From positions 104,125 to 152,944 of the forward strand of contig QHWT01000075.1 in assembly GCA_003222675.1 (NCBI GenBank): a DNA stretch of 48,820 nt, written 5' to 3'. Both the position numbers and the translations under genes were made by a program. The first letter of the stretch is position 1, and every line of letters starts with the position of its first letter. Shown in pieces: positions 1 through 48,820 of this stretch. Below the pieces are notes generated by a model. It saw only the letters and a list, made by a program, of their open reading frames with translations, was not told the DNA's origin and searched no databases. The DNA is from Acidobacteriota bacterium. GTDB taxonomy: Bacteria; Acidobacteriota; Vicinamibacteria; Vicinamibacterales; 2-12-FULL-66-21.

Positions 1-241
1 CGCGCATGACGAGCGACCCGAGCCGCCGCATCTCCTCTTTCAGGAGACCGACGGCATTATCGAGCTTGTCGCCGCGAAAAGAATTGCTGCAGACCAGCTC
101 GGCGAGGCCGTCCGTCTTGTGGACGGCCGTCGGGCGGACCGGGCGCATCTCGTAGAGCGTGACGTGCACGCCGCGCGACACAACCTGCCAGGCAGCTTCG
201 CTGCCCGCGAGCCCGCCGCCGACGATATGAACGCACGGCAT
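1..241 (-). CDS. trmFO: TrmFO, tRNA (uracil-54) methyltransferase, N-terminal part (cut by window edge)
   Basis: The frame read leftwards from the ATG at 241 gives about 80 residues and leaves the window. It opens with [18 protein letters not shown], the FAD-binding GxGxxG dinucleotide fold, followed by YEMRP and a CSNSFRGD stretch, all typical of the TrmFO/Gid family. The family makes 5-methyluridine at position 54 of tRNA using methylene-tetrahydrofolate and FAD. It lies downstream of topA and dprA on the same strand, the dprA-topA-trmFO order known from Firmicutes, which supports the call. The C-terminal part is outside the window. Confidence 0.93.
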
Positions 242-250
242 CTTGGGATC

Positions 251-344
251 TGGTGATTTGGTGATTTAGTGATTTGGTGATTTGGTGATTCCGGACTCCG
301 TGATTTCACATCACCAATTCATTAAATCACCAACTCACCAAATC
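251..344. repeat. Palindromic island of short GGTGATTT-type repeats
   Basis: The topA-trmFO gap is filled by about five near-identical 9-base words (tggtgattt and variants), a short spacer (ccggactcc), then the complementary words (aaatcacc, caactcacc). The two halves could fold into a long imperfect hairpin in the transcript. No coding capacity is credible here: the frame running through it has a low-complexity [13 protein letters not shown] product. It could act as a terminator or mRNA-processing site between the two genes. Confidence 0.7.
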
Positions 345-346
345 GA

Positions 347-2779
347 CTATGCGGTCGTCAGTTCCTCCGACCGCACGTACGAGCACTCTTCGTTGTTGCA
401 AATCAGCTGACGGCCGTGCCGCTTCGTGATCTTCTCGACCAGGAACGGCGCGCCGCAATCCGGGCACTTCTCCGGCACCGGGCGGTTCCACAGCGTGAAG
501 TCGCAGTCCGGATAGTTCGCGCAGCCGTAGAACACCTTGCCGCGGCGCGACTTTCGTTCGACGATGTCGCCGCCGTCCTTCGGGCAGAGCACGCCCGTGG
601 ACTTCTGCTTCACGTACTTGCACGTCGGATAGTTGCTGCACGCGGTGAACTCGCCGAAGCGTCCCTGCTTCAACACGAGGTTCGACTCGCATTTCGGGCA
701 CTTCTCGTCGAGGATCTGATCCGGCTTCGCGGCCGTCATGCCCTGCTTGGTGGCGATGATCTTCCTGGTGGTCTTGCACTCCGGATAGCCCGTGCAGGCG
801 AGGAACTGGCCAAACCGGCCGCGCTTCATGACCATCGGCTTGCCGCAGTTCTCGCACGTTTCCTCGATCTCCCCCTCGGCACCCGCCTCGGGCGTCTCGA
901 GCTCGCGCGTATTCTCGCACTCGGGATAGCCGCTGCACGCGAGGAACAGTCCGAACTTGCCGGCCTTGATCACCATCGGCTTGCCGCACTTGTCGCACAC
1001 GATCGCCGGATCCGGCTCGTAGCCCTCTTTGAGGTTGAGCATCTCCTTCGCGGCGCGCTTCAGATCCTTCTGGAACTTCTTGTAGAAGCTCGAGAGCGTT
1101 GACTGGTAATCGGAAGACCCCTGCTCGATCTTGTCGAGATCCTCTTCGAGCTCGCGCGTGTAATTGACGTCGAGGATGTCGTCGAATACCGGGCTCAGGA
1201 GCTTCTCGACGAGCATCCGCCCGAGCATCGTGGGCTTGAAGCGCCCGTCGTGCTTGTTCACGTACTCGCGCGCCTGGATGACGCTGATGATCGACGCGTA
1301 CGTGCTCGGACGTCCGATGCCGTTCTCCTCCAGCGCCTTCACCAGCGTGGCTTCGCTGTAGCGTGGAGGAGGCTGCGTAAACTTCTGCTCCGGCCTCAGC
1401 TCGCGCAGTGTGAGCTCGTCGCCCTCGGACAGCGGCGGCAGCAATCCCGCGGCCTCGTCGTCTTCCGCGGACGTCGCATCGGGACCTGGCCCGGTCCGTT
1501 CATCCGCCGCAGGCGCAGACGCTTCCTGGTTGTACACGGCCATCCAGCCCGCGAACTTGGGCACCGATCCTTTCACGCGGAAGAGATACGCCGCAGCCGT
1601 GATGTCGACCGTCGTTTCATCGAACGTCGCCGGCGGCATCTGCGACGCAACGAAACGATTCCAGATCAGTTTATAAAGGTAGTACTGATCGTGCGTCAGC
1701 AGCGCGCGCACCGCGTCGGGCGGGTACTGCATCGATGTCGGACGAATCGCTTCGTGCGCGTCCTGCGCGTCGGCTTTCGCGCGGTAGTAGTTCGGCTTCT
1801 CCGGTACGAAATCCGGACCGTACGTTGCGCCGATGAACTCCCGGGCCTCCGTGAGCGCCTGATCGGCTACGCGCGTCGAATCGGTTCGCATGTAGGTGAT
1901 GAGGCCGACCGATCCTTCGCCCGGCAGCTCCACGCCTTCGTACAGCTGCTGCGCGATCATCATGGTCTTCTTCACCGGGAAGCGCGATGCCTGCTGCAGC
2001 TTGCTCGTGATGAACGGCGGGACCGCACCCTTCTTCCGCTCTTTCGTCGTGACCGACTCGACGACCCAGCGCGCCTGTTTCAGATCGGCAACCGCCTCGG
2101 CGGACTCCGCCTCGTTGGTGATCGTGATGTTCGCGCCGTTCTTCTTGAGGAGCTTCGCGTCGAATTCGGGCGGCACTGGCCCGGCGAGACGCGCGGTGAG
2201 GTTCCAGTACTCTTCCGGTACGAACGCTTCGATCTCGCGCTCGCGATCGCAGACCAGCTTCAGTGCGACCGACTGGACGCGCCCGGCGCTCAAGCCGCGG
2301 CGCACCTTGTCCCACAGCAACGGACTGATTTTGTAACCAACGAGCCGATCCAGGACACGGCGCGCCTGCTGCGCGTCGACCATCTTCTTGTCGATCGTCG
2401 TAGGCTTTTCGAGCGCCGACAGGACGCCCTTCTTGGTGATTTCGTTGAACATCAGGCGGCGGATCTTCTTCCTGTTACCGCTGCCGAGTTCTTCGGCGAG
2501 ATGCCAGCCGATCGCTTCCCCTTCTCGATCGGGGTCGGTCGCGACGAAGATTTCGTCCGCCTTCTTCGCTTCGTCCTTCAGCTCCTTGAGCACTTTCTTA
2601 CGACTGGCGATGACCTCGTACGAAGGTTCGAACCCCTCGTCGACGTCGACGCCGAGTTTGCTCTTGGGCAAATCGCGGACGTGCCCCATCGAGGCGACGA
2701 CCTTGTAGTCCTTCCCGAGATACTTGTTGATGGTCCTTGCCTTGGCCGGCGATTCAACCACCACGAGTGACTTTGCCAT
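347..2779 (-). CDS. topA: DNA topoisomerase I (type IA)
   Basis: This 810-residue protein relaxes negative supercoils by cutting one DNA strand. The N-terminus (SLVVVESPAKARTI) is the TOPRIM domain. The motif RGLSAGRVQSVALKLV and the active-site region TYMRTDSTR follow, with the catalytic tyrosine at about residue 296. The C-terminus carries a row of zinc-ribbon repeats of the CxxC...CxxYPxC type (CDKCG, CENCG, CPKCE, CPKDG, CPDCG). The fourth lacks its second cysteine (CPKD), a variant common in this family. Length is normal. The gene starts 31 bases after dprA ends and is probably co-transcribed with dprA and trmFO. Confidence 0.98.
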   Translation of the reverse strand: MAKSLVVVESPAKARTINKYLGKDYKVVASMGHVRDLPKSKLGVDVDEGFEPSYEVIASRKKVLKELKDEAKKADEIFVATDPDREGEAIGWHLAEELGSGNRKKIRRLMFNEITKKGVLSALEKPTTIDKKMVDAQQARRVLDRLVGYKISPLLWDKVRRGLSAGRVQSVALKLVCDREREIEAFVPEEYWNLTARLAGPVPPEFDAKLLKKNGANITITNEAESAEAVADLKQARWVVESVTTKERKKGAVPPFITSKLQQASRFPVKKTMMIAQQLYEGVELPGEGSVGLITYMRTDSTRVADQALTEAREFIGATYGPDFVPEKPNYYRAKADAQDAHEAIRPTSMQYPPDAVRALLTHDQYYLYKLIWNRFVASQMPPATFDETTVDITAAAYLFRVKGSVPKFAGWMAVYNQEASAPAADERTGPGPDATSAEDDEAAGLLPPLSEGDELTLRELRPEQKFTQPPPRYSEATLVKALEENGIGRPSTYASIISVIQAREYVNKHDGRFKPTMLGRMLVEKLLSPVFDDILDVNYTRELEEDLDKIEQGSSDYQSTLSSFYKKFQKDLKRAAKEMLNLKEGYEPDPAIVCDKCGKPMVIKAGKFGLFLACSGYPECENTRELETPEAGAEGEIEETCENCGKPMVMKRGRFGQFLACTGYPECKTTRKIIATKQGMTAAKPDQILDEKCPKCESNLVLKQGRFGEFTACSNYPTCKYVKQKSTGVLCPKDGGDIVERKSRRGKVFYGCANYPDCDFTLWNRPVPEKCPDCGAPFLVEKITKRHGRQLICNNEECSYVRSEELTTA

Positions 2780-2810
2780 ATCGTTTCTTTTCCGATGCCG
2801 GATCCTGACC

Positions 2811-3917
2811 TCAAGACCGCGGCTGAGACCCCAACCTACATATACCGTAGCGCCCTCCGGCCATCCTTACCAGCCGTCCCCGCATTTCCCATTCCGTCAG
2901 ACGGGCCAGCAGGCGGGGCCCTGGAAGGCCGAAAATTGTCGTCAGCGTGTCGATGTCGTAAGTCTCGCCGAGCGTCAGCTTGTCGAGCAAAGGGTCTGAT
3001 TTCAATAAGTTAACTGATTCAACCGGCCGCCCGGCGGCTGCCGGCCAGCCTAGCCCTTCCAAGATATCGTCCGCTGTTTCGACGACCTTCGCGCCGTCCT
3101 TCAGCAGCGCGTGCGATCCGCGGTTTCGTCCGCTGAGGATGCTCCCGGGCACCGCCAGGACGTCGCGCCCCTGTTCCAGGGCGCACCGCGCGGTGATGAG
3201 CGAGCCGCTCTTTTCCGATGCTTCGACGACAACGACGGCCAGGGAGATCCCACTGATGAGGCGATTCCGCAGCGGGAAATGCTCCGGAAGGGGGGCCGAG
3301 CCGGGGCCTAGCTCGCTCACCAAAGCGCCTGTCTCACAGATACTTACGGCGAGATCCCGGTGTTCGCGCGGATAAATATTATCTGGGCCGGAGCCCAGCA
3401 CCGCAACGGTGGCTCCTCCGGCCCTGAGACACCCGCGGTGAGCAGCGCCGTCGGCGCCGCGCGCCAGGCCGCTGACGACCACCAGGCCGCGATCCGCCAG
3501 TTCGCCGGCCAGCCGCGCCGCCACTTCCAGCGCGTATGGGCTGGCTGCACGGGAACCTACAACCGCCACGGCCGGGCGCGAGAGCGCTTCCTGGCTGCCA
3601 CGCATCCACAAAACCGGCGGCGGATCCGGGATGGCGCGCAGTAGCGGCGGGTAACCGCCTTCGTCGTAACGGATGGGCGCAATTCCAACCGCGGCCGCCC
3701 CAGCGAGCAGCGCCGCCGCGGACCCTCGCGCCTCTTCTGCGAGCGAACGAACATCGCCGTCGGGGGCGCAGATGGAGATCACGTGCTCGAGCGTGACCGC
3801 GCCGCTGGAATGCTCGCGCAATTCCTTGAAAACGGCAGCGGCGCGAGCACGACTGATGCCAGGGAGGATCGAGAGGGCAACCGCAGACCGGAGATCCATC
3901 GCGCGCTCTTCAGCCAT
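2811..3917 (-). CDS. dprA: DprA, DNA-processing protein
   Basis: This 368-residue cytoplasmic protein belongs to the DprA/Smf family, which loads RecA on incoming single-stranded DNA during natural transformation. An N-terminal helix-hairpin-helix-like region (about 1-60) is followed by the Rossmann-like core with VVGSRAASPYA, VVVSGLARGADGAAH, VLGSGPDNIYP and the EASEKSGSLITA and GRDVLAVPGS blocks. A C-terminal winged-helix domain (about 305-365) ends it. A second ATG six codons downstream (3899) could also be the start. It is first in the dprA-topA-trmFO row. With comF elsewhere in the window it hints at competence genes, though both families are widespread. Confidence 0.96.
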   Translation of the reverse strand: MAEERAMDLRSAVALSILPGISRARAAAVFKELREHSSGAVTLEHVISICAPDGDVRSLAEEARGSAAALLAGAAAVGIAPIRYDEGGYPPLLRAIPDPPPVLWMRGSQEALSRPAVAVVGSRAASPYALEVAARLAGELADRGLVVVSGLARGADGAAHRGCLRAGGATVAVLGSGPDNIYPREHRDLAVSICETGALVSELGPGSAPLPEHFPLRNRLISGISLAVVVVEASEKSGSLITARCALEQGRDVLAVPGSILSGRNRGSHALLKDGAKVVETADDILEGLGWPAAAGRPVESVNLLKSDPLLDKLTLGETYDIDTLTTIFGLPGPRLLARLTEWEMRGRLVRMAGGRYGICRLGSQPRS

Positions 3918-4128
3918 CGCGCGACGGACGGGCCCAAAAAACCCAAAGGGCCGTGCGCGACTGCAAAGCAGGCGGCCCGACCCCTCTGTCCTTATTATAG
4001 GCCTCGGTTGTCTCCGGACGCAAACGCCATCCTTACGCAGTGCGTCCGACCCTTACAAAATGCGGCCGTGATTTCCGGGGGTTTTTCCAGCGATGCGGAC
4101 GCGTTGCGCGTGGTACGTGCATTGCTGG

Positions 4129-4134
4129 TATAGT
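4129..4134 (+). promoter_or_regulatory. Candidate extended -10 promoter element for the TPR gene
   Basis: The sequence TGGTATAGT at 4126-4134 contains a TATAGT hexamer preceded by the TGn extension typical of extended -10 promoters. The predicted start of transcription (about 4141) lies only a few bases before the ATG at 4148, so the message would have almost no leader. There is no convincing -35 box at 17 bases. This is a sequence match only. Confidence 0.4.
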
Positions 4135-4147
4135 GGGCCACAAATTC

Positions 4148-4501
4148 ATGCGGCGACAGCTTTTGGCGTGCGGCATCACGGTTCTGCTCTTCGCTCCTGC
4201 TGCGCTCGCGAACGAACGATCGGATGCGAAGACGCAGGTCGAGTTCGGCATCAAGGTCGCGCAGAACGGACTCTGGAACGAGGCGCTGTATCGCTGGCAG
4301 AAGGCGGTGCAGCTCGATCCGACTTACGCCGCCGCGTGGAACAATCTGGCGATCGCGTTCGAACACGAGGGACGTTTCGAGGAAGCGAACCAGGCGTACG
4401 AAAAGGCGCTGCAGCTCGATCCGAAGAACCTCCTCATTCGTCAGAATTTCGATCTCTTCAAAGAAATCAATGACCGCACGAAGCGCCGGCGCGCTCGCTA
4501 G
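4148..4501 (+). CDS. Secreted TPR-repeat protein
   Basis: From the ATG at 4148 the product has 117 residues. MRRQLLACGITVLLFAPAALA is a clear signal peptide, so this start is preferred over an in-frame start about 100 bases upstream. The mature part holds about two tetratricopeptide repeats (WNEALYRWQKAVQLDPTYAA and EEANQAYEKALQLDPKNL). A basic tail (RTKRRRAR) ends it. TPRs usually mediate protein contacts; here the location is periplasmic. The gene overlaps the next one by 32 bases, so the two are probably translated together. No specific partner is evident beyond the adjacent lipoprotein. Confidence 0.8.
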   Translation: MRRQLLACGITVLLFAPAALANERSDAKTQVEFGIKVAQNGLWNEALYRWQKAVQLDPTYAAAWNNLAIAFEHEGRFEEANQAYEKALQLDPKNLLIRQNFDLFKEINDRTKRRRAR

Positions 4502-5318
4502 TCTCGTCGTCCTCGGCGCCTTCGCGATTGCGGGGTGCTCGGGGTTCTACGAGATTCCGATTGAAACCCCGATCCAGCCAAAGATGGACGTGACCGGCTT
4601 CCAGCGCGTGCTGGTGGCCGGATTCGTCAGCGGGGGCACCGAAGACGTCGATGCGAATCTCGAGACCGTGCGGCTTCTGCGCAGCCAGCTGCGCACAAAA
4701 TCGCCGCTGCGCGTGATTGAAGCCGACGTGCTGCCGCTCGCGGAGATCGCAGTCGAGCAAAGCAATCAGAACCGAGAGCACTCTCCGACAAACGGTTCGA
4801 CCGACGGCATCCAGGCGGTCTCGCAGTTGCCGGGCGGTGCTTCGGCGTCCACGCCGGCGGCCGCGGCGGATCCCAAGGAACCAAAGATCAAGAACGACAA
4901 GGATCTGCAGAAGTACGACAAGATCTTCGCGGACGTCGCGTACTGGAAGAAGCTCGGCGAAGAGTACCAGAACCCGCTGATCGTCACCGGGACCGTGCTC
5001 TTCACGCCGCATCAGCAGGCCGGCTTCGTCACGCAGAACCGCGAAGTGTATGACTCCTTCGGCCGCCGCAGTGTCATTCCCATGCGCACGTACATGGAGC
5101 GCAAGGGTTTCATCCTCGAGCCGCGGTTCATCTTCATCGACGGCCGGACCGGCGCGACGTTGTATTCGGAAAAATTCCGCGAGGAAGTGCTCTACAACGC
5201 GCAGCAGAATACGCCCGCGCTCTCGTCCTACTTCGAGCTGATGGACCGGCTGATGCCGAGCTTTCTCAGCACGCTGAGCGCCCAGAAAATCCGCGGCACG
5301 CGGGTGTTGCTGAAGTAG
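4470..5318 (+). CDS. Lipoprotein of unknown function
   Basis: The start ATG at 4470 lies inside the 3' end of the TPR gene. The first residues, MTARSAGALASLVVLGAFA followed by IAGC, form a lipoprotein signal with the lipid-modified cysteine at about residue 23. The 282-residue product then has a beta-strand-like stretch (FQRVLVAGFVSGG) recalling lipoproteins that build a nucleotide-like or CsgG/GNA1162-like fold. A low-complexity insert near the middle is rich in A, P and S. A later stretch reads LIVTGTVLFTP. I do not recognise the family with certainty. Together with the preceding TPR protein it probably forms a small envelope module. Confidence 0.7.
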   Translation: MTARSAGALASLVVLGAFAIAGCSGFYEIPIETPIQPKMDVTGFQRVLVAGFVSGGTEDVDANLETVRLLRSQLRTKSPLRVIEADVLPLAEIAVEQSNQNREHSPTNGSTDGIQAVSQLPGGASASTPAAAADPKEPKIKNDKDLQKYDKIFADVAYWKKLGEEYQNPLIVTGTVLFTPHQQAGFVTQNREVYDSFGRRSVIPMRTYMERKGFILEPRFIFIDGRTGATLYSEKFREEVLYNAQQNTPALSSYFELMDRLMPSFLSTLSAQKIRGTRVLLK

Positions 5319-5385
5319 GCCTCAGCCTTCAGATCTCAGGGATCCTGAAGCCCGAAGCCTGAAGCCCCAGAGCCGAAGCCCGAGT
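5319..5385. repeat. Degenerate GAAGCC/TCAGG micro-repeat
   Basis: After the lipoprotein gene the sequence runs through overlapping words such as cctgaagcc, cgaagcc and tcaggg. It is low in complexity and non-coding. Similar word salads lie at 14833-14925 and 22977-23056. It separates the lipoprotein gene from the ribosomal-protein promoter. Confidence 0.5.
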
Positions 5386-5394
5386 CCCGCGCGG

Positions 5395-5423
5395 TTTACA
5401 CACCCCTAACTCCGTGTTAATCT
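5395..5423 (+). promoter_or_regulatory. Sigma-70-type promoter of the rplU operon
   Basis: TTTACA at 5395-5400 and TAATCT at 5418-5423 are separated by exactly 17 bases, a good housekeeping promoter. It is followed by a purine-rich ribosome-binding site (aaggag, about 5443-5449) and the GTG start of rplU at 5459. Confidence 0.65.
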
Positions 5424-5458
5424 AGAGTTTTGCCTCCCCCATCAAGGAGACGGTAGAG

Positions 5459-5773
5459 GTGTTCGCAATCATTCAGAGCGGCGGCCGCCAGGTGAAAGTC
5501 ACCCCGGGCGCGGTGATCGAGGTGGACCGTTTCGATGCTCAGCCGGGCGACGAGGTCAGTATCGATCGCGTGCTGTTCCTCGAAAAGGACGGCGGCGAAG
5601 TGCTCACAGGTTCGCCGTACGTGGCCGACGTGAGAGTGCTGGGGATAGTCGACGGCGAGTCGCGCGGCCCGAAGATCCGCGTGTTCAAAAAGAAGCGCCG
5701 CAAAGGCATGCGCCGGACGAAGGGGCATCGCAGCACGTTCACGCGCGTCCGCATCAAGGATATTCAGGTGTAG
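5459..5773 (+). CDS. rplU: 50S ribosomal protein L21
   Basis: The product has 104 residues, the normal length for bL21. It starts FAIIQSGGRQVKV and ends with the basic KKKRRKGMRRTKGHRS segment and TRVRIKDI, the family signature. The start codon is GTG, set by an AAGGAG site a few bases upstream. bL21 binds 23S rRNA in the large subunit. It leads the classical rplU-rpmA-obgE order. Confidence 0.98.
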   Translation: MFAIIQSGGRQVKVTPGAVIEVDRFDAQPGDEVSIDRVLFLEKDGGEVLTGSPYVADVRVLGIVDGESRGPKIRVFKKKRRKGMRRTKGHRSTFTRVRIKDIQV

Positions 5774-5774
5774 C

Positions 5775-5792
5775 GTCCGGCTTCAGCCGGAC
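5775..5792. repeat. Perfect 7-bp hairpin between rplU and rpmA
   Basis: GTCCGGC (5775-5781), loop TTCA, then GCCGGAC (5786-5792) form a perfect hairpin just after the rplU stop. There is no U-run, so it is not an obvious intrinsic terminator. It shares the GTAGCG lead-in with the hairpin after rpmA, which suggests a dispersed REP-like element. Confidence 0.6.
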
Positions 5793-5803
5793 AGGTCAGC
5801 ATC

Positions 5804-6073
5804 ATGGCTCATAAAAAAGGTCAGGGCAGCTCCCGCAACGGGCGCGACAGCAACTCGCAGCGCCTCGGCGTCAAGCGCTTCGACGGCAACATCGTCACGG
5901 GCGGCTCGATACTGGTGCGGCAGCGTGGCCGCCGGTTCCGTCCGGGCATCAACGTCGGCCTCGGCAAGGACGATACGTTGTTTGCGAAGATTGATGGCCG
6001 CGTGAAGTTCACCGATCACGGCGCGCGCGGTCGCGTGATCTCCGTTCATCCGCTCGACGCGCCGAGCGCCTGA
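5804..6073 (+). CDS. rpmA: 50S ribosomal protein L27
   Basis: The 89-residue product starts [20 protein letters not shown], the N-terminal arm of bL27 that reaches the peptidyl-transferase centre. [10 protein letters not shown] and [15 protein letters not shown] follow, both family signatures. There is no N-terminal cleavage extension of the Firmicutes kind. It lies 30 bases after rplU and 42 bases before obgE, with a small hairpin in each gap. Confidence 0.98.
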
Positions 6074-6081
6074 AACCGTAG

Positions 6082-6103
6082 CGCCGGGTCCTGAGGCCCG
6101 GCG
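6082..6103. repeat. GC hairpin between rpmA and obgE
   Basis: CGCCGGG (6082-6088) and CCCGGCG (6097-6103) pair perfectly across an 8-base loop. The preceding GTAG matches the lead-in of the hairpin at 5775-5792, so the two look like members of one REP-like family inserted in successive gaps of a ribosomal operon. Confidence 0.55.
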
Positions 6104-6115
6104 TCGGCGACCTGC

Positions 6116-7198
6116 ATGTTCGTCGACGAAGTCGAGATACATATCGCGGCGGGCCACGGCGGCCGTGGCGCGATGAGTTTCCGCCGCGAAAAATTCGTGC
6201 CCCGCGGGGGCCCGAACGGCGGCGACGGAGGACCAGGCGGGCACGTCTACCTCGTCGCAAATCCCAATCTCAATACCCTCCTCAATTTCCGCTTCCAGAA
6301 AGAATTCTCGGCCGGCCGCGGTGCGCACGGCGAAGGGTCGAATCGCACGGGACGCAGCGGCAACGACATCACGCTCGAAGTCCCCGTCGGCACGGTGGTA
6401 TTCGAACGGCAGGGTATGGACTTGGTCCAGGTCGCAGACCTGACGCATGCGGACGAGCGCGTGCTGATCGCGAAGGGCGGCCTCGGCGGCCGCGGCAATG
6501 CGACGTTCGCCACGTCGACCAATCGCGCTCCGCGGAGAGTCGAGCCGGGACTACCTGGAGAGGAGAAGGATCTCCGGCTGCACTTGAAGCTCCTCGCCGA
6601 TGTCGGCCTGGTCGGGTACCCGAACGCCGGCAAGTCCACTCTCATCTCGCGCATCAGCGCGGCAAAGCCGAAAATCGCGGACTATCCATTCACGACGCTC
6701 GCGCCGAATCTTGGCGTGGTGAGTCTCAGCGACCATCGCACGTTTGTCGTCGCCGACGTTCCGGGGTTAATCGAAGGAGCGCATCGGGGCAGCGGACTGG
6801 GGCATCGATTCCTCAGTCACCTGGAACGCACCAAGGTGCTCGTGCACCTCGTGGACGTGTCGTCAGCGTCGGGACGCGATCCCGTAGACGACTTCGAAAT
6901 CATCTCGCGCGAGCTTGCGCTGTTCCCGGGGCGCGACGCGTCCGGCGAGCGCCTGCAGGACAAGCCGCTGATTGCCGCCGCGAACAAGATCGATGCGCTC
7001 GACGATCCGTCGCGCCTGGAGCGCCTCACGGAGCATTTGCGGCAGAAGGGCGTTCCGCTTTACGCTGTTTCAGCCGCCACGGGAGACGGGTTGCCCGCGC
7101 TTCTCGAGGCCATGTGGAAACAGGTAAACGCCCGGCAGACCACCGCTCTCGAATCCCGGACCTCGGAACTCGACCCTCGAACCTCGGAACACGCGTGA
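6116..7198 (+). CDS. obgE: Obg-family GTPase (ribosome assembly)
   Basis: This 360-residue GTPase acts in 50S ribosome maturation. The glycine-rich Obg fold occupies about residues 1-158 ([32 protein letters not shown]). The G domain follows with [10 protein letters not shown] (G1), [17 protein letters not shown] (G3) and the NKID motif (G4). The C-terminus is short and low in complexity ([17 protein letters not shown]), encoded by repeated tcgaacctcggaa-like words, so it may be repeat-derived. It lies in the rplU-rpmA-obgE-nadD-rsfS group and its TGA overlaps the nadD GTG. Confidence 0.97.
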
Positions 7199-7905
7199 AC
7201 AGAAGGATCGGCATCCTGGGCGGCACGCTCGATCCGATTCATTGCGGGCATCTCGAGGCGGCGATTGCCGCGCGCGACGCGCTGCAGCTCACCGAGGTGC
7301 GGATCCTCCCCTCGCGGGTACCCCCGCATCGCGCCGTCCAACCGGTCGCGTCTTCCTTTCATCGATTTGCGATGGCTGCACTCGCGGTCAACGGCATCGA
7401 TGGGCTGGTGGCCAGCGATGCCGAGCTCTGCGTGTCTGGCCCGTCCTACACCGCGGATACCCTGGATCGCATGCGCGGCAGCGGCATTGATGGATTGCAG
7501 ATCTTCTTCATCACCGGCGCCGATGCGTTTGCAGAAATCGCGACGTGGCACCGCTATCCCGAAGTGCTCGACCTCGCTCACTTCGTGGTGGTGTCTCGGC
7601 CGGGACACGCGATGAACGACATGCGGCGGGGCCTGCCCGCTCTGTCGTCGCGAATGCGTTCCGCCGGCGAGGTGATGCGCTCCGGCGCCTCCACGCTCGG
7701 ACATCCCTCGATTCTTCTCGTCGAAACCTCGACTCCGGATGTGTCTTCGACGAGCATTCGCGAGCGGCTCCGGCTGGGGGAAACCGTCAACGGCCTGGTG
7801 CCGCGCGCGGTCGAACGTCATATCCATCAGCACGGGCTGTATCGCGGGAACGTCCGCGCACAGGCGGACATGAGGACGGCAGATCAGTTGCATGGCGAAG
7901 ACTGA
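7195..7905 (+). CDS. nadD: Nicotinate-nucleotide adenylyltransferase
   Basis: From the GTG at 7195, which overlaps the obgE stop (GTGA), the product has 236 residues. It opens [17 protein letters not shown], the nucleotidyltransferase HxGH-type motif, and ends with [13 protein letters not shown], the conserved C-terminal block of Nad[22 protein letters not shown] is also typical. The enzyme makes nicotinic acid adenine dinucleotide from NaMN and ATP in NAD synthesis. A longer start at 7114 would put it deep inside obgE and is less likely. Confidence 0.95.
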
Positions 7906-8332
7906 AAAGCGGCGTACCGCCACGGGCAAGCAGCCCGCGGGCTCGGCTCAGAAGAGGCTCACCGGCGACATCGCAAAGGCGGTTCGCGCGGCGCTGGACA
8001 AGAAGGCAGGCGAGGTCGTGGTGCTCGACCTTCGACACACGCCGGCATTTACGGACTTCTTCCTTCTGTGCTCGGGACAGAACGCGCGGCAGGTGCACGC
8101 GATTGCGGATGCGGTCGAAGAAACGTTGAAGACCGCGAAGCTCAGGCCCGCGCATATCGAAGGGTACGACCGGGCCGAATGGATCCTGATGGATTACTTC
8201 ACATTCATCGTGCACATCTTCACGCCGCAGACCCGCGCGTTCTATTCGCTCGAACGGCTGTGGGGGGACGCAGAGCGGATCGACGTGTCGGACGACCCGA
8301 AAGCCGACGCGGGAGGCGCCGTACGGCCGTGA
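7892..8332 (+). CDS. rsfS: Ribosomal silencing factor RsfS
   Basis: The 146-residue product belongs to the RsfS/Iojap family, which binds L14 and blocks subunit joining during starvation. The diagnostic core is VVVLDLRHTPAFTDFFLLCSG followed by ARQVHAIADAVEE, GYDRAEWILMDYFTFIVHIF and YSLERLWGDA. A basic, lysine-rich leader of about 25 residues precedes the domain. It overlaps nadD by 14 bases and its stop overlaps the next gene's GTG, so the row is translationally coupled. Confidence 0.96.
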   Translation: MAKTEKRRTATGKQPAGSAQKRLTGDIAKAVRAALDKKAGEVVVLDLRHTPAFTDFFLLCSGQNARQVHAIADAVEETLKTAKLRPAHIEGYDRAEWILMDYFTFIVHIFTPQTRAFYSLERLWGDAERIDVSDDPKADAGGAVRP

Positions 8333-9273
8333 GCCGCGCGGGGCTCGTCGCGCGCAGTCCCGCGATGCGGGAGATCCTCGAGCAGGTCCGCCGGATCGCG
8401 CAGGCGGACGCGACGGTGCTCATTACGGGTGAAACAGGCGTGGGCAAGGATGCGGTCGCCATGGCCATCCACGCGGCCGGTCCCCGACGTCCTCACCCCT
8501 TCATCAAAATCGACTGCCCGAGCCTTCCACAGAATCTCGTGGAAGCGGAGTTGTTCGGACACGAACGCGGCGCCTTCACCGACGCGACCGTCGCGCGCGC
8601 CGGCCGCTTCGAAGTCGCGGGTCGCGGCACCGTGTACCTCGACGGCGTGACCGAGCTGCCGATCGACAGCCAGGCCAAGCTGCTCCGCCTCGTGGAGGAG
8701 AAGCGCGCGGAGCGGCTCGGCGCAACGACGTCATATCCCCTCCAGGCGCGGGTCATCGCGTCCGCAGGAGCCGGCCTCGAATCGCGCGTGCGCAGCGGTG
8801 AATTTCGCGAGGACCTCTATCACCGTTTGCGCGTGCTGCCGCTGCGGCTGCCTCCGCTTCGCGAGCGTCGCAGCGATATCGTCCCGTTGGCGCGCGCGTT
8901 TCTGCGCGATGCGGTCGCGCGGCAAGGGCGTCCGACCGTGCGGCTGTTGGCGGAAGCCGATTCCGCCCTGGAGCGCCATCCCTGGCCTGGCAACGTTCGC
9001 GAGCTACGACACGTGATGGAGCGCGCCGTCCTGACGCTCGACCCCGATCGAAACACGCTCGCCGCCGCCGACCTGCCGCTCGAGTTGTTCGAGGATCCTG
9101 CGCAGCTCTTCGAACCTGACGCATCGCGACGGCCCACGCTCGCGGAACTCGAGCGCCGCTACATCGAGATCGTGCTTCGGCAGGTGAAAGACAATCAGGG
9201 CGAAGCGGCGAAGGTCCTCGGCATCAGCCGGAAAGCATTGTGGGAGAAGCGGCGGCGTTACGGTCTGCGTTGA
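8329..9273 (+). CDS. AAA+/Fis protein of the sigma-54 activator type with altered key motifs
   Basis: The GTG at 8329 overlaps the rsfS stop; the 314-residue product has no receiver or sensor domain. It starts directly with the AAA+ core: Walker A GETGVGKD (about 36-43), then ELFGHERGAFTDA in place of GAFTGA, then GTVYLDGVTELP where the usual DE of Walker B is DG. The sensor I region reads VIASAGAGL instead of the common IAATN. The arginine-finger region FREDLYHRL is intact. A Fis-type helix-turn-helix ends it (GEAAKVLGISRKALWEKRRR). The changed GAFTGA and Walker B make normal sigma-54 remodelling doubtful; it may work as a plain DNA-binding regulator. Confidence 0.85.
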   Translation: MSRAGLVARSPAMREILEQVRRIAQADATVLITGETGVGKDAVAMAIHAAGPRRPHPFIKIDCPSLPQNLVEAELFGHERGAFTDATVARAGRFEVAGRGTVYLDGVTELPIDSQAKLLRLVEEKRAERLGATTSYPLQARVIASAGAGLESRVRSGEFREDLYHRLRVLPLRLPPLRERRSDIVPLARAFLRDAVARQGRPTVRLLAEADSALERHPWPGNVRELRHVMERAVLTLDPDRNTLAAADLPLELFEDPAQLFEPDASRRPTLAELERRYIEIVLRQVKDNQGEAAKVLGISRKALWEKRRRYGLR

Positions 9274-9992
9274 GATCGATCGCTGAGGGTGCGGTCGCGA
9301 TCCTGTTGGCGCCGGAGTGTGCCGCGTGCCACGAGCCTCTGGAGGAGCCGACGCGCGGACCGGTCTGCGGACGGTGCTGGAACGCCATCGTGCCAATCAC
9401 CCCACCGTGCTGTCGAACCTGTGGAGATCCTCTGCCGTCCTGGCGTGTCATCAGCATCGCCGAATCGACGTGCGCGCGGTGCCGTCGCAAGCCGCCGCTC
9501 GTCACCCGCGTGCGCGCGGTCGGGCCATACGAAAGTTCGCTGCGCGCGATCGTGCACGCGTTGAAATACGGCGGTCGGTCGACACTCGCTCGTCCGCTGG
9601 CGGCGCGGCTGCGCGCATGCGGCGACGAGGTGCTCGCGGGGGCTGACCTGGTCGTGCCTGTCCCGTTGCACCGGTCGCGTGAGCGACAGCGAGGCTTCAA
9701 CCAGGCGGCGGAGATCGCGCGCCATCTCGGCGTTCCGCTGCAGCATGCCCTTCGCCGCACGCGCCGGACGCCATCGCAGGCGGACCTGCCCGCCGCTCGC
9801 CGTCACGCGAACGTGCGCGGCGCATTCGCGGCGGCGGCAGATGCGTCGGTCTCCAAAAGCATCGTGGTGCTGGTCGACGATGTCAGTACGACCGGCGCAA
9901 CGCTCAACGCGTGCGCCGCGGTGCTGCTGACGGCGGGGGCGCGCGAAGTGCGCGCGCTCATCGTCGCGCGAGCCGTGACTCGAACGCCGTGA
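9240..9992 (+). CDS. comF: ComF-family phosphoribosyltransferase-like protein
   Basis: The product (250 residues from the GTG at 9240, or 240 from a TTG at 9270 overlapping the previous stop) has an N-terminal zinc-binding region with paired cysteines (CAACHE, CGRCW, CCRTCGD, CARC). The middle part has YESSLRAIVHALKYGG and VPVPLHRSRERQRGFNQA. The phosphoribosyltransferase loop VVLVDDVSTTGATL follows. ComF proteins assist DNA uptake in transformation by an ATP-linked step. The family is common, so competence is plausible but not shown. Its 3' end overlaps the convergent tmk gene by 35 bases. Confidence 0.92.
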   Translation: MGEAAALRSALRSIAEGAVAILLAPECAACHEPLEEPTRGPVCGRCWNAIVPITPPCCRTCGDPLPSWRVISIAESTCARCRRKPPLVTRVRAVGPYESSLRAIVHALKYGGRSTLARPLAARLRACGDEVLAGADLVVPVPLHRSRERQRGFNQAAEIARHLGVPLQHALRRTRRTPSQADLPAARRHANVRGAFAAAADASVSKSIVVLVDDVSTTGATLNACAAVLLTAGAREVRALIVARAVTRTP

Positions 9993-10557
9993 GCACCTCG
10001 ATTGCGACGGCCTCCTTCGGCCGGGCGCCGTCGAGGCGCACCCATCCAGGCTGCTGCGCCTGCCGCTGGTAGCTGTCCCGCACGCGCGAGAGCAGCGCGA
10101 GATCGCGCTCGTACCGGTCGCGATTGGCCGACTTGCGGGCCGCCGCGCTGTCCGGCGCGATGTCGAGCAGGATTGTCAGATCCGCTCTCGGCAGGAAACG
10201 CTGCATCTCCGCGAGCCACTGCGGGTCGAGACCGTGCGCCTCGCCGTACGCGATGCTCGACGCGACATAGCGATCGCAGACGATCGTCGTGCCGGCCGCG
10301 AGCCACAGCTCAATCTGCGGTTTGTGTTCGTAGCGATTCGCGACGTAGAGCAACTGCATCACGTCCGCGCCATAGTCGCGGCGCCCGTGCAGGCCGCGAT
10401 GAATCTCTTCGCCAATGGCTGTCTCGTATGCCGGGAACGAGAGCAGTCGGCACGCGCCACCGCGCCCTTCAATCGTCGCCTGCAGTCGTTCGGCCTGCGT
10501 CTGCTTGCCTGATTGATCCAAGCCCTCGAACGCAATGAGCAGTCCGCGGTCGGTCAT
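9958..10557 (-). CDS. tmk: Thymidylate kinase
   Basis: From the ATG at 10557 the product has 199 residues. It has a P-loop FEGLDQSGKQTQ, a DRY motif (CDRYVASSIAYGEAHGL), and a lid region around ARKSANRDRYERD. It phosphorylates dTMP to dTDP. The P-loop residues DQSGKQT differ from the DGSGKST seen in many bacterial enzymes. The start overlaps the lysA stop (ATGA), so the two are coupled. The 3' end overlaps comF on the other strand. Confidence 0.93.
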   Translation of the reverse strand: MTDRGLLIAFEGLDQSGKQTQAERLQATIEGRGGACRLLSFPAYETAIGEEIHRGLHGRRDYGADVMQLLYVANRYEHKPQIELWLAAGTTIVCDRYVASSIAYGEAHGLDPQWLAEMQRFLPRADLTILLDIAPDSAAARKSANRDRYERDLALLSRVRDSYQRQAQQPGWVRLDGARPKEAVAIEVLTAFESRLARR

Positions 10558-11795
10558 GCTTCCAGCGCCAGCAGCTCGTCGATCGTTTGGCGGCGCTTGA
10601 TCACGGTCGCGCACCCGTTCTCGATCATCACTTCCGCAGGCATCAGCCGGCGGTTGTAGTTCGAGGCCATCACGGATCCGTATGCGCCCGTGTCGAGCAC
10701 GGCGTACAGCTCGTCGACTGCCGGTTGCGGCACGAGGCGGTCCTTACCGAGCGTGTCGCTGCTCTCGCACAGCGGACCGACGATGTCACAGGCAACTTCG
10801 GGTGCGCTGCTGCGGCTAACGGGCTCGATGCGATGAAAGGCGTCGTAGAGCATCGGCCGGATCAAGTCCGTCATTCCCGCGTCCATGATCGCGAACAGTT
10901 TGCCGCCCGGCTGCTGTTTCATGTCGATGACACGCGTCAGGAGGACTCCCGCGGGCGCCACGATCTGACGTCCAGGCTCGAGAATGATCGAAAGGCCCGT
11001 CTCGCGCACCACCGGCAGGAGGGCATTGGCATACTCTGTCGCGTCCGGCACCCGCGATCCATCGTACGAAACGCCCAGGCCCCCGCCAAGATCGAGATAC
11101 TCGATGACGGTTCCCTGGGCGCGCATCTCCCGCGCGAGCTGCACGAGCGCCGCTGCCGCTCGGCGCAGTGGCTCGAGGTCGGTGATCTGCGACCCGACGT
11201 GACTGTGGAGCCCGACGACAGAGACGCCGCGCATGGCGCGAACGTGCGCGCAGAGCTCTCTCACCTCGGAGAGAGCGATGCCGAACTTGTTCGTCTTCAG
11301 CCCGGTTGAAATGTGCGGATGGCTCCTCGCGTCGATATCCGGATTGACGCGCAGGGCAATGTCCACGCGCGTCTGCCGCTCGCGCGCGATTGCGTCGATC
11401 CGCTCGATCTCTCCCGCGGACTCCGCGTTGATGCTGCGGACGCCGAGGTCGATCGCCTGCGCGAGCTCCGCCGACGTCTTCCCGACGCCGGTGAACACAA
11501 TCTGCGGCGGGATGAACCCCGCGCGCAGCGCTACGTCGATCTCGCCGCCGGAGTTCGCGTCGGCATTGCTGCCGAGACTGCGCAGCAGCCGTGCTATCGC
11601 GAGCGTCGAGTTCGCTTTGAGCGCATAGTGAATGGCGTGCGGGTAATCGGCGAATGCCTGATCGATGGCACGATACCGCGACCGAATCGTCGCGCCGCTG
11701 TAAACGTACAGCGGCGTGCCGTGGGCCGTGGCGAGGTCGGCGAGCGGCACGCCGTCGCAGACGAGCGCGGGCCCCTGGCGGAAGAATCCTGTCAC
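10554..11795 (-). CDS. lysA: Diaminopimelate decarboxylase
   Basis: This 413-residue, PLP-dependent enzyme makes L-lysine from meso-diaminopimelate. The alanine-racemase-like barrel has the PLP lysine in HYALKANSTLAI, the HSHVGSQI loop, the glycine-rich LDLGGGLGVSY phosphate site and EPGRQIVAPAG. The C-terminal beta domain has GPLCESSDTL, where the cysteine contributes to the partner active site, and GAYGSVMASNYN. Length is normal. It is followed directly by tmk on the same strand. Confidence 0.97.
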   Translation of the reverse strand: MTGFFRQGPALVCDGVPLADLATAHGTPLYVYSGATIRSRYRAIDQAFADYPHAIHYALKANSTLAIARLLRSLGSNADANSGGEIDVALRAGFIPPQIVFTGVGKTSAELAQAIDLGVRSINAESAGEIERIDAIARERQTRVDIALRVNPDIDARSHPHISTGLKTNKFGIALSEVRELCAHVRAMRGVSVVGLHSHVGSQITDLEPLRRAAAALVQLAREMRAQGTVIEYLDLGGGLGVSYDGSRVPDATEYANALLPVVRETGLSIILEPGRQIVAPAGVLLTRVIDMKQQPGGKLFAIMDAGMTDLIRPMLYDAFHRIEPVSRSSAPEVACDIVGPLCESSDTLGKDRLVPQPAVDELYAVLDTGAYGSVMASNYNRRLMPAEVMIENGCATVIKRRQTIDELLALEA

Positions 11796-11816
11796 TGATT
11801 CAATTCACGAAATATA

Positions 11817-11833
11817 CCGGGGCTCCGCCCCGG
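11817..11833. repeat. GC-rich perfect hairpin upstream of lysA
   Basis: CCGGGGC (11817-11823), loop TCC and GCCCCGG (11827-11833) pair perfectly. The next 60 bases are rich in similar ggggacccc words. It lies in the divergent gap between lysA and the sigma-factor gene, so it is not a terminator of either; a dispersed REP-like element is likely. Confidence 0.5.
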
Positions 11834-11905
11834 ACCCCAGCTCGGTCGCTTGCGGGGACCCCTACGCCCCGCGCCGCTCCCTCGCAGGCGCGCCATGCGC
11901 GCCTA

Positions 11906-11965
11906 GTCCGTTATGCGGCTCGCCCAATCGAGTACAAGATTCTCGTTGCGAGCCGCATAACGGAC
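11906..11965. repeat. Perfect 17-bp inverted repeat with 26-base loop
   Basis: GTCCGTTATGCGGCTCG at 11906-11922 is mirrored exactly by CGAGCCGCATAACGGAC at 11949-11965. It stands 30 bases before the ECF sigma gene. It could be a stem-loop in the sigma-factor leader, a protein-binding site or a small mobile element. No target-site duplication is evident. Confidence 0.85.
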
Positions 11966-11994
11966 AAAGCATGTAAGATATCAGATAAACACGC

Positions 11995-12633
11995 ATGTCT
12001 GCCGATTCAGCGGCGGCGCAGCCCGCGACTCCCGACAGCCTCATCGAACAGTGCCTCAGCGGTGACCAGGCTGCGTGGGAAGCCATCGTTCGCCAGAACT
12101 GGCGCAAGGTGTTCAATGTCGCCTACAAGTTCGTCGGCAGGCACGACGAGGCCGAGGATCTGACGCAGGACATCTTCCTGAAGATCTTCAAAGCGCTCAG
12201 GACGTTTGATCGCCGCGCGAATTTTCAGACATGGATCATCAGTATCAGCCGCAATCTGTGCATCGATCACTATCGCAGCGTGCGCAAGGAGCGCCAGACG
12301 ATCGCGCGAGATGTCAATCCGGGCGACCTGCAGCCCGCATCGAGGGAGCGCAGTCCCCACGCGGTGGCCGAACACCAGGACTTACGCGCGATGTTGCGAC
12401 AGGCCCTGGAAACGCTGCCCCCGACGCTGCGCACGGCGGTCGTGCTGCGCGACCTGCAGGAACTCTCGTATCAGGAGATCGCGGATCGATTGAAGCTCCC
12501 CGAAGGAACGGTGAAGTCCCGGATCAACCGCGGCCGCATCGAGCTGGCGCACCAGATCAAGCGGCTGCAGGATAAACAGCCGGTCCAGCCGCGGCGGCGC
12601 GGCGGCATGCGGCGCAGCGGAGTAACGAAATGA
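11995..12633 (+). CDS. ECF-type RNA polymerase sigma factor
   Basis: The 212-residue product has region 2 (AEDLTQDIFLKIFKALRTF, FQTWIISISRNLCIDHYRS) and region 4 (LPPTLRTAVVLRDLQELSYQ, LPEGTVKSRINRGRIELA) of extracytoplasmic-function sigma factors, with no region 3 between. A basic tail (PRRRGGMRRSG) extends it. The next gene begins in its stop codon (ATGA) and encodes a STAS protein, so regulation may go through a partner switch rather than a membrane anti-sigma factor. No obvious anti-sigma gene follows. Confidence 0.93.
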   Translation: MSADSAAAQPATPDSLIEQCLSGDQAAWEAIVRQNWRKVFNVAYKFVGRHDEAEDLTQDIFLKIFKALRTFDRRANFQTWIISISRNLCIDHYRSVRKERQTIARDVNPGDLQPASRERSPHAVAEHQDLRAMLRQALETLPPTLRTAVVLRDLQELSYQEIADRLKLPEGTVKSRINRGRIELAHQIKRLQDKQPVQPRRRGGMRRSGVTK

Positions 12634-12971
12634 ACATCACCACCGAGCACGCCAACGGCATCGCGGTCGTGCGGGTCGGCGAATCGCGACTGATGTACCC
12701 GCTGCTGTCGGAGTTCTCGGCGGCGGTGCAGAAGCTGATCGCCGCCGGCGAACGCCGCGTCGTCGTCGATCTGTCGTCGGTTGGATACGTCGACAGCGCA
12801 ACCATCGGGTGCCTGATGGATTTGTACCGGCAGGCGAGCGCCGCCGGCGGCGCGTTGAAACTGGCCGGCGTTCAGAAGCGCGTCGAGACCATGTTGACCA
12901 TGACGGGCGCGCAGAACTTCATCGAAGTGCACCCCGACGAGCCCAGCGCCGTCAAGAGTTTCGGAGCCTGA
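12630..12971 (+). CDS. STAS-domain protein, anti-sigma-factor antagonist type
   Basis: The 113-residue product is a single STAS domain (about 5-105) with VVVDLSSVGYVDSATIGCLM, which keeps the serine that is phosphorylated in SpoIIAA/RsbV-type antagonists (DS). The next residues are AT where the classic proteins have SG. Such proteins bind or release an anti-sigma kinase. No kinase of the RsbW type is visible nearby. The start overlaps the sigma-factor stop by four bases, which argues for a functional pair. Confidence 0.88.
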   Translation: MNITTEHANGIAVVRVGESRLMYPLLSEFSAAVQKLIAAGERRVVVDLSSVGYVDSATIGCLMDLYRQASAAGGALKLAGVQKRVETMLTMTGAQNFIEVHPDEPSAVKSFGA

Positions 12972-12972
12972 G

Positions 12973-13239
12973 ATGCGCACCATCAAGCTGACCACAGGCA
13001 CCGCTCTCCCGCTCGATGGCGATCTGCTCACGGTCGTGGAGGCGCTTTACAAGGAGGTCTCCGCGAGGCACGAGCTGCAATCGACCTTCGAAGACATGGC
13101 GCGCGAGATCCAGCACGTCGTCGAGCAGATGAGCGACGACGAACGCCGCGTGTACCTCTCCGAGAGCCTCTTTCTCAATACCGTGTCGTACGAGAACGAG
13201 CGCCTCGGCGCATACATGAAGAAGCTGCCGCAGAAGTAA
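12973..13239 (+). CDS. Small conserved-looking protein of unknown function
   Basis: The 88-residue product starts one base after the STAS stop. It looks soluble and largely helical, with acidic-basic heptad-like stretches (LLTVVEALYKEVSARHELQ, DMAREIQHVVEQMSDDERRV). It lacks a signal peptide, membrane segment or cysteine. I do not recognise the family. Position alone suggests a role with the sigma/STAS pair, perhaps as a third partner. Confidence 0.72.
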   Translation: MRTIKLTTGTALPLDGDLLTVVEALYKEVSARHELQSTFEDMAREIQHVVEQMSDDERRVYLSESLFLNTVSYENERLGAYMKKLPQK

Positions 13240-13242
13240 ATC

Positions 13243-14826
13243 TTGCTGTTCGCTCCGCACGGACGTCAGGCGCTGCTGTTCGGCGCGTTCGTTGCCTCGA
13301 GTCTGCTCGCGGCCGTCAAATTCTCGCGCGACACTCCGCCCATCACGACGGTCTCAGATATCGCCGTCATCGAGCTGTATACCGATCTCGCCACAAAGGG
13401 TCGTCTCCTCGTGGGGCCGTATTCCCGCTTCGGATGGCATCATCCTGGCCCCATGTACTTTTATCTGCAGGCGCCGATGTACGCGCTCAGCGGACACAAA
13501 GCGGCTGCGCTCTATGCAGGTGCGCTGACAATCAACCTGGGAGCACTGATTCTGCTCACCCTCGCGATCGCACGCGAGAACCGAGGATGGCTCCTGGTGC
13601 TGGTTCCCGCAGCCGCCGTGGTGTTTGCGTGGCGGTCGCCGAGGTTCCTGGCGAGTCCCTGGACTGCACACGTCGCCGTCCTTCCATTAGCGAGTTTCGT
13701 CGCGCTCTGTGCCGCCACGGCGAGTCGAAGGCCCACTCTGTTGCCACTGACACTGGCAGTCGGCAGCTTTGTCGCACAGACCCATCATGAATTTGCGCCT
13801 GTCGTGGGCACGCTGTCCGCCGCCACCATTGCGGCGCTGCTTGCCGCGCATACGGAGCACAACCAGTCGATCAAACCCACTCTCGCGGCGGCGGCCTCGC
13901 TCTGCGTGCTGCTGTGGCTGTTCCCGATCGGTGAGGCGCTGTCGCACGCAGGGGGCAACGTGGCTGCGTTGTGGCACTTTTTTGTCGCTGAGGGTCGTCA
14001 GGCTCACACGTTCCGCGAGGCTGTGACCGCGTGGAGCTACGGGCTGTCTGGTGTATTCCGCACAGACTTCACCTTGCCGTGGGGCGGGCACTTCGTGCCT
14101 GGGAGTTCCTGGTGGGTTGTCGCATGCTCCCTTATCGGAGTGCTGCTCCTGCCCGTCATCGCGCTGACGGATCTCAAGGCCGGACGGCGATTCGAAGCCT
14201 GCCTTGCAATCGCAGCCTTCGTCGCCTGCGGCAGCGGCCTCTGGACGCTCACGCGCGTTCGCGATGATATTTTGGATCACGAGATTTTCTGGCTCTCGGC
14301 CTTCGGACCGATCAACGCAGCAATTATTGGTGCGGCGGTCCTCAGAGCTCTCGGCGCAAGACGAACCGGGTGGAAGTGGGGCTCACGTCCTGCGGTGGCC
14401 GGCGCGATCCTGACGGTGTTCCTTGGCGCCGCGATCGGGCTGCGCGATCTTCAGAATTTTGCCACCTACGAGTTGACCCGCCTGGACCGCCGACGAATCG
14501 TCGCCGCGTATTCATCGATCCACGACTACCTTCGCGATCGAGGTATCCGCAAGCCGTTGATCGAGATCGACGAGGCCGTGTGGAGTCAGGCGGCGGGAGT
14601 CTTGGTCAAGCTGCAGCGTGACCGCACAGCCTTCGCGCTGCCAGCTGACGCGCTGCCTCTGTTCACCGATTCGTTCGCCGCGAACGGTGTGGAAGACGCG
14701 CAGATCTCGATCGCTTCGCGCGTGCGACACCGTCAGTTGATGACGCGCCCCGACAACACCGTCGTGTTCGAATCGGATCCCGTATACATCGACGCAATCA
14801 GGGCTGCGCGCGCGCAGGTGAGATGA
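13243..14826 (+). CDS. Integral membrane protein resembling GT-C glycosyltransferases
   Basis: The 527-residue product has about ten hydrophobic segments. The first large extracytoplasmic loop carries acidic residues (SDIAVIELYTDLATKG) followed by GWHHPGPMYFYL, resembling the D/E and H-P features of the ArnT/PMT-like (GT-C) fold that uses lipid-linked sugars. A soluble C-terminal part (about 400-527) follows. The start is a TTG at 13243, four bases after the previous stop; no alternative is better. The family call rests on layout and the HHPGPMYFYL block, so it is tentative. It may be in the operon with the sigma factor. Confidence 0.65.
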   Translation: MLFAPHGRQALLFGAFVASSLLAAVKFSRDTPPITTVSDIAVIELYTDLATKGRLLVGPYSRFGWHHPGPMYFYLQAPMYALSGHKAAALYAGALTINLGALILLTLAIARENRGWLLVLVPAAAVVFAWRSPRFLASPWTAHVAVLPLASFVALCAATASRRPTLLPLTLAVGSFVAQTHHEFAPVVGTLSAATIAALLAAHTEHNQSIKPTLAAAASLCVLLWLFPIGEALSHAGGNVAALWHFFVAEGRQAHTFREAVTAWSYGLSGVFRTDFTLPWGGHFVPGSSWWVVACSLIGVLLLPVIALTDLKAGRRFEACLAIAAFVACGSGLWTLTRVRDDILDHEIFWLSAFGPINAAIIGAAVLRALGARRTGWKWGSRPAVAGAILTVFLGAAIGLRDLQNFATYELTRLDRRRIVAAYSSIHDYLRDRGIRKPLIEIDEAVWSQAAGVLVKLQRDRTAFALPADALPLFTDSFAANGVEDAQISIASRVRHRQLMTRPDNTVVFESDPVYIDAIRAARAQVR

Positions 14827-14832
14827 GTGGGA

Positions 14833-14925
14833 GATTTGTCTCAGGGCTCAGGCCGGCTCAGGGCTTGGGCCGGCCTCAGGACTTAGGCAAAGCGTGGGCC
14901 TTAAAGCCCAGAGCCATGAGCCGTA
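14833..14925. repeat. Degenerate CAGGGCTCAGGCC micro-repeat
   Basis: Between the convergent membrane-protein and lpxC genes the sequence is built from words such as cagggctcaggcc, ggctcagggcttggg, ggcctcagg and gccttaaagccc, partly self-complementary. It may serve as a bidirectional terminator. Similar text stands at 22977-23056. Confidence 0.55.
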
Positions 14926-15849
14926 TCAGTTTGCGAGATGCGCGGTGGCCTTGACCGCAGGCGATCGGACAGGCAGCGCTGCGACCGCCGGATCCACCGA
15001 GGTTTCGACGATGCGCCATGCATCGGCTTCCTCGAGAATCCGTGACGCGAACGTCGTGTGCAGCGCGTGGCCGGCGCGATGCGCGACCAGGTGGCCGATA
15101 ACGGGATATCCGACCAGCGAGAGGTCGCCAATCGCGTCCAGAATCTTGTGACGGACGAACTCGTCTTCGAAGCGCAACGCGTTGTTCAGGACGCCGGTCT
15201 CGCCCAGCACGATCGCGTTGTCGAGTGAGCCGCCGAGTGCCAGCCCGCGCTGCCGGAGCATCTCGACTTCCTTGAGAAAGCCGAACGTCCGGGCCGGCGC
15301 GATCTCGTCGACGAACGTCTCCTCGTCGATCCGCATCGTCCGCGACTGGTGGCGGATCAGCGGATGATCGAAGCTGATGCTGTAGGTGACCTTGAAGTGA
15401 TCCGAGGGATACAGTGCGATGCGCTTGTCGCCCTGGCTCAGTGAGATCGGACGGATCACCTTCAGATATTTTTTCGGCGCCTGCAACCGCTTGACGCCCG
15501 CCTCGTTCAGCACGAGGTACACGAAGGGCGCGGCGCTGCCGTCCATGATCGGCACTTCCGGCGTGTTCAATTCGACGATGCAGTTGTCGATGCCCAGCGC
15601 GGTGAGTGCCGCGAGCAGATGTTCGACAGTCTCAACGGAGACTGCTTCGCGGGTGAGCCCCGTCGCCAGACGGATGCCCCCGAGATGCGTGACGGTGGCC
15701 GGAATTTCAAGGCCGCCGAGATCCGCGCGCTGAAACCGGATGCCGAAATCAGCCGGCGCGGGTTTGAGTGACAACGTGACCTTGTTTCCCGAATGAAGAC
15801 CGATTCCGGTGCAGGATACAGGTCGCCGAAGTGTACGCTGCGCGTTCAT
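14926..15849 (-). CDS. lpxC: UDP-3-O-acyl-N-acetylglucosamine deacetylase
   Basis: This 307-residue zinc enzyme commits UDP-GlcNAc to lipid A synthesis. It starts RTLRRPVSCTGIGLHSG and has the zinc ligands His77 (SVETVEHLLAAL), His234 and Asp238 (RHKILDAIGDLSL), plus the catalytic histidine in AHRAGHALH (about 261). NTPEVPIMDGSA is also typical. It shows the organism has an LPS-type outer membrane. Length is normal. It stands alone, downstream of uvrA by about 240 bases. Confidence 0.98.
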   Translation of the reverse strand: MNAQRTLRRPVSCTGIGLHSGNKVTLSLKPAPADFGIRFQRADLGGLEIPATVTHLGGIRLATGLTREAVSVETVEHLLAALTALGIDNCIVELNTPEVPIMDGSAAPFVYLVLNEAGVKRLQAPKKYLKVIRPISLSQGDKRIALYPSDHFKVTYSISFDHPLIRHQSRTMRIDEETFVDEIAPARTFGFLKEVEMLRQRGLALGGSLDNAIVLGETGVLNNALRFEDEFVRHKILDAIGDLSLVGYPVIGHLVAHRAGHALHTTFASRILEEADAWRIVETSVDPAVAALPVRSPAVKATAHLAN

Positions 15850-16090
15850 GACCTCTTTTAACGTCGCTGGGTGAGCCGATACCAGCTCAGCAAAGGGGCT
15901 GCCACGTTGGCTGGCGGTCGCGATATGCAGCTAAGATCTTTACTCGTCTCGAGTTGTAGGTTCGATGGCGCGACGCTACAGGCGAGGATTGGTTGGGATT
16001 GTGGCCCGTAGGCCACAGCGCCGGTCGTCGATAGTGTGGTAATTCCACCACAGCGCACGATCACAAAACCGTCCTTCACCGGGGTAGGTG
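15850..16090. other. Non-coding gap between uvrA and lpxC
   Basis: This 241-base gap contains two small palindromes: TGTGG and CCACA flanking taattcca near 16036-16053, and a ggcc-gtaggcc stem near 16003-16016. A 73-codon frame crosses it on the minus strand, but it has no ribosome-binding site or recognisable product. The lpxC promoter should be here, though I see no strong consensus. Confidence 0.4.
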
Positions 16091-18904
16091 TCAGGCTGCC
16101 ACGTGCGGCAGGCCCAGAATCTTCGCCAGGAATCGGCCTGTAAAGGATTCTCGGCTCCGCGCGACGACTTCAGGAGTCCCCGTCGCGATGATGCGACCAC
16201 CCCCTGCACCGCCTTCCGGGCCGAGGTCGATCACGTAGTCTGCCGATTTGATGACATCCAGGTTGTGCTCGATGATGACCACCGTGTTGCCCTGGTCGAC
16301 GAGCTTATTGAGGACGTCGAGCAGCTTGTGGGTGTCGGCAAAATGGAGTCCCGTGGTCGGCTCGTCCAGGATGTACAGCGTCCGGCCGGTTCCGCGGCGT
16401 GAGAGCTCCTTCGCAAGTTTCACGCGCTGTGCCTCGCCTCCGCTCAGCGTGGTCGCGGACTGCCCGAGCTCGATGTACCCGAGGCCGACGTCCTGCAGCG
16501 TGCGCAGCTTGTTGGCGATGGGCGGGAAATTCTCGAGAAGGGGCAACGCCTGGTCCACGGTGAGGTCGAGCACGTCGGCGATTGACTTGCCGCGATACTT
16601 GATCTCGAGCGTCTCGCGATTGTAGCGGCGTCCCTTGCACTGCTCGCACGTGACGTAGACGTTCGGCAGGAAGTGCATTTCGATCGCGATCACGCCGTCG
16701 CCCTGGCAGCTTTCGCAGCGCCCCCCCTTCACGTTGAACGAGAAGCGTCCCGGACGAAACCCGCGTGCGCGGGCCTCCGGCAGCATCGCGAACAGCTCGC
16801 GGATGAACGTGAACAGACCGGTGTAGGTCGCTGGATTCGAACGCGGCGTGCGGCCGATCGGCGACTGATCGATCTGGATTACCTTGTCGATGAGATCGAT
16901 GCCTTCGATCGACGAGTGCGCGCCCGGTTCATCAGCGGCGCGATACAGCTCGCGCGCCAGCGCGCGGTACAGAATCTCGTTGACCAGGGTCGACTTACCG
17001 GACCCGCTGACGCCGGTAATGGTGATCAACACGCCGAGCGGAATCTCGACGTCGATCTCTTTGAGGTTGTTCTCGCGGGCGCCCTTGATGACGATCGCCC
17101 CGCGATTGGCGGGGCGGCGACTTTTTGGCGTCTCGATCGATTTCTCGCCGCGTAGATACGCACCGGTCGCTGAGCCGTTGCCATTGGACACGAGCGCCGC
17201 CGGCGTTCCCTGAAAAATGACGTGGCCGCCGTGCTCACCCGCGCCGGGCCCCAGATCGATGACGTAGTCCGCCGTTCGAATCGTCTCTTCATCGTGCTCG
17301 ACGACGACCACGGTGTTTCCCAGATCGCGAAGCCGCGCGAGCGTCGAGAGCAGGGCTCGATTGTCGCGCTGGTGCAATCCGATGGACGGCTCGTCGAGGA
17401 CGTACAAGACGCCGGTGAGATTCGATCCGATCTGCGTCGCGAGACGAATGCGCTGCCCCTCGCCGCCAGACAAGGTCGCGGCGCTCCGTCCGAGCGTCAG
17501 ATAGCCGACCCCGACGTCATTCAGGAAGCGCAGCCGATCGCGAATTTCCCGAAGAATCCGGCTCGCGATGAGCGCTTCCCTGTCGGTCAGGTCGATCGCC
17601 TCGAAGACGCCGAGCGCTTCCGAGATTGGAAGGTCCACGTACTCCGTGACGGTCCGGCCTTTGACGCGCACGGCGCGGCTCTGCGGCTTCAGGCGCGCTC
17701 CGCCGCACGCGGGACACGGCCGCAGGGCGCGATAAGATTCGAGCGCTTCCTGCTCCGCCCAGCTGCCTTCTTCATACCGGCGCCGCAGGTTCGGCACCAG
17801 TCCTTCGAATCCGGCGCCAAACGGATCCTTGCCGTCCTTCCGCGCCGCACCGGTCCCGTAGAAGATGGCGTCGCGCGCTTTCTTCGCAAGGCGGCGGAAC
17901 GGCAATGCGAGATCGATCCCGAAATGCTTACTCAGCGAGGCGAGCGCCTCTTTGACCAGTTTCTTGTCGCCGCGGGCCCACGGCGCGATCGCGCCGTCCT
18001 GAAGCGACAGCGATTCGTCGGGGACCAGCCGCGTCGGATCGAAGTCGTAGACCGCGCCAAGCCCCTGGCAATCGGGACAGGCACCGTGCGGCGAGTTGAA
18101 CGAGAACGCGCGCGGCGTCATCTCGGGCATGCTGACGCCGCAGTACGTGCAGGCCAGCCGCCGCGAGAAGAGCCGATCGCCGCCGTCCAGCGTGTTGATC
18201 ACCACGACATCATCGGCGAGGTTGAGCGCGACCTCGACCGACTCGCCCAGGCGCCGCTCGATGCCCGGTTTCAGCACGAGCCGATCGACCACGACATCGA
18301 TGGTGTGGTTGCGGCGGCGATCGAGCTTGATGTCTTCATCGAACGAGCGCAGCTGCCCGTCGACGCGCACCTTCGTGAACCCGCGCGCACGCAGCGCCGC
18401 GAGCTCCTTCTTGAACTCACCCTTGCGTCCGCGGACGACCGGCGCCATCACGTTGATGCGCTCGTCGTTCGGCGAGAGCATCACCATGTCGATGATTCGC
18501 TCGAGCGACTGCGACGCGATCTCGTGGCCACAGAGATGGCAGTGCGGGACTCCGACGTTCGCAAACAGCAGCCGCAGGTAATCGTAGATTTCGGTGACGG
18601 TGCCGACGGTGGAGCGTGGATTGGACCCAGTGGTCTTCTGCTCGATCGCAATGGCGGGCGACAGGCCGTCGATCAAATCGACGTCCGGCTTCTCCATCTG
18701 CTCGAGGAATTGACGCGCGTACGACGAGAGCGACTCGACGTACCGGCGCTGCCCTTCCGCGTAGATGGTGTCGAACGCGAGAGAAGACTTGCCGGAGCCG
18801 GAGAGCCCCGTAATGACCACCAGCTGATCGCGCGGGAGATCGACGTCTATGTTCTTGAGGTTGTGCACGCGCGCGCCGCGTACTGCAACCCAGTCGTGTG
18901 CCAT
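16091..18904 (-). CDS. uvrA: UvrABC excinuclease subunit A
   Basis: The 937-residue protein is the damage-recognition ATPase of nucleotide excision repair. It has two ABC modules: the first Walker [10 protein letters not shown] at about 33-41 and the second GVSGSGKST at about 632-640, with signature motifs [12 protein letters not shown] and [12 protein letters not shown]. Zinc-binding cysteines occur in ACTYCG...CPDCQG and CESCQG...CEQCKG. Length is normal. Upstream of the start a TAGAAT hexamer (complement of 18947-18952) may be a -10 box, and CTGCTAG/CTAGCAG arms flank the region. Confidence 0.98.
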
Positions 18905-18998
18905 GCCCTGCTAGTTACGGAATTTTGGTGGAAACCCAAACCCATATTCTAGCAGGCCGCCCGCGCCATTCGCCACAAAGAACTCGGATGAGGTCCAG

Positions 18999-20498
18999 TT
19001 ACCGCGCGGCGCTCTCGCTTGTCTTCACACGCAACCGGCTGTGCTGAAAGCCGTAGGCGAAGTACAGGATGAGACCGATGATGAGCCAGTAGCCAAAGCG
19101 CTCCCATGCCTGATGCGGCAGCCCTTTCATGATGAAGAGACAGCCGGCGGCCGAGAGAGGCGTCACGGTCCACACAAATGGCACGCGGAAGGGGCGCGGA
19201 CGATCGGGCTCGGTGTAGCGCAGCACGAGCACACCGATGCTCACGAGCATGAACGCGAACAGCGTCCCGATGTTCGTCAAATCGTACGTCTCCCCAGCAT
19301 CGCCAACGAGCGACCACGCCGCGACAAAGATGCCGGTAAACAGCGTCGTCGCGAACGGGATCTTGGTTCGCGGGTGCAGGCGCGCCGCCCACTGCGGCAG
19401 GAGCCCGTCGCGCGCCATCGCGAAGAAGATGCGCGGCTGGCCGTATTGGAACACGAGCAACACCGCTGACATCGACACCGCGGCGCCGAGCGCAACCACC
19501 CAGCCGATCCTTTCGAAGCCGGCGAGCTGCAGAGCGCGGGCGAGCGGATCCGCAACCGCAAGCTCCTTGTAAGGCACCATACCGGTCAGCACGAAGCCAA
19601 CCACCACGTAAATCAACGTGCAGATCGCGAGGCCGCCGAGGATGCCAATCGGCAGGTTGCGCTGCGGATTCCTCGTCTCTTCCGCCGCCGTCGAGATCGC
19701 ATCGAAGCCGATGTAGGCGAAGAAGACAATCGCCGCCCCCTGGTGAATGCCCGTGAAACCGTTCGGCGCAAACGGCTCGTAGTTCCCCGGATGCAGGTGC
19801 GTCGCGCCGACCGCGATGAACAGGCCGAGTGCCAGCAGCTTGATCACCACCATGATGTTGTTCGCGGTGACGCTTTCCTTCGCGCCTTGCAGGAGCAGGA
19901 CGGTAATCAACATCACGATTGCGAACGCGGGAAGGTGAATGACGATCGGAATCCCGGCCACGTGCGGCGCCGTCTGCAGCAGGCCGCGAACCGCGGGATC
20001 GGCGCTCAGGAGCGCCGTACGATAGCCGGTCGTGATCCACACGGGAAGGAAAAGGTTGAACCCCTTGAGCAGCGTATTGAAGTAGTCCCCCCACGAGATC
20101 GCGACGGCGACATTACCGACGGCGTACTCGAGAATGAGGTCCCAGCCGATGATCCACGCGACGAGCTCTCCGAGCGTCGCGTAGGAATAGGCATAGGCGC
20201 TGCCCGCCTGCGGGATCATCGACGCAAGCTCCGCGTAGCAGAGCCCCGCAAGCGCGCAGGCGACGCCGAGCAGGATGAAGGAGAAGACCAGCGCGGGACC
20301 AGCGCCGTAACGAATCACTTCGCCGTTGGGCCCGACCTGACCGGCCGCCGCCGTGCCAATCGCGCCGAAGATTCCCGCGCCGATGACCGCGCCGATCGCG
20401 AGCATGATCAAGTCGCCCGCGCCCATGACACGCTTCAGCGAGTGATCTCCTTCGACGAGCAGGTCCGAGATGGGCTTGCGTCGAAACAACTGATTCAT
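18999..20498 (-). CDS. Amino-acid permease, APC superfamily (cationic amino acid transporter type)
   Basis: The 499-residue protein has about 12 membrane segments. It opens with a cytoplasmic leader (RRKPISDLL) and the unwound first helix IGAVIGAGIFGAIGTAAAGQ, where the substrate amino group binds in APC transporters. LCYAELASMIPQAGSAYAYSYATLGE (shown in parts: SMIPQAGSAYAY) is the family signature, and FFAYIGFDAISTAAEE is typical of the CAT subfamily. It probably imports amino acids by proton coupling; the exact substrate cannot be read. It stands alone. Confidence 0.9.
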   Translation of the reverse strand: MNQLFRRKPISDLLVEGDHSLKRVMGAGDLIMLAIGAVIGAGIFGAIGTAAAGQVGPNGEVIRYGAGPALVFSFILLGVACALAGLCYAELASMIPQAGSAYAYSYATLGELVAWIIGWDLILEYAVGNVAVAISWGDYFNTLLKGFNLFLPVWITTGYRTALLSADPAVRGLLQTAPHVAGIPIVIHLPAFAIVMLITVLLLQGAKESVTANNIMVVIKLLALGLFIAVGATHLHPGNYEPFAPNGFTGIHQGAAIVFFAYIGFDAISTAAEETRNPQRNLPIGILGGLAICTLIYVVVGFVLTGMVPYKELAVADPLARALQLAGFERIGWVVALGAAVSMSAVLLVFQYGQPRIFFAMARDGLLPQWAARLHPRTKIPFATTLFTGIFVAAWSLVGDAGETYDLTNIGTLFAFMLVSIGVLVLRYTEPDRPRPFRVPFVWTVTPLSAAGCLFIMKGLPHQAWERFGYWLIIGLILYFAYGFQHSRLRVKTSESAAR

Positions 20499-20580
20499 GT
20501 GTGCCGAATTCTACCGTGTTCCGAAAGGGGGACACTCACACTTCTTCCCATTGGTGAACGGTTGGCGGAAGGGTAAGAGG

Positions 20581-20610
20581 GACAGTCACAGTTCCGGAAG
20601 TGTGACTGTC
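20581..20610. repeat. Near-perfect 30-bp palindrome (ACAGTCACA / TGTGACTGT)
   Basis: GACAGTCACA (20581-20590) and TGTGACTGTC (20601-20610) pair perfectly around a central TTCCGGAA, with one mismatched pair between. A weaker relative (gggacactcacacttc, 20527-20543) lies just upstream. It sits in the gap between the permease start and the end of the propeller gene, so it may terminate the region or be a dispersed repeat. Confidence 0.75.
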
Positions 20611-20635
20611 ACCGTTTCGGGTGACCGACGTTGTT

Positions 20636-21649
20636 TCAGTGCAGTGGGAGCAGACCGCGGACGCCGACCGCGAGCCGATAGACCGAATCGCTCGTCGCGA
20701 TTGCAAGGCCACCGTGGGGATCGAACGCGAGCCCGATGAGCGTGCCTCCGGCAAGCACCAGCTCGGGCGAGGCGGGAGCATCGAGGCGGACGCGGTAGAT
20801 TCCACTCCAGCCCGCGAGCGCATCGGTTACGTAGAGGTGACCTCCCGCGTCGAACGCGAGTCCCTGCGGTCGACCGAAACCCGTCGACCAGACGCCGACA
20901 GTGCCGTCAGGCGAGACGCGATAGATGGCGTCGGTCGTGCCGAGGGTTGGCGCCGCCACATAAAGGTAATCGTCAGGACCGAATGCCAGATGGAACGCCG
21001 CGACGCTGGCGGGCAACATCGCGAATGCGCGGGCGCGGCCCTGTTCCTCGACGCGCAGAATGGATCCCGATCGATCGCCGACGTATAAAAAGCCGTCGGG
21101 ACCGAACGCGAGGCCGCACGCGACGCCGAGATCGCCGGCATAGAGCGACGCGCGACCGTCGGGCTCGACCCGATAGACGCTCCCATCGAAGCGACTCGAC
21201 ACGTAGAGGTGGCCCTCGCGATCGAAGGCGAGCGAGGTCGGGTTCGGCATGTCCGACACGAACGGCTCGCGCGTCCCGTCAGGCCGCACCATGAAGATGG
21301 CGACGGCTGCCTGCTGGCCCCGCGATCCGCTGAACGTCACGTACAGATTGCCGTGGCGATCAAAGGCGGGATTGTCGACCTGGTGAACACCTGTGACGAG
21401 AGGCGCGCCGATCTCGATGTAGGCAGTCTCACCCGGCAGCTCGTCGATCCGCACGGCCGTCGATCCACCCTCGAGATCCGCGGGAACGACAACCGTAAGC
21501 GCCGTCGGCGAGGCGTGCGCGAGACGCGCGGCCGTCGGCCCGATACGCACCTGCGGCAGACCGGGGTCAACGGGAAAGCCCGTCCCCTCGAGCGTTACGC
21601 GTCCTCCTTCAATCGCCCAGAGCGGGCGAACGGAGGTCACACGGCCCAA
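20636..21649 (-). CDS. NHL/SMP-30-like beta-propeller with N-terminal IPT/TIG domain
   Basis: The 337-residue product begins with an immunoglobulin-like IPT/TIG domain (about 1-80: VTLEGTGFPVDPGLPQVRIG, ALTVVVPADLEGG). It then has about six propeller blades, each with a variant of LAFDREGHLYVSSRFDGSVYRV (in parts: LAFGPDGFLYVGD, LAFGPDDYLYVAAP, LAFDAGGHLYVTD). No signal peptide is visible. The start is a TTG at 21649 or a GTG at 21640, both just after the HNH gene. Such propellers bind ligands or hydrolyse lactones; I cannot tell which here. Confidence 0.82.
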   Translation of the reverse strand: MGRVTSVRPLWAIEGGRVTLEGTGFPVDPGLPQVRIGPTAARLAHASPTALTVVVPADLEGGSTAVRIDELPGETAYIEIGAPLVTGVHQVDNPAFDRHGNLYVTFSGSRGQQAAVAIFMVRPDGTREPFVSDMPNPTSLAFDREGHLYVSSRFDGSVYRVEPDGRASLYAGDLGVACGLAFGPDGFLYVGDRSGSILRVEEQGRARAFAMLPASVAAFHLAFGPDDYLYVAAPTLGTTDAIYRVSPDGTVGVWSTGFGRPQGLAFDAGGHLYVTDALAGWSGIYRVRLDAPASPELVLAGGTLIGLAFDPHGGLAIATSDSVYRLAVGVRGLLPLH

Positions 21650-21655
21650 CTTAGG

Positions 21656-22192
21656 TCAGCTTTCGTGGTCTAGCTCGACGTTCCAATAGAAATAATCGCG
21701 CCACGTCTCGGGCGCGTTACGGAGGCCAATCGTAATGCGAATCGCGGGAGCCTTATCGGGACGCTTGGGAACCCTAATAAGATGCATGTGGGCCTGCTCC
21801 GGCGTCCGGCCGCCCTTCCTCCGGTTGCAAGGAATGCAGCACGTAACGATGTTTTCCCAGTCCTTGCGGCCGCCCTGGGCGACCGGCACCACATGATCGA
21901 AGGTCAACTCCGCTGTCGGGAACACCTGCCCGCAGTACTGGCAGGAGTGGTCGTCTCGCGCGTAGATGTTTGCGCGGGAGAACGGCACGTAATCAATCTG
22001 CCGCTTGATCTTGATGTATCGCAGCAGGCGGATGACCGAGGGAAGCTTGAAACTGAAGGACACCGACCGGACTTCCCGGTCGTACACGGAAATGACCTCA
22101 ACCTTCCCCTGGCACCAAAGGGTGATGGCTTTCTGCCAGTGGACGACTTTGAGGGGCTCGTACGTCGCGTTGAGGAGGAGCGTCTGCTCCAT
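21656..22192 (-). CDS. HNH endonuclease-family protein
   Basis: The 178-residue product has an HNH domain at about 75-135: CQYCGQVFPTAELTFDHVVP, then GGRKDWENIVTCCIPCNRRKG, with the paired cysteines for zinc, the central histidine, and the asparagine. The N-terminal half (LLLNATYEPLKVVHWQKAI) is the usual extension of this widespread chromosomal subfamily, whose biological substrate is not known. There is no sign that it is part of a mobile element. It is followed by the propeller gene after six bases. Confidence 0.92.
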   Translation of the reverse strand: MEQTLLLNATYEPLKVVHWQKAITLWCQGKVEVISVYDREVRSVSFSFKLPSVIRLLRYIKIKRQIDYVPFSRANIYARDDHSCQYCGQVFPTAELTFDHVVPVAQGGRKDWENIVTCCIPCNRRKGGRTPEQAHMHLIRVPKRPDKAPAIRITIGLRNAPETWRDYFYWNVELDHES

Positions 22193-22353
22193 AAGCCTGA
22201 GTCATTCTGCCTGAGGCGTCGTCGAGTGTCAAGCTGGATGGGGCGTAACAATCATGTTTCCAGCAGTTTAGGTCCCAATGCCCCCGCTGGAGGACAAAAA
22301 TCGGGTGTTCCCGCGTTGGGCCGAAGTGGCAAGCGACGACAGGGGCCTAACAG

Positions 22354-22410
22354 GGTCTGACCCCACGCAAGCGGAGGCGCCGGGCCGGCCTCAGATCCCG
22401 GTCTGACCCC
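22354..22410. repeat. Two exact GGTCTGACCCC repeats
   Basis: GGTCTGACCCC occurs at 22354-22364 and again at 22400-22410, with further shared words (GGCCTCAG) around. The 11-mer has a self-complementary part (GGTC/GACC). It lies in the gap between the divergent HNH and NlpC/P60 genes. Confidence 0.6.
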
Positions 22411-22430
22411 GGCCTCAGGATTGGTCGATA

Positions 22431-22970
22431 ATGCGAGCGTCCATGGTCCGCGTGAACGTCGCCTCGATCGTGACAGTCGCCGTTGTGGCGACCGGGTGCG
22501 CGTCCACCGGGGGCGTGCCGGCGCCGTTCCCGCGGCCGGCGGACCACTCCGGGCCGACGTCGACGGCCACGGCGCGCACGGCGCCTCCGCCTGTCGGTGA
22601 CGCGAGCGGGTACGCGCTTACGAACACCGCGCTGTCGCTCCGCGGGACGCCGTATCGCAATGGCGGCGCCGATCCATCAGGATTCGATTGCAGTGGATTT
22701 GTGTATTACGTGTTCGCGCAACACGGGCTGGCTGTACCGCGAACCGTGCTCGAACTGTCGCGCGCTGGACGGCCCATCACACAGGACCAGCTCAAACCCG
22801 GCGATCTGCTCTTCTTCAGCACAGTCAGCGCCGGCCCGTCACACGTCGCGATTGCCATCGGCGGGGACGAGTTCGTGCACGCGCCTAGCAGCATTGGCCA
22901 GGTGCGTGTCGAGCGCATGAGCGGCTCGTACTGGGCGTCGCGTTTTGTGGGTGCGAGACGGGTAATGTGA
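22431..22970 (+). CDS. NlpC/P60-family cell-wall hydrolase, lipoprotein
   Basis: The 179-residue product has a lipoprotein signal ending in VVATGC (cysteine at about residue 23) and a P/T-rich linker. The NlpC/P60 domain (about 60-178) contains FDCSGFVYYVF with the catalytic cysteine, KPGDLLFFSTVSAGPSHVAI with the catalytic histidine, and EFVHAPSSIGQVRV. Enzymes of this family cleave peptide bonds in peptidoglycan stems. It is probably anchored in the periplasm. The gene stands alone. Confidence 0.93.
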   Translation: MRASMVRVNVASIVTVAVVATGCASTGGVPAPFPRPADHSGPTSTATARTAPPPVGDASGYALTNTALSLRGTPYRNGGADPSGFDCSGFVYYVFAQHGLAVPRTVLELSRAGRPITQDQLKPGDLLFFSTVSAGPSHVAIAIGGDEFVHAPSSIGQVRVERMSGSYWASRFVGARRVM

Positions 22971-22976
22971 TCGGCT

Positions 22977-23056
22977 TATCACTCAGGGCTCATGACGGAC
23001 TGAGACAAGAGCTCTGAGCCAGCATGAGCCCGAAACCTAAAAGCCCTGAGCCCGAT
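22977..23056. repeat. Degenerate TCAGGGCTCATG micro-repeat
   Basis: Between the convergent NlpC/P60 and metallopeptidase-like genes the sequence is built from partly self-complementary words (cagggctcatg, gctctgagcc, catgagccc, ccctgagccc). It resembles the island at 14833-14925 and may act as a bidirectional terminator. Confidence 0.5.
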
Positions 23057-23057
23057 G

Positions 23058-23867
23058 TTATGCCGCCCGATGCGCGCCCTTCCTCGCCAGGCGACGCGTG
23101 CTGGTGTCGGTGAACTGCCGCACGTGCAGATCATCTTCCGTGTAGAGCGAGGGCTGCGTCAGCGGCTTCAGGCGCTCGACCTTGACCGCGGAGTCAACAG
23201 GCAGCGCCGAGCATGGCTCCATGTAGCGCTGCGGAAACGACGGAAAATTCCTGAACGTCGTCGCGACTACGCCGCCGAACTCGCGTTGGAGCGCGGAAAA
23301 ATCCCACGTCAGGAAATCATAGATGCGGGGATCCGGCCGCGTCGACAGGTAACCGCGAACGATCCCGGCCACCTCTTCATAGAACTGCGGGCCGTGCTGG
23401 CGCGAGCGCGTGCCGTTCGCGTTCGCCACCTGTCGAATTCCCGTCGCCTCGGGATCGATGTGATAGAGCTCGTGCACGATCGTGTCGAGCTTTGCCACCC
23501 ACGGATCTGACTTCGCGTACAGCTCCGATTTCCACGAGCGTTCGAGACTCTGCTCACAGAAGCGCGGCAGCACGAAGGAGATGAGGTACTTGATACGCGT
23601 GGCCCCGAGGCGCACCTCGGGCGTTTTCGTGACGAACCACTCGGAGCGGCGCGTCAGCTCTCCGGTGATGCGGTCGCGCCAGAAATAATAACCAGGTTCA
23701 CTCTGTGGAAGGGTCAGGCAGTGGCAAGTCGCGAATGCCCCATCCGCGTCGGGACGGCCGAAGCGGCCGAAGACGAGGACCTCACGGAGATCGATGAATG
23801 CCAAAGACGGCGCACGCGACACCACGTCCTGCATCAGGAGCGCGATGCGCTCTGTGTAATTGATCAT
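23058..23867 (-). CDS. Putative zinc metallopeptidase-like protein
   Basis: The 269-residue product contains DTIVHELYHIDPEATG with an HExxH motif (His132, Glu133, His136) and a later histidine in RQHGPQFYEEVAGIV (about 158) that could be the third ligand, a layout recalling SprT-like or phage-type metallopeptidases. No signal peptide is seen, so it is probably cytoplasmic. The N-terminal part (LVFGRFGRPDADGAFATCHC) has no motif I know. I give the family as putative only. It stands alone between repeat-rich gaps. Confidence 0.7.
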   Translation of the reverse strand: MINYTERIALLMQDVVSRAPSLAFIDLREVLVFGRFGRPDADGAFATCHCLTLPQSEPGYYFWRDRITGELTRRSEWFVTKTPEVRLGATRIKYLISFVLPRFCEQSLERSWKSELYAKSDPWVAKLDTIVHELYHIDPEATGIRQVANANGTRSRQHGPQFYEEVAGIVRGYLSTRPDPRIYDFLTWDFSALQREFGGVVATTFRNFPSFPQRYMEPCSALPVDSAVKVERLKPLTQPSLYTEDDLHVRQFTDTSTRRLARKGAHRAA

Positions 23868-24026
23868 GCCGACACACGCCTGGCCAGAGACGGACTCCGC
23901 CAGGACGTCCTGTATCGAGCCGCTTGTCGCTGTGAGGAGCAGGGACGTGCCGACTATACGGATATGCGCCGATTGCTGTCAAGGTGAGCAGAACGCGAAA
24001 GTGCGGTTTTTTTGCCCGGTAACGCG

Positions 24027-24866
24027 CTATTGACCAGGTCCGCGCGGCCCGGCGGGATTTCCGGCCTCCCGTTCGGTCGGCAGAGCCGTGCCAGGCACCG
24101 TTATGGGCGTCCCTGGCAGATCCGTGATCGGCACGAGGGGGACTTCGTCAGGTGCATCAACCCCCGTGATCACGGGGGGCGGCGTGACGGCGCCCATGCG
24201 CCGCGCGATCATCTGCTGGCGCCGCCGCAGCCGCGCGGTCGGATGCCCCGGATCGAGCGCGCGTGGATTGATGACTGCGGCGGCGAGGAGCGCTGATTCC
24301 TGCGGGCTCAGGTCGGCCGATGACTTATGGAAGTAGCGGCGTGCGGCCGCCTCGGCACCCCAGATGCCGTCGCCCCATTCGATCACGTTCAAATAGAGTT
24401 CCAGGATGCGCTGTTTCGAGAGCTCGGCCTCGAGACGCCGTGTGATGAACAACTCGCGAATCTTGCGGACAGGATTCTTCGACGGCGACAGATAGAGGTT
24501 TTTCGCGAGTTGCTGCGTGATGGTGCTCGCGCCCCGCGCGAACTCCCCTCGCTCCCAGTTGACCTCCATCGACGCGCGCAGCTGATCGAAATCGATGCCT
24601 TCGTGCTTCCAGAAGGCACTGTCTTCCGCGACGAGGACGGCGCGTTTCAAATTCGGGGAGATGCGTGCGTACGGCACCCAGCGCTGATCTTTCATTATGG
24701 GATCGCCGCGGCGCTCGGCCTCGCGCGCCCTCAAGTCCATGAACGCCGTGGTCGGCGGGTTCACCGTCCGGAGCGGCCGCACGTCGGGCAAGGTCAGATA
24801 GATGTAAGCGGCGCAGGCAAAGCCGGCGGCGAGACCGATCGCAACAGCCTGCCCGAATTTCCGCAT
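24027..24866 (-). CDS. mtgA: Monofunctional peptidoglycan glycosyltransferase
   Basis: From the ATG at 24866 the product has 279 residues: an N-terminal membrane anchor (AIGLAAGFACAAYIYL), then a GT51 domain. The key motifs are VAEDSAFWKHEG with the catalytic glutamate at 81, RGASTITQQLAKNLYLS, RKIRELF, and ILELYLNVIEWG. The enzyme polymerises lipid II into glycan strands at the inner membrane. No transpeptidase domain follows; the C-terminus is a P/T-rich tail. The longer in-frame start at 25115 would overlap the next gene and is rejected. Confidence 0.95.
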   Translation of the reverse strand: MRKFGQAVAIGLAAGFACAAYIYLTLPDVRPLRTVNPPTTAFMDLRAREAERRGDPIMKDQRWVPYARISPNLKRAVLVAEDSAFWKHEGIDFDQLRASMEVNWERGEFARGASTITQQLAKNLYLSPSKNPVRKIRELFITRRLEAELSKQRILELYLNVIEWGDGIWGAEAAARRYFHKSSADLSPQESALLAAAVINPRALDPGHPTARLRRRQQMIARRMGAVTPPPVITGVDAPDEVPLVPITDLPGTPITVPGTALPTEREAGNPAGPRGPGQ

Positions 24867-24907
24867 GCACCCGATTATCGATCGTTCGATGACCGATCGT
24901 GATGCGC

Positions 24908-25937
24908 CTACACGTGAAGGACGCGCTTCAACGCAGTCAGAAACAGGAGCACGTTCGTCGCGGTGGAGCCCCATCCCATCAGGCCCACGCGCCAGATGCG
25001 TCCCGCAAGAGGCCCCAGACCCGCACCGATCTCGATGTTGAATTCCGCGAGCAGCCGCTTTCTCACCGCGGCCTCGTCGACGCCGTTCGGCACCACCACG
25101 GCGTTCAAAGACCATAGCCGTTCAGCCGCGGGCGGCAACAGACTCAGACCCATCGTGTCGAGACCTGCCGCGAGGGCGAGGTGCTGCTCGTGGTGGCGTT
25201 GCCAGCGCGCCTCGAGGCCTTCCTCGCAAACCGCGACGAGCGCTTCGCGCAGCGCATAGATGAGCGGCGCCGAGATCGTGTGGTGGTACTTGCGACGCAC
25301 CCAGTAGTCCTCGAGCAGGGCGATGTCGAAATAGAACGAGTGTGACCCTCCAGCGTGTCCACCCGCGCGAGCAGAGAACACAATTGGCGCGAGACCTGAC
25401 GGCGCGCCGAGCCCCTTCTGCGTGCAGCTGTAAACGATGTCGGCTCCCCATGCGCCGACGTCCACTGGGTGCGCGCCGAGCGACGTGACCGCGTCCACGA
25501 TCGTGAGTGCGCCATGTCGCGCGGCGATCCCGCACACCTCGTCAACTGGATTCAGGACGCCCGTCGACGTGTCCGCGTGCACCATGGCGACGACGTCCGC
25601 GCCTTGCGACTCGAGCGCTCGCTCCACCGCCGATGGATCGCATGCACGTCCCCACTCAGTCTCCACTCGAGCGACCGTTGCGCCGTAGCGTTGCAGCATC
25701 TGGCAGAGACGATCCCCGAAGTACCCGGTCACGACGACCAGCGCGCGCGCGCCGGGCCGCGCGAGCGTCGCGACGGCAGTCTCCATTCCGGAGGTGCCCG
25801 TCCCCGAGATCGCAATCGCGAGCGCGCCATCGGACGCACGGAACGTTGAGGATCGGCGCGGCCATCGCACGCATGACGCGTGGCGCAATCGGGCTCGGCC
25901 CCGGACCAAGAAGCAGCCGTTCAGTGTGTGGCAGCAT
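24908..25937 (-). pseudogene. Broken class V aminotransferase (alanine/serine-glyoxylate type)
   Basis: The start at 25937 gives MLPHTERLLLGPGPSPIAPR and VMRAMAAPIL, the N-terminus of the AGT/SPT family, but that frame then leaves homology (NVPCVRWR). The rest of the protein lies in another frame, from about 25850 leftwards: FRASDGALAIAISGTGTSGME, HADTSTGVLNP, and the PLP-lysine region SCTQKGLGAPSG. At the join (25840-25853) about 20 family residues are missing and the frame shifts. The gene overlaps the upstream DapA-family gene by 17 bases. It is either a recent pseudogene or a sequencing/assembly error. Confidence 0.85.
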
Positions 25938-26766
25938 GCAACAGCGTCCGAATGTTGTCGAGGGCATCCGGCGCGAGCGGAGTGAGCGGCGGACGCGGAT
26001 CGCCGCCTCTGTAACCGGCAAGGTCCATCGCCCCCTTCAGCCCCGCGATACCGAATCCCGTCGTCACGGCGCGAGCAACCGGCGTCAAGCGCTGCTGCAG
26101 CGCAAGCGCTTCCGCGTGACGTCCGGCGCACGCGAGCGCGAGCAACTGGAGGCAGAGGCCGGGAAGCACGCACGCAATCGCCAGAATCGCGCCGCGCGCC
26201 CCCGCACACATTCCTGTGTACGCGCCCGGCGCCGATCCAGCCAGAATCGTGAACCGCTCGGGCACGGCGGCGGCCATATCGATGAACTGCGCGCCGTCGG
26301 TGCTGGTTTCCTTGATCAGATCCGCTGAGAGCGTGACGCCGGTGAAGGCTGGATAGTTATAGAGAAGGACCGGAACCGGGCTGGCGTCGGCTACGGCCGT
26401 GTAATGCGCGGCGAGGGCGGCCGGCGGCACCTGCCCGCGATAGAACGACGGCGTCCGCACGAGCACCGCGTCGGCGCCTGCGCTCGCAGCGCGTGCCGCC
26501 GCCGCGATGGTCCCCCGCGTGGACTCGCGGCCCACGCCTGCAATCAGGACTCGATCGCGTGGCACGTGCGGGCGCGCTGCCTGAACAATCCGATCGCTCT
26601 CCTCGTCGTCGAGGAGCGCCGCCTCCCCATTCGTGCCGAGCACGACCACTCCGCCGAGGCCCGCGATCATCCATCGCTCAATGTTGGTGGCGATTGCGGA
26701 CACGTCGAGGTCGCCGCCCGCGAACGGCGTGGGCATCGGTGGGAAGACCGACCGCAGGTTCATCAA
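25921..26766 (-). CDS. DapA-family lyase with a 12-residue gap before the Schiff-base lysine
   Basis: The 281-residue product belongs to the DHDPS/NAL family of pyruvate-dependent aldolases: GTNGEAALL (about 44-52), the active-site tyrosine in LLYNYPAFTG (136) and a lysine in LIKETSTDG (152). In E. coli DapA the tyrosine and lysine are 28 residues apart; here 16, so the strand that usually reads NIIGIK is missing while the flanks match. Possible roles are 4-hydroxy-2-oxoglutarate aldolase or dihydrodipicolinate synthase. Activity is doubtful. Its partner aminotransferase is also damaged. Confidence 0.82.
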   Translation of the reverse strand: MMNLRSVFPPMPTPFAGGDLDVSAIATNIERWMIAGLGGVVVLGTNGEAALLDDEESDRIVQAARPHVPRDRVLIAGVGRESTRGTIAAAARAASAGADAVLVRTPSFYRGQVPPAALAAHYTAVADASPVPVLLYNYPAFTGVTLSADLIKETSTDGAQFIDMAAAVPERFTILAGSAPGAYTGMCAGARGAILAIACVLPGLCLQLLALACAGRHAEALALQQRLTPVARAVTTGFGIAGLKGAMDLAGYRGGDPRPPLTPLAPDALDNIRTLLHAATH

Positions 26767-26784
26767 CCGCCGAGGCTACCACAG

Positions 26785-26907
26785 CCACGGATCTCACGGA
26801 TCACACGGATCAGATCTGTGTAAATCGGTGAATCCATGGTCAAAGAGAAAACCACGGAGTTTCGCGAATCACACGGCTCAGATCCGTGTAATCCGTGAAA
26901 TCCGTGG
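26785..26907. repeat. Two tandem palindromic CCACGGAT units
   Basis: Unit 1 (26785-26839) and unit 2 (26852-26907) are each about 55 bases. Each starts with ccacgga, has internal cacgga/acacgg words, a centre cagatc, and the mirrored words (tccgtg, aatcc) back to a final ccrtgg. Each can fold into a long imperfect hairpin. The same kind of text is known from intergenic regions of several bacterial phyla. It lies between the DapA-like gene and the end of the GNAT gene. Confidence 0.8.
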
Positions 26908-26933
26908 TTTGTGACCCGCAGGGTGCTTGCTGT

Positions 26934-27605
26934 TTAGTGGACCCTCACGCCGACGAAGGCCTTTGCGGTCCGCCAGTCTTCGTCGAGGATCGTCCATAGC
27001 GTCTGATCGAGGTACTCACCGTTGCGAAGGAACGACTTGCGCAGGACGCCTTCCTGCACGGCGCCGATCTTCCGCAGCGCGGCGTTGCCCCGACCGTTCA
27101 ACACGGCCGCGCGCGCTTCCAGCCGATGCGCTTGAATGGTATCGAACGCGAAGTCGACCACCAGCTTCGCGCCGTCCATGAACATGCCGGTCCCCCAGAA
27201 AGCGGAACCGATCGCGAACCCCCACTCGGCGGTCGCAAAACCCGGCTCGAGCTCGCGGACCTGGAAGATTCCGATCGCCGTGTCCATCCCGTGGGGCACC
27301 ACCGCGAAGCAGACGTAATTGCCTGCCGCGCGCTCGCGGTGCGTCCACGCGATAAACCGCTTGAATCCCTCGACCGTGGTCGGCGGCGGCGAAATGAACC
27401 GCGACACCTCTTCGGTCGAGAGCATGGCGAGCAGCGATGGAGCATCGGACAGCCGCAGCTCGCGGAGGGTGACCATCGACCCGGTCAGCACCGGCAGCGC
27501 CTTGCGCCAGTCCGAGGTCGTGGTGACGGCTGCTGCACGTGCAGCAGCGATGACTGCTTCCAAATCAGTCAAGGCCTGTGCGTCGCGGAAGGGCATCTTT
27601 TCCAT
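26934..27605 (-). CDS. GNAT acetyltransferase paired with NIVWGT subtilase (copy 1)
   Basis: This 223-residue RimJ/RimL-type GNAT has a Thr/Ala-rich leader of about 40 residues, then VTLRELRLSDAPSLL, FISPPPTTVEGFKRF, FAVVPHGMDTAIGIF, WGFAIGSAFWGTGMFMDGA and LEARAAVLNGRGNAALRKIG. These are the acetyl-CoA-binding and alpha/beta elements of the family. RimJ/L-like enzymes acylate N-termini or small molecules; the substrate is unknown. Its ATG shares one base with the subtilase stop (TAATG, A at 27605), so the two are translationally coupled. It is a close relative of the enzyme at 29753-30412. Confidence 0.9.
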   Translation of the reverse strand: MEKMPFRDAQALTDLEAVIAAARAAAVTTTSDWRKALPVLTGSMVTLRELRLSDAPSLLAMLSTEEVSRFISPPPTTVEGFKRFIAWTHRERAAGNYVCFAVVPHGMDTAIGIFQVRELEPGFATAEWGFAIGSAFWGTGMFMDGAKLVVDFAFDTIQAHRLEARAAVLNGRGNAALRKIGAVQEGVLRKSFLRNGEYLDQTLWTILDEDWRTAKAFVGVRVH

Positions 27606-29704
27606 TAGAGCACCCCTCCAATCAGGCCGGTCGTTGCGCCAATGACGGTTGTCGTTGTGGTTGTCGTTGTCGTCATGATCGAAGCACCCGGGTCCGTCAC
27701 CACCGTTTCCGGAGCTATCTCCGGCGGGAAAAGAGAGTCAAAAGTGGTTCCGTCGAAGACCGACGGCATATCTGGATCATCGAACAGCGGCGTCTCTTCA
27801 CCGGAGCAGCCCCAGGTGATGTTGTCCGCTTCGCTCGACGTGCCCCACACGATGTTCTCGGCGTCACCGCTGGTGCCCCACACGATGTTCGCTACATCGA
27901 GTTGCGTGCCCCAGACGATGTTGGCGAAGTCCATCAGCGTGGACGTACCCCAGACGATATTTTCGCAGTCCGCTCCGGCGCACATCGTGCCCCACACGAT
28001 GTTGTCGAAGCCGCCTCCCAAGGTGCCCCAAACGATGTTGTCGCCGTCACGCATCGTGCCCCAGACGATGTTCTCGCCGAGCACGGAGCTCATGGTGCCC
28101 CACACGATGTTATCGGCATCGAGCAGCGACGTGCCCCACACGATGTTGTAGAAGTCGCCGGCGTCCGTGCCCCAGACGATGTTCTGACCTGTGACGGTGA
28201 GTCCCGAGCCCCAGACGGTGCTCGTCGCCCAGGCGCTGCCATTCGGCTTGATCACACCACCCGTGAGCCTGCGATTGCCCCACAGGATCGTCTTGCTCCA
28301 GGGCCTCTGGCTCGGAATGACCTGACCGGCCCTCGCCGTCGCGTAGAAGCGGGCGAGTTGCACCGCGCCACGCGTATTGAGGAAGCCGGCGCCTTGAGTC
28401 AGCGCGTCGTAGCCGTAGTTCTGCGCCGTGTACTCGATGATTGCCTTGACGAGGTTCGGCGTCAGCTTCGGATTGGCCTGAATCATCAGCGCAGCCGTGC
28501 CTGCCACGATCGGCGAGGCCATGCTGGTGCCGGTCAGACTCAGATACGGCTTGTACGCTGTCGGCACCGAGCCGTTCAGCAGGTATGCCGCCTTCGTCGT
28601 GTACATCAGGCTGCCCTGCGCGGCAAGCGACACGATGCCGGTGCCGGGCGCGACAACGTCCGGCTTCGAATCGTAATCGACCGCCGTGGGACCGTGCGAG
28701 CTGTACGCCGCCATCACATCGTCCACACGGGTGACCGTTCCCATGTGGCTGTAGGCGCCAACCGTCAGCACCCAGGGCGCGTTGCCCGGAGCGGTGATGG
28801 CGCCGTACTGCACGTACCCCGCGGCATTCCTGCCGAGGTTTCCTGCAGCCGTGACGACAACGACGCCCGCATCGACCACGCGCTTGGCGGCGAGCGTCAG
28901 CGGATCCGTGTTGTAGGATTCCGTGACCCTCGCGCCAACCGACAGGTTGACGACACGCACGTTGTACGTGGCCTTGTTCTGGACCACCCAGTCGAGCGCC
29001 GCGATGACGTTGCTGATACAGCCGCCACCATGGTCATCGAGCACCTTGAGGCTCACTAAGTGAGCGGCAGGCGCGATTCCGGCCCGGGCACCCCGCGTGT
29101 CGTATCCATTGCCGGCGATGATGCCGGCCACGTGCGTGCCGTGGCCGTTATCGTCGTACGGCGTGGTGCGGCCGTTGACGAAGTCGACGAACTTCGCCAC
29201 GCGCTGCCCGCCGATCACGCGGACCTTGCTGTTGGTGCCGTTGTAGGTCAGGTCGTCGTGCCATGACGTAATGCCGGAGTCGATGACGGCGACTCCGACG
29301 CCGGCGCCGTCGTAGCCCATTTCTTCCTGGACTGCGCGCGCGCCGACGGTCACGGCGGCTCGATTCATCTCGCCGCCGGTCGGACGATCCCAGTGGATGC
29401 GTTCGACCGCGGGAGAGTCCGCGAGCTTGCGAAGCTGATTGTTCGCCAGCTCCACGACCTGTCCGTTGATCAGGTTCAGACGGCGTCCGAGCTTGCCGCC
29501 CACCTTCTTGTAATCTGCGGACGCATCGAAGCCCGGCTTCAGCATCACGATCACGCGCGAGGTGCTCGAGCCACCTTTCGCGGCGCGATCGTTCAGCTTC
29601 CGATCGAGCTTTGGATGGTCCCCCGGCGTGGCGGCCGCGGAGGCCGTTGCGCCGAGCAGGCAGACCAGCGTCAGCGCTGTGCCCGCCAGGAATTTACGCA
29701 GCAT
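27605..29704 (-). CDS. Secreted S8 subtilase with C-terminal NIVWGT repeats (copy 1)
   Basis: The 699-residue protein has a signal peptide (about 1-25), an I9-like propeptide (about 48-105) and a full subtilisin domain with Asp142 (VAVIDSG), His188 (NGHGTHVAG), Asn289 (TAAGN) and Ser394 (TGTSMASP). After a linker come weak ILWGN and TVWGS units (about 473-500) and then ten exact NIVWGT motifs every 11-14 residues from 508 to about 624, closed by NITWGC. The residue before N is D, E, A, Q or Y. A Thr-rich tail ends the protein. AGGTG five bases before the ATG is a good ribosome-binding site. The GNAT gene follows, overlapping by one base. Confidence 0.95.
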   Translation of the reverse strand: MLRKFLAGTALTLVCLLGATASAAATPGDHPKLDRKLNDRAAKGGSSTSRVIVMLKPGFDASADYKKVGGKLGRRLNLINGQVVELANNQLRKLADSPAVERIHWDRPTGGEMNRAAVTVGARAVQEEMGYDGAGVGVAVIDSGITSWHDDLTYNGTNSKVRVIGGQRVAKFVDFVNGRTTPYDDNGHGTHVAGIIAGNGYDTRGARAGIAPAAHLVSLKVLDDHGGGCISNVIAALDWVVQNKATYNVRVVNLSVGARVTESYNTDPLTLAAKRVVDAGVVVVTAAGNLGRNAAGYVQYGAITAPGNAPWVLTVGAYSHMGTVTRVDDVMAAYSSHGPTAVDYDSKPDVVAPGTGIVSLAAQGSLMYTTKAAYLLNGSVPTAYKPYLSLTGTSMASPIVAGTAALMIQANPKLTPNLVKAIIEYTAQNYGYDALTQGAGFLNTRGAVQLARFYATARAGQVIPSQRPWSKTILWGNRRLTGGVIKPNGSAWATSTVWGSGLTVTGQNIVWGTDAGDFYNIVWGTSLLDADNIVWGTMSSVLGENIVWGTMRDGDNIVWGTLGGGFDNIVWGTMCAGADCENIVWGTSTLMDFANIVWGTQLDVANIVWGTSGDAENIVWGTSSEADNITWGCSGEETPLFDDPDMPSVFDGTTFDSLFPPEIAPETVVTDPGASIMTTTTTTTTTVIGATTGLIGGVL
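27830..28195 (-). repeat. Coding tandem repeat for NIVWGT units (copy 1)
   Basis: Within the subtilase gene the unit reads AACATCGTSTGGGGCAC on the coding strand, with spacers of 15-24 variable bases. The Val codon alternates between GTG and GTC and some units use other synonymous codons, while the peptide stays fixed, so the repeat is conserved as protein. On the plus strand the complement gives the recurrent ccccacacgatgtt/ccccagacgatgtt words. Confidence 0.85.
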
Positions 29705-29752
29705 GAGTCACCTGATTGGTTCCCTTCTCCCAGCAATACTCATCCACCGGTA

Positions 29753-30412
29753 TTAGTGGATGACGGATCCCCAGACCGCCTTGGTCTGGCGCCACTCCTC
29801 CCGAACCATCGACCAGAGGGCCTGGTCGAGGTATTCACCGTTGCGCACGAAGCTCCTGCGCAGCACGCCCTCTTTCACTGCGCCGATTTTCGCGAGCGCG
29901 CCATTGCCGCGCCCATTCATCACCGCCGCACGCGCCTCGAGTCGATGCACGCCGACGGTCTCGAACGCGAACTCCACCGTGAGCCTGGCTGCATCCATGA
30001 ACACCCCTGTCCCCCAGAACAGTGATCCGATTGCGAACCCCCATTCAGCGGTCCCAAACCCTGGTTCCAACTGTCGAATCTGAAAAATCCCAATCGCGGT
30101 GTCGAGCCCGTGTGGCACGACCGCGAAGCACGCGTAGCGTCCTGCGGCGCGCTCACGATGCGTCCATTGAATGAAGCGCTCGAACCCTTCGACCGTAGTC
30201 GGCGGCGGCGAGATGAATCGCGAGACTTCCTCGGTCGTCACGAGATCGCACAGCGACGGCGCGTCGGAGAGCCGCAGCTCGCGAAGCGTCACGCGGGTGC
30301 CCGCGAGCGTGGGCAGCGCCTTCGTCCAATCAGTGGTGGTAACCGGTTCCGAGATGCTGGTCGTCATCGTTGTCGCCATGGCCGTCGTCGCGTACTGAGG
30401 AAGCCGCTCCAT
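29753..30412 (-). CDS. GNAT acetyltransferase paired with NIVWGT subtilase (copy 2)
   Basis: From the ATG at 30412 the product has 219 residues. It has a Thr/Ala/Met-rich leader (TTAMATTMTTSISEPVTTT) and then the same blocks as copy 1: VTLRELRLSDAPSLC, FISPPPTTVEGFERF, FAVVPHGLDTAIGIF, WGFAIGSLFWGTGVFMDAA, LEARAAVMNGRGNGALAKIG. The start shares one base with the stop of the upstream subtilase (TAATG), exactly as in copy 1. It ends 48 bases before the copy 1 subtilase starts. The four genes look like a duplicated two-gene cassette. The substrate is unknown. Confidence 0.9.
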   Translation of the reverse strand: MERLPQYATTAMATTMTTSISEPVTTTDWTKALPTLAGTRVTLRELRLSDAPSLCDLVTTEEVSRFISPPPTTVEGFERFIQWTHRERAAGRYACFAVVPHGLDTAIGIFQIRQLEPGFGTAEWGFAIGSLFWGTGVFMDAARLTVEFAFETVGVHRLEARAAVMNGRGNGALAKIGAVKEGVLRRSFVRNGEYLDQALWSMVREEWRQTKAVWGSVIH

Positions 30413-32418
30413 TACCGGCCTCCATTCGTCGTCACTGTCGTCGTTGTCGTGGAAGTGCCCCAGACGATGTTCTCGCTGTCGCGCACCGTGCCCCACACGA
30501 TGTTTTCCGTGTCGCGCAGCGTGCCCCATACGATGTTGTCCAGGTCGCCGCCCGTGCGGAGCGCAGTACCCCGCACGATGTTGTCGAAGTCGCCGCGGCT
30601 CAGCGTGCCCCACACGATGTTTTCCGCGTCGCACAGCGTGCCCCAGACGATGTTCTCGCCCTCGAGGCGCATGCCGACGGTGCGGTCGCCCCAGACAACG
30701 TGGGACGCCCAGACGGCATCGGTGCCCCACACGATGTTGTCGAAGTCAGCGAGCGTGCCCCAGACGATGTTGTCGAGATCGGCACGGAGCGTGCCCCACA
30801 CGATGTTCTCGAAGATCGACGAGTGCGTTGCGATCACGCTCGCGTTCGAGATCAGCTCGCTGCCCCAGATCAGTTCCTGCGACCAGGGCTCCACAACGCC
30901 GCCGATGAACGTGGCGGGGACGAAGAATTGCGCCCAGCCTTCATTGAGCCGCGCGCGCGGGTTGATCGCTTCCGCAAGCTGCACGGCGCCGATCGCATTG
31001 AGCTCGCCGGTGCCCTGCGACAGCGAATCCGTTTCGTCGAGTTTCTTGCTCACCAGCACGGGCAGTGCGCTGTATTGCAGCATCGCCTTGACCGTGTTCG
31101 GCGTCGGATAACCGCCCGGATGCGCCGACCGGTTCGCCTCGATCGCCAGCGAGGCAACACCCGTTGCCACCGCGGCCGCCATGCTGGTGCCGCTCAGCAT
31201 CGCGAATCTCTTGCCGCTCTTCGTGACGACGAGCTGCGGGAAGACGTTCAGGAGCGAGCTCGATCGCGCGGCATCAGAGACGAGCCCGACGCCAGGCGCT
31301 ACCACGTCCGGCTTCGCGAATCCGTCGTACCACGTGGGACCGCGAGAGCTGAACCACGCGATGCGATCGTCGCCATGGAAGGCCGTGTTCTTCGTATCGA
31401 CCGCGCCCACTGTGATCGCTGATGGCGCGTTCCCCGGCGAAAGGATGCCCGCGTATCCGGCGTTGCCCGCTCGGTCCGTGCCGACGTTCCCTGCCGCGAC
31501 CACGACCACCAAGCCGGCCCGAACAGCGCGCTCGATGGCGAGGACCAGCGGATCCGTTGCCGCCGATTCCAGAATCGGATGGCCGAGGGAAAGATTGATG
31601 ACGTCAATTCCCTTCGTGTTGCGGTTCGCGACGACGAAATCAATCGCGCGCAGGACGTCCGAAGACCGGCCGCGGCCCTGCCCATCGAGCACCTTCAGGC
31701 CGAACAGGCGGACGCCCGGAGCCACGCCGCGGAACTCACCCTTCGAGAGGTGGCCGCTGCTCGCGATCAGCCCCGCCACGTGGGTGCCGTGACCGTAGTC
31801 GTCGTACGCGGCAACTGGTGCGCTCGATCCGCCTGTGAAGTCCCAGAAACCTGAAATGGAGTCCGCGAGATCTTTGTTCGGGTCAATGCCGGAGTCGATG
31901 ATGGCGACGCCAATGCCGGCACCGGTGTAGGCGACGCGGTCGACGCCGAGCGTCTCGCGCAGCGACGTCGGCAGAGCGCGCCCGGTCTCGAACAGTTGCT
32001 GGATGCCGCGCGCGTTCTTGCGCGCCGTGGCCGCCTTCGTCTTCTTGACGGGCGTGACGCCGGTAACCGAGACGTCGCTGTCCGATGAAACCACTGTCGC
32101 GGTCGGGTCGGCGGCGAGCGCGCCGAGATCCTCGCCGTGGACCACCGCGGTCAGTGCGTTGAGCGAAGGATGCTCGGCTTCGACGACGTCGCCGTGCGAG
32201 AGCAGCGCCTTCTTGAGCGCCGCACGCTCGGCGGCCGAGCGCGTCTGAATGATCACGCGCTGCGGACCTGGCGACGGCGACGCCGCTGCCTCGCGGAGGA
32301 CGCGATCGAGTTTCGAGTACCGGCCGGACGCACGGCCAGACGCCTGTGCCGTCAGTGGCAGCACGAGAGTGGCGGCAACCGCCAGTGCGAGTCGGGGAGC
32401 GGAAAAACGGTCTTTCAT
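30412..32418 (-). CDS. Secreted S8 subtilase with C-terminal NIVWGT repeats (copy 2)
   Basis: From the ATG at 32418 the product has 668 residues (a TTG three codons upstream is possible; numbers here follow that longer form). It has a signal peptide (APRLALAVAATLVLPLTAQA), a propeptide-like region, and the triad Asp178 (AIIDSG), His213 (YGHGTHVAG), Ser415 (LSGTSMAAA), with Asn314. The C-terminus (541-658) carries eight exact NIVWGT motifs plus one NIVRGT and one HVVWGD, then a Thr-rich tail. The catalytic part resembles the TIVWSD subtilase (INLSLGHP) more than copy 1. A sigma-54-like site precedes it. Confidence 0.94.
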   Translation of the reverse strand: MKDRFSAPRLALAVAATLVLPLTAQASGRASGRYSKLDRVLREAAASPSPGPQRVIIQTRSAAERAALKKALLSHGDVVEAEHPSLNALTAVVHGEDLGALAADPTATVVSSDSDVSVTGVTPVKKTKAATARKNARGIQQLFETGRALPTSLRETLGVDRVAYTGAGIGVAIIDSGIDPNKDLADSISGFWDFTGGSSAPVAAYDDYGHGTHVAGLIASSGHLSKGEFRGVAPGVRLFGLKVLDGQGRGRSSDVLRAIDFVVANRNTKGIDVINLSLGHPILESAATDPLVLAIERAVRAGLVVVVAAGNVGTDRAGNAGYAGILSPGNAPSAITVGAVDTKNTAFHGDDRIAWFSSRGPTWYDGFAKPDVVAPGVGLVSDAARSSSLLNVFPQLVVTKSGKRFAMLSGTSMAAAVATGVASLAIEANRSAHPGGYPTPNTVKAMLQYSALPVLVSKKLDETDSLSQGTGELNAIGAVQLAEAINPRARLNEGWAQFFVPATFIGGVVEPWSQELIWGSELISNASVIATHSSIFENIVWGTLRADLDNIVWGTLADFDNIVWGTDAVWASHVVWGDRTVGMRLEGENIVWGTLCDAENIVWGTLSRGDFDNIVRGTALRTGGDLDNIVWGTLRDTENIVWGTVRDSENIVWGTSTTTTTVTTNGGR
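30450..30815 (-). repeat. Coding tandem repeat for NIVWGT units (copy 2)
   Basis: The gene end carries about ten units of the AACATCGTSTGGGGCAC type with variable spacers. Two units have drifted: NIVRGT (tryptophan changed to arginine by one base) and HVVWGD. The exact units keep the peptide while using different synonymous codons. Confidence 0.8.
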
Positions 32419-32702
32419 CGCGAACAACGACAGAGCAATAGGGAGGCCACGACGGACGGGCTAGTGGTGAAGGCTGCTAACTATCGAAATCGATTGGGTT
32501 TTGCGACCTATAACGAGCGCGGGACCAGGATCGTAAGGCCGTCAGTGTGTGCCGAAACGTGACAACAGATCCGTAATTCGAAGCAGAGGTGGAAACTAAC
32601 TGCTGACGTCAAAGAGCTTACAAGAATATGTTCTAGGTTGGAACAGCCGTGCAGGAGTGGAACATGGCCGCACTTTGATGTAAGTATCTGCAAATCAGTA
32701 GC
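32419..32702. other. Gap between subtilase copy 2 and permease gene
   Basis: About 284 bases, visibly richer in A and T than its surroundings. Apart from the sigma-54-like site at 32434-32449 I see no gene, repeat or RNA element. Its length suggests the permeases and the subtilase have separate control. Confidence 0.45.
32434..32449 (-). promoter_or_regulatory. Candidate sigma-54 promoter (-24/-12) of subtilase copy 2
   Basis: Read on the minus strand the site is TGGCCTCCCTATTGCT: GG and GC are separated by exactly 10 bases, with TGGC at -24 and TTGCT at -12, close to the TGGCAC-N5-TTGCW consensus. Transcription would start about 5 bases before the ATG at 32418, an unusually short leader. 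It is a sequence match only. Confidence 0.5.
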
Positions 32703-33686
32703 TTACGACTCGCCGTCCCTCCATAGGAGAGGATCGCGCCCGGAGGACGCCAGGTGTATCGAGAACACCGCCAGAACGATGGCCCCCGCGGGCGCCAGGA
32801 GCCATGGAGCGTCTGCGCCGCCGCGCGCGGCTCCGGCATCCTGCAGCATCGCACCCCAACTCGGGGTCGGCGGCGCAAACCCAAGCCCCACATAGGAAAG
32901 CGTCGCCTCGGCCATCACGAACGCAGGTACGAGCACGCTGGCCTGCACCGCAAGGAACCCAAGCGACGCGGGCAGCAGATGCCGGGCGATCACGCGCAGT
33001 GGGCTCGCCCCCAGTGCCTTGGCAGCTTCTGCGTACTCCTGCCTCCGTTCGATGAGGAAGATTCCGCGTACTCCGCGGGCCGCAGCAGGCCATCCGACGA
33101 AGCCGAGGACGAGGACGAGGGCAGTGAAGACCTGCCGCGGTGTCAGGACGAGAGGCAGCGCGCCGCGGAGTGCAAGCACCACGTAAATGCCCGGAAGGAC
33201 GAGCACGAGATCCGCAAGATGCATCAGGGCCGAATCGGCCCACCCGCCTGCGTAGCCGGCCAGCGCGCCGGTCAGCGCGCCAATGGCGAGAGCTATCACC
33301 GCCGCGAGGAGGGCGACGCCGAGCGAGAGCCGGGCACCGAGCACGACGCGTGAAAACACGTCGCGCCCGAGCCCATCGCTCCCGAGCGGAAACCAGGGCT
33401 CGGTGTCGGCGCCGCGAACGAGCGTGCCGGAGAGCCATCGCAGAGGAATCACGCGCGTGCGGTCTTCCACGTAGCCTCGCTCCAGCGGGTCGACCAGCCG
33501 CAGGGGATAGACGAACGGCGCATGCAGGCGGGCCTCGTCGTCGATGACGTGCGGCCGCATCGGCGGCGCGAAAGGGTGAGTGGAAAACTGGCGCGCCGGT
33601 TCGTACGGGGCGATCCAGGGCGCAAAGGCCACGAGCAGCGCCAGCATCGCCGCGAACGTCAGCCCGATTCGCTGCCGGGCGATCAC
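32703..33686 (-). CDS. Oligopeptide-type ABC transporter permease (OppC/DppC-like)
   Basis: The 327-residue inner-membrane protein has an N-terminal membrane helix (LTFAAMLALLVAFAPWIAP), a large periplasmic loop with PLGSDGLGRDVFSRVVLGAR, the OppC signature, and then five helices. The cytoplasmic EAA loop reads EYAEAAKALGASPLRVIARH. Its ATG overlaps the OppB-like stop (ATGA). No ATPase gene follows; the next gene on the strand is an S8 subtilase. The C-terminal end (SSGRDPLLWRDGES) diverges from the usual form. Confidence 0.92.
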   Translation of the reverse strand: MIARQRIGLTFAAMLALLVAFAPWIAPYEPARQFSTHPFAPPMRPHVIDDEARLHAPFVYPLRLVDPLERGYVEDRTRVIPLRWLSGTLVRGADTEPWFPLGSDGLGRDVFSRVVLGARLSLGVALLAAVIALAIGALTGALAGYAGGWADSALMHLADLVLVLPGIYVVLALRGALPLVLTPRQVFTALVLVLGFVGWPAAARGVRGIFLIERRQEYAEAAKALGASPLRVIARHLLPASLGFLAVQASVLVPAFVMAEATLSYVGLGFAPPTPSWGAMLQDAGAARGGADAPWLLAPAGAIVLAVFSIHLASSGRDPLLWRDGES

Positions 33687-34636
33687 GTGGTGCGCTCCGT
33701 GTCGATCCGTGGATCGATCGCAGCGTGCAGCACGTCAGCGATGAGCACGCCCGCCGCGAGAAACAGGGCGCCGGCCGCAGCGCACCCGGCGACGAGGTAG
33801 GTGTCGCGCGACATCAGCGCCTGGCGCATCAGCTCGCCGAGTCCCGGCCACGAGGTCACGATCTCGACGGCAAAGGATCCGCTGAACAGCGATCCGATCA
33901 TGACGCCGTAAATGGCGAGGATCGGTCCAAGCGACAATCGCCACGCGTGACGCCAGATCACCCGCGATTTCGGGACGCCGCGTGCCAGCGCCGCGATCAT
34001 GTTCGGCCGGTGCAGGGCGTCGCGGAGCGCTTGTGACTGCAAGCGCTCGAGCGTGGCCGCCAGCGGTAATGCGAGCGCGAGCGCCGGCACGATCAGCCGC
34101 GATGCGGACATGCGGCCGCCGATCGGCGCCAGCCCCGTGCGTACCGCGATCGTCACGAGCACCAGCGACGTGATGAGCGGCGGAACGGAAAGCAGCACGA
34201 GGGATGCCGTGCGAATCACGGAGGCAAGGAAACCGCCGCGACTTCCGGTCACGACGCCGCACGGGATGCCGATGGCCGTCGCGAGCACGAGCGCCATCGC
34301 GGCGAGCAGTGCGGTATTCGCCGCGCGCTCGCCGACAAGTGTCCGGACAGGACGCCGGTACTGAAAGGAGTCGCCGAGGTCGAGCGTGAGGCTCCGTCGG
34401 AGCCAGCTGGCGTACTGCTCGGCGGCGGGCCGATCGAGGCCGAGCCTCGCCCGTTCTGCCGCGCGGACCGCCGGGTCGCCTCCGAGCTGCGCCGCGTAAT
34501 CACCAGGAGCGATCTGCGCGAGCAGCAGCGAGCCCGATGCCACGACGAAAACCAGTGCGACTGCCGCGACCGCGCGACGGAGCAGGAAGCGGACGAAGAG
34601 GCCGCGGCGGCTAGCGATGCGGGGCTGCCGCGCCAT
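33683..34636 (-). CDS. Oligopeptide-type ABC transporter permease (OppB/DppB-like)
   Basis: The 317-residue protein has six membrane segments with the N-terminal RFLLRRAVAAVALVFVVASG, LDLGDSFQYRRPV, the EAA-like loop MIAALARGVPKSRVIWRHAW, and the late signature SGSFAVEIVTSWPGLGELMRQAL. These match OppB/DppB. It overlaps the end of the binding-protein gene by 26 bases and the OppC-like gene by 4, so the three are an operon. It would form the channel with its partner, and needs ATPases from elsewhere. Confidence 0.92.
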   Translation of the reverse strand: MARQPRIASRRGLFVRFLLRRAVAAVALVFVVASGSLLLAQIAPGDYAAQLGGDPAVRAAERARLGLDRPAAEQYASWLRRSLTLDLGDSFQYRRPVRTLVGERAANTALLAAMALVLATAIGIPCGVVTGSRGGFLASVIRTASLVLLSVPPLITSLVLVTIAVRTGLAPIGGRMSASRLIVPALALALPLAATLERLQSQALRDALHRPNMIAALARGVPKSRVIWRHAWRLSLGPILAIYGVMIGSLFSGSFAVEIVTSWPGLGELMRQALMSRDTYLVAGCAAAGALFLAAGVLIADVLHAAIDPRIDTERTT

Positions 34637-36359
34637 CAGTCACGTTCAGCGTATCGGGGTTCCACAGGATCTTGGGATCGAGCAGCGCCGGCTCGGCGCC
34701 CGCCACGCGGGGGTTCGTGGCAATCGAGACCTTCGGCGCGATGAAATAGATTCCAGGGAGATTCTCGCCGAAGATTTTCTGCACCTCCGCAAACAAGCGC
34801 CGGCGTTCGTCCAGCGTGGGCGCCGCGATCTGCTGCTGCATCAACTCGTCGATGCGACGCTCCCACGGAGTCGCAGGAGTCTTCTGCTCGGGGTTCCAGA
34901 AGTGGAGCGATCCGCTGCTCAACCAGTAATCCAGGGTCATGGCGGGATCCATCGCGCTAAACTGGAATCCGTAGTAGATGCTGTCGTAATCGCGCGACTG
35001 CCATCGTTGCGCGATCGACGGAAAGTCCAGCGCCACGACATCGACGGTGATGCCTGCCTGCCGCAGATGCTCCTGAACCACGGTCGCCGTCTGCGCGCGG
35101 ATGTTTCCGCCTTGCGTGAGAATCGAAAACCGGACGGGCGCTCCTGACGCATCCTCGAGCATGCCATCACCGTTGCGATCCGTCAGACCGATTGCAGCGA
35201 ACAGCGCCCTGGCGCGCTCGGGATCGTGCGGGTACTTCGGTGCCGCATCGGAGAACCAGATGCGATTGCCCGGCGTGACCGGCCCGTAGACCGGCACCGC
35301 CGCACCGAGGTACACGGAGTTCACAATCGCATCGCGATCGACCGCGTAGGAAATCGCCTGGCGGAACTCGGATTTCTGCAGGTATGCGCGAGCGGGTGGC
35401 GTCCTGGCGAGATTGAACCAGAGAACGTTCGGGTCGACGCCGGTGCCGACATCGATCAGCGTCAACGCGCCGCGATCGCGCAGCCGCTTCAAACTTGCGT
35501 AATCCTGCGGGCGGATATCGGCTTGCGTCAACAGATCGATCGATCCGGATTCGAGCCGCTGCACCTCTGCGTCCTGGCCGGAGGCGATCTCGAACACGAC
35601 ACGATCCAGGTACGGAAGCGCGCCGCCTGACGCATCCTTCCGCCAATAGCGTGTATTGCGAGTCAGCGTGACGCGCTGTCCGGGCACGTACTCGCTGACG
35701 ACGAAGGGCCCGAGCCCCGCCATGTGGCCGGGACCGTTCGTGACGCCCCACGCGTCCGCGAACGTGCCTGCCTTTAGGGCGGGGTCGAGTTGGTGCTTCG
35801 GGATGATCGGGAGATTGTCGAGCAGCCGGAGCCCCGGGGTGAATGGCGCGGGCAGCGTGATAACGATGGTCGCGGGATCGGGAGCGGCGATCTGCAAGGG
35901 CTTGCCCTCCACTCGAAGTGCCGAGCCCAGGTTGCTTTGCAGCTTCGGGTCGTAGGCCGCCGCGAACGAGAACAACACGTCAGCGGAGGTGAAGGGGACG
36001 CCGTCCGAAAAGGTCACGCCCTGGCGCAAGGTCAATGTGAAGGTCCGGCCATCCGGCGAAGCGGTCCAGCGTTCGGCGAGCCACGGCTCGAGTTCCTCCG
36101 TTTTGCGATTGATGCGAACGAGCTTGGCCTGCGTCAGGGCCGCCGTGGCGTCGGCGGCAGCGGAGTTGTCGATGTACCGGTTGAACGTGCGGGGCTCGCT
36201 GCGGAGCGAAGCGACGAGGGCTCCCCCGCGTACCGGACCTCCAGCTCCCTGCCGCGTAGAGAGCTCCGACGAGCGGCACCCGGAAACGGCTGCCAGGATC
36301 AGCGCGAATAGCGGGCAAACATAGCGGGCGCGGCATGCTCGGGCCACTCTTGAACTCAC
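34611..36359 (-). CDS. Peptide-type substrate-binding lipoprotein (SBP family 5)
   Basis: From the GTG at 36359 the product has 582 residues. A lipoprotein signal (YVCPLFALILAAVSGC) fits this start; the frame is open to 36530, but the upstream part lacks any family feature. The mature part has the family 5 blocks GGALVASLRSEPRTFN, LEPWLAERWTASPDGRTFTL, TLRQGVTFSDGVPFTSADV, QAISYAVDRDAIV and YDSIYYGFQFSAMDP. Such proteins bind oligopeptides or other ligands outside the inner membrane. It leads the importer genes and is divergent from the TIVWSD subtilase. Confidence 0.92.
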   Translation of the reverse strand: MSSRVARACRARYVCPLFALILAAVSGCRSSELSTRQGAGGPVRGGALVASLRSEPRTFNRYIDNSAAADATAALTQAKLVRINRKTEELEPWLAERWTASPDGRTFTLTLRQGVTFSDGVPFTSADVLFSFAAAYDPKLQSNLGSALRVEGKPLQIAAPDPATIVITLPAPFTPGLRLLDNLPIIPKHQLDPALKAGTFADAWGVTNGPGHMAGLGPFVVSEYVPGQRVTLTRNTRYWRKDASGGALPYLDRVVFEIASGQDAEVQRLESGSIDLLTQADIRPQDYASLKRLRDRGALTLIDVGTGVDPNVLWFNLARTPPARAYLQKSEFRQAISYAVDRDAIVNSVYLGAAVPVYGPVTPGNRIWFSDAAPKYPHDPERARALFAAIGLTDRNGDGMLEDASGAPVRFSILTQGGNIRAQTATVVQEHLRQAGITVDVVALDFPSIAQRWQSRDYDSIYYGFQFSAMDPAMTLDYWLSSGSLHFWNPEQKTPATPWERRIDELMQQQIAAPTLDERRRLFAEVQKIFGENLPGIYFIAPKVSIATNPRVAGAEPALLDPKILWNPDTLNVTDGAAAPHR

Positions 36360-36653
36360 CGGCCAATTGCTTGGCCTGTCTCCATCATCTGATTTCCTTG
36401 GGTTTTTGCGTGTGGGGCCTACCCGCTGTCGGAGCAACCGGCAGGCAGCCAATCTGTTGGCTCCCGGAGTAGAGATTCCCCTGTGCTGGCGGGCTCCATC
36501 GTAGTCGAAGCTCGAGAGAAGCGCAATCATGGTGAACTACTGAGTCATCTCATGATCCATTGAATGCCTTCAAGACCGGATTCACAACTTCGAACCTCTG
36601 CCATGGCACGGCCCGTGCCTCAGCTAATCCGCGAGCCCGTTCCCCTCATCACC
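36360..36653. other. Divergent control region between binding protein and TIVWSD subtilase
   Basis: About 294 bases. It holds the sigma-54-like site at 36604-36618. On the minus strand near 36420-36450 a stem with GCCT/AGGC and CCG/CGG arms could form in the leader of the binding-protein message. I compared it with the c-di-GMP riboswitch layout and saw no match. In-frame extensions of both flanking genes run into it but look non-coding. Confidence 0.45.
36604..36618 (+). promoter_or_regulatory. Candidate sigma-54 promoter (-24/-12) of the TIVWSD subtilase
   Basis: TGGCACGGCCCGTGC matches the consensus TGGCACG-N4-TTGC at all but one fixed position, with the exact 10-base spacing between GG and GC. 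Transcription would start near 36630, about 24 bases before the ATG at 36654. The site is also a palindrome (GGCACGG-C-CCGTGCC), so a repressor site or chance is possible. Confidence 0.55.
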
Positions 36654-38342
36654 ATGATCAAAGAAACGTTTCTTCGATTCCGTCGCGTGGTCCTCGTTGT
36701 TGCGAGCGTCCTGCTCGTCTCCGTCGCCGCGCCTGCTTCCACCCACGCCGAGTCTCGCCAGCGAGCCCGCCTATCGCGCGACCTCGCGGATCGCCTGACC
36801 AGTCGACTCGAAGCGCCGACGGATGTCATCGTGACGGCCAGCGACGCAGCGATCGACCAGTTGGCGATCCGCTACGGAGCGCGGCTGAAAAAGCGGATTC
36901 ATGGCGGCGCGGTGATGGAAGTGACGGGCGGACAGCTCGACGCGCTGAGCCTCGACGCCGACGTCCCGCACATCGCCGGCGATGTGCCCGTCCACCGGAT
37001 GATGGCGGTCACGACGCAATCGACCGGCGCGGACCAGGCGTGGACCGGACTCGAAGGGTGGCGCGGGGTTACAGGTCGCGGCATCGGCGTCGCGATCGTT
37101 GATTCAGGAATCGCGCCGCACGCGGCGCTCAAGGAACGCGTGATCGCGTCGGTGGATTTCACGGCGCCGAACGGCACCGGGCGCGACGAGTACGGTCACG
37201 GGACGCACGTCGCCGCAATCGTCGGTGCGGACGGCGACGGGCATCCGGGGATGGCGCCCGGCGCGAATCTAATCAACCTGCGCGTCCTCGGCGCGGACGG
37301 CTCCGGCCGCACGAGCGACGTGATCGACGCCATCGACTGGGCCGTCGCCCACCGTCAGCAGTTCAACATCCGCGTGATCAACCTGTCGCTTGGGCATCCG
37401 GTCTTGGAGTCTTATCTCGAGGATCCACTCTGCCAGGCGGCGCAGCGCGCAATCGATGCGGGGATCGTGGTGATTGCCGCCGCGGGCAATTTCGGCAAGA
37501 CCGCGGATGGCCGTCCGGTGGTCGGCGGGATCGTCGCGCCGGGCAACACGCCGGACGTGATCACCGTGGGCGCGATCAACACGCGCGGCACGGCCGTGCG
37601 ATCGGACGATGTGATGGCGACCTACAGCTCGCGCGGGCCGACGGCCATCGACGGCGTGCTGAAGCCCGAGCTGGTCGCGCCGGGCAATCGCATCGTCGCC
37701 GCGGCCGCCCCGGGGAGCTACCTGGCGCGCACCTATCCGGAGCGCGTGGTCGAGGGTCAGGGCGCGCACGCCTACATCGAATTGAGCGGCACCAGCATGG
37801 CGACCGCGGTCGTGTCGGGCGCGGCCGCGCTGCTGCTGGACGCTCGCGCGGAGCTGACGCCGGCGCAGGTGAAGATCGTCCTGCAGGTCACGAGCTCGCG
37901 ACTGCCAGGAGCGGGGCTGATCGAGGAGGGCGCCGGGAGCCTGAACGCGCTCGCCGCAGTCGAACTGGTGGGAGGAACTGCCGCGACAAATACCACAATC
38001 GCGAGCGAAATCGTGACACCGAGCCACCTCGCGTTCTTCTCTAAAGAGGCGGCGTTAATCACCGCAAGCCTGCCGGTGAAATCGGGAACTCGCGTGCCCG
38101 GGGGCTATGTCCTTGTAATTGGAAAGACGATCGTCTGGAGTGACACCATCGTCTGGAGTGACACCATCGTCTGGAGTGACACCATCGTCTGGAGCGACTT
38201 CATCGGCCGCGCAACGATAGTATCGCGCGACACTATCGTCTGGAGTGACACCATCGTCTGGAGTGACACCATCGTGTGGAGTGACACCATCGTCTGGAGC
38301 GACACGATTGTTTGGAGCGATACGATCGTGTGGAGTGATTGA
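36654..38342 (+). CDS. Secreted S8 subtilase ending in TIVWSD hexad repeats
   Basis: The ATG at 36654 is chosen because it starts a signal peptide (FRRVVLVVASVLLVSVAAPA) and lies after the candidate promoter; the frame is open from 36564. The 562-residue protein has a short propeptide-like region and the triad Asp150 (AIVDSG), His182 (YGHGTHVAA), Ser381 (LSGTSMATA), with Asn279. From residue 492 it has four TIVWSD hexads, a broken stretch (FIGRA TIVSRD), then six more hexads without linkers; the last D is the last residue. It is probably exported, with the hexads exposed or cleaved. HD-GYP and sigma-54 activator genes follow on the same strand. Confidence 0.95.
   Translation: MIKETFLRFRRVVLVVASVLLVSVAAPASTHAESRQRARLSRDLADRLTSRLEAPTDVIVTASDAAIDQLAIRYGARLKKRIHGGAVMEVTGGQLDALSLDADVPHIAGDVPVHRMMAVTTQSTGADQAWTGLEGWRGVTGRGIGVAIVDSGIAPHAALKERVIASVDFTAPNGTGRDEYGHGTHVAAIVGADGDGHPGMAPGANLINLRVLGADGSGRTSDVIDAIDWAVAHRQQFNIRVINLSLGHPVLESYLEDPLCQAAQRAIDAGIVVIAAAGNFGKTADGRPVVGGIVAPGNTPDVITVGAINTRGTAVRSDDVMATYSSRGPTAIDGVLKPELVAPGNRIVAAAAPGSYLARTYPERVVEGQGAHAYIELSGTSMATAVVSGAAALLLDARAELTPAQVKIVLQVTSSRLPGAGLIEEGAGSLNALAAVELVGGTAATNTTIASEIVTPSHLAFFSKEAALITASLPVKSGTRVPGGYVLVIGKTIVWSDTIVWSDTIVWSDTIVWSDFIGRATIVSRDTIVWSDTIVWSDTIVWSDTIVWSDTIVWSDTIVWSD
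38127..38339 (+). repeat. 18-bp coding tandem repeat for TIVWSD
   Basis: The unit ACCATCGTCTGGAGTGAC occurs in ten copies, four before and six after one broken unit (38199-38231). Early copies are nearly identical; later ones differ at third codon positions (acgattgtttggagcgat) while the peptide is unchanged. There are no spacers, so this is a protein repeat and not a CRISPR. Confidence 0.93.
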
Positions 38343-38376
38343 TCTAGATAATTTCTGTTGACATTAACCGTATACT

Positions 38377-38382
38377 GAGGAG
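38377..38382 (+). promoter_or_regulatory. Ribosome-binding site before the nine-codon ORF
   Basis: GAGGAG stands seven bases before the GTG at 38390, an ideal position and among the best ribosome-binding sites near any gene of this locus. It is the main reason to take the tiny ORF seriously. Confidence 0.6.
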
Positions 38383-38389
38383 CATAACC

Positions 38390-38419
38390 GTGCAGCGAAT
38401 CATCGTCTGGGGCGACTAA
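38390..38419 (+). CDS. Nine-residue peptide MQRIIVWGD (candidate micro-ORF)
   Basis: GTG CAG CGA, then codons for I-I-V-W-G-D, end in TAA followed at once by a second TAA. A GAGGAG ribosome-binding site stands seven bases upstream. The peptide is a hybrid of the two repeat types in the window: IVW as in TIVWSD and WGD/WGT as in NIVWGT. It lies 47 bases after the TIVWSD subtilase and 30 bases before the HD-GYP gene. It could be a free peptide signal, a leader peptide that controls the HD-GYP gene, or a stray repeat unit left by recombination. A start within so short an ORF cannot be proven from sequence. Confidence 0.45.
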   Translation: MQRIIVWGD

Positions 38420-38449
38420 TAAGACACGCCGGCGGCAGCAGGTCGATTT

Positions 38450-40798
38450 ATGACCGCACACGCACAGCTCACGAATGCAGGACGGCTCTATCTAGCGGCT
38501 GTAATCAGCTCTGGATCGTTCGTAGTCCTGAACTCTCTCTACAGCCTCTATAAGTCTCCGGTAGGCTACGAATGGTTCGTCCTAGCGGGACTCACTCTAC
38601 TTAGTGGCTCGTTTACGGTTAAAGTCCCTACCATCCCCGCGCGGCTGTCCGTCTCTGAAACATTCGTCTTTGCGGCCGTGCTCATGTATGGGCCAGCGGC
38701 AGCCACTATGGTCGTCGCTCTGGACAGTCTCGTCATCTTTAACTTCTCTGCACCTGCGATCGCCGTCTGGATTGCGGCCCAAGCATTCTTTTATCTAGCG
38801 GACGTCGGCCCGCTTGCTCAGGCTCCTCAACCAATTCTTAGTCTATTGGTCCCGCTGCTTGCTCTAGCGGTTCTGTACTTCGTCCTGAACAGTTGGCTTA
38901 TCGCGTGGGCAGTCGCGCTCGAGCAAGCCACGTCCGCACTATTAGTTTGGCGTCGTAACTTCTTCTGGCTCTCATTAAACTATTTTAGCGGCGCGTCGGT
39001 TGCCGCGCTGCTGCTCCCCTACTTGCAGGCACCAGGTGCGGCGTTCGTTAAAGTGATCGGCATTCTGCTGCCTCTGCTGCTGATTTCGTACCTGACGCTG
39101 AAAACTGCGCTCGGCCGAGTGGAAGACGCAAATCGGCATCTGAGCGAGCTCAATCGATTATATCTCTCAACGATCGAAACGTTGGCGATGGCGATAGATG
39201 CTAAAGACCAAATTACGCACGGCCATATACGTCGCGTTCAAATTTTTGCAGTCGGCTTGGCTAAGGAAATGGGAGTTACAGAACCCGCTCAGATCAAGGC
39301 TGTCGAAGCAGCCGCGTTATTGCATGACATGGGTAAGCTCGCAGTTCCCGAGTACATCTTAAATAAACCAGGTCCGCTGACGCCGGCAGAATTCGAGAAG
39401 ATGAAACTTCACGCCAGTGTAGGCGCAGACATTCTGTCCGCAATCGCTTTTCCTTATCCGGTTGTACCGATCGTTCGCCATCACCATGAGAATTGGAACG
39501 GCACTGGGTATCCTGATGGCCTGAGAGGAAGCGAGATACCGGTTGGAGCGCGCATCCTGTCTGTGGTGGACTGCTTTGATGCCCTAACTTCTGATCGGCC
39601 GTATCGTCCTCGTCTATCTGATTCAGAGGCGCTGCGCATTCTGACAGAGCGCCGGGGAACGATGTACGATCCGCTGGTCGTAGACACGTTCGCGCGAGTG
39701 TATCGCGACATTGCACCGTCCGACGATGACATCTCTCTTAAGGCCAGTCTTTCCGCTATAGCGCGCGAAATGTCGGTCACGACAGTTGCGCGCCTGCCCG
39801 GCACATCCAGGTTAGATGATATCAGTGCAAGCACGGAGGAGATGTTATCCCTCTATGAGCTCGCGCGCAGCCTCAGCGGTCGCCTGAACCTTTCAGATGC
39901 AGCGGACGTTATCTCTAAGCATTTGAGGCGTCTCGTGCCAGCTACCACTTGTGTTTTCTTTCTTTATGATGAATCTACAGACGAATTAGTAGCAGCGCAC
40001 GCGGCCGGAGAGAACTCTGCTCACTTTTCGGATATTCGAATCGCTATGGGGCAACGATTAAGTGGTTGGGTAGCAGCGAACCGGCAAACAATCGTAAATT
40101 CCGATCCAATGCTCGATTTAGGAGAGGTCGCCCGGTCCCTTAAGCCGCCCCTGAGGAGCTGTCTCAGCACACATCTCGCCGCAGAATCTAAGCTGGTTGG
40201 TGTGTTGACTGTCTATTCGACGCACCGAAACGCATTCAATGAGGACCATCGCCGACTGGTTGAAGTTATTGCGCGGCAGGTATCTCAGACAGTACTCCAG
40301 GCCGTTGAGTTTCAGCAGCAGAATTCTGAAAAGCTGCATGATCAGTTGACTGGCCTCCCCAATCGCCGACACCTTGAGCGATTCGTGGCGTCGGAATTGG
40401 CCGGTTCAGGTGGGCTGCCGTGCACAATCCTGCTTGTCGAAGTCAAAGGCACACCAGGCTCAAAACCTTCGCATCGAAACTTGCCCGATTATGTCTTCGC
40501 ACAAGCTGCGGATCGTATTCGTGTTGCATTGAGAGGTGCGGATCTCTTATTTAGGTACGATTCGAACAGATTTATCGTTTTGCTGGCTCAAACTGATGGG
40601 TCCACGGCTGAACTTGTTGCGCGTCGAATAACAGACCATGTAGGTCTCGGAAGAACAGGTGACGACGAGAGCTTTGGCGGGGCCGTTAGGATTGGCCGCG
40701 CCACTGCGCCAGATGACGGCCTCTCTCTTGCGGACCTCGTTTCCGCAGCTGAATCACGTTCGAGTGGTTCTCCAAATTCGCGACCCTCTGTGCATTGA
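38450..40798 (+). CDS. Membrane HD-GYP phosphodiesterase with GAF and degenerate GGDEF domains
   Basis: The 782-residue protein starts with about seven or eight membrane helices (1-225) of a MASE-like sensor. The HD-GYP domain (about 250-420) is intact: HDMGK (His292), HHENWNGTGYPDG (344-357), and DCFDALTSDRPYR. A GAF domain (about 465-625) follows. The last part starts DQLTGLPNRR like a GGDEF domain but reads RYDSNRF where GGDEF should be, so it should not make c-di-GMP. The protein probably degrades c-di-GMP on a membrane signal. Base use is more A/T-rich than in neighbours. Its TGA overlaps the next TTG. Confidence 0.92.
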   Translation: MTAHAQLTNAGRLYLAAVISSGSFVVLNSLYSLYKSPVGYEWFVLAGLTLLSGSFTVKVPTIPARLSVSETFVFAAVLMYGPAAATMVVALDSLVIFNFSAPAIAVWIAAQAFFYLADVGPLAQAPQPILSLLVPLLALAVLYFVLNSWLIAWAVALEQATSALLVWRRNFFWLSLNYFSGASVAALLLPYLQAPGAAFVKVIGILLPLLLISYLTLKTALGRVEDANRHLSELNRLYLSTIETLAMAIDAKDQITHGHIRRVQIFAVGLAKEMGVTEPAQIKAVEAAALLHDMGKLAVPEYILNKPGPLTPAEFEKMKLHASVGADILSAIAFPYPVVPIVRHHHENWNGTGYPDGLRGSEIPVGARILSVVDCFDALTSDRPYRPRLSDSEALRILTERRGTMYDPLVVDTFARVYRDIAPSDDDISLKASLSAIAREMSVTTVARLPGTSRLDDISASTEEMLSLYELARSLSGRLNLSDAADVISKHLRRLVPATTCVFFLYDESTDELVAAHAAGENSAHFSDIRIAMGQRLSGWVAANRQTIVNSDPMLDLGEVARSLKPPLRSCLSTHLAAESKLVGVLTVYSTHRNAFNEDHRRLVEVIARQVSQTVLQAVEFQQQNSEKLHDQLTGLPNRRHLERFVASELAGSGGLPCTILLVEVKGTPGSKPSHRNLPDYVFAQAADRIRVALRGADLLFRYDSNRFIVLLAQTDGSTAELVARRITDHVGLGRTGDDESFGGAVRIGRATAPDDGLSLADLVSAAESRSSGSPNSRPSVH

Positions 40799-43497
40799 GG
40801 TCCAAAGTGTCTGCCCAAACCATCGAAAATGCGCACGACATGCTTCGGACGGGCTTGCTTCGGCGATCGCTGGAGCAAGTACAATCTAGCAGGACAAATG
40901 ACCCTGACGCCATTGCGTTGGCAGCAGAAATCTATCTTCTGCAGGGGCGCCAAGAACTCGCGCTGCGCTTCTCTCGCGAGCTGACAACGCGTCGCACTGT
41001 GTCCGAACAGATTATGGCGCGCGCAATGTTCGTGGCCGGCGCTAGTTCCTGGGATCTGGGCGACTGCGCCGGAGGCATCGAACAACTCGAGCGAGCGGCG
41101 GTGTTGGCTCACAAGATTTCCGACACTTCGTTGGTGTCGAAGATTCGTTTGCACATTCTCGAAAAGGCTGCTGATACGGACGCTCCGTACGAAATGTCGG
41201 TGCCCTTGAGCGCCGCCGCTGTTCGTGCAGTCCATCGATCCGGAGATCCGCAAATCATGATCGAAGCGCACATTGCGTTCGGTCGACTTGAGGCAAGAAT
41301 TGGTCACCTCGAGTTAGCTAAGAGACACTTGGCGCTGGCTAGGCGATTCTTGCACGATGAGCCCAACCGTTGGTTAGATGCGAATGAGAAGCTTACTGAG
41401 TCAATCGTTCGGTCACTAGAAGGAGACATTGAGAGCGCATGCGACATAGCCCAGCAGGCTCTTGAGGACGCCGCTGTTATCGGATGGCCTAAAGGAGAGG
41501 CAATCGCTGCCGCTAATCTTGCGTTTTATTATGTGTGCCTGAATCGTTTCGCTGAAGCAACTGCTTTCCTGATGAAGGCTGAAGCTACGGGGTACTCCTT
41601 GGCGAACTTTGCTTATGCGCTACTAGACACAAAACTTGTCTTGGCATCAGCTCGCGGCGATCATGCAGAATCCGAAAGATTATGGCAGGCCGTAAGGAGT
41701 ACTGCAGACGGCGTGGCGTCATGGTACGTTTTGCGTTCCGCTCACACAAGAGTTCGTACGCTGATTGCAGAGCAAAGGCACGCGGAGGCGCTGGAGGTTG
41801 CGAAACACAGTCTCAGTGAGGCAATAAGGTTAAAGAATGGATTTTTCAAATCCGTCTTCAGCCTGAGCATCGCTGAACTTGAAGTTGCAACTGGAGCGCG
41901 TCCGTCGCGGTTAGCCGAATTATCGGTGCCGTCGAACTCTTTGTCGCTATTGGCTGTGCGCCGGCAGGTCGTGGCGGCGGCGCTGGTTCAAGAACGTCCT
42001 CGACGTGCGGCAACAGAAACGGCAGCAGCAAGGCGAATTCTACGGGCCGCTGGTTCGGAACAGGAATGGTATCCGGGACACGGCGACAGATTCATTCATG
42101 GCGAAGGAATTCCGACGAGCGAAGACATAACGCTCGACGACGCGGTCGCGTTGATCGAACTCGCGGGCTATCCGCACGTCTTGGCGCGCGAGGCATACGC
42201 ACTGCTCCAGCTCACTGGCGCTGCGACGGCGCTCGCGCTCGTCGCGCGCGGACCCACCGGGATCCGGCAAGTGGATTCACAGGGATGGGCTGAGAAGCAG
42301 GCGGTCGATGCCGCCGAGCATCCGGAGCCGTATCTGCGGATCACGTGCGGACAGCATCGCGACGAGACGTGGGAGATCCTCGCGGACCTGAAACCCACCC
42401 TCGCGGATCGGTGCGCCGGAGTTGCGGTCCGAAAACTGGTCGACACCGCGGTCACGCTCGATCGCTACCGGCGCGAAGAGAAGCAACGCGACGCGCTCTG
42501 GCCCGCCGACACGCTCGAAACTGACGGCGGGCTCTGGGTCTCCGAGCAGATGACGGAGTTGCTGTCGATCGGCCGTCGGATCGCGCCGTCCGACATCACG
42601 GTCCTCTTGACCGGAGAGACCGGCACCGGCAAGGAGGTCCTCGCGCGCGCGATCCACCGTGCCTCGGGTCGCGCCGCCAAAGCGTTCGTGCCGTTCAACT
42701 GCACCGCTGTCCCCCGCGACATGCTCGAGAGCCAGCTGTTCGGCTACCGTCGCGGCGCCTTCACAGGCGCCGATGCCGCATTCGACGGCGTCATCCGCGG
42801 GGCTGCCGGCGGCACGCTCTTCCTGGACGAGATCGCCGAAATCGGTCCTGATCTGCAGCCGAAGCTGCTCCGCTTCCTCGAAACCCACGAAGTGCACGGG
42901 CTCGGTGAGGCGCATCCCGTCGCCGTCGACGTGCGCGTCATCGGCGCGACCAACGCCGACCTGGAGACGTTGATGGCGGACGGCCGTTTCCGCGAAGACC
43001 TCTTCTATCGCCTCAACGTCGTCCGCCTGCGGGTGCCGCCCCTGCGCGAGCGCCGCGAGGAGATTCCGCCGCTGATCGAACACTACCTCCACCGCTTCGC
43101 GGAAGAACAGAAGAAGGGCCGGCTCACGCTGGACGATGAGGCGCTCGAGTACCTGCTGCTGTTTGCGTGGCCCGGCAACGTGCGGCAACTCGTGAACGAA
43201 ATGCGCCGACTCGCCGCGATGGCAGAGCCGGACTCGACGGTTACCGCGGTGCTGCTCTCGCCGGAGATCCAGACTTCGCGGCGGACGGTGCGCCTTGCGC
43301 CGGGCGACGAGCCGGAAATTCGTCTCCGGCTCGATCAGCCGCTCAAGGACGCCGTGGATACGATCGAGCGTGCGCTGGTGCGGCGAGCGCTCGAGCGTGC
43401 GAGAGGCAATTACGAGAACGCCGCCCGCCTGCTCGGAATTTCGCGCAAAGGGCTGTTCCTCAAGCGGCGACGCTGGGGCATGCAGCGGGCATCGTAG
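40795..43497 (+). CDS. Helical-repeat (TPR-like) sigma-54-dependent activator
   Basis: The TTG at 40795 overlaps the HD-GYP stop; GTG at 40807 or ATG at 40840 are alternatives. The 900-residue product has about 400 residues of TPR-like helical hairpins (LEARIGHLELAKRHLALARR, AANLAFYYVCLNRFAEATAF), a linker, then an intact AAA+ core: GETGTGKE (about 606), GAFTGA (about 654), GGTLFLDEIAEI (about 672), FREDLFYRLN. A Fis-type helix-turn-helix ends it. The first half is A/T-rich like the HD-GYP gene, the second GC-rich. The helical part would be the signal sensor, as in peptide-binding TPR regulators, but no ligand is known. Confidence 0.9.
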   Translation: MRSKVSAQTIENAHDMLRTGLLRRSLEQVQSSRTNDPDAIALAAEIYLLQGRQELALRFSRELTTRRTVSEQIMARAMFVAGASSWDLGDCAGGIEQLERAAVLAHKISDTSLVSKIRLHILEKAADTDAPYEMSVPLSAAAVRAVHRSGDPQIMIEAHIAFGRLEARIGHLELAKRHLALARRFLHDEPNRWLDANEKLTESIVRSLEGDIESACDIAQQALEDAAVIGWPKGEAIAAANLAFYYVCLNRFAEATAFLMKAEATGYSLANFAYALLDTKLVLASARGDHAESERLWQAVRSTADGVASWYVLRSAHTRVRTLIAEQRHAEALEVAKHSLSEAIRLKNGFFKSVFSLSIAELEVATGARPSRLAELSVPSNSLSLLAVRRQVVAAALVQERPRRAATETAAARRILRAAGSEQEWYPGHGDRFIHGEGIPTSEDITLDDAVALIELAGYPHVLAREAYALLQLTGAATALALVARGPTGIRQVDSQGWAEKQAVDAAEHPEPYLRITCGQHRDETWEILADLKPTLADRCAGVAVRKLVDTAVTLDRYRREEKQRDALWPADTLETDGGLWVSEQMTELLSIGRRIAPSDITVLLTGETGTGKEVLARAIHRASGRAAKAFVPFNCTAVPRDMLESQLFGYRRGAFTGADAAFDGVIRGAAGGTLFLDEIAEIGPDLQPKLLRFLETHEVHGLGEAHPVAVDVRVIGATNADLETLMADGRFREDLFYRLNVVRLRVPPLRERREEIPPLIEHYLHRFAEEQKKGRLTLDDEALEYLLLFAWPGNVRQLVNEMRRLAAMAEPDSTVTAVLLSPEIQTSRRTVRLAPGDEPEIRLRLDQPLKDAVDTIERALVRRALERARGNYENAARLLGISRKGLFLKRRRWGMQRAS

Positions 43498-43512
43498 GCA
43501 ACCCGGCGTCTA

Positions 43513-43632
43513 ACAGGCTGAAAAAGCGTGAACGGCCAAATGTCCAATGCCGAACGGCTGAAATGTCAATCGGTCGTCGGCATTGAGCATTGGCATCGGC
43601 CGTTGACACTGGCCTTTTCAACAATCTGCTAA
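43513..43632. repeat. Long imperfect palindrome with AATGTCCAATGCC words
   Basis: Outer arms ctgaaaaag and ctttttcaac-like (cttttcaac), then ggccaaatgtccaatgcc against ggcattgagcattgg and aacggc against gccgtt, fold into one long interrupted hairpin. It lies between the convergent activator and DinB-like genes and could end transcription from both sides. Confidence 0.65.
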
Positions 43633-43641
43633 ACACACGTC

Positions 43642-44160
43642 CTACTTTCCGAGAACTCGCTTGGCCTGCGCATTGTGACGGATGGTATGCGCCGTGGCCC
43701 AGTCGCCAATCTGCGCGAGCGTGACGGTGCCCACCGCCTTGTGTGTGACACCAAAGCGCGACCCGCGATCTTCCGCGAGCCCCTCCAGCGCCGCGTCAAG
43801 CTTCTGCGCGGACGCGACGAGCGCGGACAGCGCTTCATCGCGCGTGATCTCCGGTGGAGGCAACGAGCTGCCGGATGCTTCGAGCTTCTGAGGAATCTCC
43901 GCCACCACGTCCGTCCAGGCACGCTCGCGAAAGTCGTGCGGCAGCGGCTGTGACGGCCGCGCGCCGGACACCAGTTCCGCGAACATGCCGTCGACGGTCG
44001 CTACATGCCAGCCAATCTGCGCAGCCGACCACCCGCCGCCGGCCGGTGTGCGCTCGACGAGATCTCCCGGGGCCTCGCGCAGGCGCGCCACGAGCCGATC
44101 GTGCGCTTCGCGATATGCCCTGCGCATCCGTGCGATCCGTTCGGCGTGAGCGTCCGCCAC
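43642..44160 (-). CDS. DinB/YfiT-like four-helix protein
   Basis: The 172-residue product resembles DinB-like metal-binding four-helix bundles: YREAHDRLVARLREAPGDLV, GGGWSAAQIGWHVATVDGMF with a histidine ligand in GWHV, and the C-terminal QIGDWATAHTIRHNAQAKRV with a paired HxxRH ligand set. Members include thiol transferases and stress proteins; the reaction here is unknown. It stops five bases before the next gene's ... upstream neighbour and shares its strand, so it may be co-transcribed with the dehydrogenase at 44165-45178. Confidence 0.85.
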   Translation of the reverse strand: MADAHAERIARMRRAYREAHDRLVARLREAPGDLVERTPAGGGWSAAQIGWHVATVDGMFAELVSGARPSQPLPHDFRERAWTDVVAEIPQKLEASGSSLPPPEITRDEALSALVASAQKLDAALEGLAEDRGSRFGVTHKAVGTVTLAQIGDWATAHTIRHNAQAKRVLGK

Positions 44161-44164
44161 GGCT

Positions 44165-45178
44165 TCAGCCTCCGAAATAGGAGGGGATCGGCATGTCCCG
44201 CATCGTGTGCAGTCCCGGCGGCGCGCCGAGGATCTTCGGAATCGAGTTCACCGTGATCGACGCGGTGGCGACATCACCATGAACGCCGCCCGCGATCTTC
44301 ATCTTCAGCGCCGGCGATCCGCTGATTTCAACGGCGTCGAACGACTCGGGCGCACCCAGATAGGCCTCCATGTGCAGCGTGATCACCGGCCGTCCGTTGC
44401 GAAAGCCCACCCCGTCCTGCACGATACCGCACACGTAGCCGGCATCAACGGCGAGGAACTCGCTTGCAACCGTCTCGGTCGCCATGCGCGGCTCGATGTC
44501 GTCCGTAATCCTGTCCAGTTTCCAACCCATGGCATCCGCGATCATCGATATTGATTCGGCAAGCCCCACGTGCCGGACGCTTCCCTCGTCAACCTTCTTC
44601 TGGAACTGTTCGCGGGTAAGGCCTGCGCCGATCTTCTGCTGGAACGGTAACCGGCGCACGCGTGCGTCCTGGATGCGATCGACGCGGATCGCATCGACAT
44701 GCTCGCAGACACCCGTCAAGGTGATCGGAAGTGCGTCCATCGTGAAGCCCGGGTTGACGCCCGTGCCGAGCACCGCCACCTTCGCCTTCTTCGCCATCTG
44801 ATGAAGCGCGCGCGCGTATTTCATATTCGCGGACGTCGGATACGCGAGCTCCTCGGTCGTGGATACGATCGGCACTTTGAGCTCCAGAATCGTTTTCACC
44901 TGCGGCATGACTTTCTTCATCGATGACTGCGTGCACAGCACGACCACGTCGGGCTTGCCGGCCTTGATTGCTCTCTTCGCGTCGCTCGATACCTTCACGC
45001 GCAGCGCGCGGCCGACATTCGCGACCTCGCCAAGGTCGCGCCCCACCTTGGCCGGATCGATGTCCACCGCGCCGACGATGCGGAACCCGCGCCGTATGGC
45101 GATCTGACGAACGACCGCCGCGCCAATCGGCCCGAGACCATAGTGCAGGACGCGGATCGGCCCCTTACGTATAGCCAT
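44165..45178 (-). CDS. NAD(P)-dependent dehydrogenase of the DapB/Ord type
   Basis: From the ATG at 45178 the product has 337 residues. It opens IRVLHYGLGPIGAAVVRQIA, a Rossmann GxGxxG motif, followed by VGAVDIDPAKVGRDLGEV and VVVLCTQSSMKKVMPQV. GTGVNPGFTMDALPITL is the substrate-domain signature of 2,4-diaminopentanoate dehydrogenase and relatives of dihydrodipicolinate reductase. The exact substrate cannot be told; no ornithine-fermentation genes are near. An upstream in-frame start at 45292 has no support. The DinB-like gene follows after four bases. Confidence 0.85.
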   Translation of the reverse strand: MAIRKGPIRVLHYGLGPIGAAVVRQIAIRRGFRIVGAVDIDPAKVGRDLGEVANVGRALRVKVSSDAKRAIKAGKPDVVVLCTQSSMKKVMPQVKTILELKVPIVSTTEELAYPTSANMKYARALHQMAKKAKVAVLGTGVNPGFTMDALPITLTGVCEHVDAIRVDRIQDARVRRLPFQQKIGAGLTREQFQKKVDEGSVRHVGLAESISMIADAMGWKLDRITDDIEPRMATETVASEFLAVDAGYVCGIVQDGVGFRNGRPVITLHMEAYLGAPESFDAVEISGSPALKMKIAGGVHGDVATASITVNSIPKILGAPPGLHTMRDMPIPSYFGG

Positions 45179-45219
45179 GCATGACTCCTGAAAGAGACGA
45201 ATTATAGTAGGATTTGCCC

Positions 45220-47157
45220 GTGTTCGCGCGGGTTGCCTCTGTCGTTGCGCTGATCGCGGTCCTCGGCGCGCGGTCGTTGATAGCGGACACACCGCGCTCG
45301 CCGCGCAATGCCAACTACACGATCACCGCGCGGCTGGATCACGCGACGCGCACGATCCACGGCGACGAGCGGATCTCCTGGCGCAACGTCTCGGCCCATG
45401 CAGCGACGTCGCTGCAGTTCCACCTGTATTACAACGCCTGGCGCGACGAGCGATCCACATGGATGCGCGAACGCGCACTCGCCGGCGTCAAGGACGCCCG
45501 ACGCCGCGACCCGTCCGACTGGGCGTCCATCGTCGTCGACAAGGTCGAAATGGTTCCATCGTCTGGCGGCGCCGCCGTCGATGTCACAGCACAACTCCGC
45601 TTCATCGCGCCCGACGACGACAATACGGACGACAGGACCGTTGCGGAACTGCCGCTCTCGCGAGCGGTAGCTCCGGGCGACACGATCGATCTGCGGCTCC
45701 AATGGACCTCACGGGTGCCGCGCACCTTCGCGCGCACCGGCGCCATCGCCGACTACTACTTCATCGCTCAATGGTTCCCGAAACTAGGCGTGCTGGAAGA
45801 CGCTGGCTGGAACTGCCACCAGTTTCATTCGACGACGGAATTCTTTTCCGATTTCGGCGTCTATGACGTGCGCCTCACCGTCCCGCGCAACTGGATCGTG
45901 GGTGCGACGGGCATCGAGCAGGACGCGGCGGACGAGCCTGACGGCAGCCGCACGCACCATTTTTACCAGGAAGATGTCCACGATTTCGTGTGGACGACGA
46001 GTCCGCATTATCTGGAGAGGCACGAACGCTTCGAGCATCCCTCATTGCCGCCGGTCGACATGCGGCTGCTCCTCCAGCCCGAACACGAAGGACAGGCCGC
46101 GCGGCATTTCGCCGCGACGCGCGCGGCGCTGAAGTACTACGGTGAGTGGTACGGTCCTTATCCCTACGGCCATATCACGGTAATCGATCCCGCGTGGCAA
46201 AGCGGCGCGGACGGCATGGAATACCCGACGCTTTTCACCGCGGGCACAGAGTGGATCGCACCCCGGGGCGCCACGGACCCGGAAGACGTCACCGTACACG
46301 AAGCCGGCCACCAATTCTGGTATGGCATCGTTGCCACGAACGAGTTCGAGCATGCATGGATGGACGAAGGACTGAACACCTTCTCTACGGCGCGAGCCAT
46401 CGAAGCGGCATCGTTCCAGAACTTCTACTCACAGCGATACTTCGGTGGCTTCATCCCGTGGACCTTCATGGACCTGCCGCTGTCGCGTGAGGTGAACGGC
46501 GATCGAATGGCGGGCTATCGCAAATGGGCGCGACAGGATGTTCAGGCGACCCCCTCGTTTCGATATTGGCCCGGCACAGCGGGCGCCATCACATATGACA
46601 AGACCGCTTTATGGCTGCACACGCTCGAGCGGCATCTCGGCTGGCCCGTCCTGCAGCGGGTCATGTCGACCTACTTCCAGCGCTATGCGTTCAAGCACCC
46701 GACGCCGGCAGATTTTTTTGCCGTCACCAATGAGGCCAGCGGGCAGAATCTGGCCTGGTACTTCGATCAGGTCTATCGCGGATCTCAAACATTCGACTAT
46801 GGTGTAGACGCGTTCCGGAGCGTGGCCGAACGGCTGGGCTCGAACCGGACGGTTGTCGTGGCGCGCCGCTACGGTGATGGGATCTTTCCCGTCACCGTTC
46901 GAGTGACGTTCGAGGACGGCCAGCACGTCGAGTGGCCATGGGATGGCCGGGATCGCTGGAAGTTGTTCGAGGTCACGCGCGCATCAAGGGCACGCACGGC
47001 GGAAGTGGATCCCGGGCACGTGCTGCTCCTCGATGTGGACCGCACGAACAACAGCGCATCGCTGCGGCCGCAAGCGGACGTCGCGGCGCGCAAGTGGTCT
47101 CTCGCGTGGCTCGTCTGGCTGCAGGACCAGTTGCTGACGTACGGATTCTTCGTCTGA
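45220..47157 (+). CDS. Secreted M1-family metallopeptidase
   Basis: The GTG at 45220 is preferred over a TTG at 45214 because AGGA lies about eight bases upstream. The 645-residue product has a signal peptide (VASVVALIAVLGARSLIA). The zinc site is HEAGHQFW (His360, Glu361, His364) with the third ligand Glu383 (AWMDEGLN), the HExxH-x18-E spacing of M1. GADGMEYPTL is the GxMEN-type substrate loop. The N-terminal beta domain is present. It should cut peptides from the N-terminus in the periplasm or outside. The membrane-protein gene follows three bases later. Confidence 0.95.
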   Translation: MFARVASVVALIAVLGARSLIADTPRSPRNANYTITARLDHATRTIHGDERISWRNVSAHAATSLQFHLYYNAWRDERSTWMRERALAGVKDARRRDPSDWASIVVDKVEMVPSSGGAAVDVTAQLRFIAPDDDNTDDRTVAELPLSRAVAPGDTIDLRLQWTSRVPRTFARTGAIADYYFIAQWFPKLGVLEDAGWNCHQFHSTTEFFSDFGVYDVRLTVPRNWIVGATGIEQDAADEPDGSRTHHFYQEDVHDFVWTTSPHYLERHERFEHPSLPPVDMRLLLQPEHEGQAARHFAATRAALKYYGEWYGPYPYGHITVIDPAWQSGADGMEYPTLFTAGTEWIAPRGATDPEDVTVHEAGHQFWYGIVATNEFEHAWMDEGLNTFSTARAIEAASFQNFYSQRYFGGFIPWTFMDLPLSREVNGDRMAGYRKWARQDVQATPSFRYWPGTAGAITYDKTALWLHTLERHLGWPVLQRVMSTYFQRYAFKHPTPADFFAVTNEASGQNLAWYFDQVYRGSQTFDYGVDAFRSVAERLGSNRTVVVARRYGDGIFPVTVRVTFEDGQHVEWPWDGRDRWKLFEVTRASRARTAEVDPGHVLLLDVDRTNNSASLRPQADVAARKWSLAWLVWLQDQLLTYGFFV

Positions 47158-47160
47158 CCT

Positions 47161-48186
47161 ATGGGCCCTCTCTCCGCGCTTGGTGACGGACTGAGCCGGG
47201 CGGCGCGCGCGCCGGCCGTGCTCGCCGGAACGTTCGCGCTCACCTTGCTCGTCGCCGTGCCGCTGTCGCTGGCGTTGCGCGGGATGCTGATCGCGCACCT
47301 CGGGCCAAGCCTCGCCGCGGATGCCGCCGCGCGCAGCGTCGATTTCGACTGGTGGCAGGAGTTCTCGGCTCAGGCCACAGGGCTGGGCATGACCTTCGTC
47401 CCGTCGATTATCGGATTCGGCGCGGTCCTTCAGAACATCAGCAACCTTGCGGACAACGTACCGCTCGCCACCACGATCGCCGGCGTCATCGCGGCGTGGC
47501 TCGTGCTCTGGTCCTTTCTATCGGGCGGCATCCTCGATCGCTTTGCGCGGAACCGTGCGACGCGCGGGCGCGGATTCTTCGGGGCTTCTGGCGCGCACTT
47601 CCCTGCACTGATCAGGCTCGGACTGATTTCATTGCTCGTGTACTGGATCGCGTTCCGCTGGATTCATCCCTGGCTTTTTGATTCCGTGTTTACCCGTGCA
47701 ACCCGTAATATGACGGTCGAACGCGACGCATTCCTCGTCCGCCTCCTGTTCTACAGTCTGTTCGCGTCGATATTAATCCTCGTGAATGTGATCTTTGACT
47801 ACTCGCGCATCCGCATCGTGCTGGAAGATCGGCGCAGCTCTCTGGGAGCGCTGATCGCTGGTGCACGGTTCGTGGGCAGGCATACCGGCGGCGTAGCGGC
47901 CCTGTATCTGCTGAACACGGTGCTGTTTCTGCTGCTGATTGCCGCGTATGCGATCGTGACCCTCGCGGTGAGTCCAGCCGCACGGATGCCGTGGCTGGCC
48001 CTTCTCGCGGGCGAGGTCTACATCCTGGCGCGACACTATCTCAAGTTGACGTTTTACGCGTCTGAAACGGCGATGTTCCAGGCGCGCCTCGCGCACGCGG
48101 ACTACGCTGCGGCACCCCCGGTCGTCTGGCCGGAATCGCCGCTCGCCGAGTCGATTGCCAACGCACCGCCCGTGGGCCCATGCTGA
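47161..48186 (+). CDS. Integral membrane protein of unknown function
   Basis: The 341-residue product starts three bases after the M1 peptidase stop. It has about six hydrophobic segments ([85 protein letters not shown]). The loop [22 protein letters not shown] recalls families of uncharacterised membrane proteins. There is no catalytic motif. Its close spacing suggests an operon with the peptidase and the following regulator. Confidence 0.8.
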
Positions 48187-48820
48187 GCCTCTTCAGGAAC
48201 GCGCGCATTCTGATCGTCGACGATGAGGAGGAAAATGTCGCGAGCCTGCGCCGCATTCTCAACCGGTTCGGTTTCTCGCGCGTGGAGAGCACGACGGATT
48301 CGCGCGAAGCCGCGTCGCTGTACGTGCGACACCGGCCGGACCTGATCCTGCGGGATCTTCAGATGCCGCCCCTCGACGGTCTGGCGGTGATGGCGCAGTT
48401 CAACCAGATCGCGGAAGCGACCTATCTCCCGATTCTCATCCTCTCGGCCGACGTGACACCTGAGACGCGGCGTGAGGCGCTGTCCCGCGGCGCGAAGGAC
48501 TTCGTCAGCAAGCCGTTTCAGACCGACGAGATCATTCTCAGGATCAAGACGCTGCTGCAGACGCGTCAGCTGTATCTCCAGATTCAGAGCCAGAACCAGT
48601 TGCTCGAAGCGAAGGTCCGCGAGCGCACGAAAGCTCTGGAAGAGGCGCAGATCGAGATCGTCGAGCGCCTGGCCGTCGCGGCGGAGTTCCGCGACGACAA
48701 TACGGGTCAGCACACGCAGCGCGTCGGGCAGCTGTCCGCGCTGGTGGCGCGGCAGCTCGGGCTGCCTGATTCCCAGGTGACGTTGATTCGCCGCGCGGCA
48801 CCGCTTCACGACGTCGGCAA
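48180..48820 (+). CDS. RpfG-like response regulator with HD-GYP domain (partial)
   Basis: The ATG at 48180 overlaps the previous gene's end by seven bases; the frame runs off the window after about 213 residues. A receiver domain (about 10-125) opens [18 protein letters not shown] and has the phosphoacceptor aspartate in [13 protein letters not shown], plus the SKPF lysine. A coiled coil ([20 protein letters not shown]) links to the start of an HD-GYP domain ([26 protein letters not shown]). Such proteins degrade c-di-GMP under control of a histidine kinase. Confidence 0.93.

Follow-up and report, generated by a model that had tools for sequence, protein, structure and literature searches.

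Cytosolic sensing of peptides by TPR receptors has been described for the Firmicutes (PMC10518010, PMC9765709). In the leaderless communication peptide (LCP) system SIP-RopB of Streptococcus pyogenes, the cited part of the source describes a hydrophobic, aromatic peptide encoded by a very short ORF that has a ribosome-binding site and no secretion or processing sequence, near the genes of a TPR-containing regulator and a secreted protease; import of the LCP did not need Opp (PMC10518010). RopB is an HTH-TPR protein, with an N-terminal HTH and C-terminal TPRs, and in this class the receptor binds a peptide that the cells secrete and take up again. The RRNPPA receptors sense exported, protease-processed pheromones, as set out in the cited part of PMC9765709, and are built as an N-terminal HTH or Rap-type effector followed by a superhelix of 5-9 TPRs, which holds the peptide on its concave face. 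Tandem pheromones, the Phr propeptides, are known in phage Phr according to the part cited of PMC11343458, and the cCF10/iCF10 pair on PrgX, in the cited part of PMC5552905, is modelled as two similar peptides converging on one receptor domain.

The locus discussed here belongs to a phylum outside the Firmicutes, the Acidobacteriota, which are among the commonest soil bacteria. A literature search returned no report of a peptide signal in Acidobacteriota among the matches listed, and a string search for IVWGD-like words returned only papers unrelated by title and abstract. The DNA analysed, which is termed the window, is a stretch of 48,820 nucleotides from an Acidobacteriota bacterium of the order Vicinamibacterales, and all positions refer to it. 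The stop codon of a subtilase gene (38342) and the ATG of an HD-GYP gene (38450) are separated by a gap of 107 nt, which holds a nine-codon ORF on the forward strand at 38390..38419. Its codons, GTG CAG CGA ATC ATC GTC TGG GGC GAC, encode MQRIIVWGD; the start is GTG, the stop TAA (38417-38419) is followed by a second TAA (38420-38422), and a ribosome-binding site, GAGGAG, lies at 38377..38382 on the same strand, 7 nt 5' of the start codon. Start, ribosome-binding site, peptide, double stop and gap length had all been reported in the initial annotation, and direct reading of the DNA bears them out. In the genome of the window itself the pattern ATHRTNTGGRGNRAYTRR, which comprises the motif and a stop, has only two matches, namely the last tail repeat of the subtilase and the nine-codon ORF.

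Orthologues of the ORF are found across the order. Among 162 genomes of the order, the pattern RTGNNNNNNNTNRTNRTNTGGGGNRANTRR has 30 matches, exactly one in each of 30 genomes, whereas the reversed pattern used as a control matches in none of the 162; this agrees with the low odds of chance occurrence claimed from the window at the outset. The same pattern has no match in 31 further genomes of the class. With a slightly tighter pattern, about 85,000 species yield 57 matches: 26 have an HD-GYP gene homologue nearby, one has Opp genes alone, and 30 have none of the four tested neighbours. Judged by these neighbourhoods, the matches beyond the order look like chance. We also note that four loci in Sabulitectum/Fermentibacteraceae bins (L108, L132, L145 and L150) have frames longer than 750 codons with M[NDE]HLI[IV]WG[DE] at their end, and none of the four tested neighbours nearby.

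Reading of all frames in the same gap of loci with an HD-GYP homologue reveals MARLIVWGD, MVAVIIWGD, MAKLIIWGE, MSRLIIWGE and a GTG-started RTLIIWGE form. Diverged forms missed by the pattern were reached through HD-GYP homology (VRPLIIWTD, MSRLIIWED, MHPIIVWN, MQKIIVWD, MRIIAWGS, MVRTIIVWS and MQKSRIIAWS) and through homology to a small HTH gene described below (MKRIIVWD, MKPVIVWD and MKTIFVWD). The listed forms span 8-10 codons and suggest a peptide family that consists of M, one to four free residues, [LIV]-[IF]-[IVA]-W, and an end such as GD, GE, GN, TD, ED, D, N, S or GS. An SD core (GGAG, GAGG or AGGA) is present at -16 to -4 in 35 of 40 mini-ORFs, compared with 9% of random places, and four of the five mini-ORFs without it carry GGGG in that interval. 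The mini-ORF is probably undercounted in draft genomes because 13 of the 20 contigs of L195-L214 break off within the subtilase gene or its repeat tail. At L200 (G093:C324:2500-5618) the subtilase frame continues into ...GDTKSIIVWD followed by a stop, where the free-standing peptide ORF is expected, and an ACG occupies the position of the expected start codon. With these findings, the nine-codon ORF is very probably a real, conserved and functional-looking ultrasmall gene.

Constraint at the protein level was assessed on 14 ORFs found via HD-GYP homology and aligned on the tryptophan; the pattern-found ORFs were left out because the pattern itself fixes bases. Over the three codons before the tryptophan (W-3 to W-1), pS is 0.66 and pN 0.235, so that synonymous changes are about threefold more frequent per site than non-synonymous ones. 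The codon at W-2 is exclusively ATC or ATT in this set, with phenylalanine seen at that position in L201, outside the set, while the codons at W-1 and W-3 show amino acid changes as well (pN ~0.36). In the 30 pattern ORFs there is almost no constraint on the two codons that follow the start (pN/pS 0.82). The initial annotation had proposed that relatives should keep the start, the stop and the IVWGD codons with synonymous changes; this holds in kind, but in distant forms the motif relaxes to [IF]-[IVA]-W with a polar or acidic end.

The conserved bases could alternatively constitute a DNA-level element, a promoter or operator for the HD-GYP gene in which the ORF is incidental. The hexanucleotide CCGATA, which resembles the -10 element of sigma28/FliA promoters (consensus GCCGATAA), occurs just 3' of the mini-ORF stop in 18 of 38 rows, comprising L066-L071, L083-L087, L090, L093, L094 and the 8-codon loci L098, L197, L199 and L201. 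Among nine-codon loci, codon 4 is NTA in 14 of 14 with CCGATA versus 2 of 18 without it. A sigma28/FliA-like promoter may thus overlap the mini-ORF in part of the order, as if shaping codon choice. As a general explanation a DNA element is nevertheless very improbable: the window and 17 other nine-codon loci are devoid of CCGATA and still encode the peptide, for the most part by different codons (CTG, TTG, CTC, ATC), the starts (ATG, GTG) and stops (TAA, TAG, TGA) vary, and the synonymous rate exceeds the non-synonymous one.

The gene upstream of the ORF, at 36564..38342 on the forward strand with a probable start at ATG 36654, encodes a secreted subtilase (Peptidase_S8; PF00082, 3.8e-50). The residues D116, H148 and S347, which form the S8 triad, are invariant in 21 subtilase sequences. 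The tail of the window subtilase comprises TIVWSD hexapeptide repeats (38127-38339), broken by one degenerate stretch, and is modelled without structure, with residues 429-528 under pLDDT 50, a result that a shallow repeat alignment can equally give. Tail arrays at other loci have QILWSD, TIIWAD, GIAWSD, TLVWGD, TIIWGD, SIIWGN and others as their units. The likeness between tail and nonapeptide lies in the hydrophobic residues and the tryptophan. The two residues after the tryptophan of the peptide equal the modal pair of the local tail in only 2 of 27 loci; the residue following it is glycine in 19 of 27 tails and in 27 of 27 peptides, where the pattern imposes it, and the last residue is mostly aspartate in the tails (19 of 27) versus glutamate in 18, aspartate in 8 and asparagine in one of the peptides. 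WG[DE] peptides thus stand beside local tails of TIIWAD, GIAWSD, GIIWSD, GIGWSD or TIVWSD, and the window and L090, both found without the WG-imposing pattern, show the same contrast. Because of these differences, a pocket that accepts both kinds of peptide would need to recognise chiefly the hydrophobic pair and the tryptophan.

This comparison also bears on the origin of the ORF. In the window, the mini-ORF and one repeat have CATCGTCTGG[A/G]GCGAC in common, as would be expected if the ORF were non-functional debris of a tail repeat left by recombination. Debris is extremely improbable, as the ORF occurs once, and in a constant position, in 30 of 162 genomes, usually has an SD core, and differs from the local tail after the tryptophan in 25 of 27 loci. 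The suggestion that the ORF descends from a repeat unit by recombination is, for the same constancy of place and the WG[DE] end beside differing local tails, unsupported as a recent event; local gene conversion or an old common origin could still account for the string shared in the window.

The order of genes is fixed: a divergent oligopeptide-type importer, a sigma54-type promoter, the subtilase with an xIVWGD-like tail, the nonapeptide, the HD-GYP gene, and a TPR-sigma54 activator gene. The HD-GYP gene (38450..40798, forward strand) encodes an HD-GYP-GAF-GGDEF protein of c-di-GMP turnover, with the HD and GYP motifs present in the translation and a membrane part read from the sequence. On the reverse strand, OppA (34611..36530), an oligopeptide-type ABC substrate-binding protein (SBP_bac_5), is followed by an OppB-like permease (33683..34636; BPD_transp_1) and an OppC-like permease (32703..33686), the latter named by its position and its conservation together with OppA and OppB. 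The oligopeptide label of the binding protein is assigned by family, as its scores fall under the NCBIfam cut-offs. The OppC-like gene is followed directly, on its own strand, by a subtilase paralogue with an NIVWGT-repeat tail (30412..32427), and a second paralogue with the same kind of tail is situated further along that strand (27605..29704).

Conservation of these neighbours was counted in the 29 pattern loci other than the window, limited to those with enough readable flanking DNA. The subtilase is found upstream in 26 of 27 loci with at least 500 nt readable, the HD-GYP gene follows in 28 of 29, the TPR-sigma54 gene is present downstream in all 23 loci with at least 3.5 kb readable, and a divergent OppA gene is found in 24 of 26 loci with at least 3.1 kb readable upstream. 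Both misses belong to one genus, and in L066 and L067 the 6 kb of upstream DNA that could be read show no Opp genes.

A sigma54-type -24/-12 element, TGGCACGGCCCGTGCC, is located 5' of the window subtilase (36604..36619, forward strand). The motif TGGCAY-N6-TGC, which corresponds to the sigma54 -24/-12 consensus, was scanned for in 26 regions of up to 550 nt lying 5' of the subtilase or of its HTH gene, and 21 of them contain it, as against 0.15 expected from dinucleotide shuffles. This form of the motif was fixed after a first look at the scan, so that 21 of 26 is partly fitted, and controls are given for that reason: the reverse strand has 3 of 26, other ORFs have 3 of 122, and the two halves at other spacings are found once at 7 and never at 3, 4, 5, 8 or 9. 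The scan was anchored near the mature N-terminus; an earlier one with a stricter threshold and a poor anchor gave only 3 of 27. L075, with a short upstream region, and L065, L087 and L089, in which no subtilase frame exceeds 400 codons, were left out of the count. In many genomes (L167-L194) a small gene of the HTH_17/excisionase type (GRSVSIDQAAQLL...) lies between the element and the subtilase; as far as seen, the window and L064 have none. The motif is present 63-109 nt 5' of the HTH match in 22 of 30 HTH-homology loci, in one of which the first T is replaced by C, and this set overlaps in part with the 26 regions. RpoN is encoded in the genome of the window, and the upstream sequence thus fits a sigma54-dependent operon. 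A scan for sigma70-type promoters in 37900-38800 of the window found none. An Rfam search of 36000-41000 gave two matches far under the gathering score, which were set aside as chance.

Which neighbour the mini-ORF accompanies was evaluated on 23 subtilase/HD-GYP loci: the 17 of 29 HD-GYP-homology loci that have a subtilase match, the window, L215, L216, L221, L223 and L224. L222, with no subtilase on its short contig, was excluded, as were the other 12 HD-GYP loci, which have no subtilase match and no such ORF within the upstream DNA reached (L018 and L016 lie near contig ends). The mini-ORF is present in 14 of 15 loci with a TPR-sigma54 gene downstream of the HD-GYP gene; the one without a recognisable ORF is L217 (G045), where subtilase and TPR-sigma54 gene are both present. 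It is present in none of the eight loci that lack a TPR-sigma54 gene downstream (L102, L103, L215, L216, L218, L220, L221 and L223), and two of these, L215 and L216, are in the genome of the window. Fisher's test on the hand-entered counts gives p 1.8e-5, a value that overstates independence because the loci are related by descent and their kinship is ignored. The activator gene of L094 is seen merely as a weak fragment at a contig end. At L218 (G071:C64, contig end) a TPR-sigma54 homologue lies 4-5 kb upstream of the ORF-less pair and probably belongs to another operon of the full type, of which the contig retains just the last part. From the split of 14 of 15 versus none of eight, the mini-ORF tracks the regulator rather than the subtilase or the HD-GYP gene. 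Its position ahead of the HD-GYP gene, not adjoining the TPR gene, counts against the activator as its receptor.

That position would suit a regulatory leader, the main rival explanation and one that had been named alongside a peptide signal from the start, in which translation of the nine-codon ORF or stalling on it tunes translation or transcription of the HD-GYP and TPR-sigma54 genes. Short leader ORFs that stall ribosomes are known. The mini-ORF precedes the HD-GYP gene in nearly all pattern loci, is very short and is constrained near its stop codon, and the leaders of L067-L070 and L092 fold with z of -1.6 to -3.2, so that a role as RNA is possible in part of the order. On average, however, folding is no better than that of shuffles (mean z -0.20 over 30 leaders; +0.5 for the window), and no terminator-like site is found on the coding strand in 37900-38800 of the window; RNAalifold on 39 leaders returns no structure, and as its shuffled control likewise returns none the result is uninformative. 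A leader also fits poorly with the absence of the ORF from all eight subtilase/HD-GYP junctions without a downstream TPR-sigma54 gene, with the retention of the ORF in L065, where no HD-GYP gene follows, and with the resemblance of the peptide to a secreted tail, which a leader would not need. We regard a leader function as fairly unlikely.

The same linkage bears on an action on the subtilase, in which the nonapeptide, inside the cell, would bind the protease or its tail and keep it inhibited, or capped against aggregation, until it is exported. The two genes adjoin, the motif of hydrophobic residues and tryptophan is similar, and the repeats are hydrophobic. Yet the ORF stands beside none of eight other WG-tail subtilases adjoining HD-GYP genes, and the pattern ATHRTNTGGRGNRAYTRR finds no such ORF near the two NIVWGT subtilases of the window; the tail is modelled without structure, and L065 has the ORF on a 6.1-kb contig with no subtilase. 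This function is improbable.

The activator gene (40795..43497, forward strand) encodes the proposed receptor, which comprises an N-terminal TPR superhelix, a small alpha/beta domain, a sigma54 AAA+ domain and a Fis-type HTH. Pfam matches include Sigma54_activat (PF00158, 4.1e-61), an AAA lid and HTH_8 (1.3e-8), with TPR_12 under the cut-off. The AAA+ domain carries RGAFTGAD, so that the GAFTGA motif and the DNA-binding HTH of sigma54 activators are both present. The AlphaFold2 model of residues 1-592, made with 19 sequences, has a mean pLDDT of 85 and predicts about ten helix pairs over residues 2-419; residues ~460-540 appear to follow a GAF-like order of elements by our own reading of the secondary structure, with no GAF match in Pfam. 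Foldseek with this model returns TPR proteins first, LGN and others. VIA-align, run on 936 of the top Foldseek chains, aligns RapF with its peptide at Z 27.0 (341 aligned, rmsd 4.8), followed by RapJ-CSF (25.9), NprR (25.1) and AimR (23.1); Rap, NprR and AimR chains span Z 20-27. Proteins outside this family score equally, namely an APC/C subunit (30.4), APPBP2 (29.4) and MalT domain III (26.8), and RopB/Rgg, PlcR and PrgX chains are absent from the best 50 of the 936. The predicted TPR fold is like that of peptide receptors and equally like that of other TPR proteins, and is no proof of binding.

A different arrangement is observed at L065 (G080:C283, 1-6110), whose 6.1-kb contig has no homologue of the subtilase or the HD-GYP gene. 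OppA and OppB genes are divergent from a sigma54-like element, CGGCACCGTGCGTGCC, and an HTH_17 gene. The peptide ORF, MSRVRRLIIWGD, starts with ATG, has AGGAGG, and is readable as 12 codons from its ATG or nine from an inner GTG, with the WGD peptide kept. A second ORF, MNVKTQIKAGSDGDTIVWGN, has 20 codons, ends in DTIVWGN and possesses its own SD sequence. The next genes encode an HlyD protein and a C39-peptidase protein that is cut by the contig end, of the peptide-exporter type. A pattern for ends of the TIVWGN/D type finds four places in the 162 genomes: besides L065, it picks up a mini-ORF already known and the ends of two subtilase tails. A homologue of the C-terminal half of the activator is present on another contig of the same genome. 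L065 may represent a possible exported WG-peptide system without subtilase. The pairing of a leaderless-type and a possibly exported WG peptide with an exporter and an importer is what the signalling model below would predict, in one genome; the C39 variant rests on that genome because a search of the 162 genomes at E 1e-20 gives no further match to its HlyD.

Taken together, we propose, with a probability of roughly 0.55, that the nonapeptide, made without a leader, is cytosolic and controls the TPR-sigma54 activator jointly with similar peptides that are set free from the subtilase tail. The peptide signal suggested in the initial annotation is thus the reading that the gene neighbourhood favours, while the leader suggested there lacks clear structural support. 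In the proposed mechanism, the sigma54 promoter would drive the secreted subtilase with its unstructured tail, a tandem array of a related hexapeptide; the subtilase or other proteases would free tail peptides outside the cell, and the oligopeptide-type ABC transporter encoded next door would import them. Imported tail peptides and the home-made nonapeptide would then bind the TPR domain of the activator two genes downstream. The activator could in turn control the operon, presumably by activating its promoter, and through the HD-GYP protein c-di-GMP. The nonapeptide, for which no export route is apparent, would serve either as a cis-acting co-activator or as a competitor of the imported peptide. 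The model builds on conservation, protein-level constraint, linkage, the sigma54-type motif and the predicted TPR fold, and presumes translation of the nonapeptide and its binding. The full two-peptide system is put forward more tentatively, at somewhat less than even odds. In it, the protease would carry a pheromone array of its own in the form of its tail, and the nine-codon gene would supply a related leaderless peptide in the cytosol; the TPR-sigma54 activator would respond to both and act back on its operon as well as on c-di-GMP.

Comparison with the described systems suggests likeness in the presumed function and reveals differences in architecture. The nonapeptide shares with SIP-RopB, as far as the cited part of the source describes it, an ORF of mostly 8-10 codons with a ribosome-binding site and without a secretion or processing sequence, and a hydrophobic, aromatic peptide encoded close to the genes of a secreted protease and of a regulator with TPRs (PMC10518010). 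LCP-RopB is a Firmicutes system whereas the nonapeptide belongs to Acidobacteriota, the nearest TPR regulator is a TPR-AAA+-Fis (HTH_8) protein and no member of the RopB clan flanks the ORF, and the locus has in addition a second, exported peptide array of similar motif and Opp-type genes. With the RRNPPA systems, within the cited part of the source, it has in common the TPR superhelix shape, a peptide array and Opp-type genes (PMC9765709). In contrast to those receptors, the predicted superhelix has about ten helix pairs that start at residue 2, the effector domains are C-terminal, a protease carries the peptide array as its tail, and the phylum is a different one. The model of two similar peptides and one receptor domain recalls cCF10/iCF10; unlike that pair as described in the cited part of PMC5552905, the second peptide here is made without a signal sequence and would act within its producer cell. 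The activator resembles sigma54 enhancer-binding proteins of the NtrC/NorR kind in PF00158, GAFTGA, HTH_8 and the sigma54-type motif 5' of the operon, and differs from them in its sensory part, which is predicted as a TPR superhelix of about ten helix pairs with a small alpha/beta domain. By analogy, the nonapeptide system would work like LCP or RRNPPA signalling, yet it is a member of neither family by architecture.

The conserved gene of 8-10 codons is much shorter than gene callers usually accept. From its place in the locus, it would seem to be one half of a bacterial system of peptide signalling that is so far undescribed. The mini-ORF and the activator offer a candidate ligand/receptor pair that is defined by sequence and testable with synthetic peptides. 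If the model is true, intracellular peptide sensing of the Rap/RopB type would have arisen independently in a Gram-negative phylum from a sigma54 activator, one lineage having a C39-type exporter instead of the protease, and the principle of TPR peptide sensing would extend to another phylum and to another transcription system, that of sigma54.
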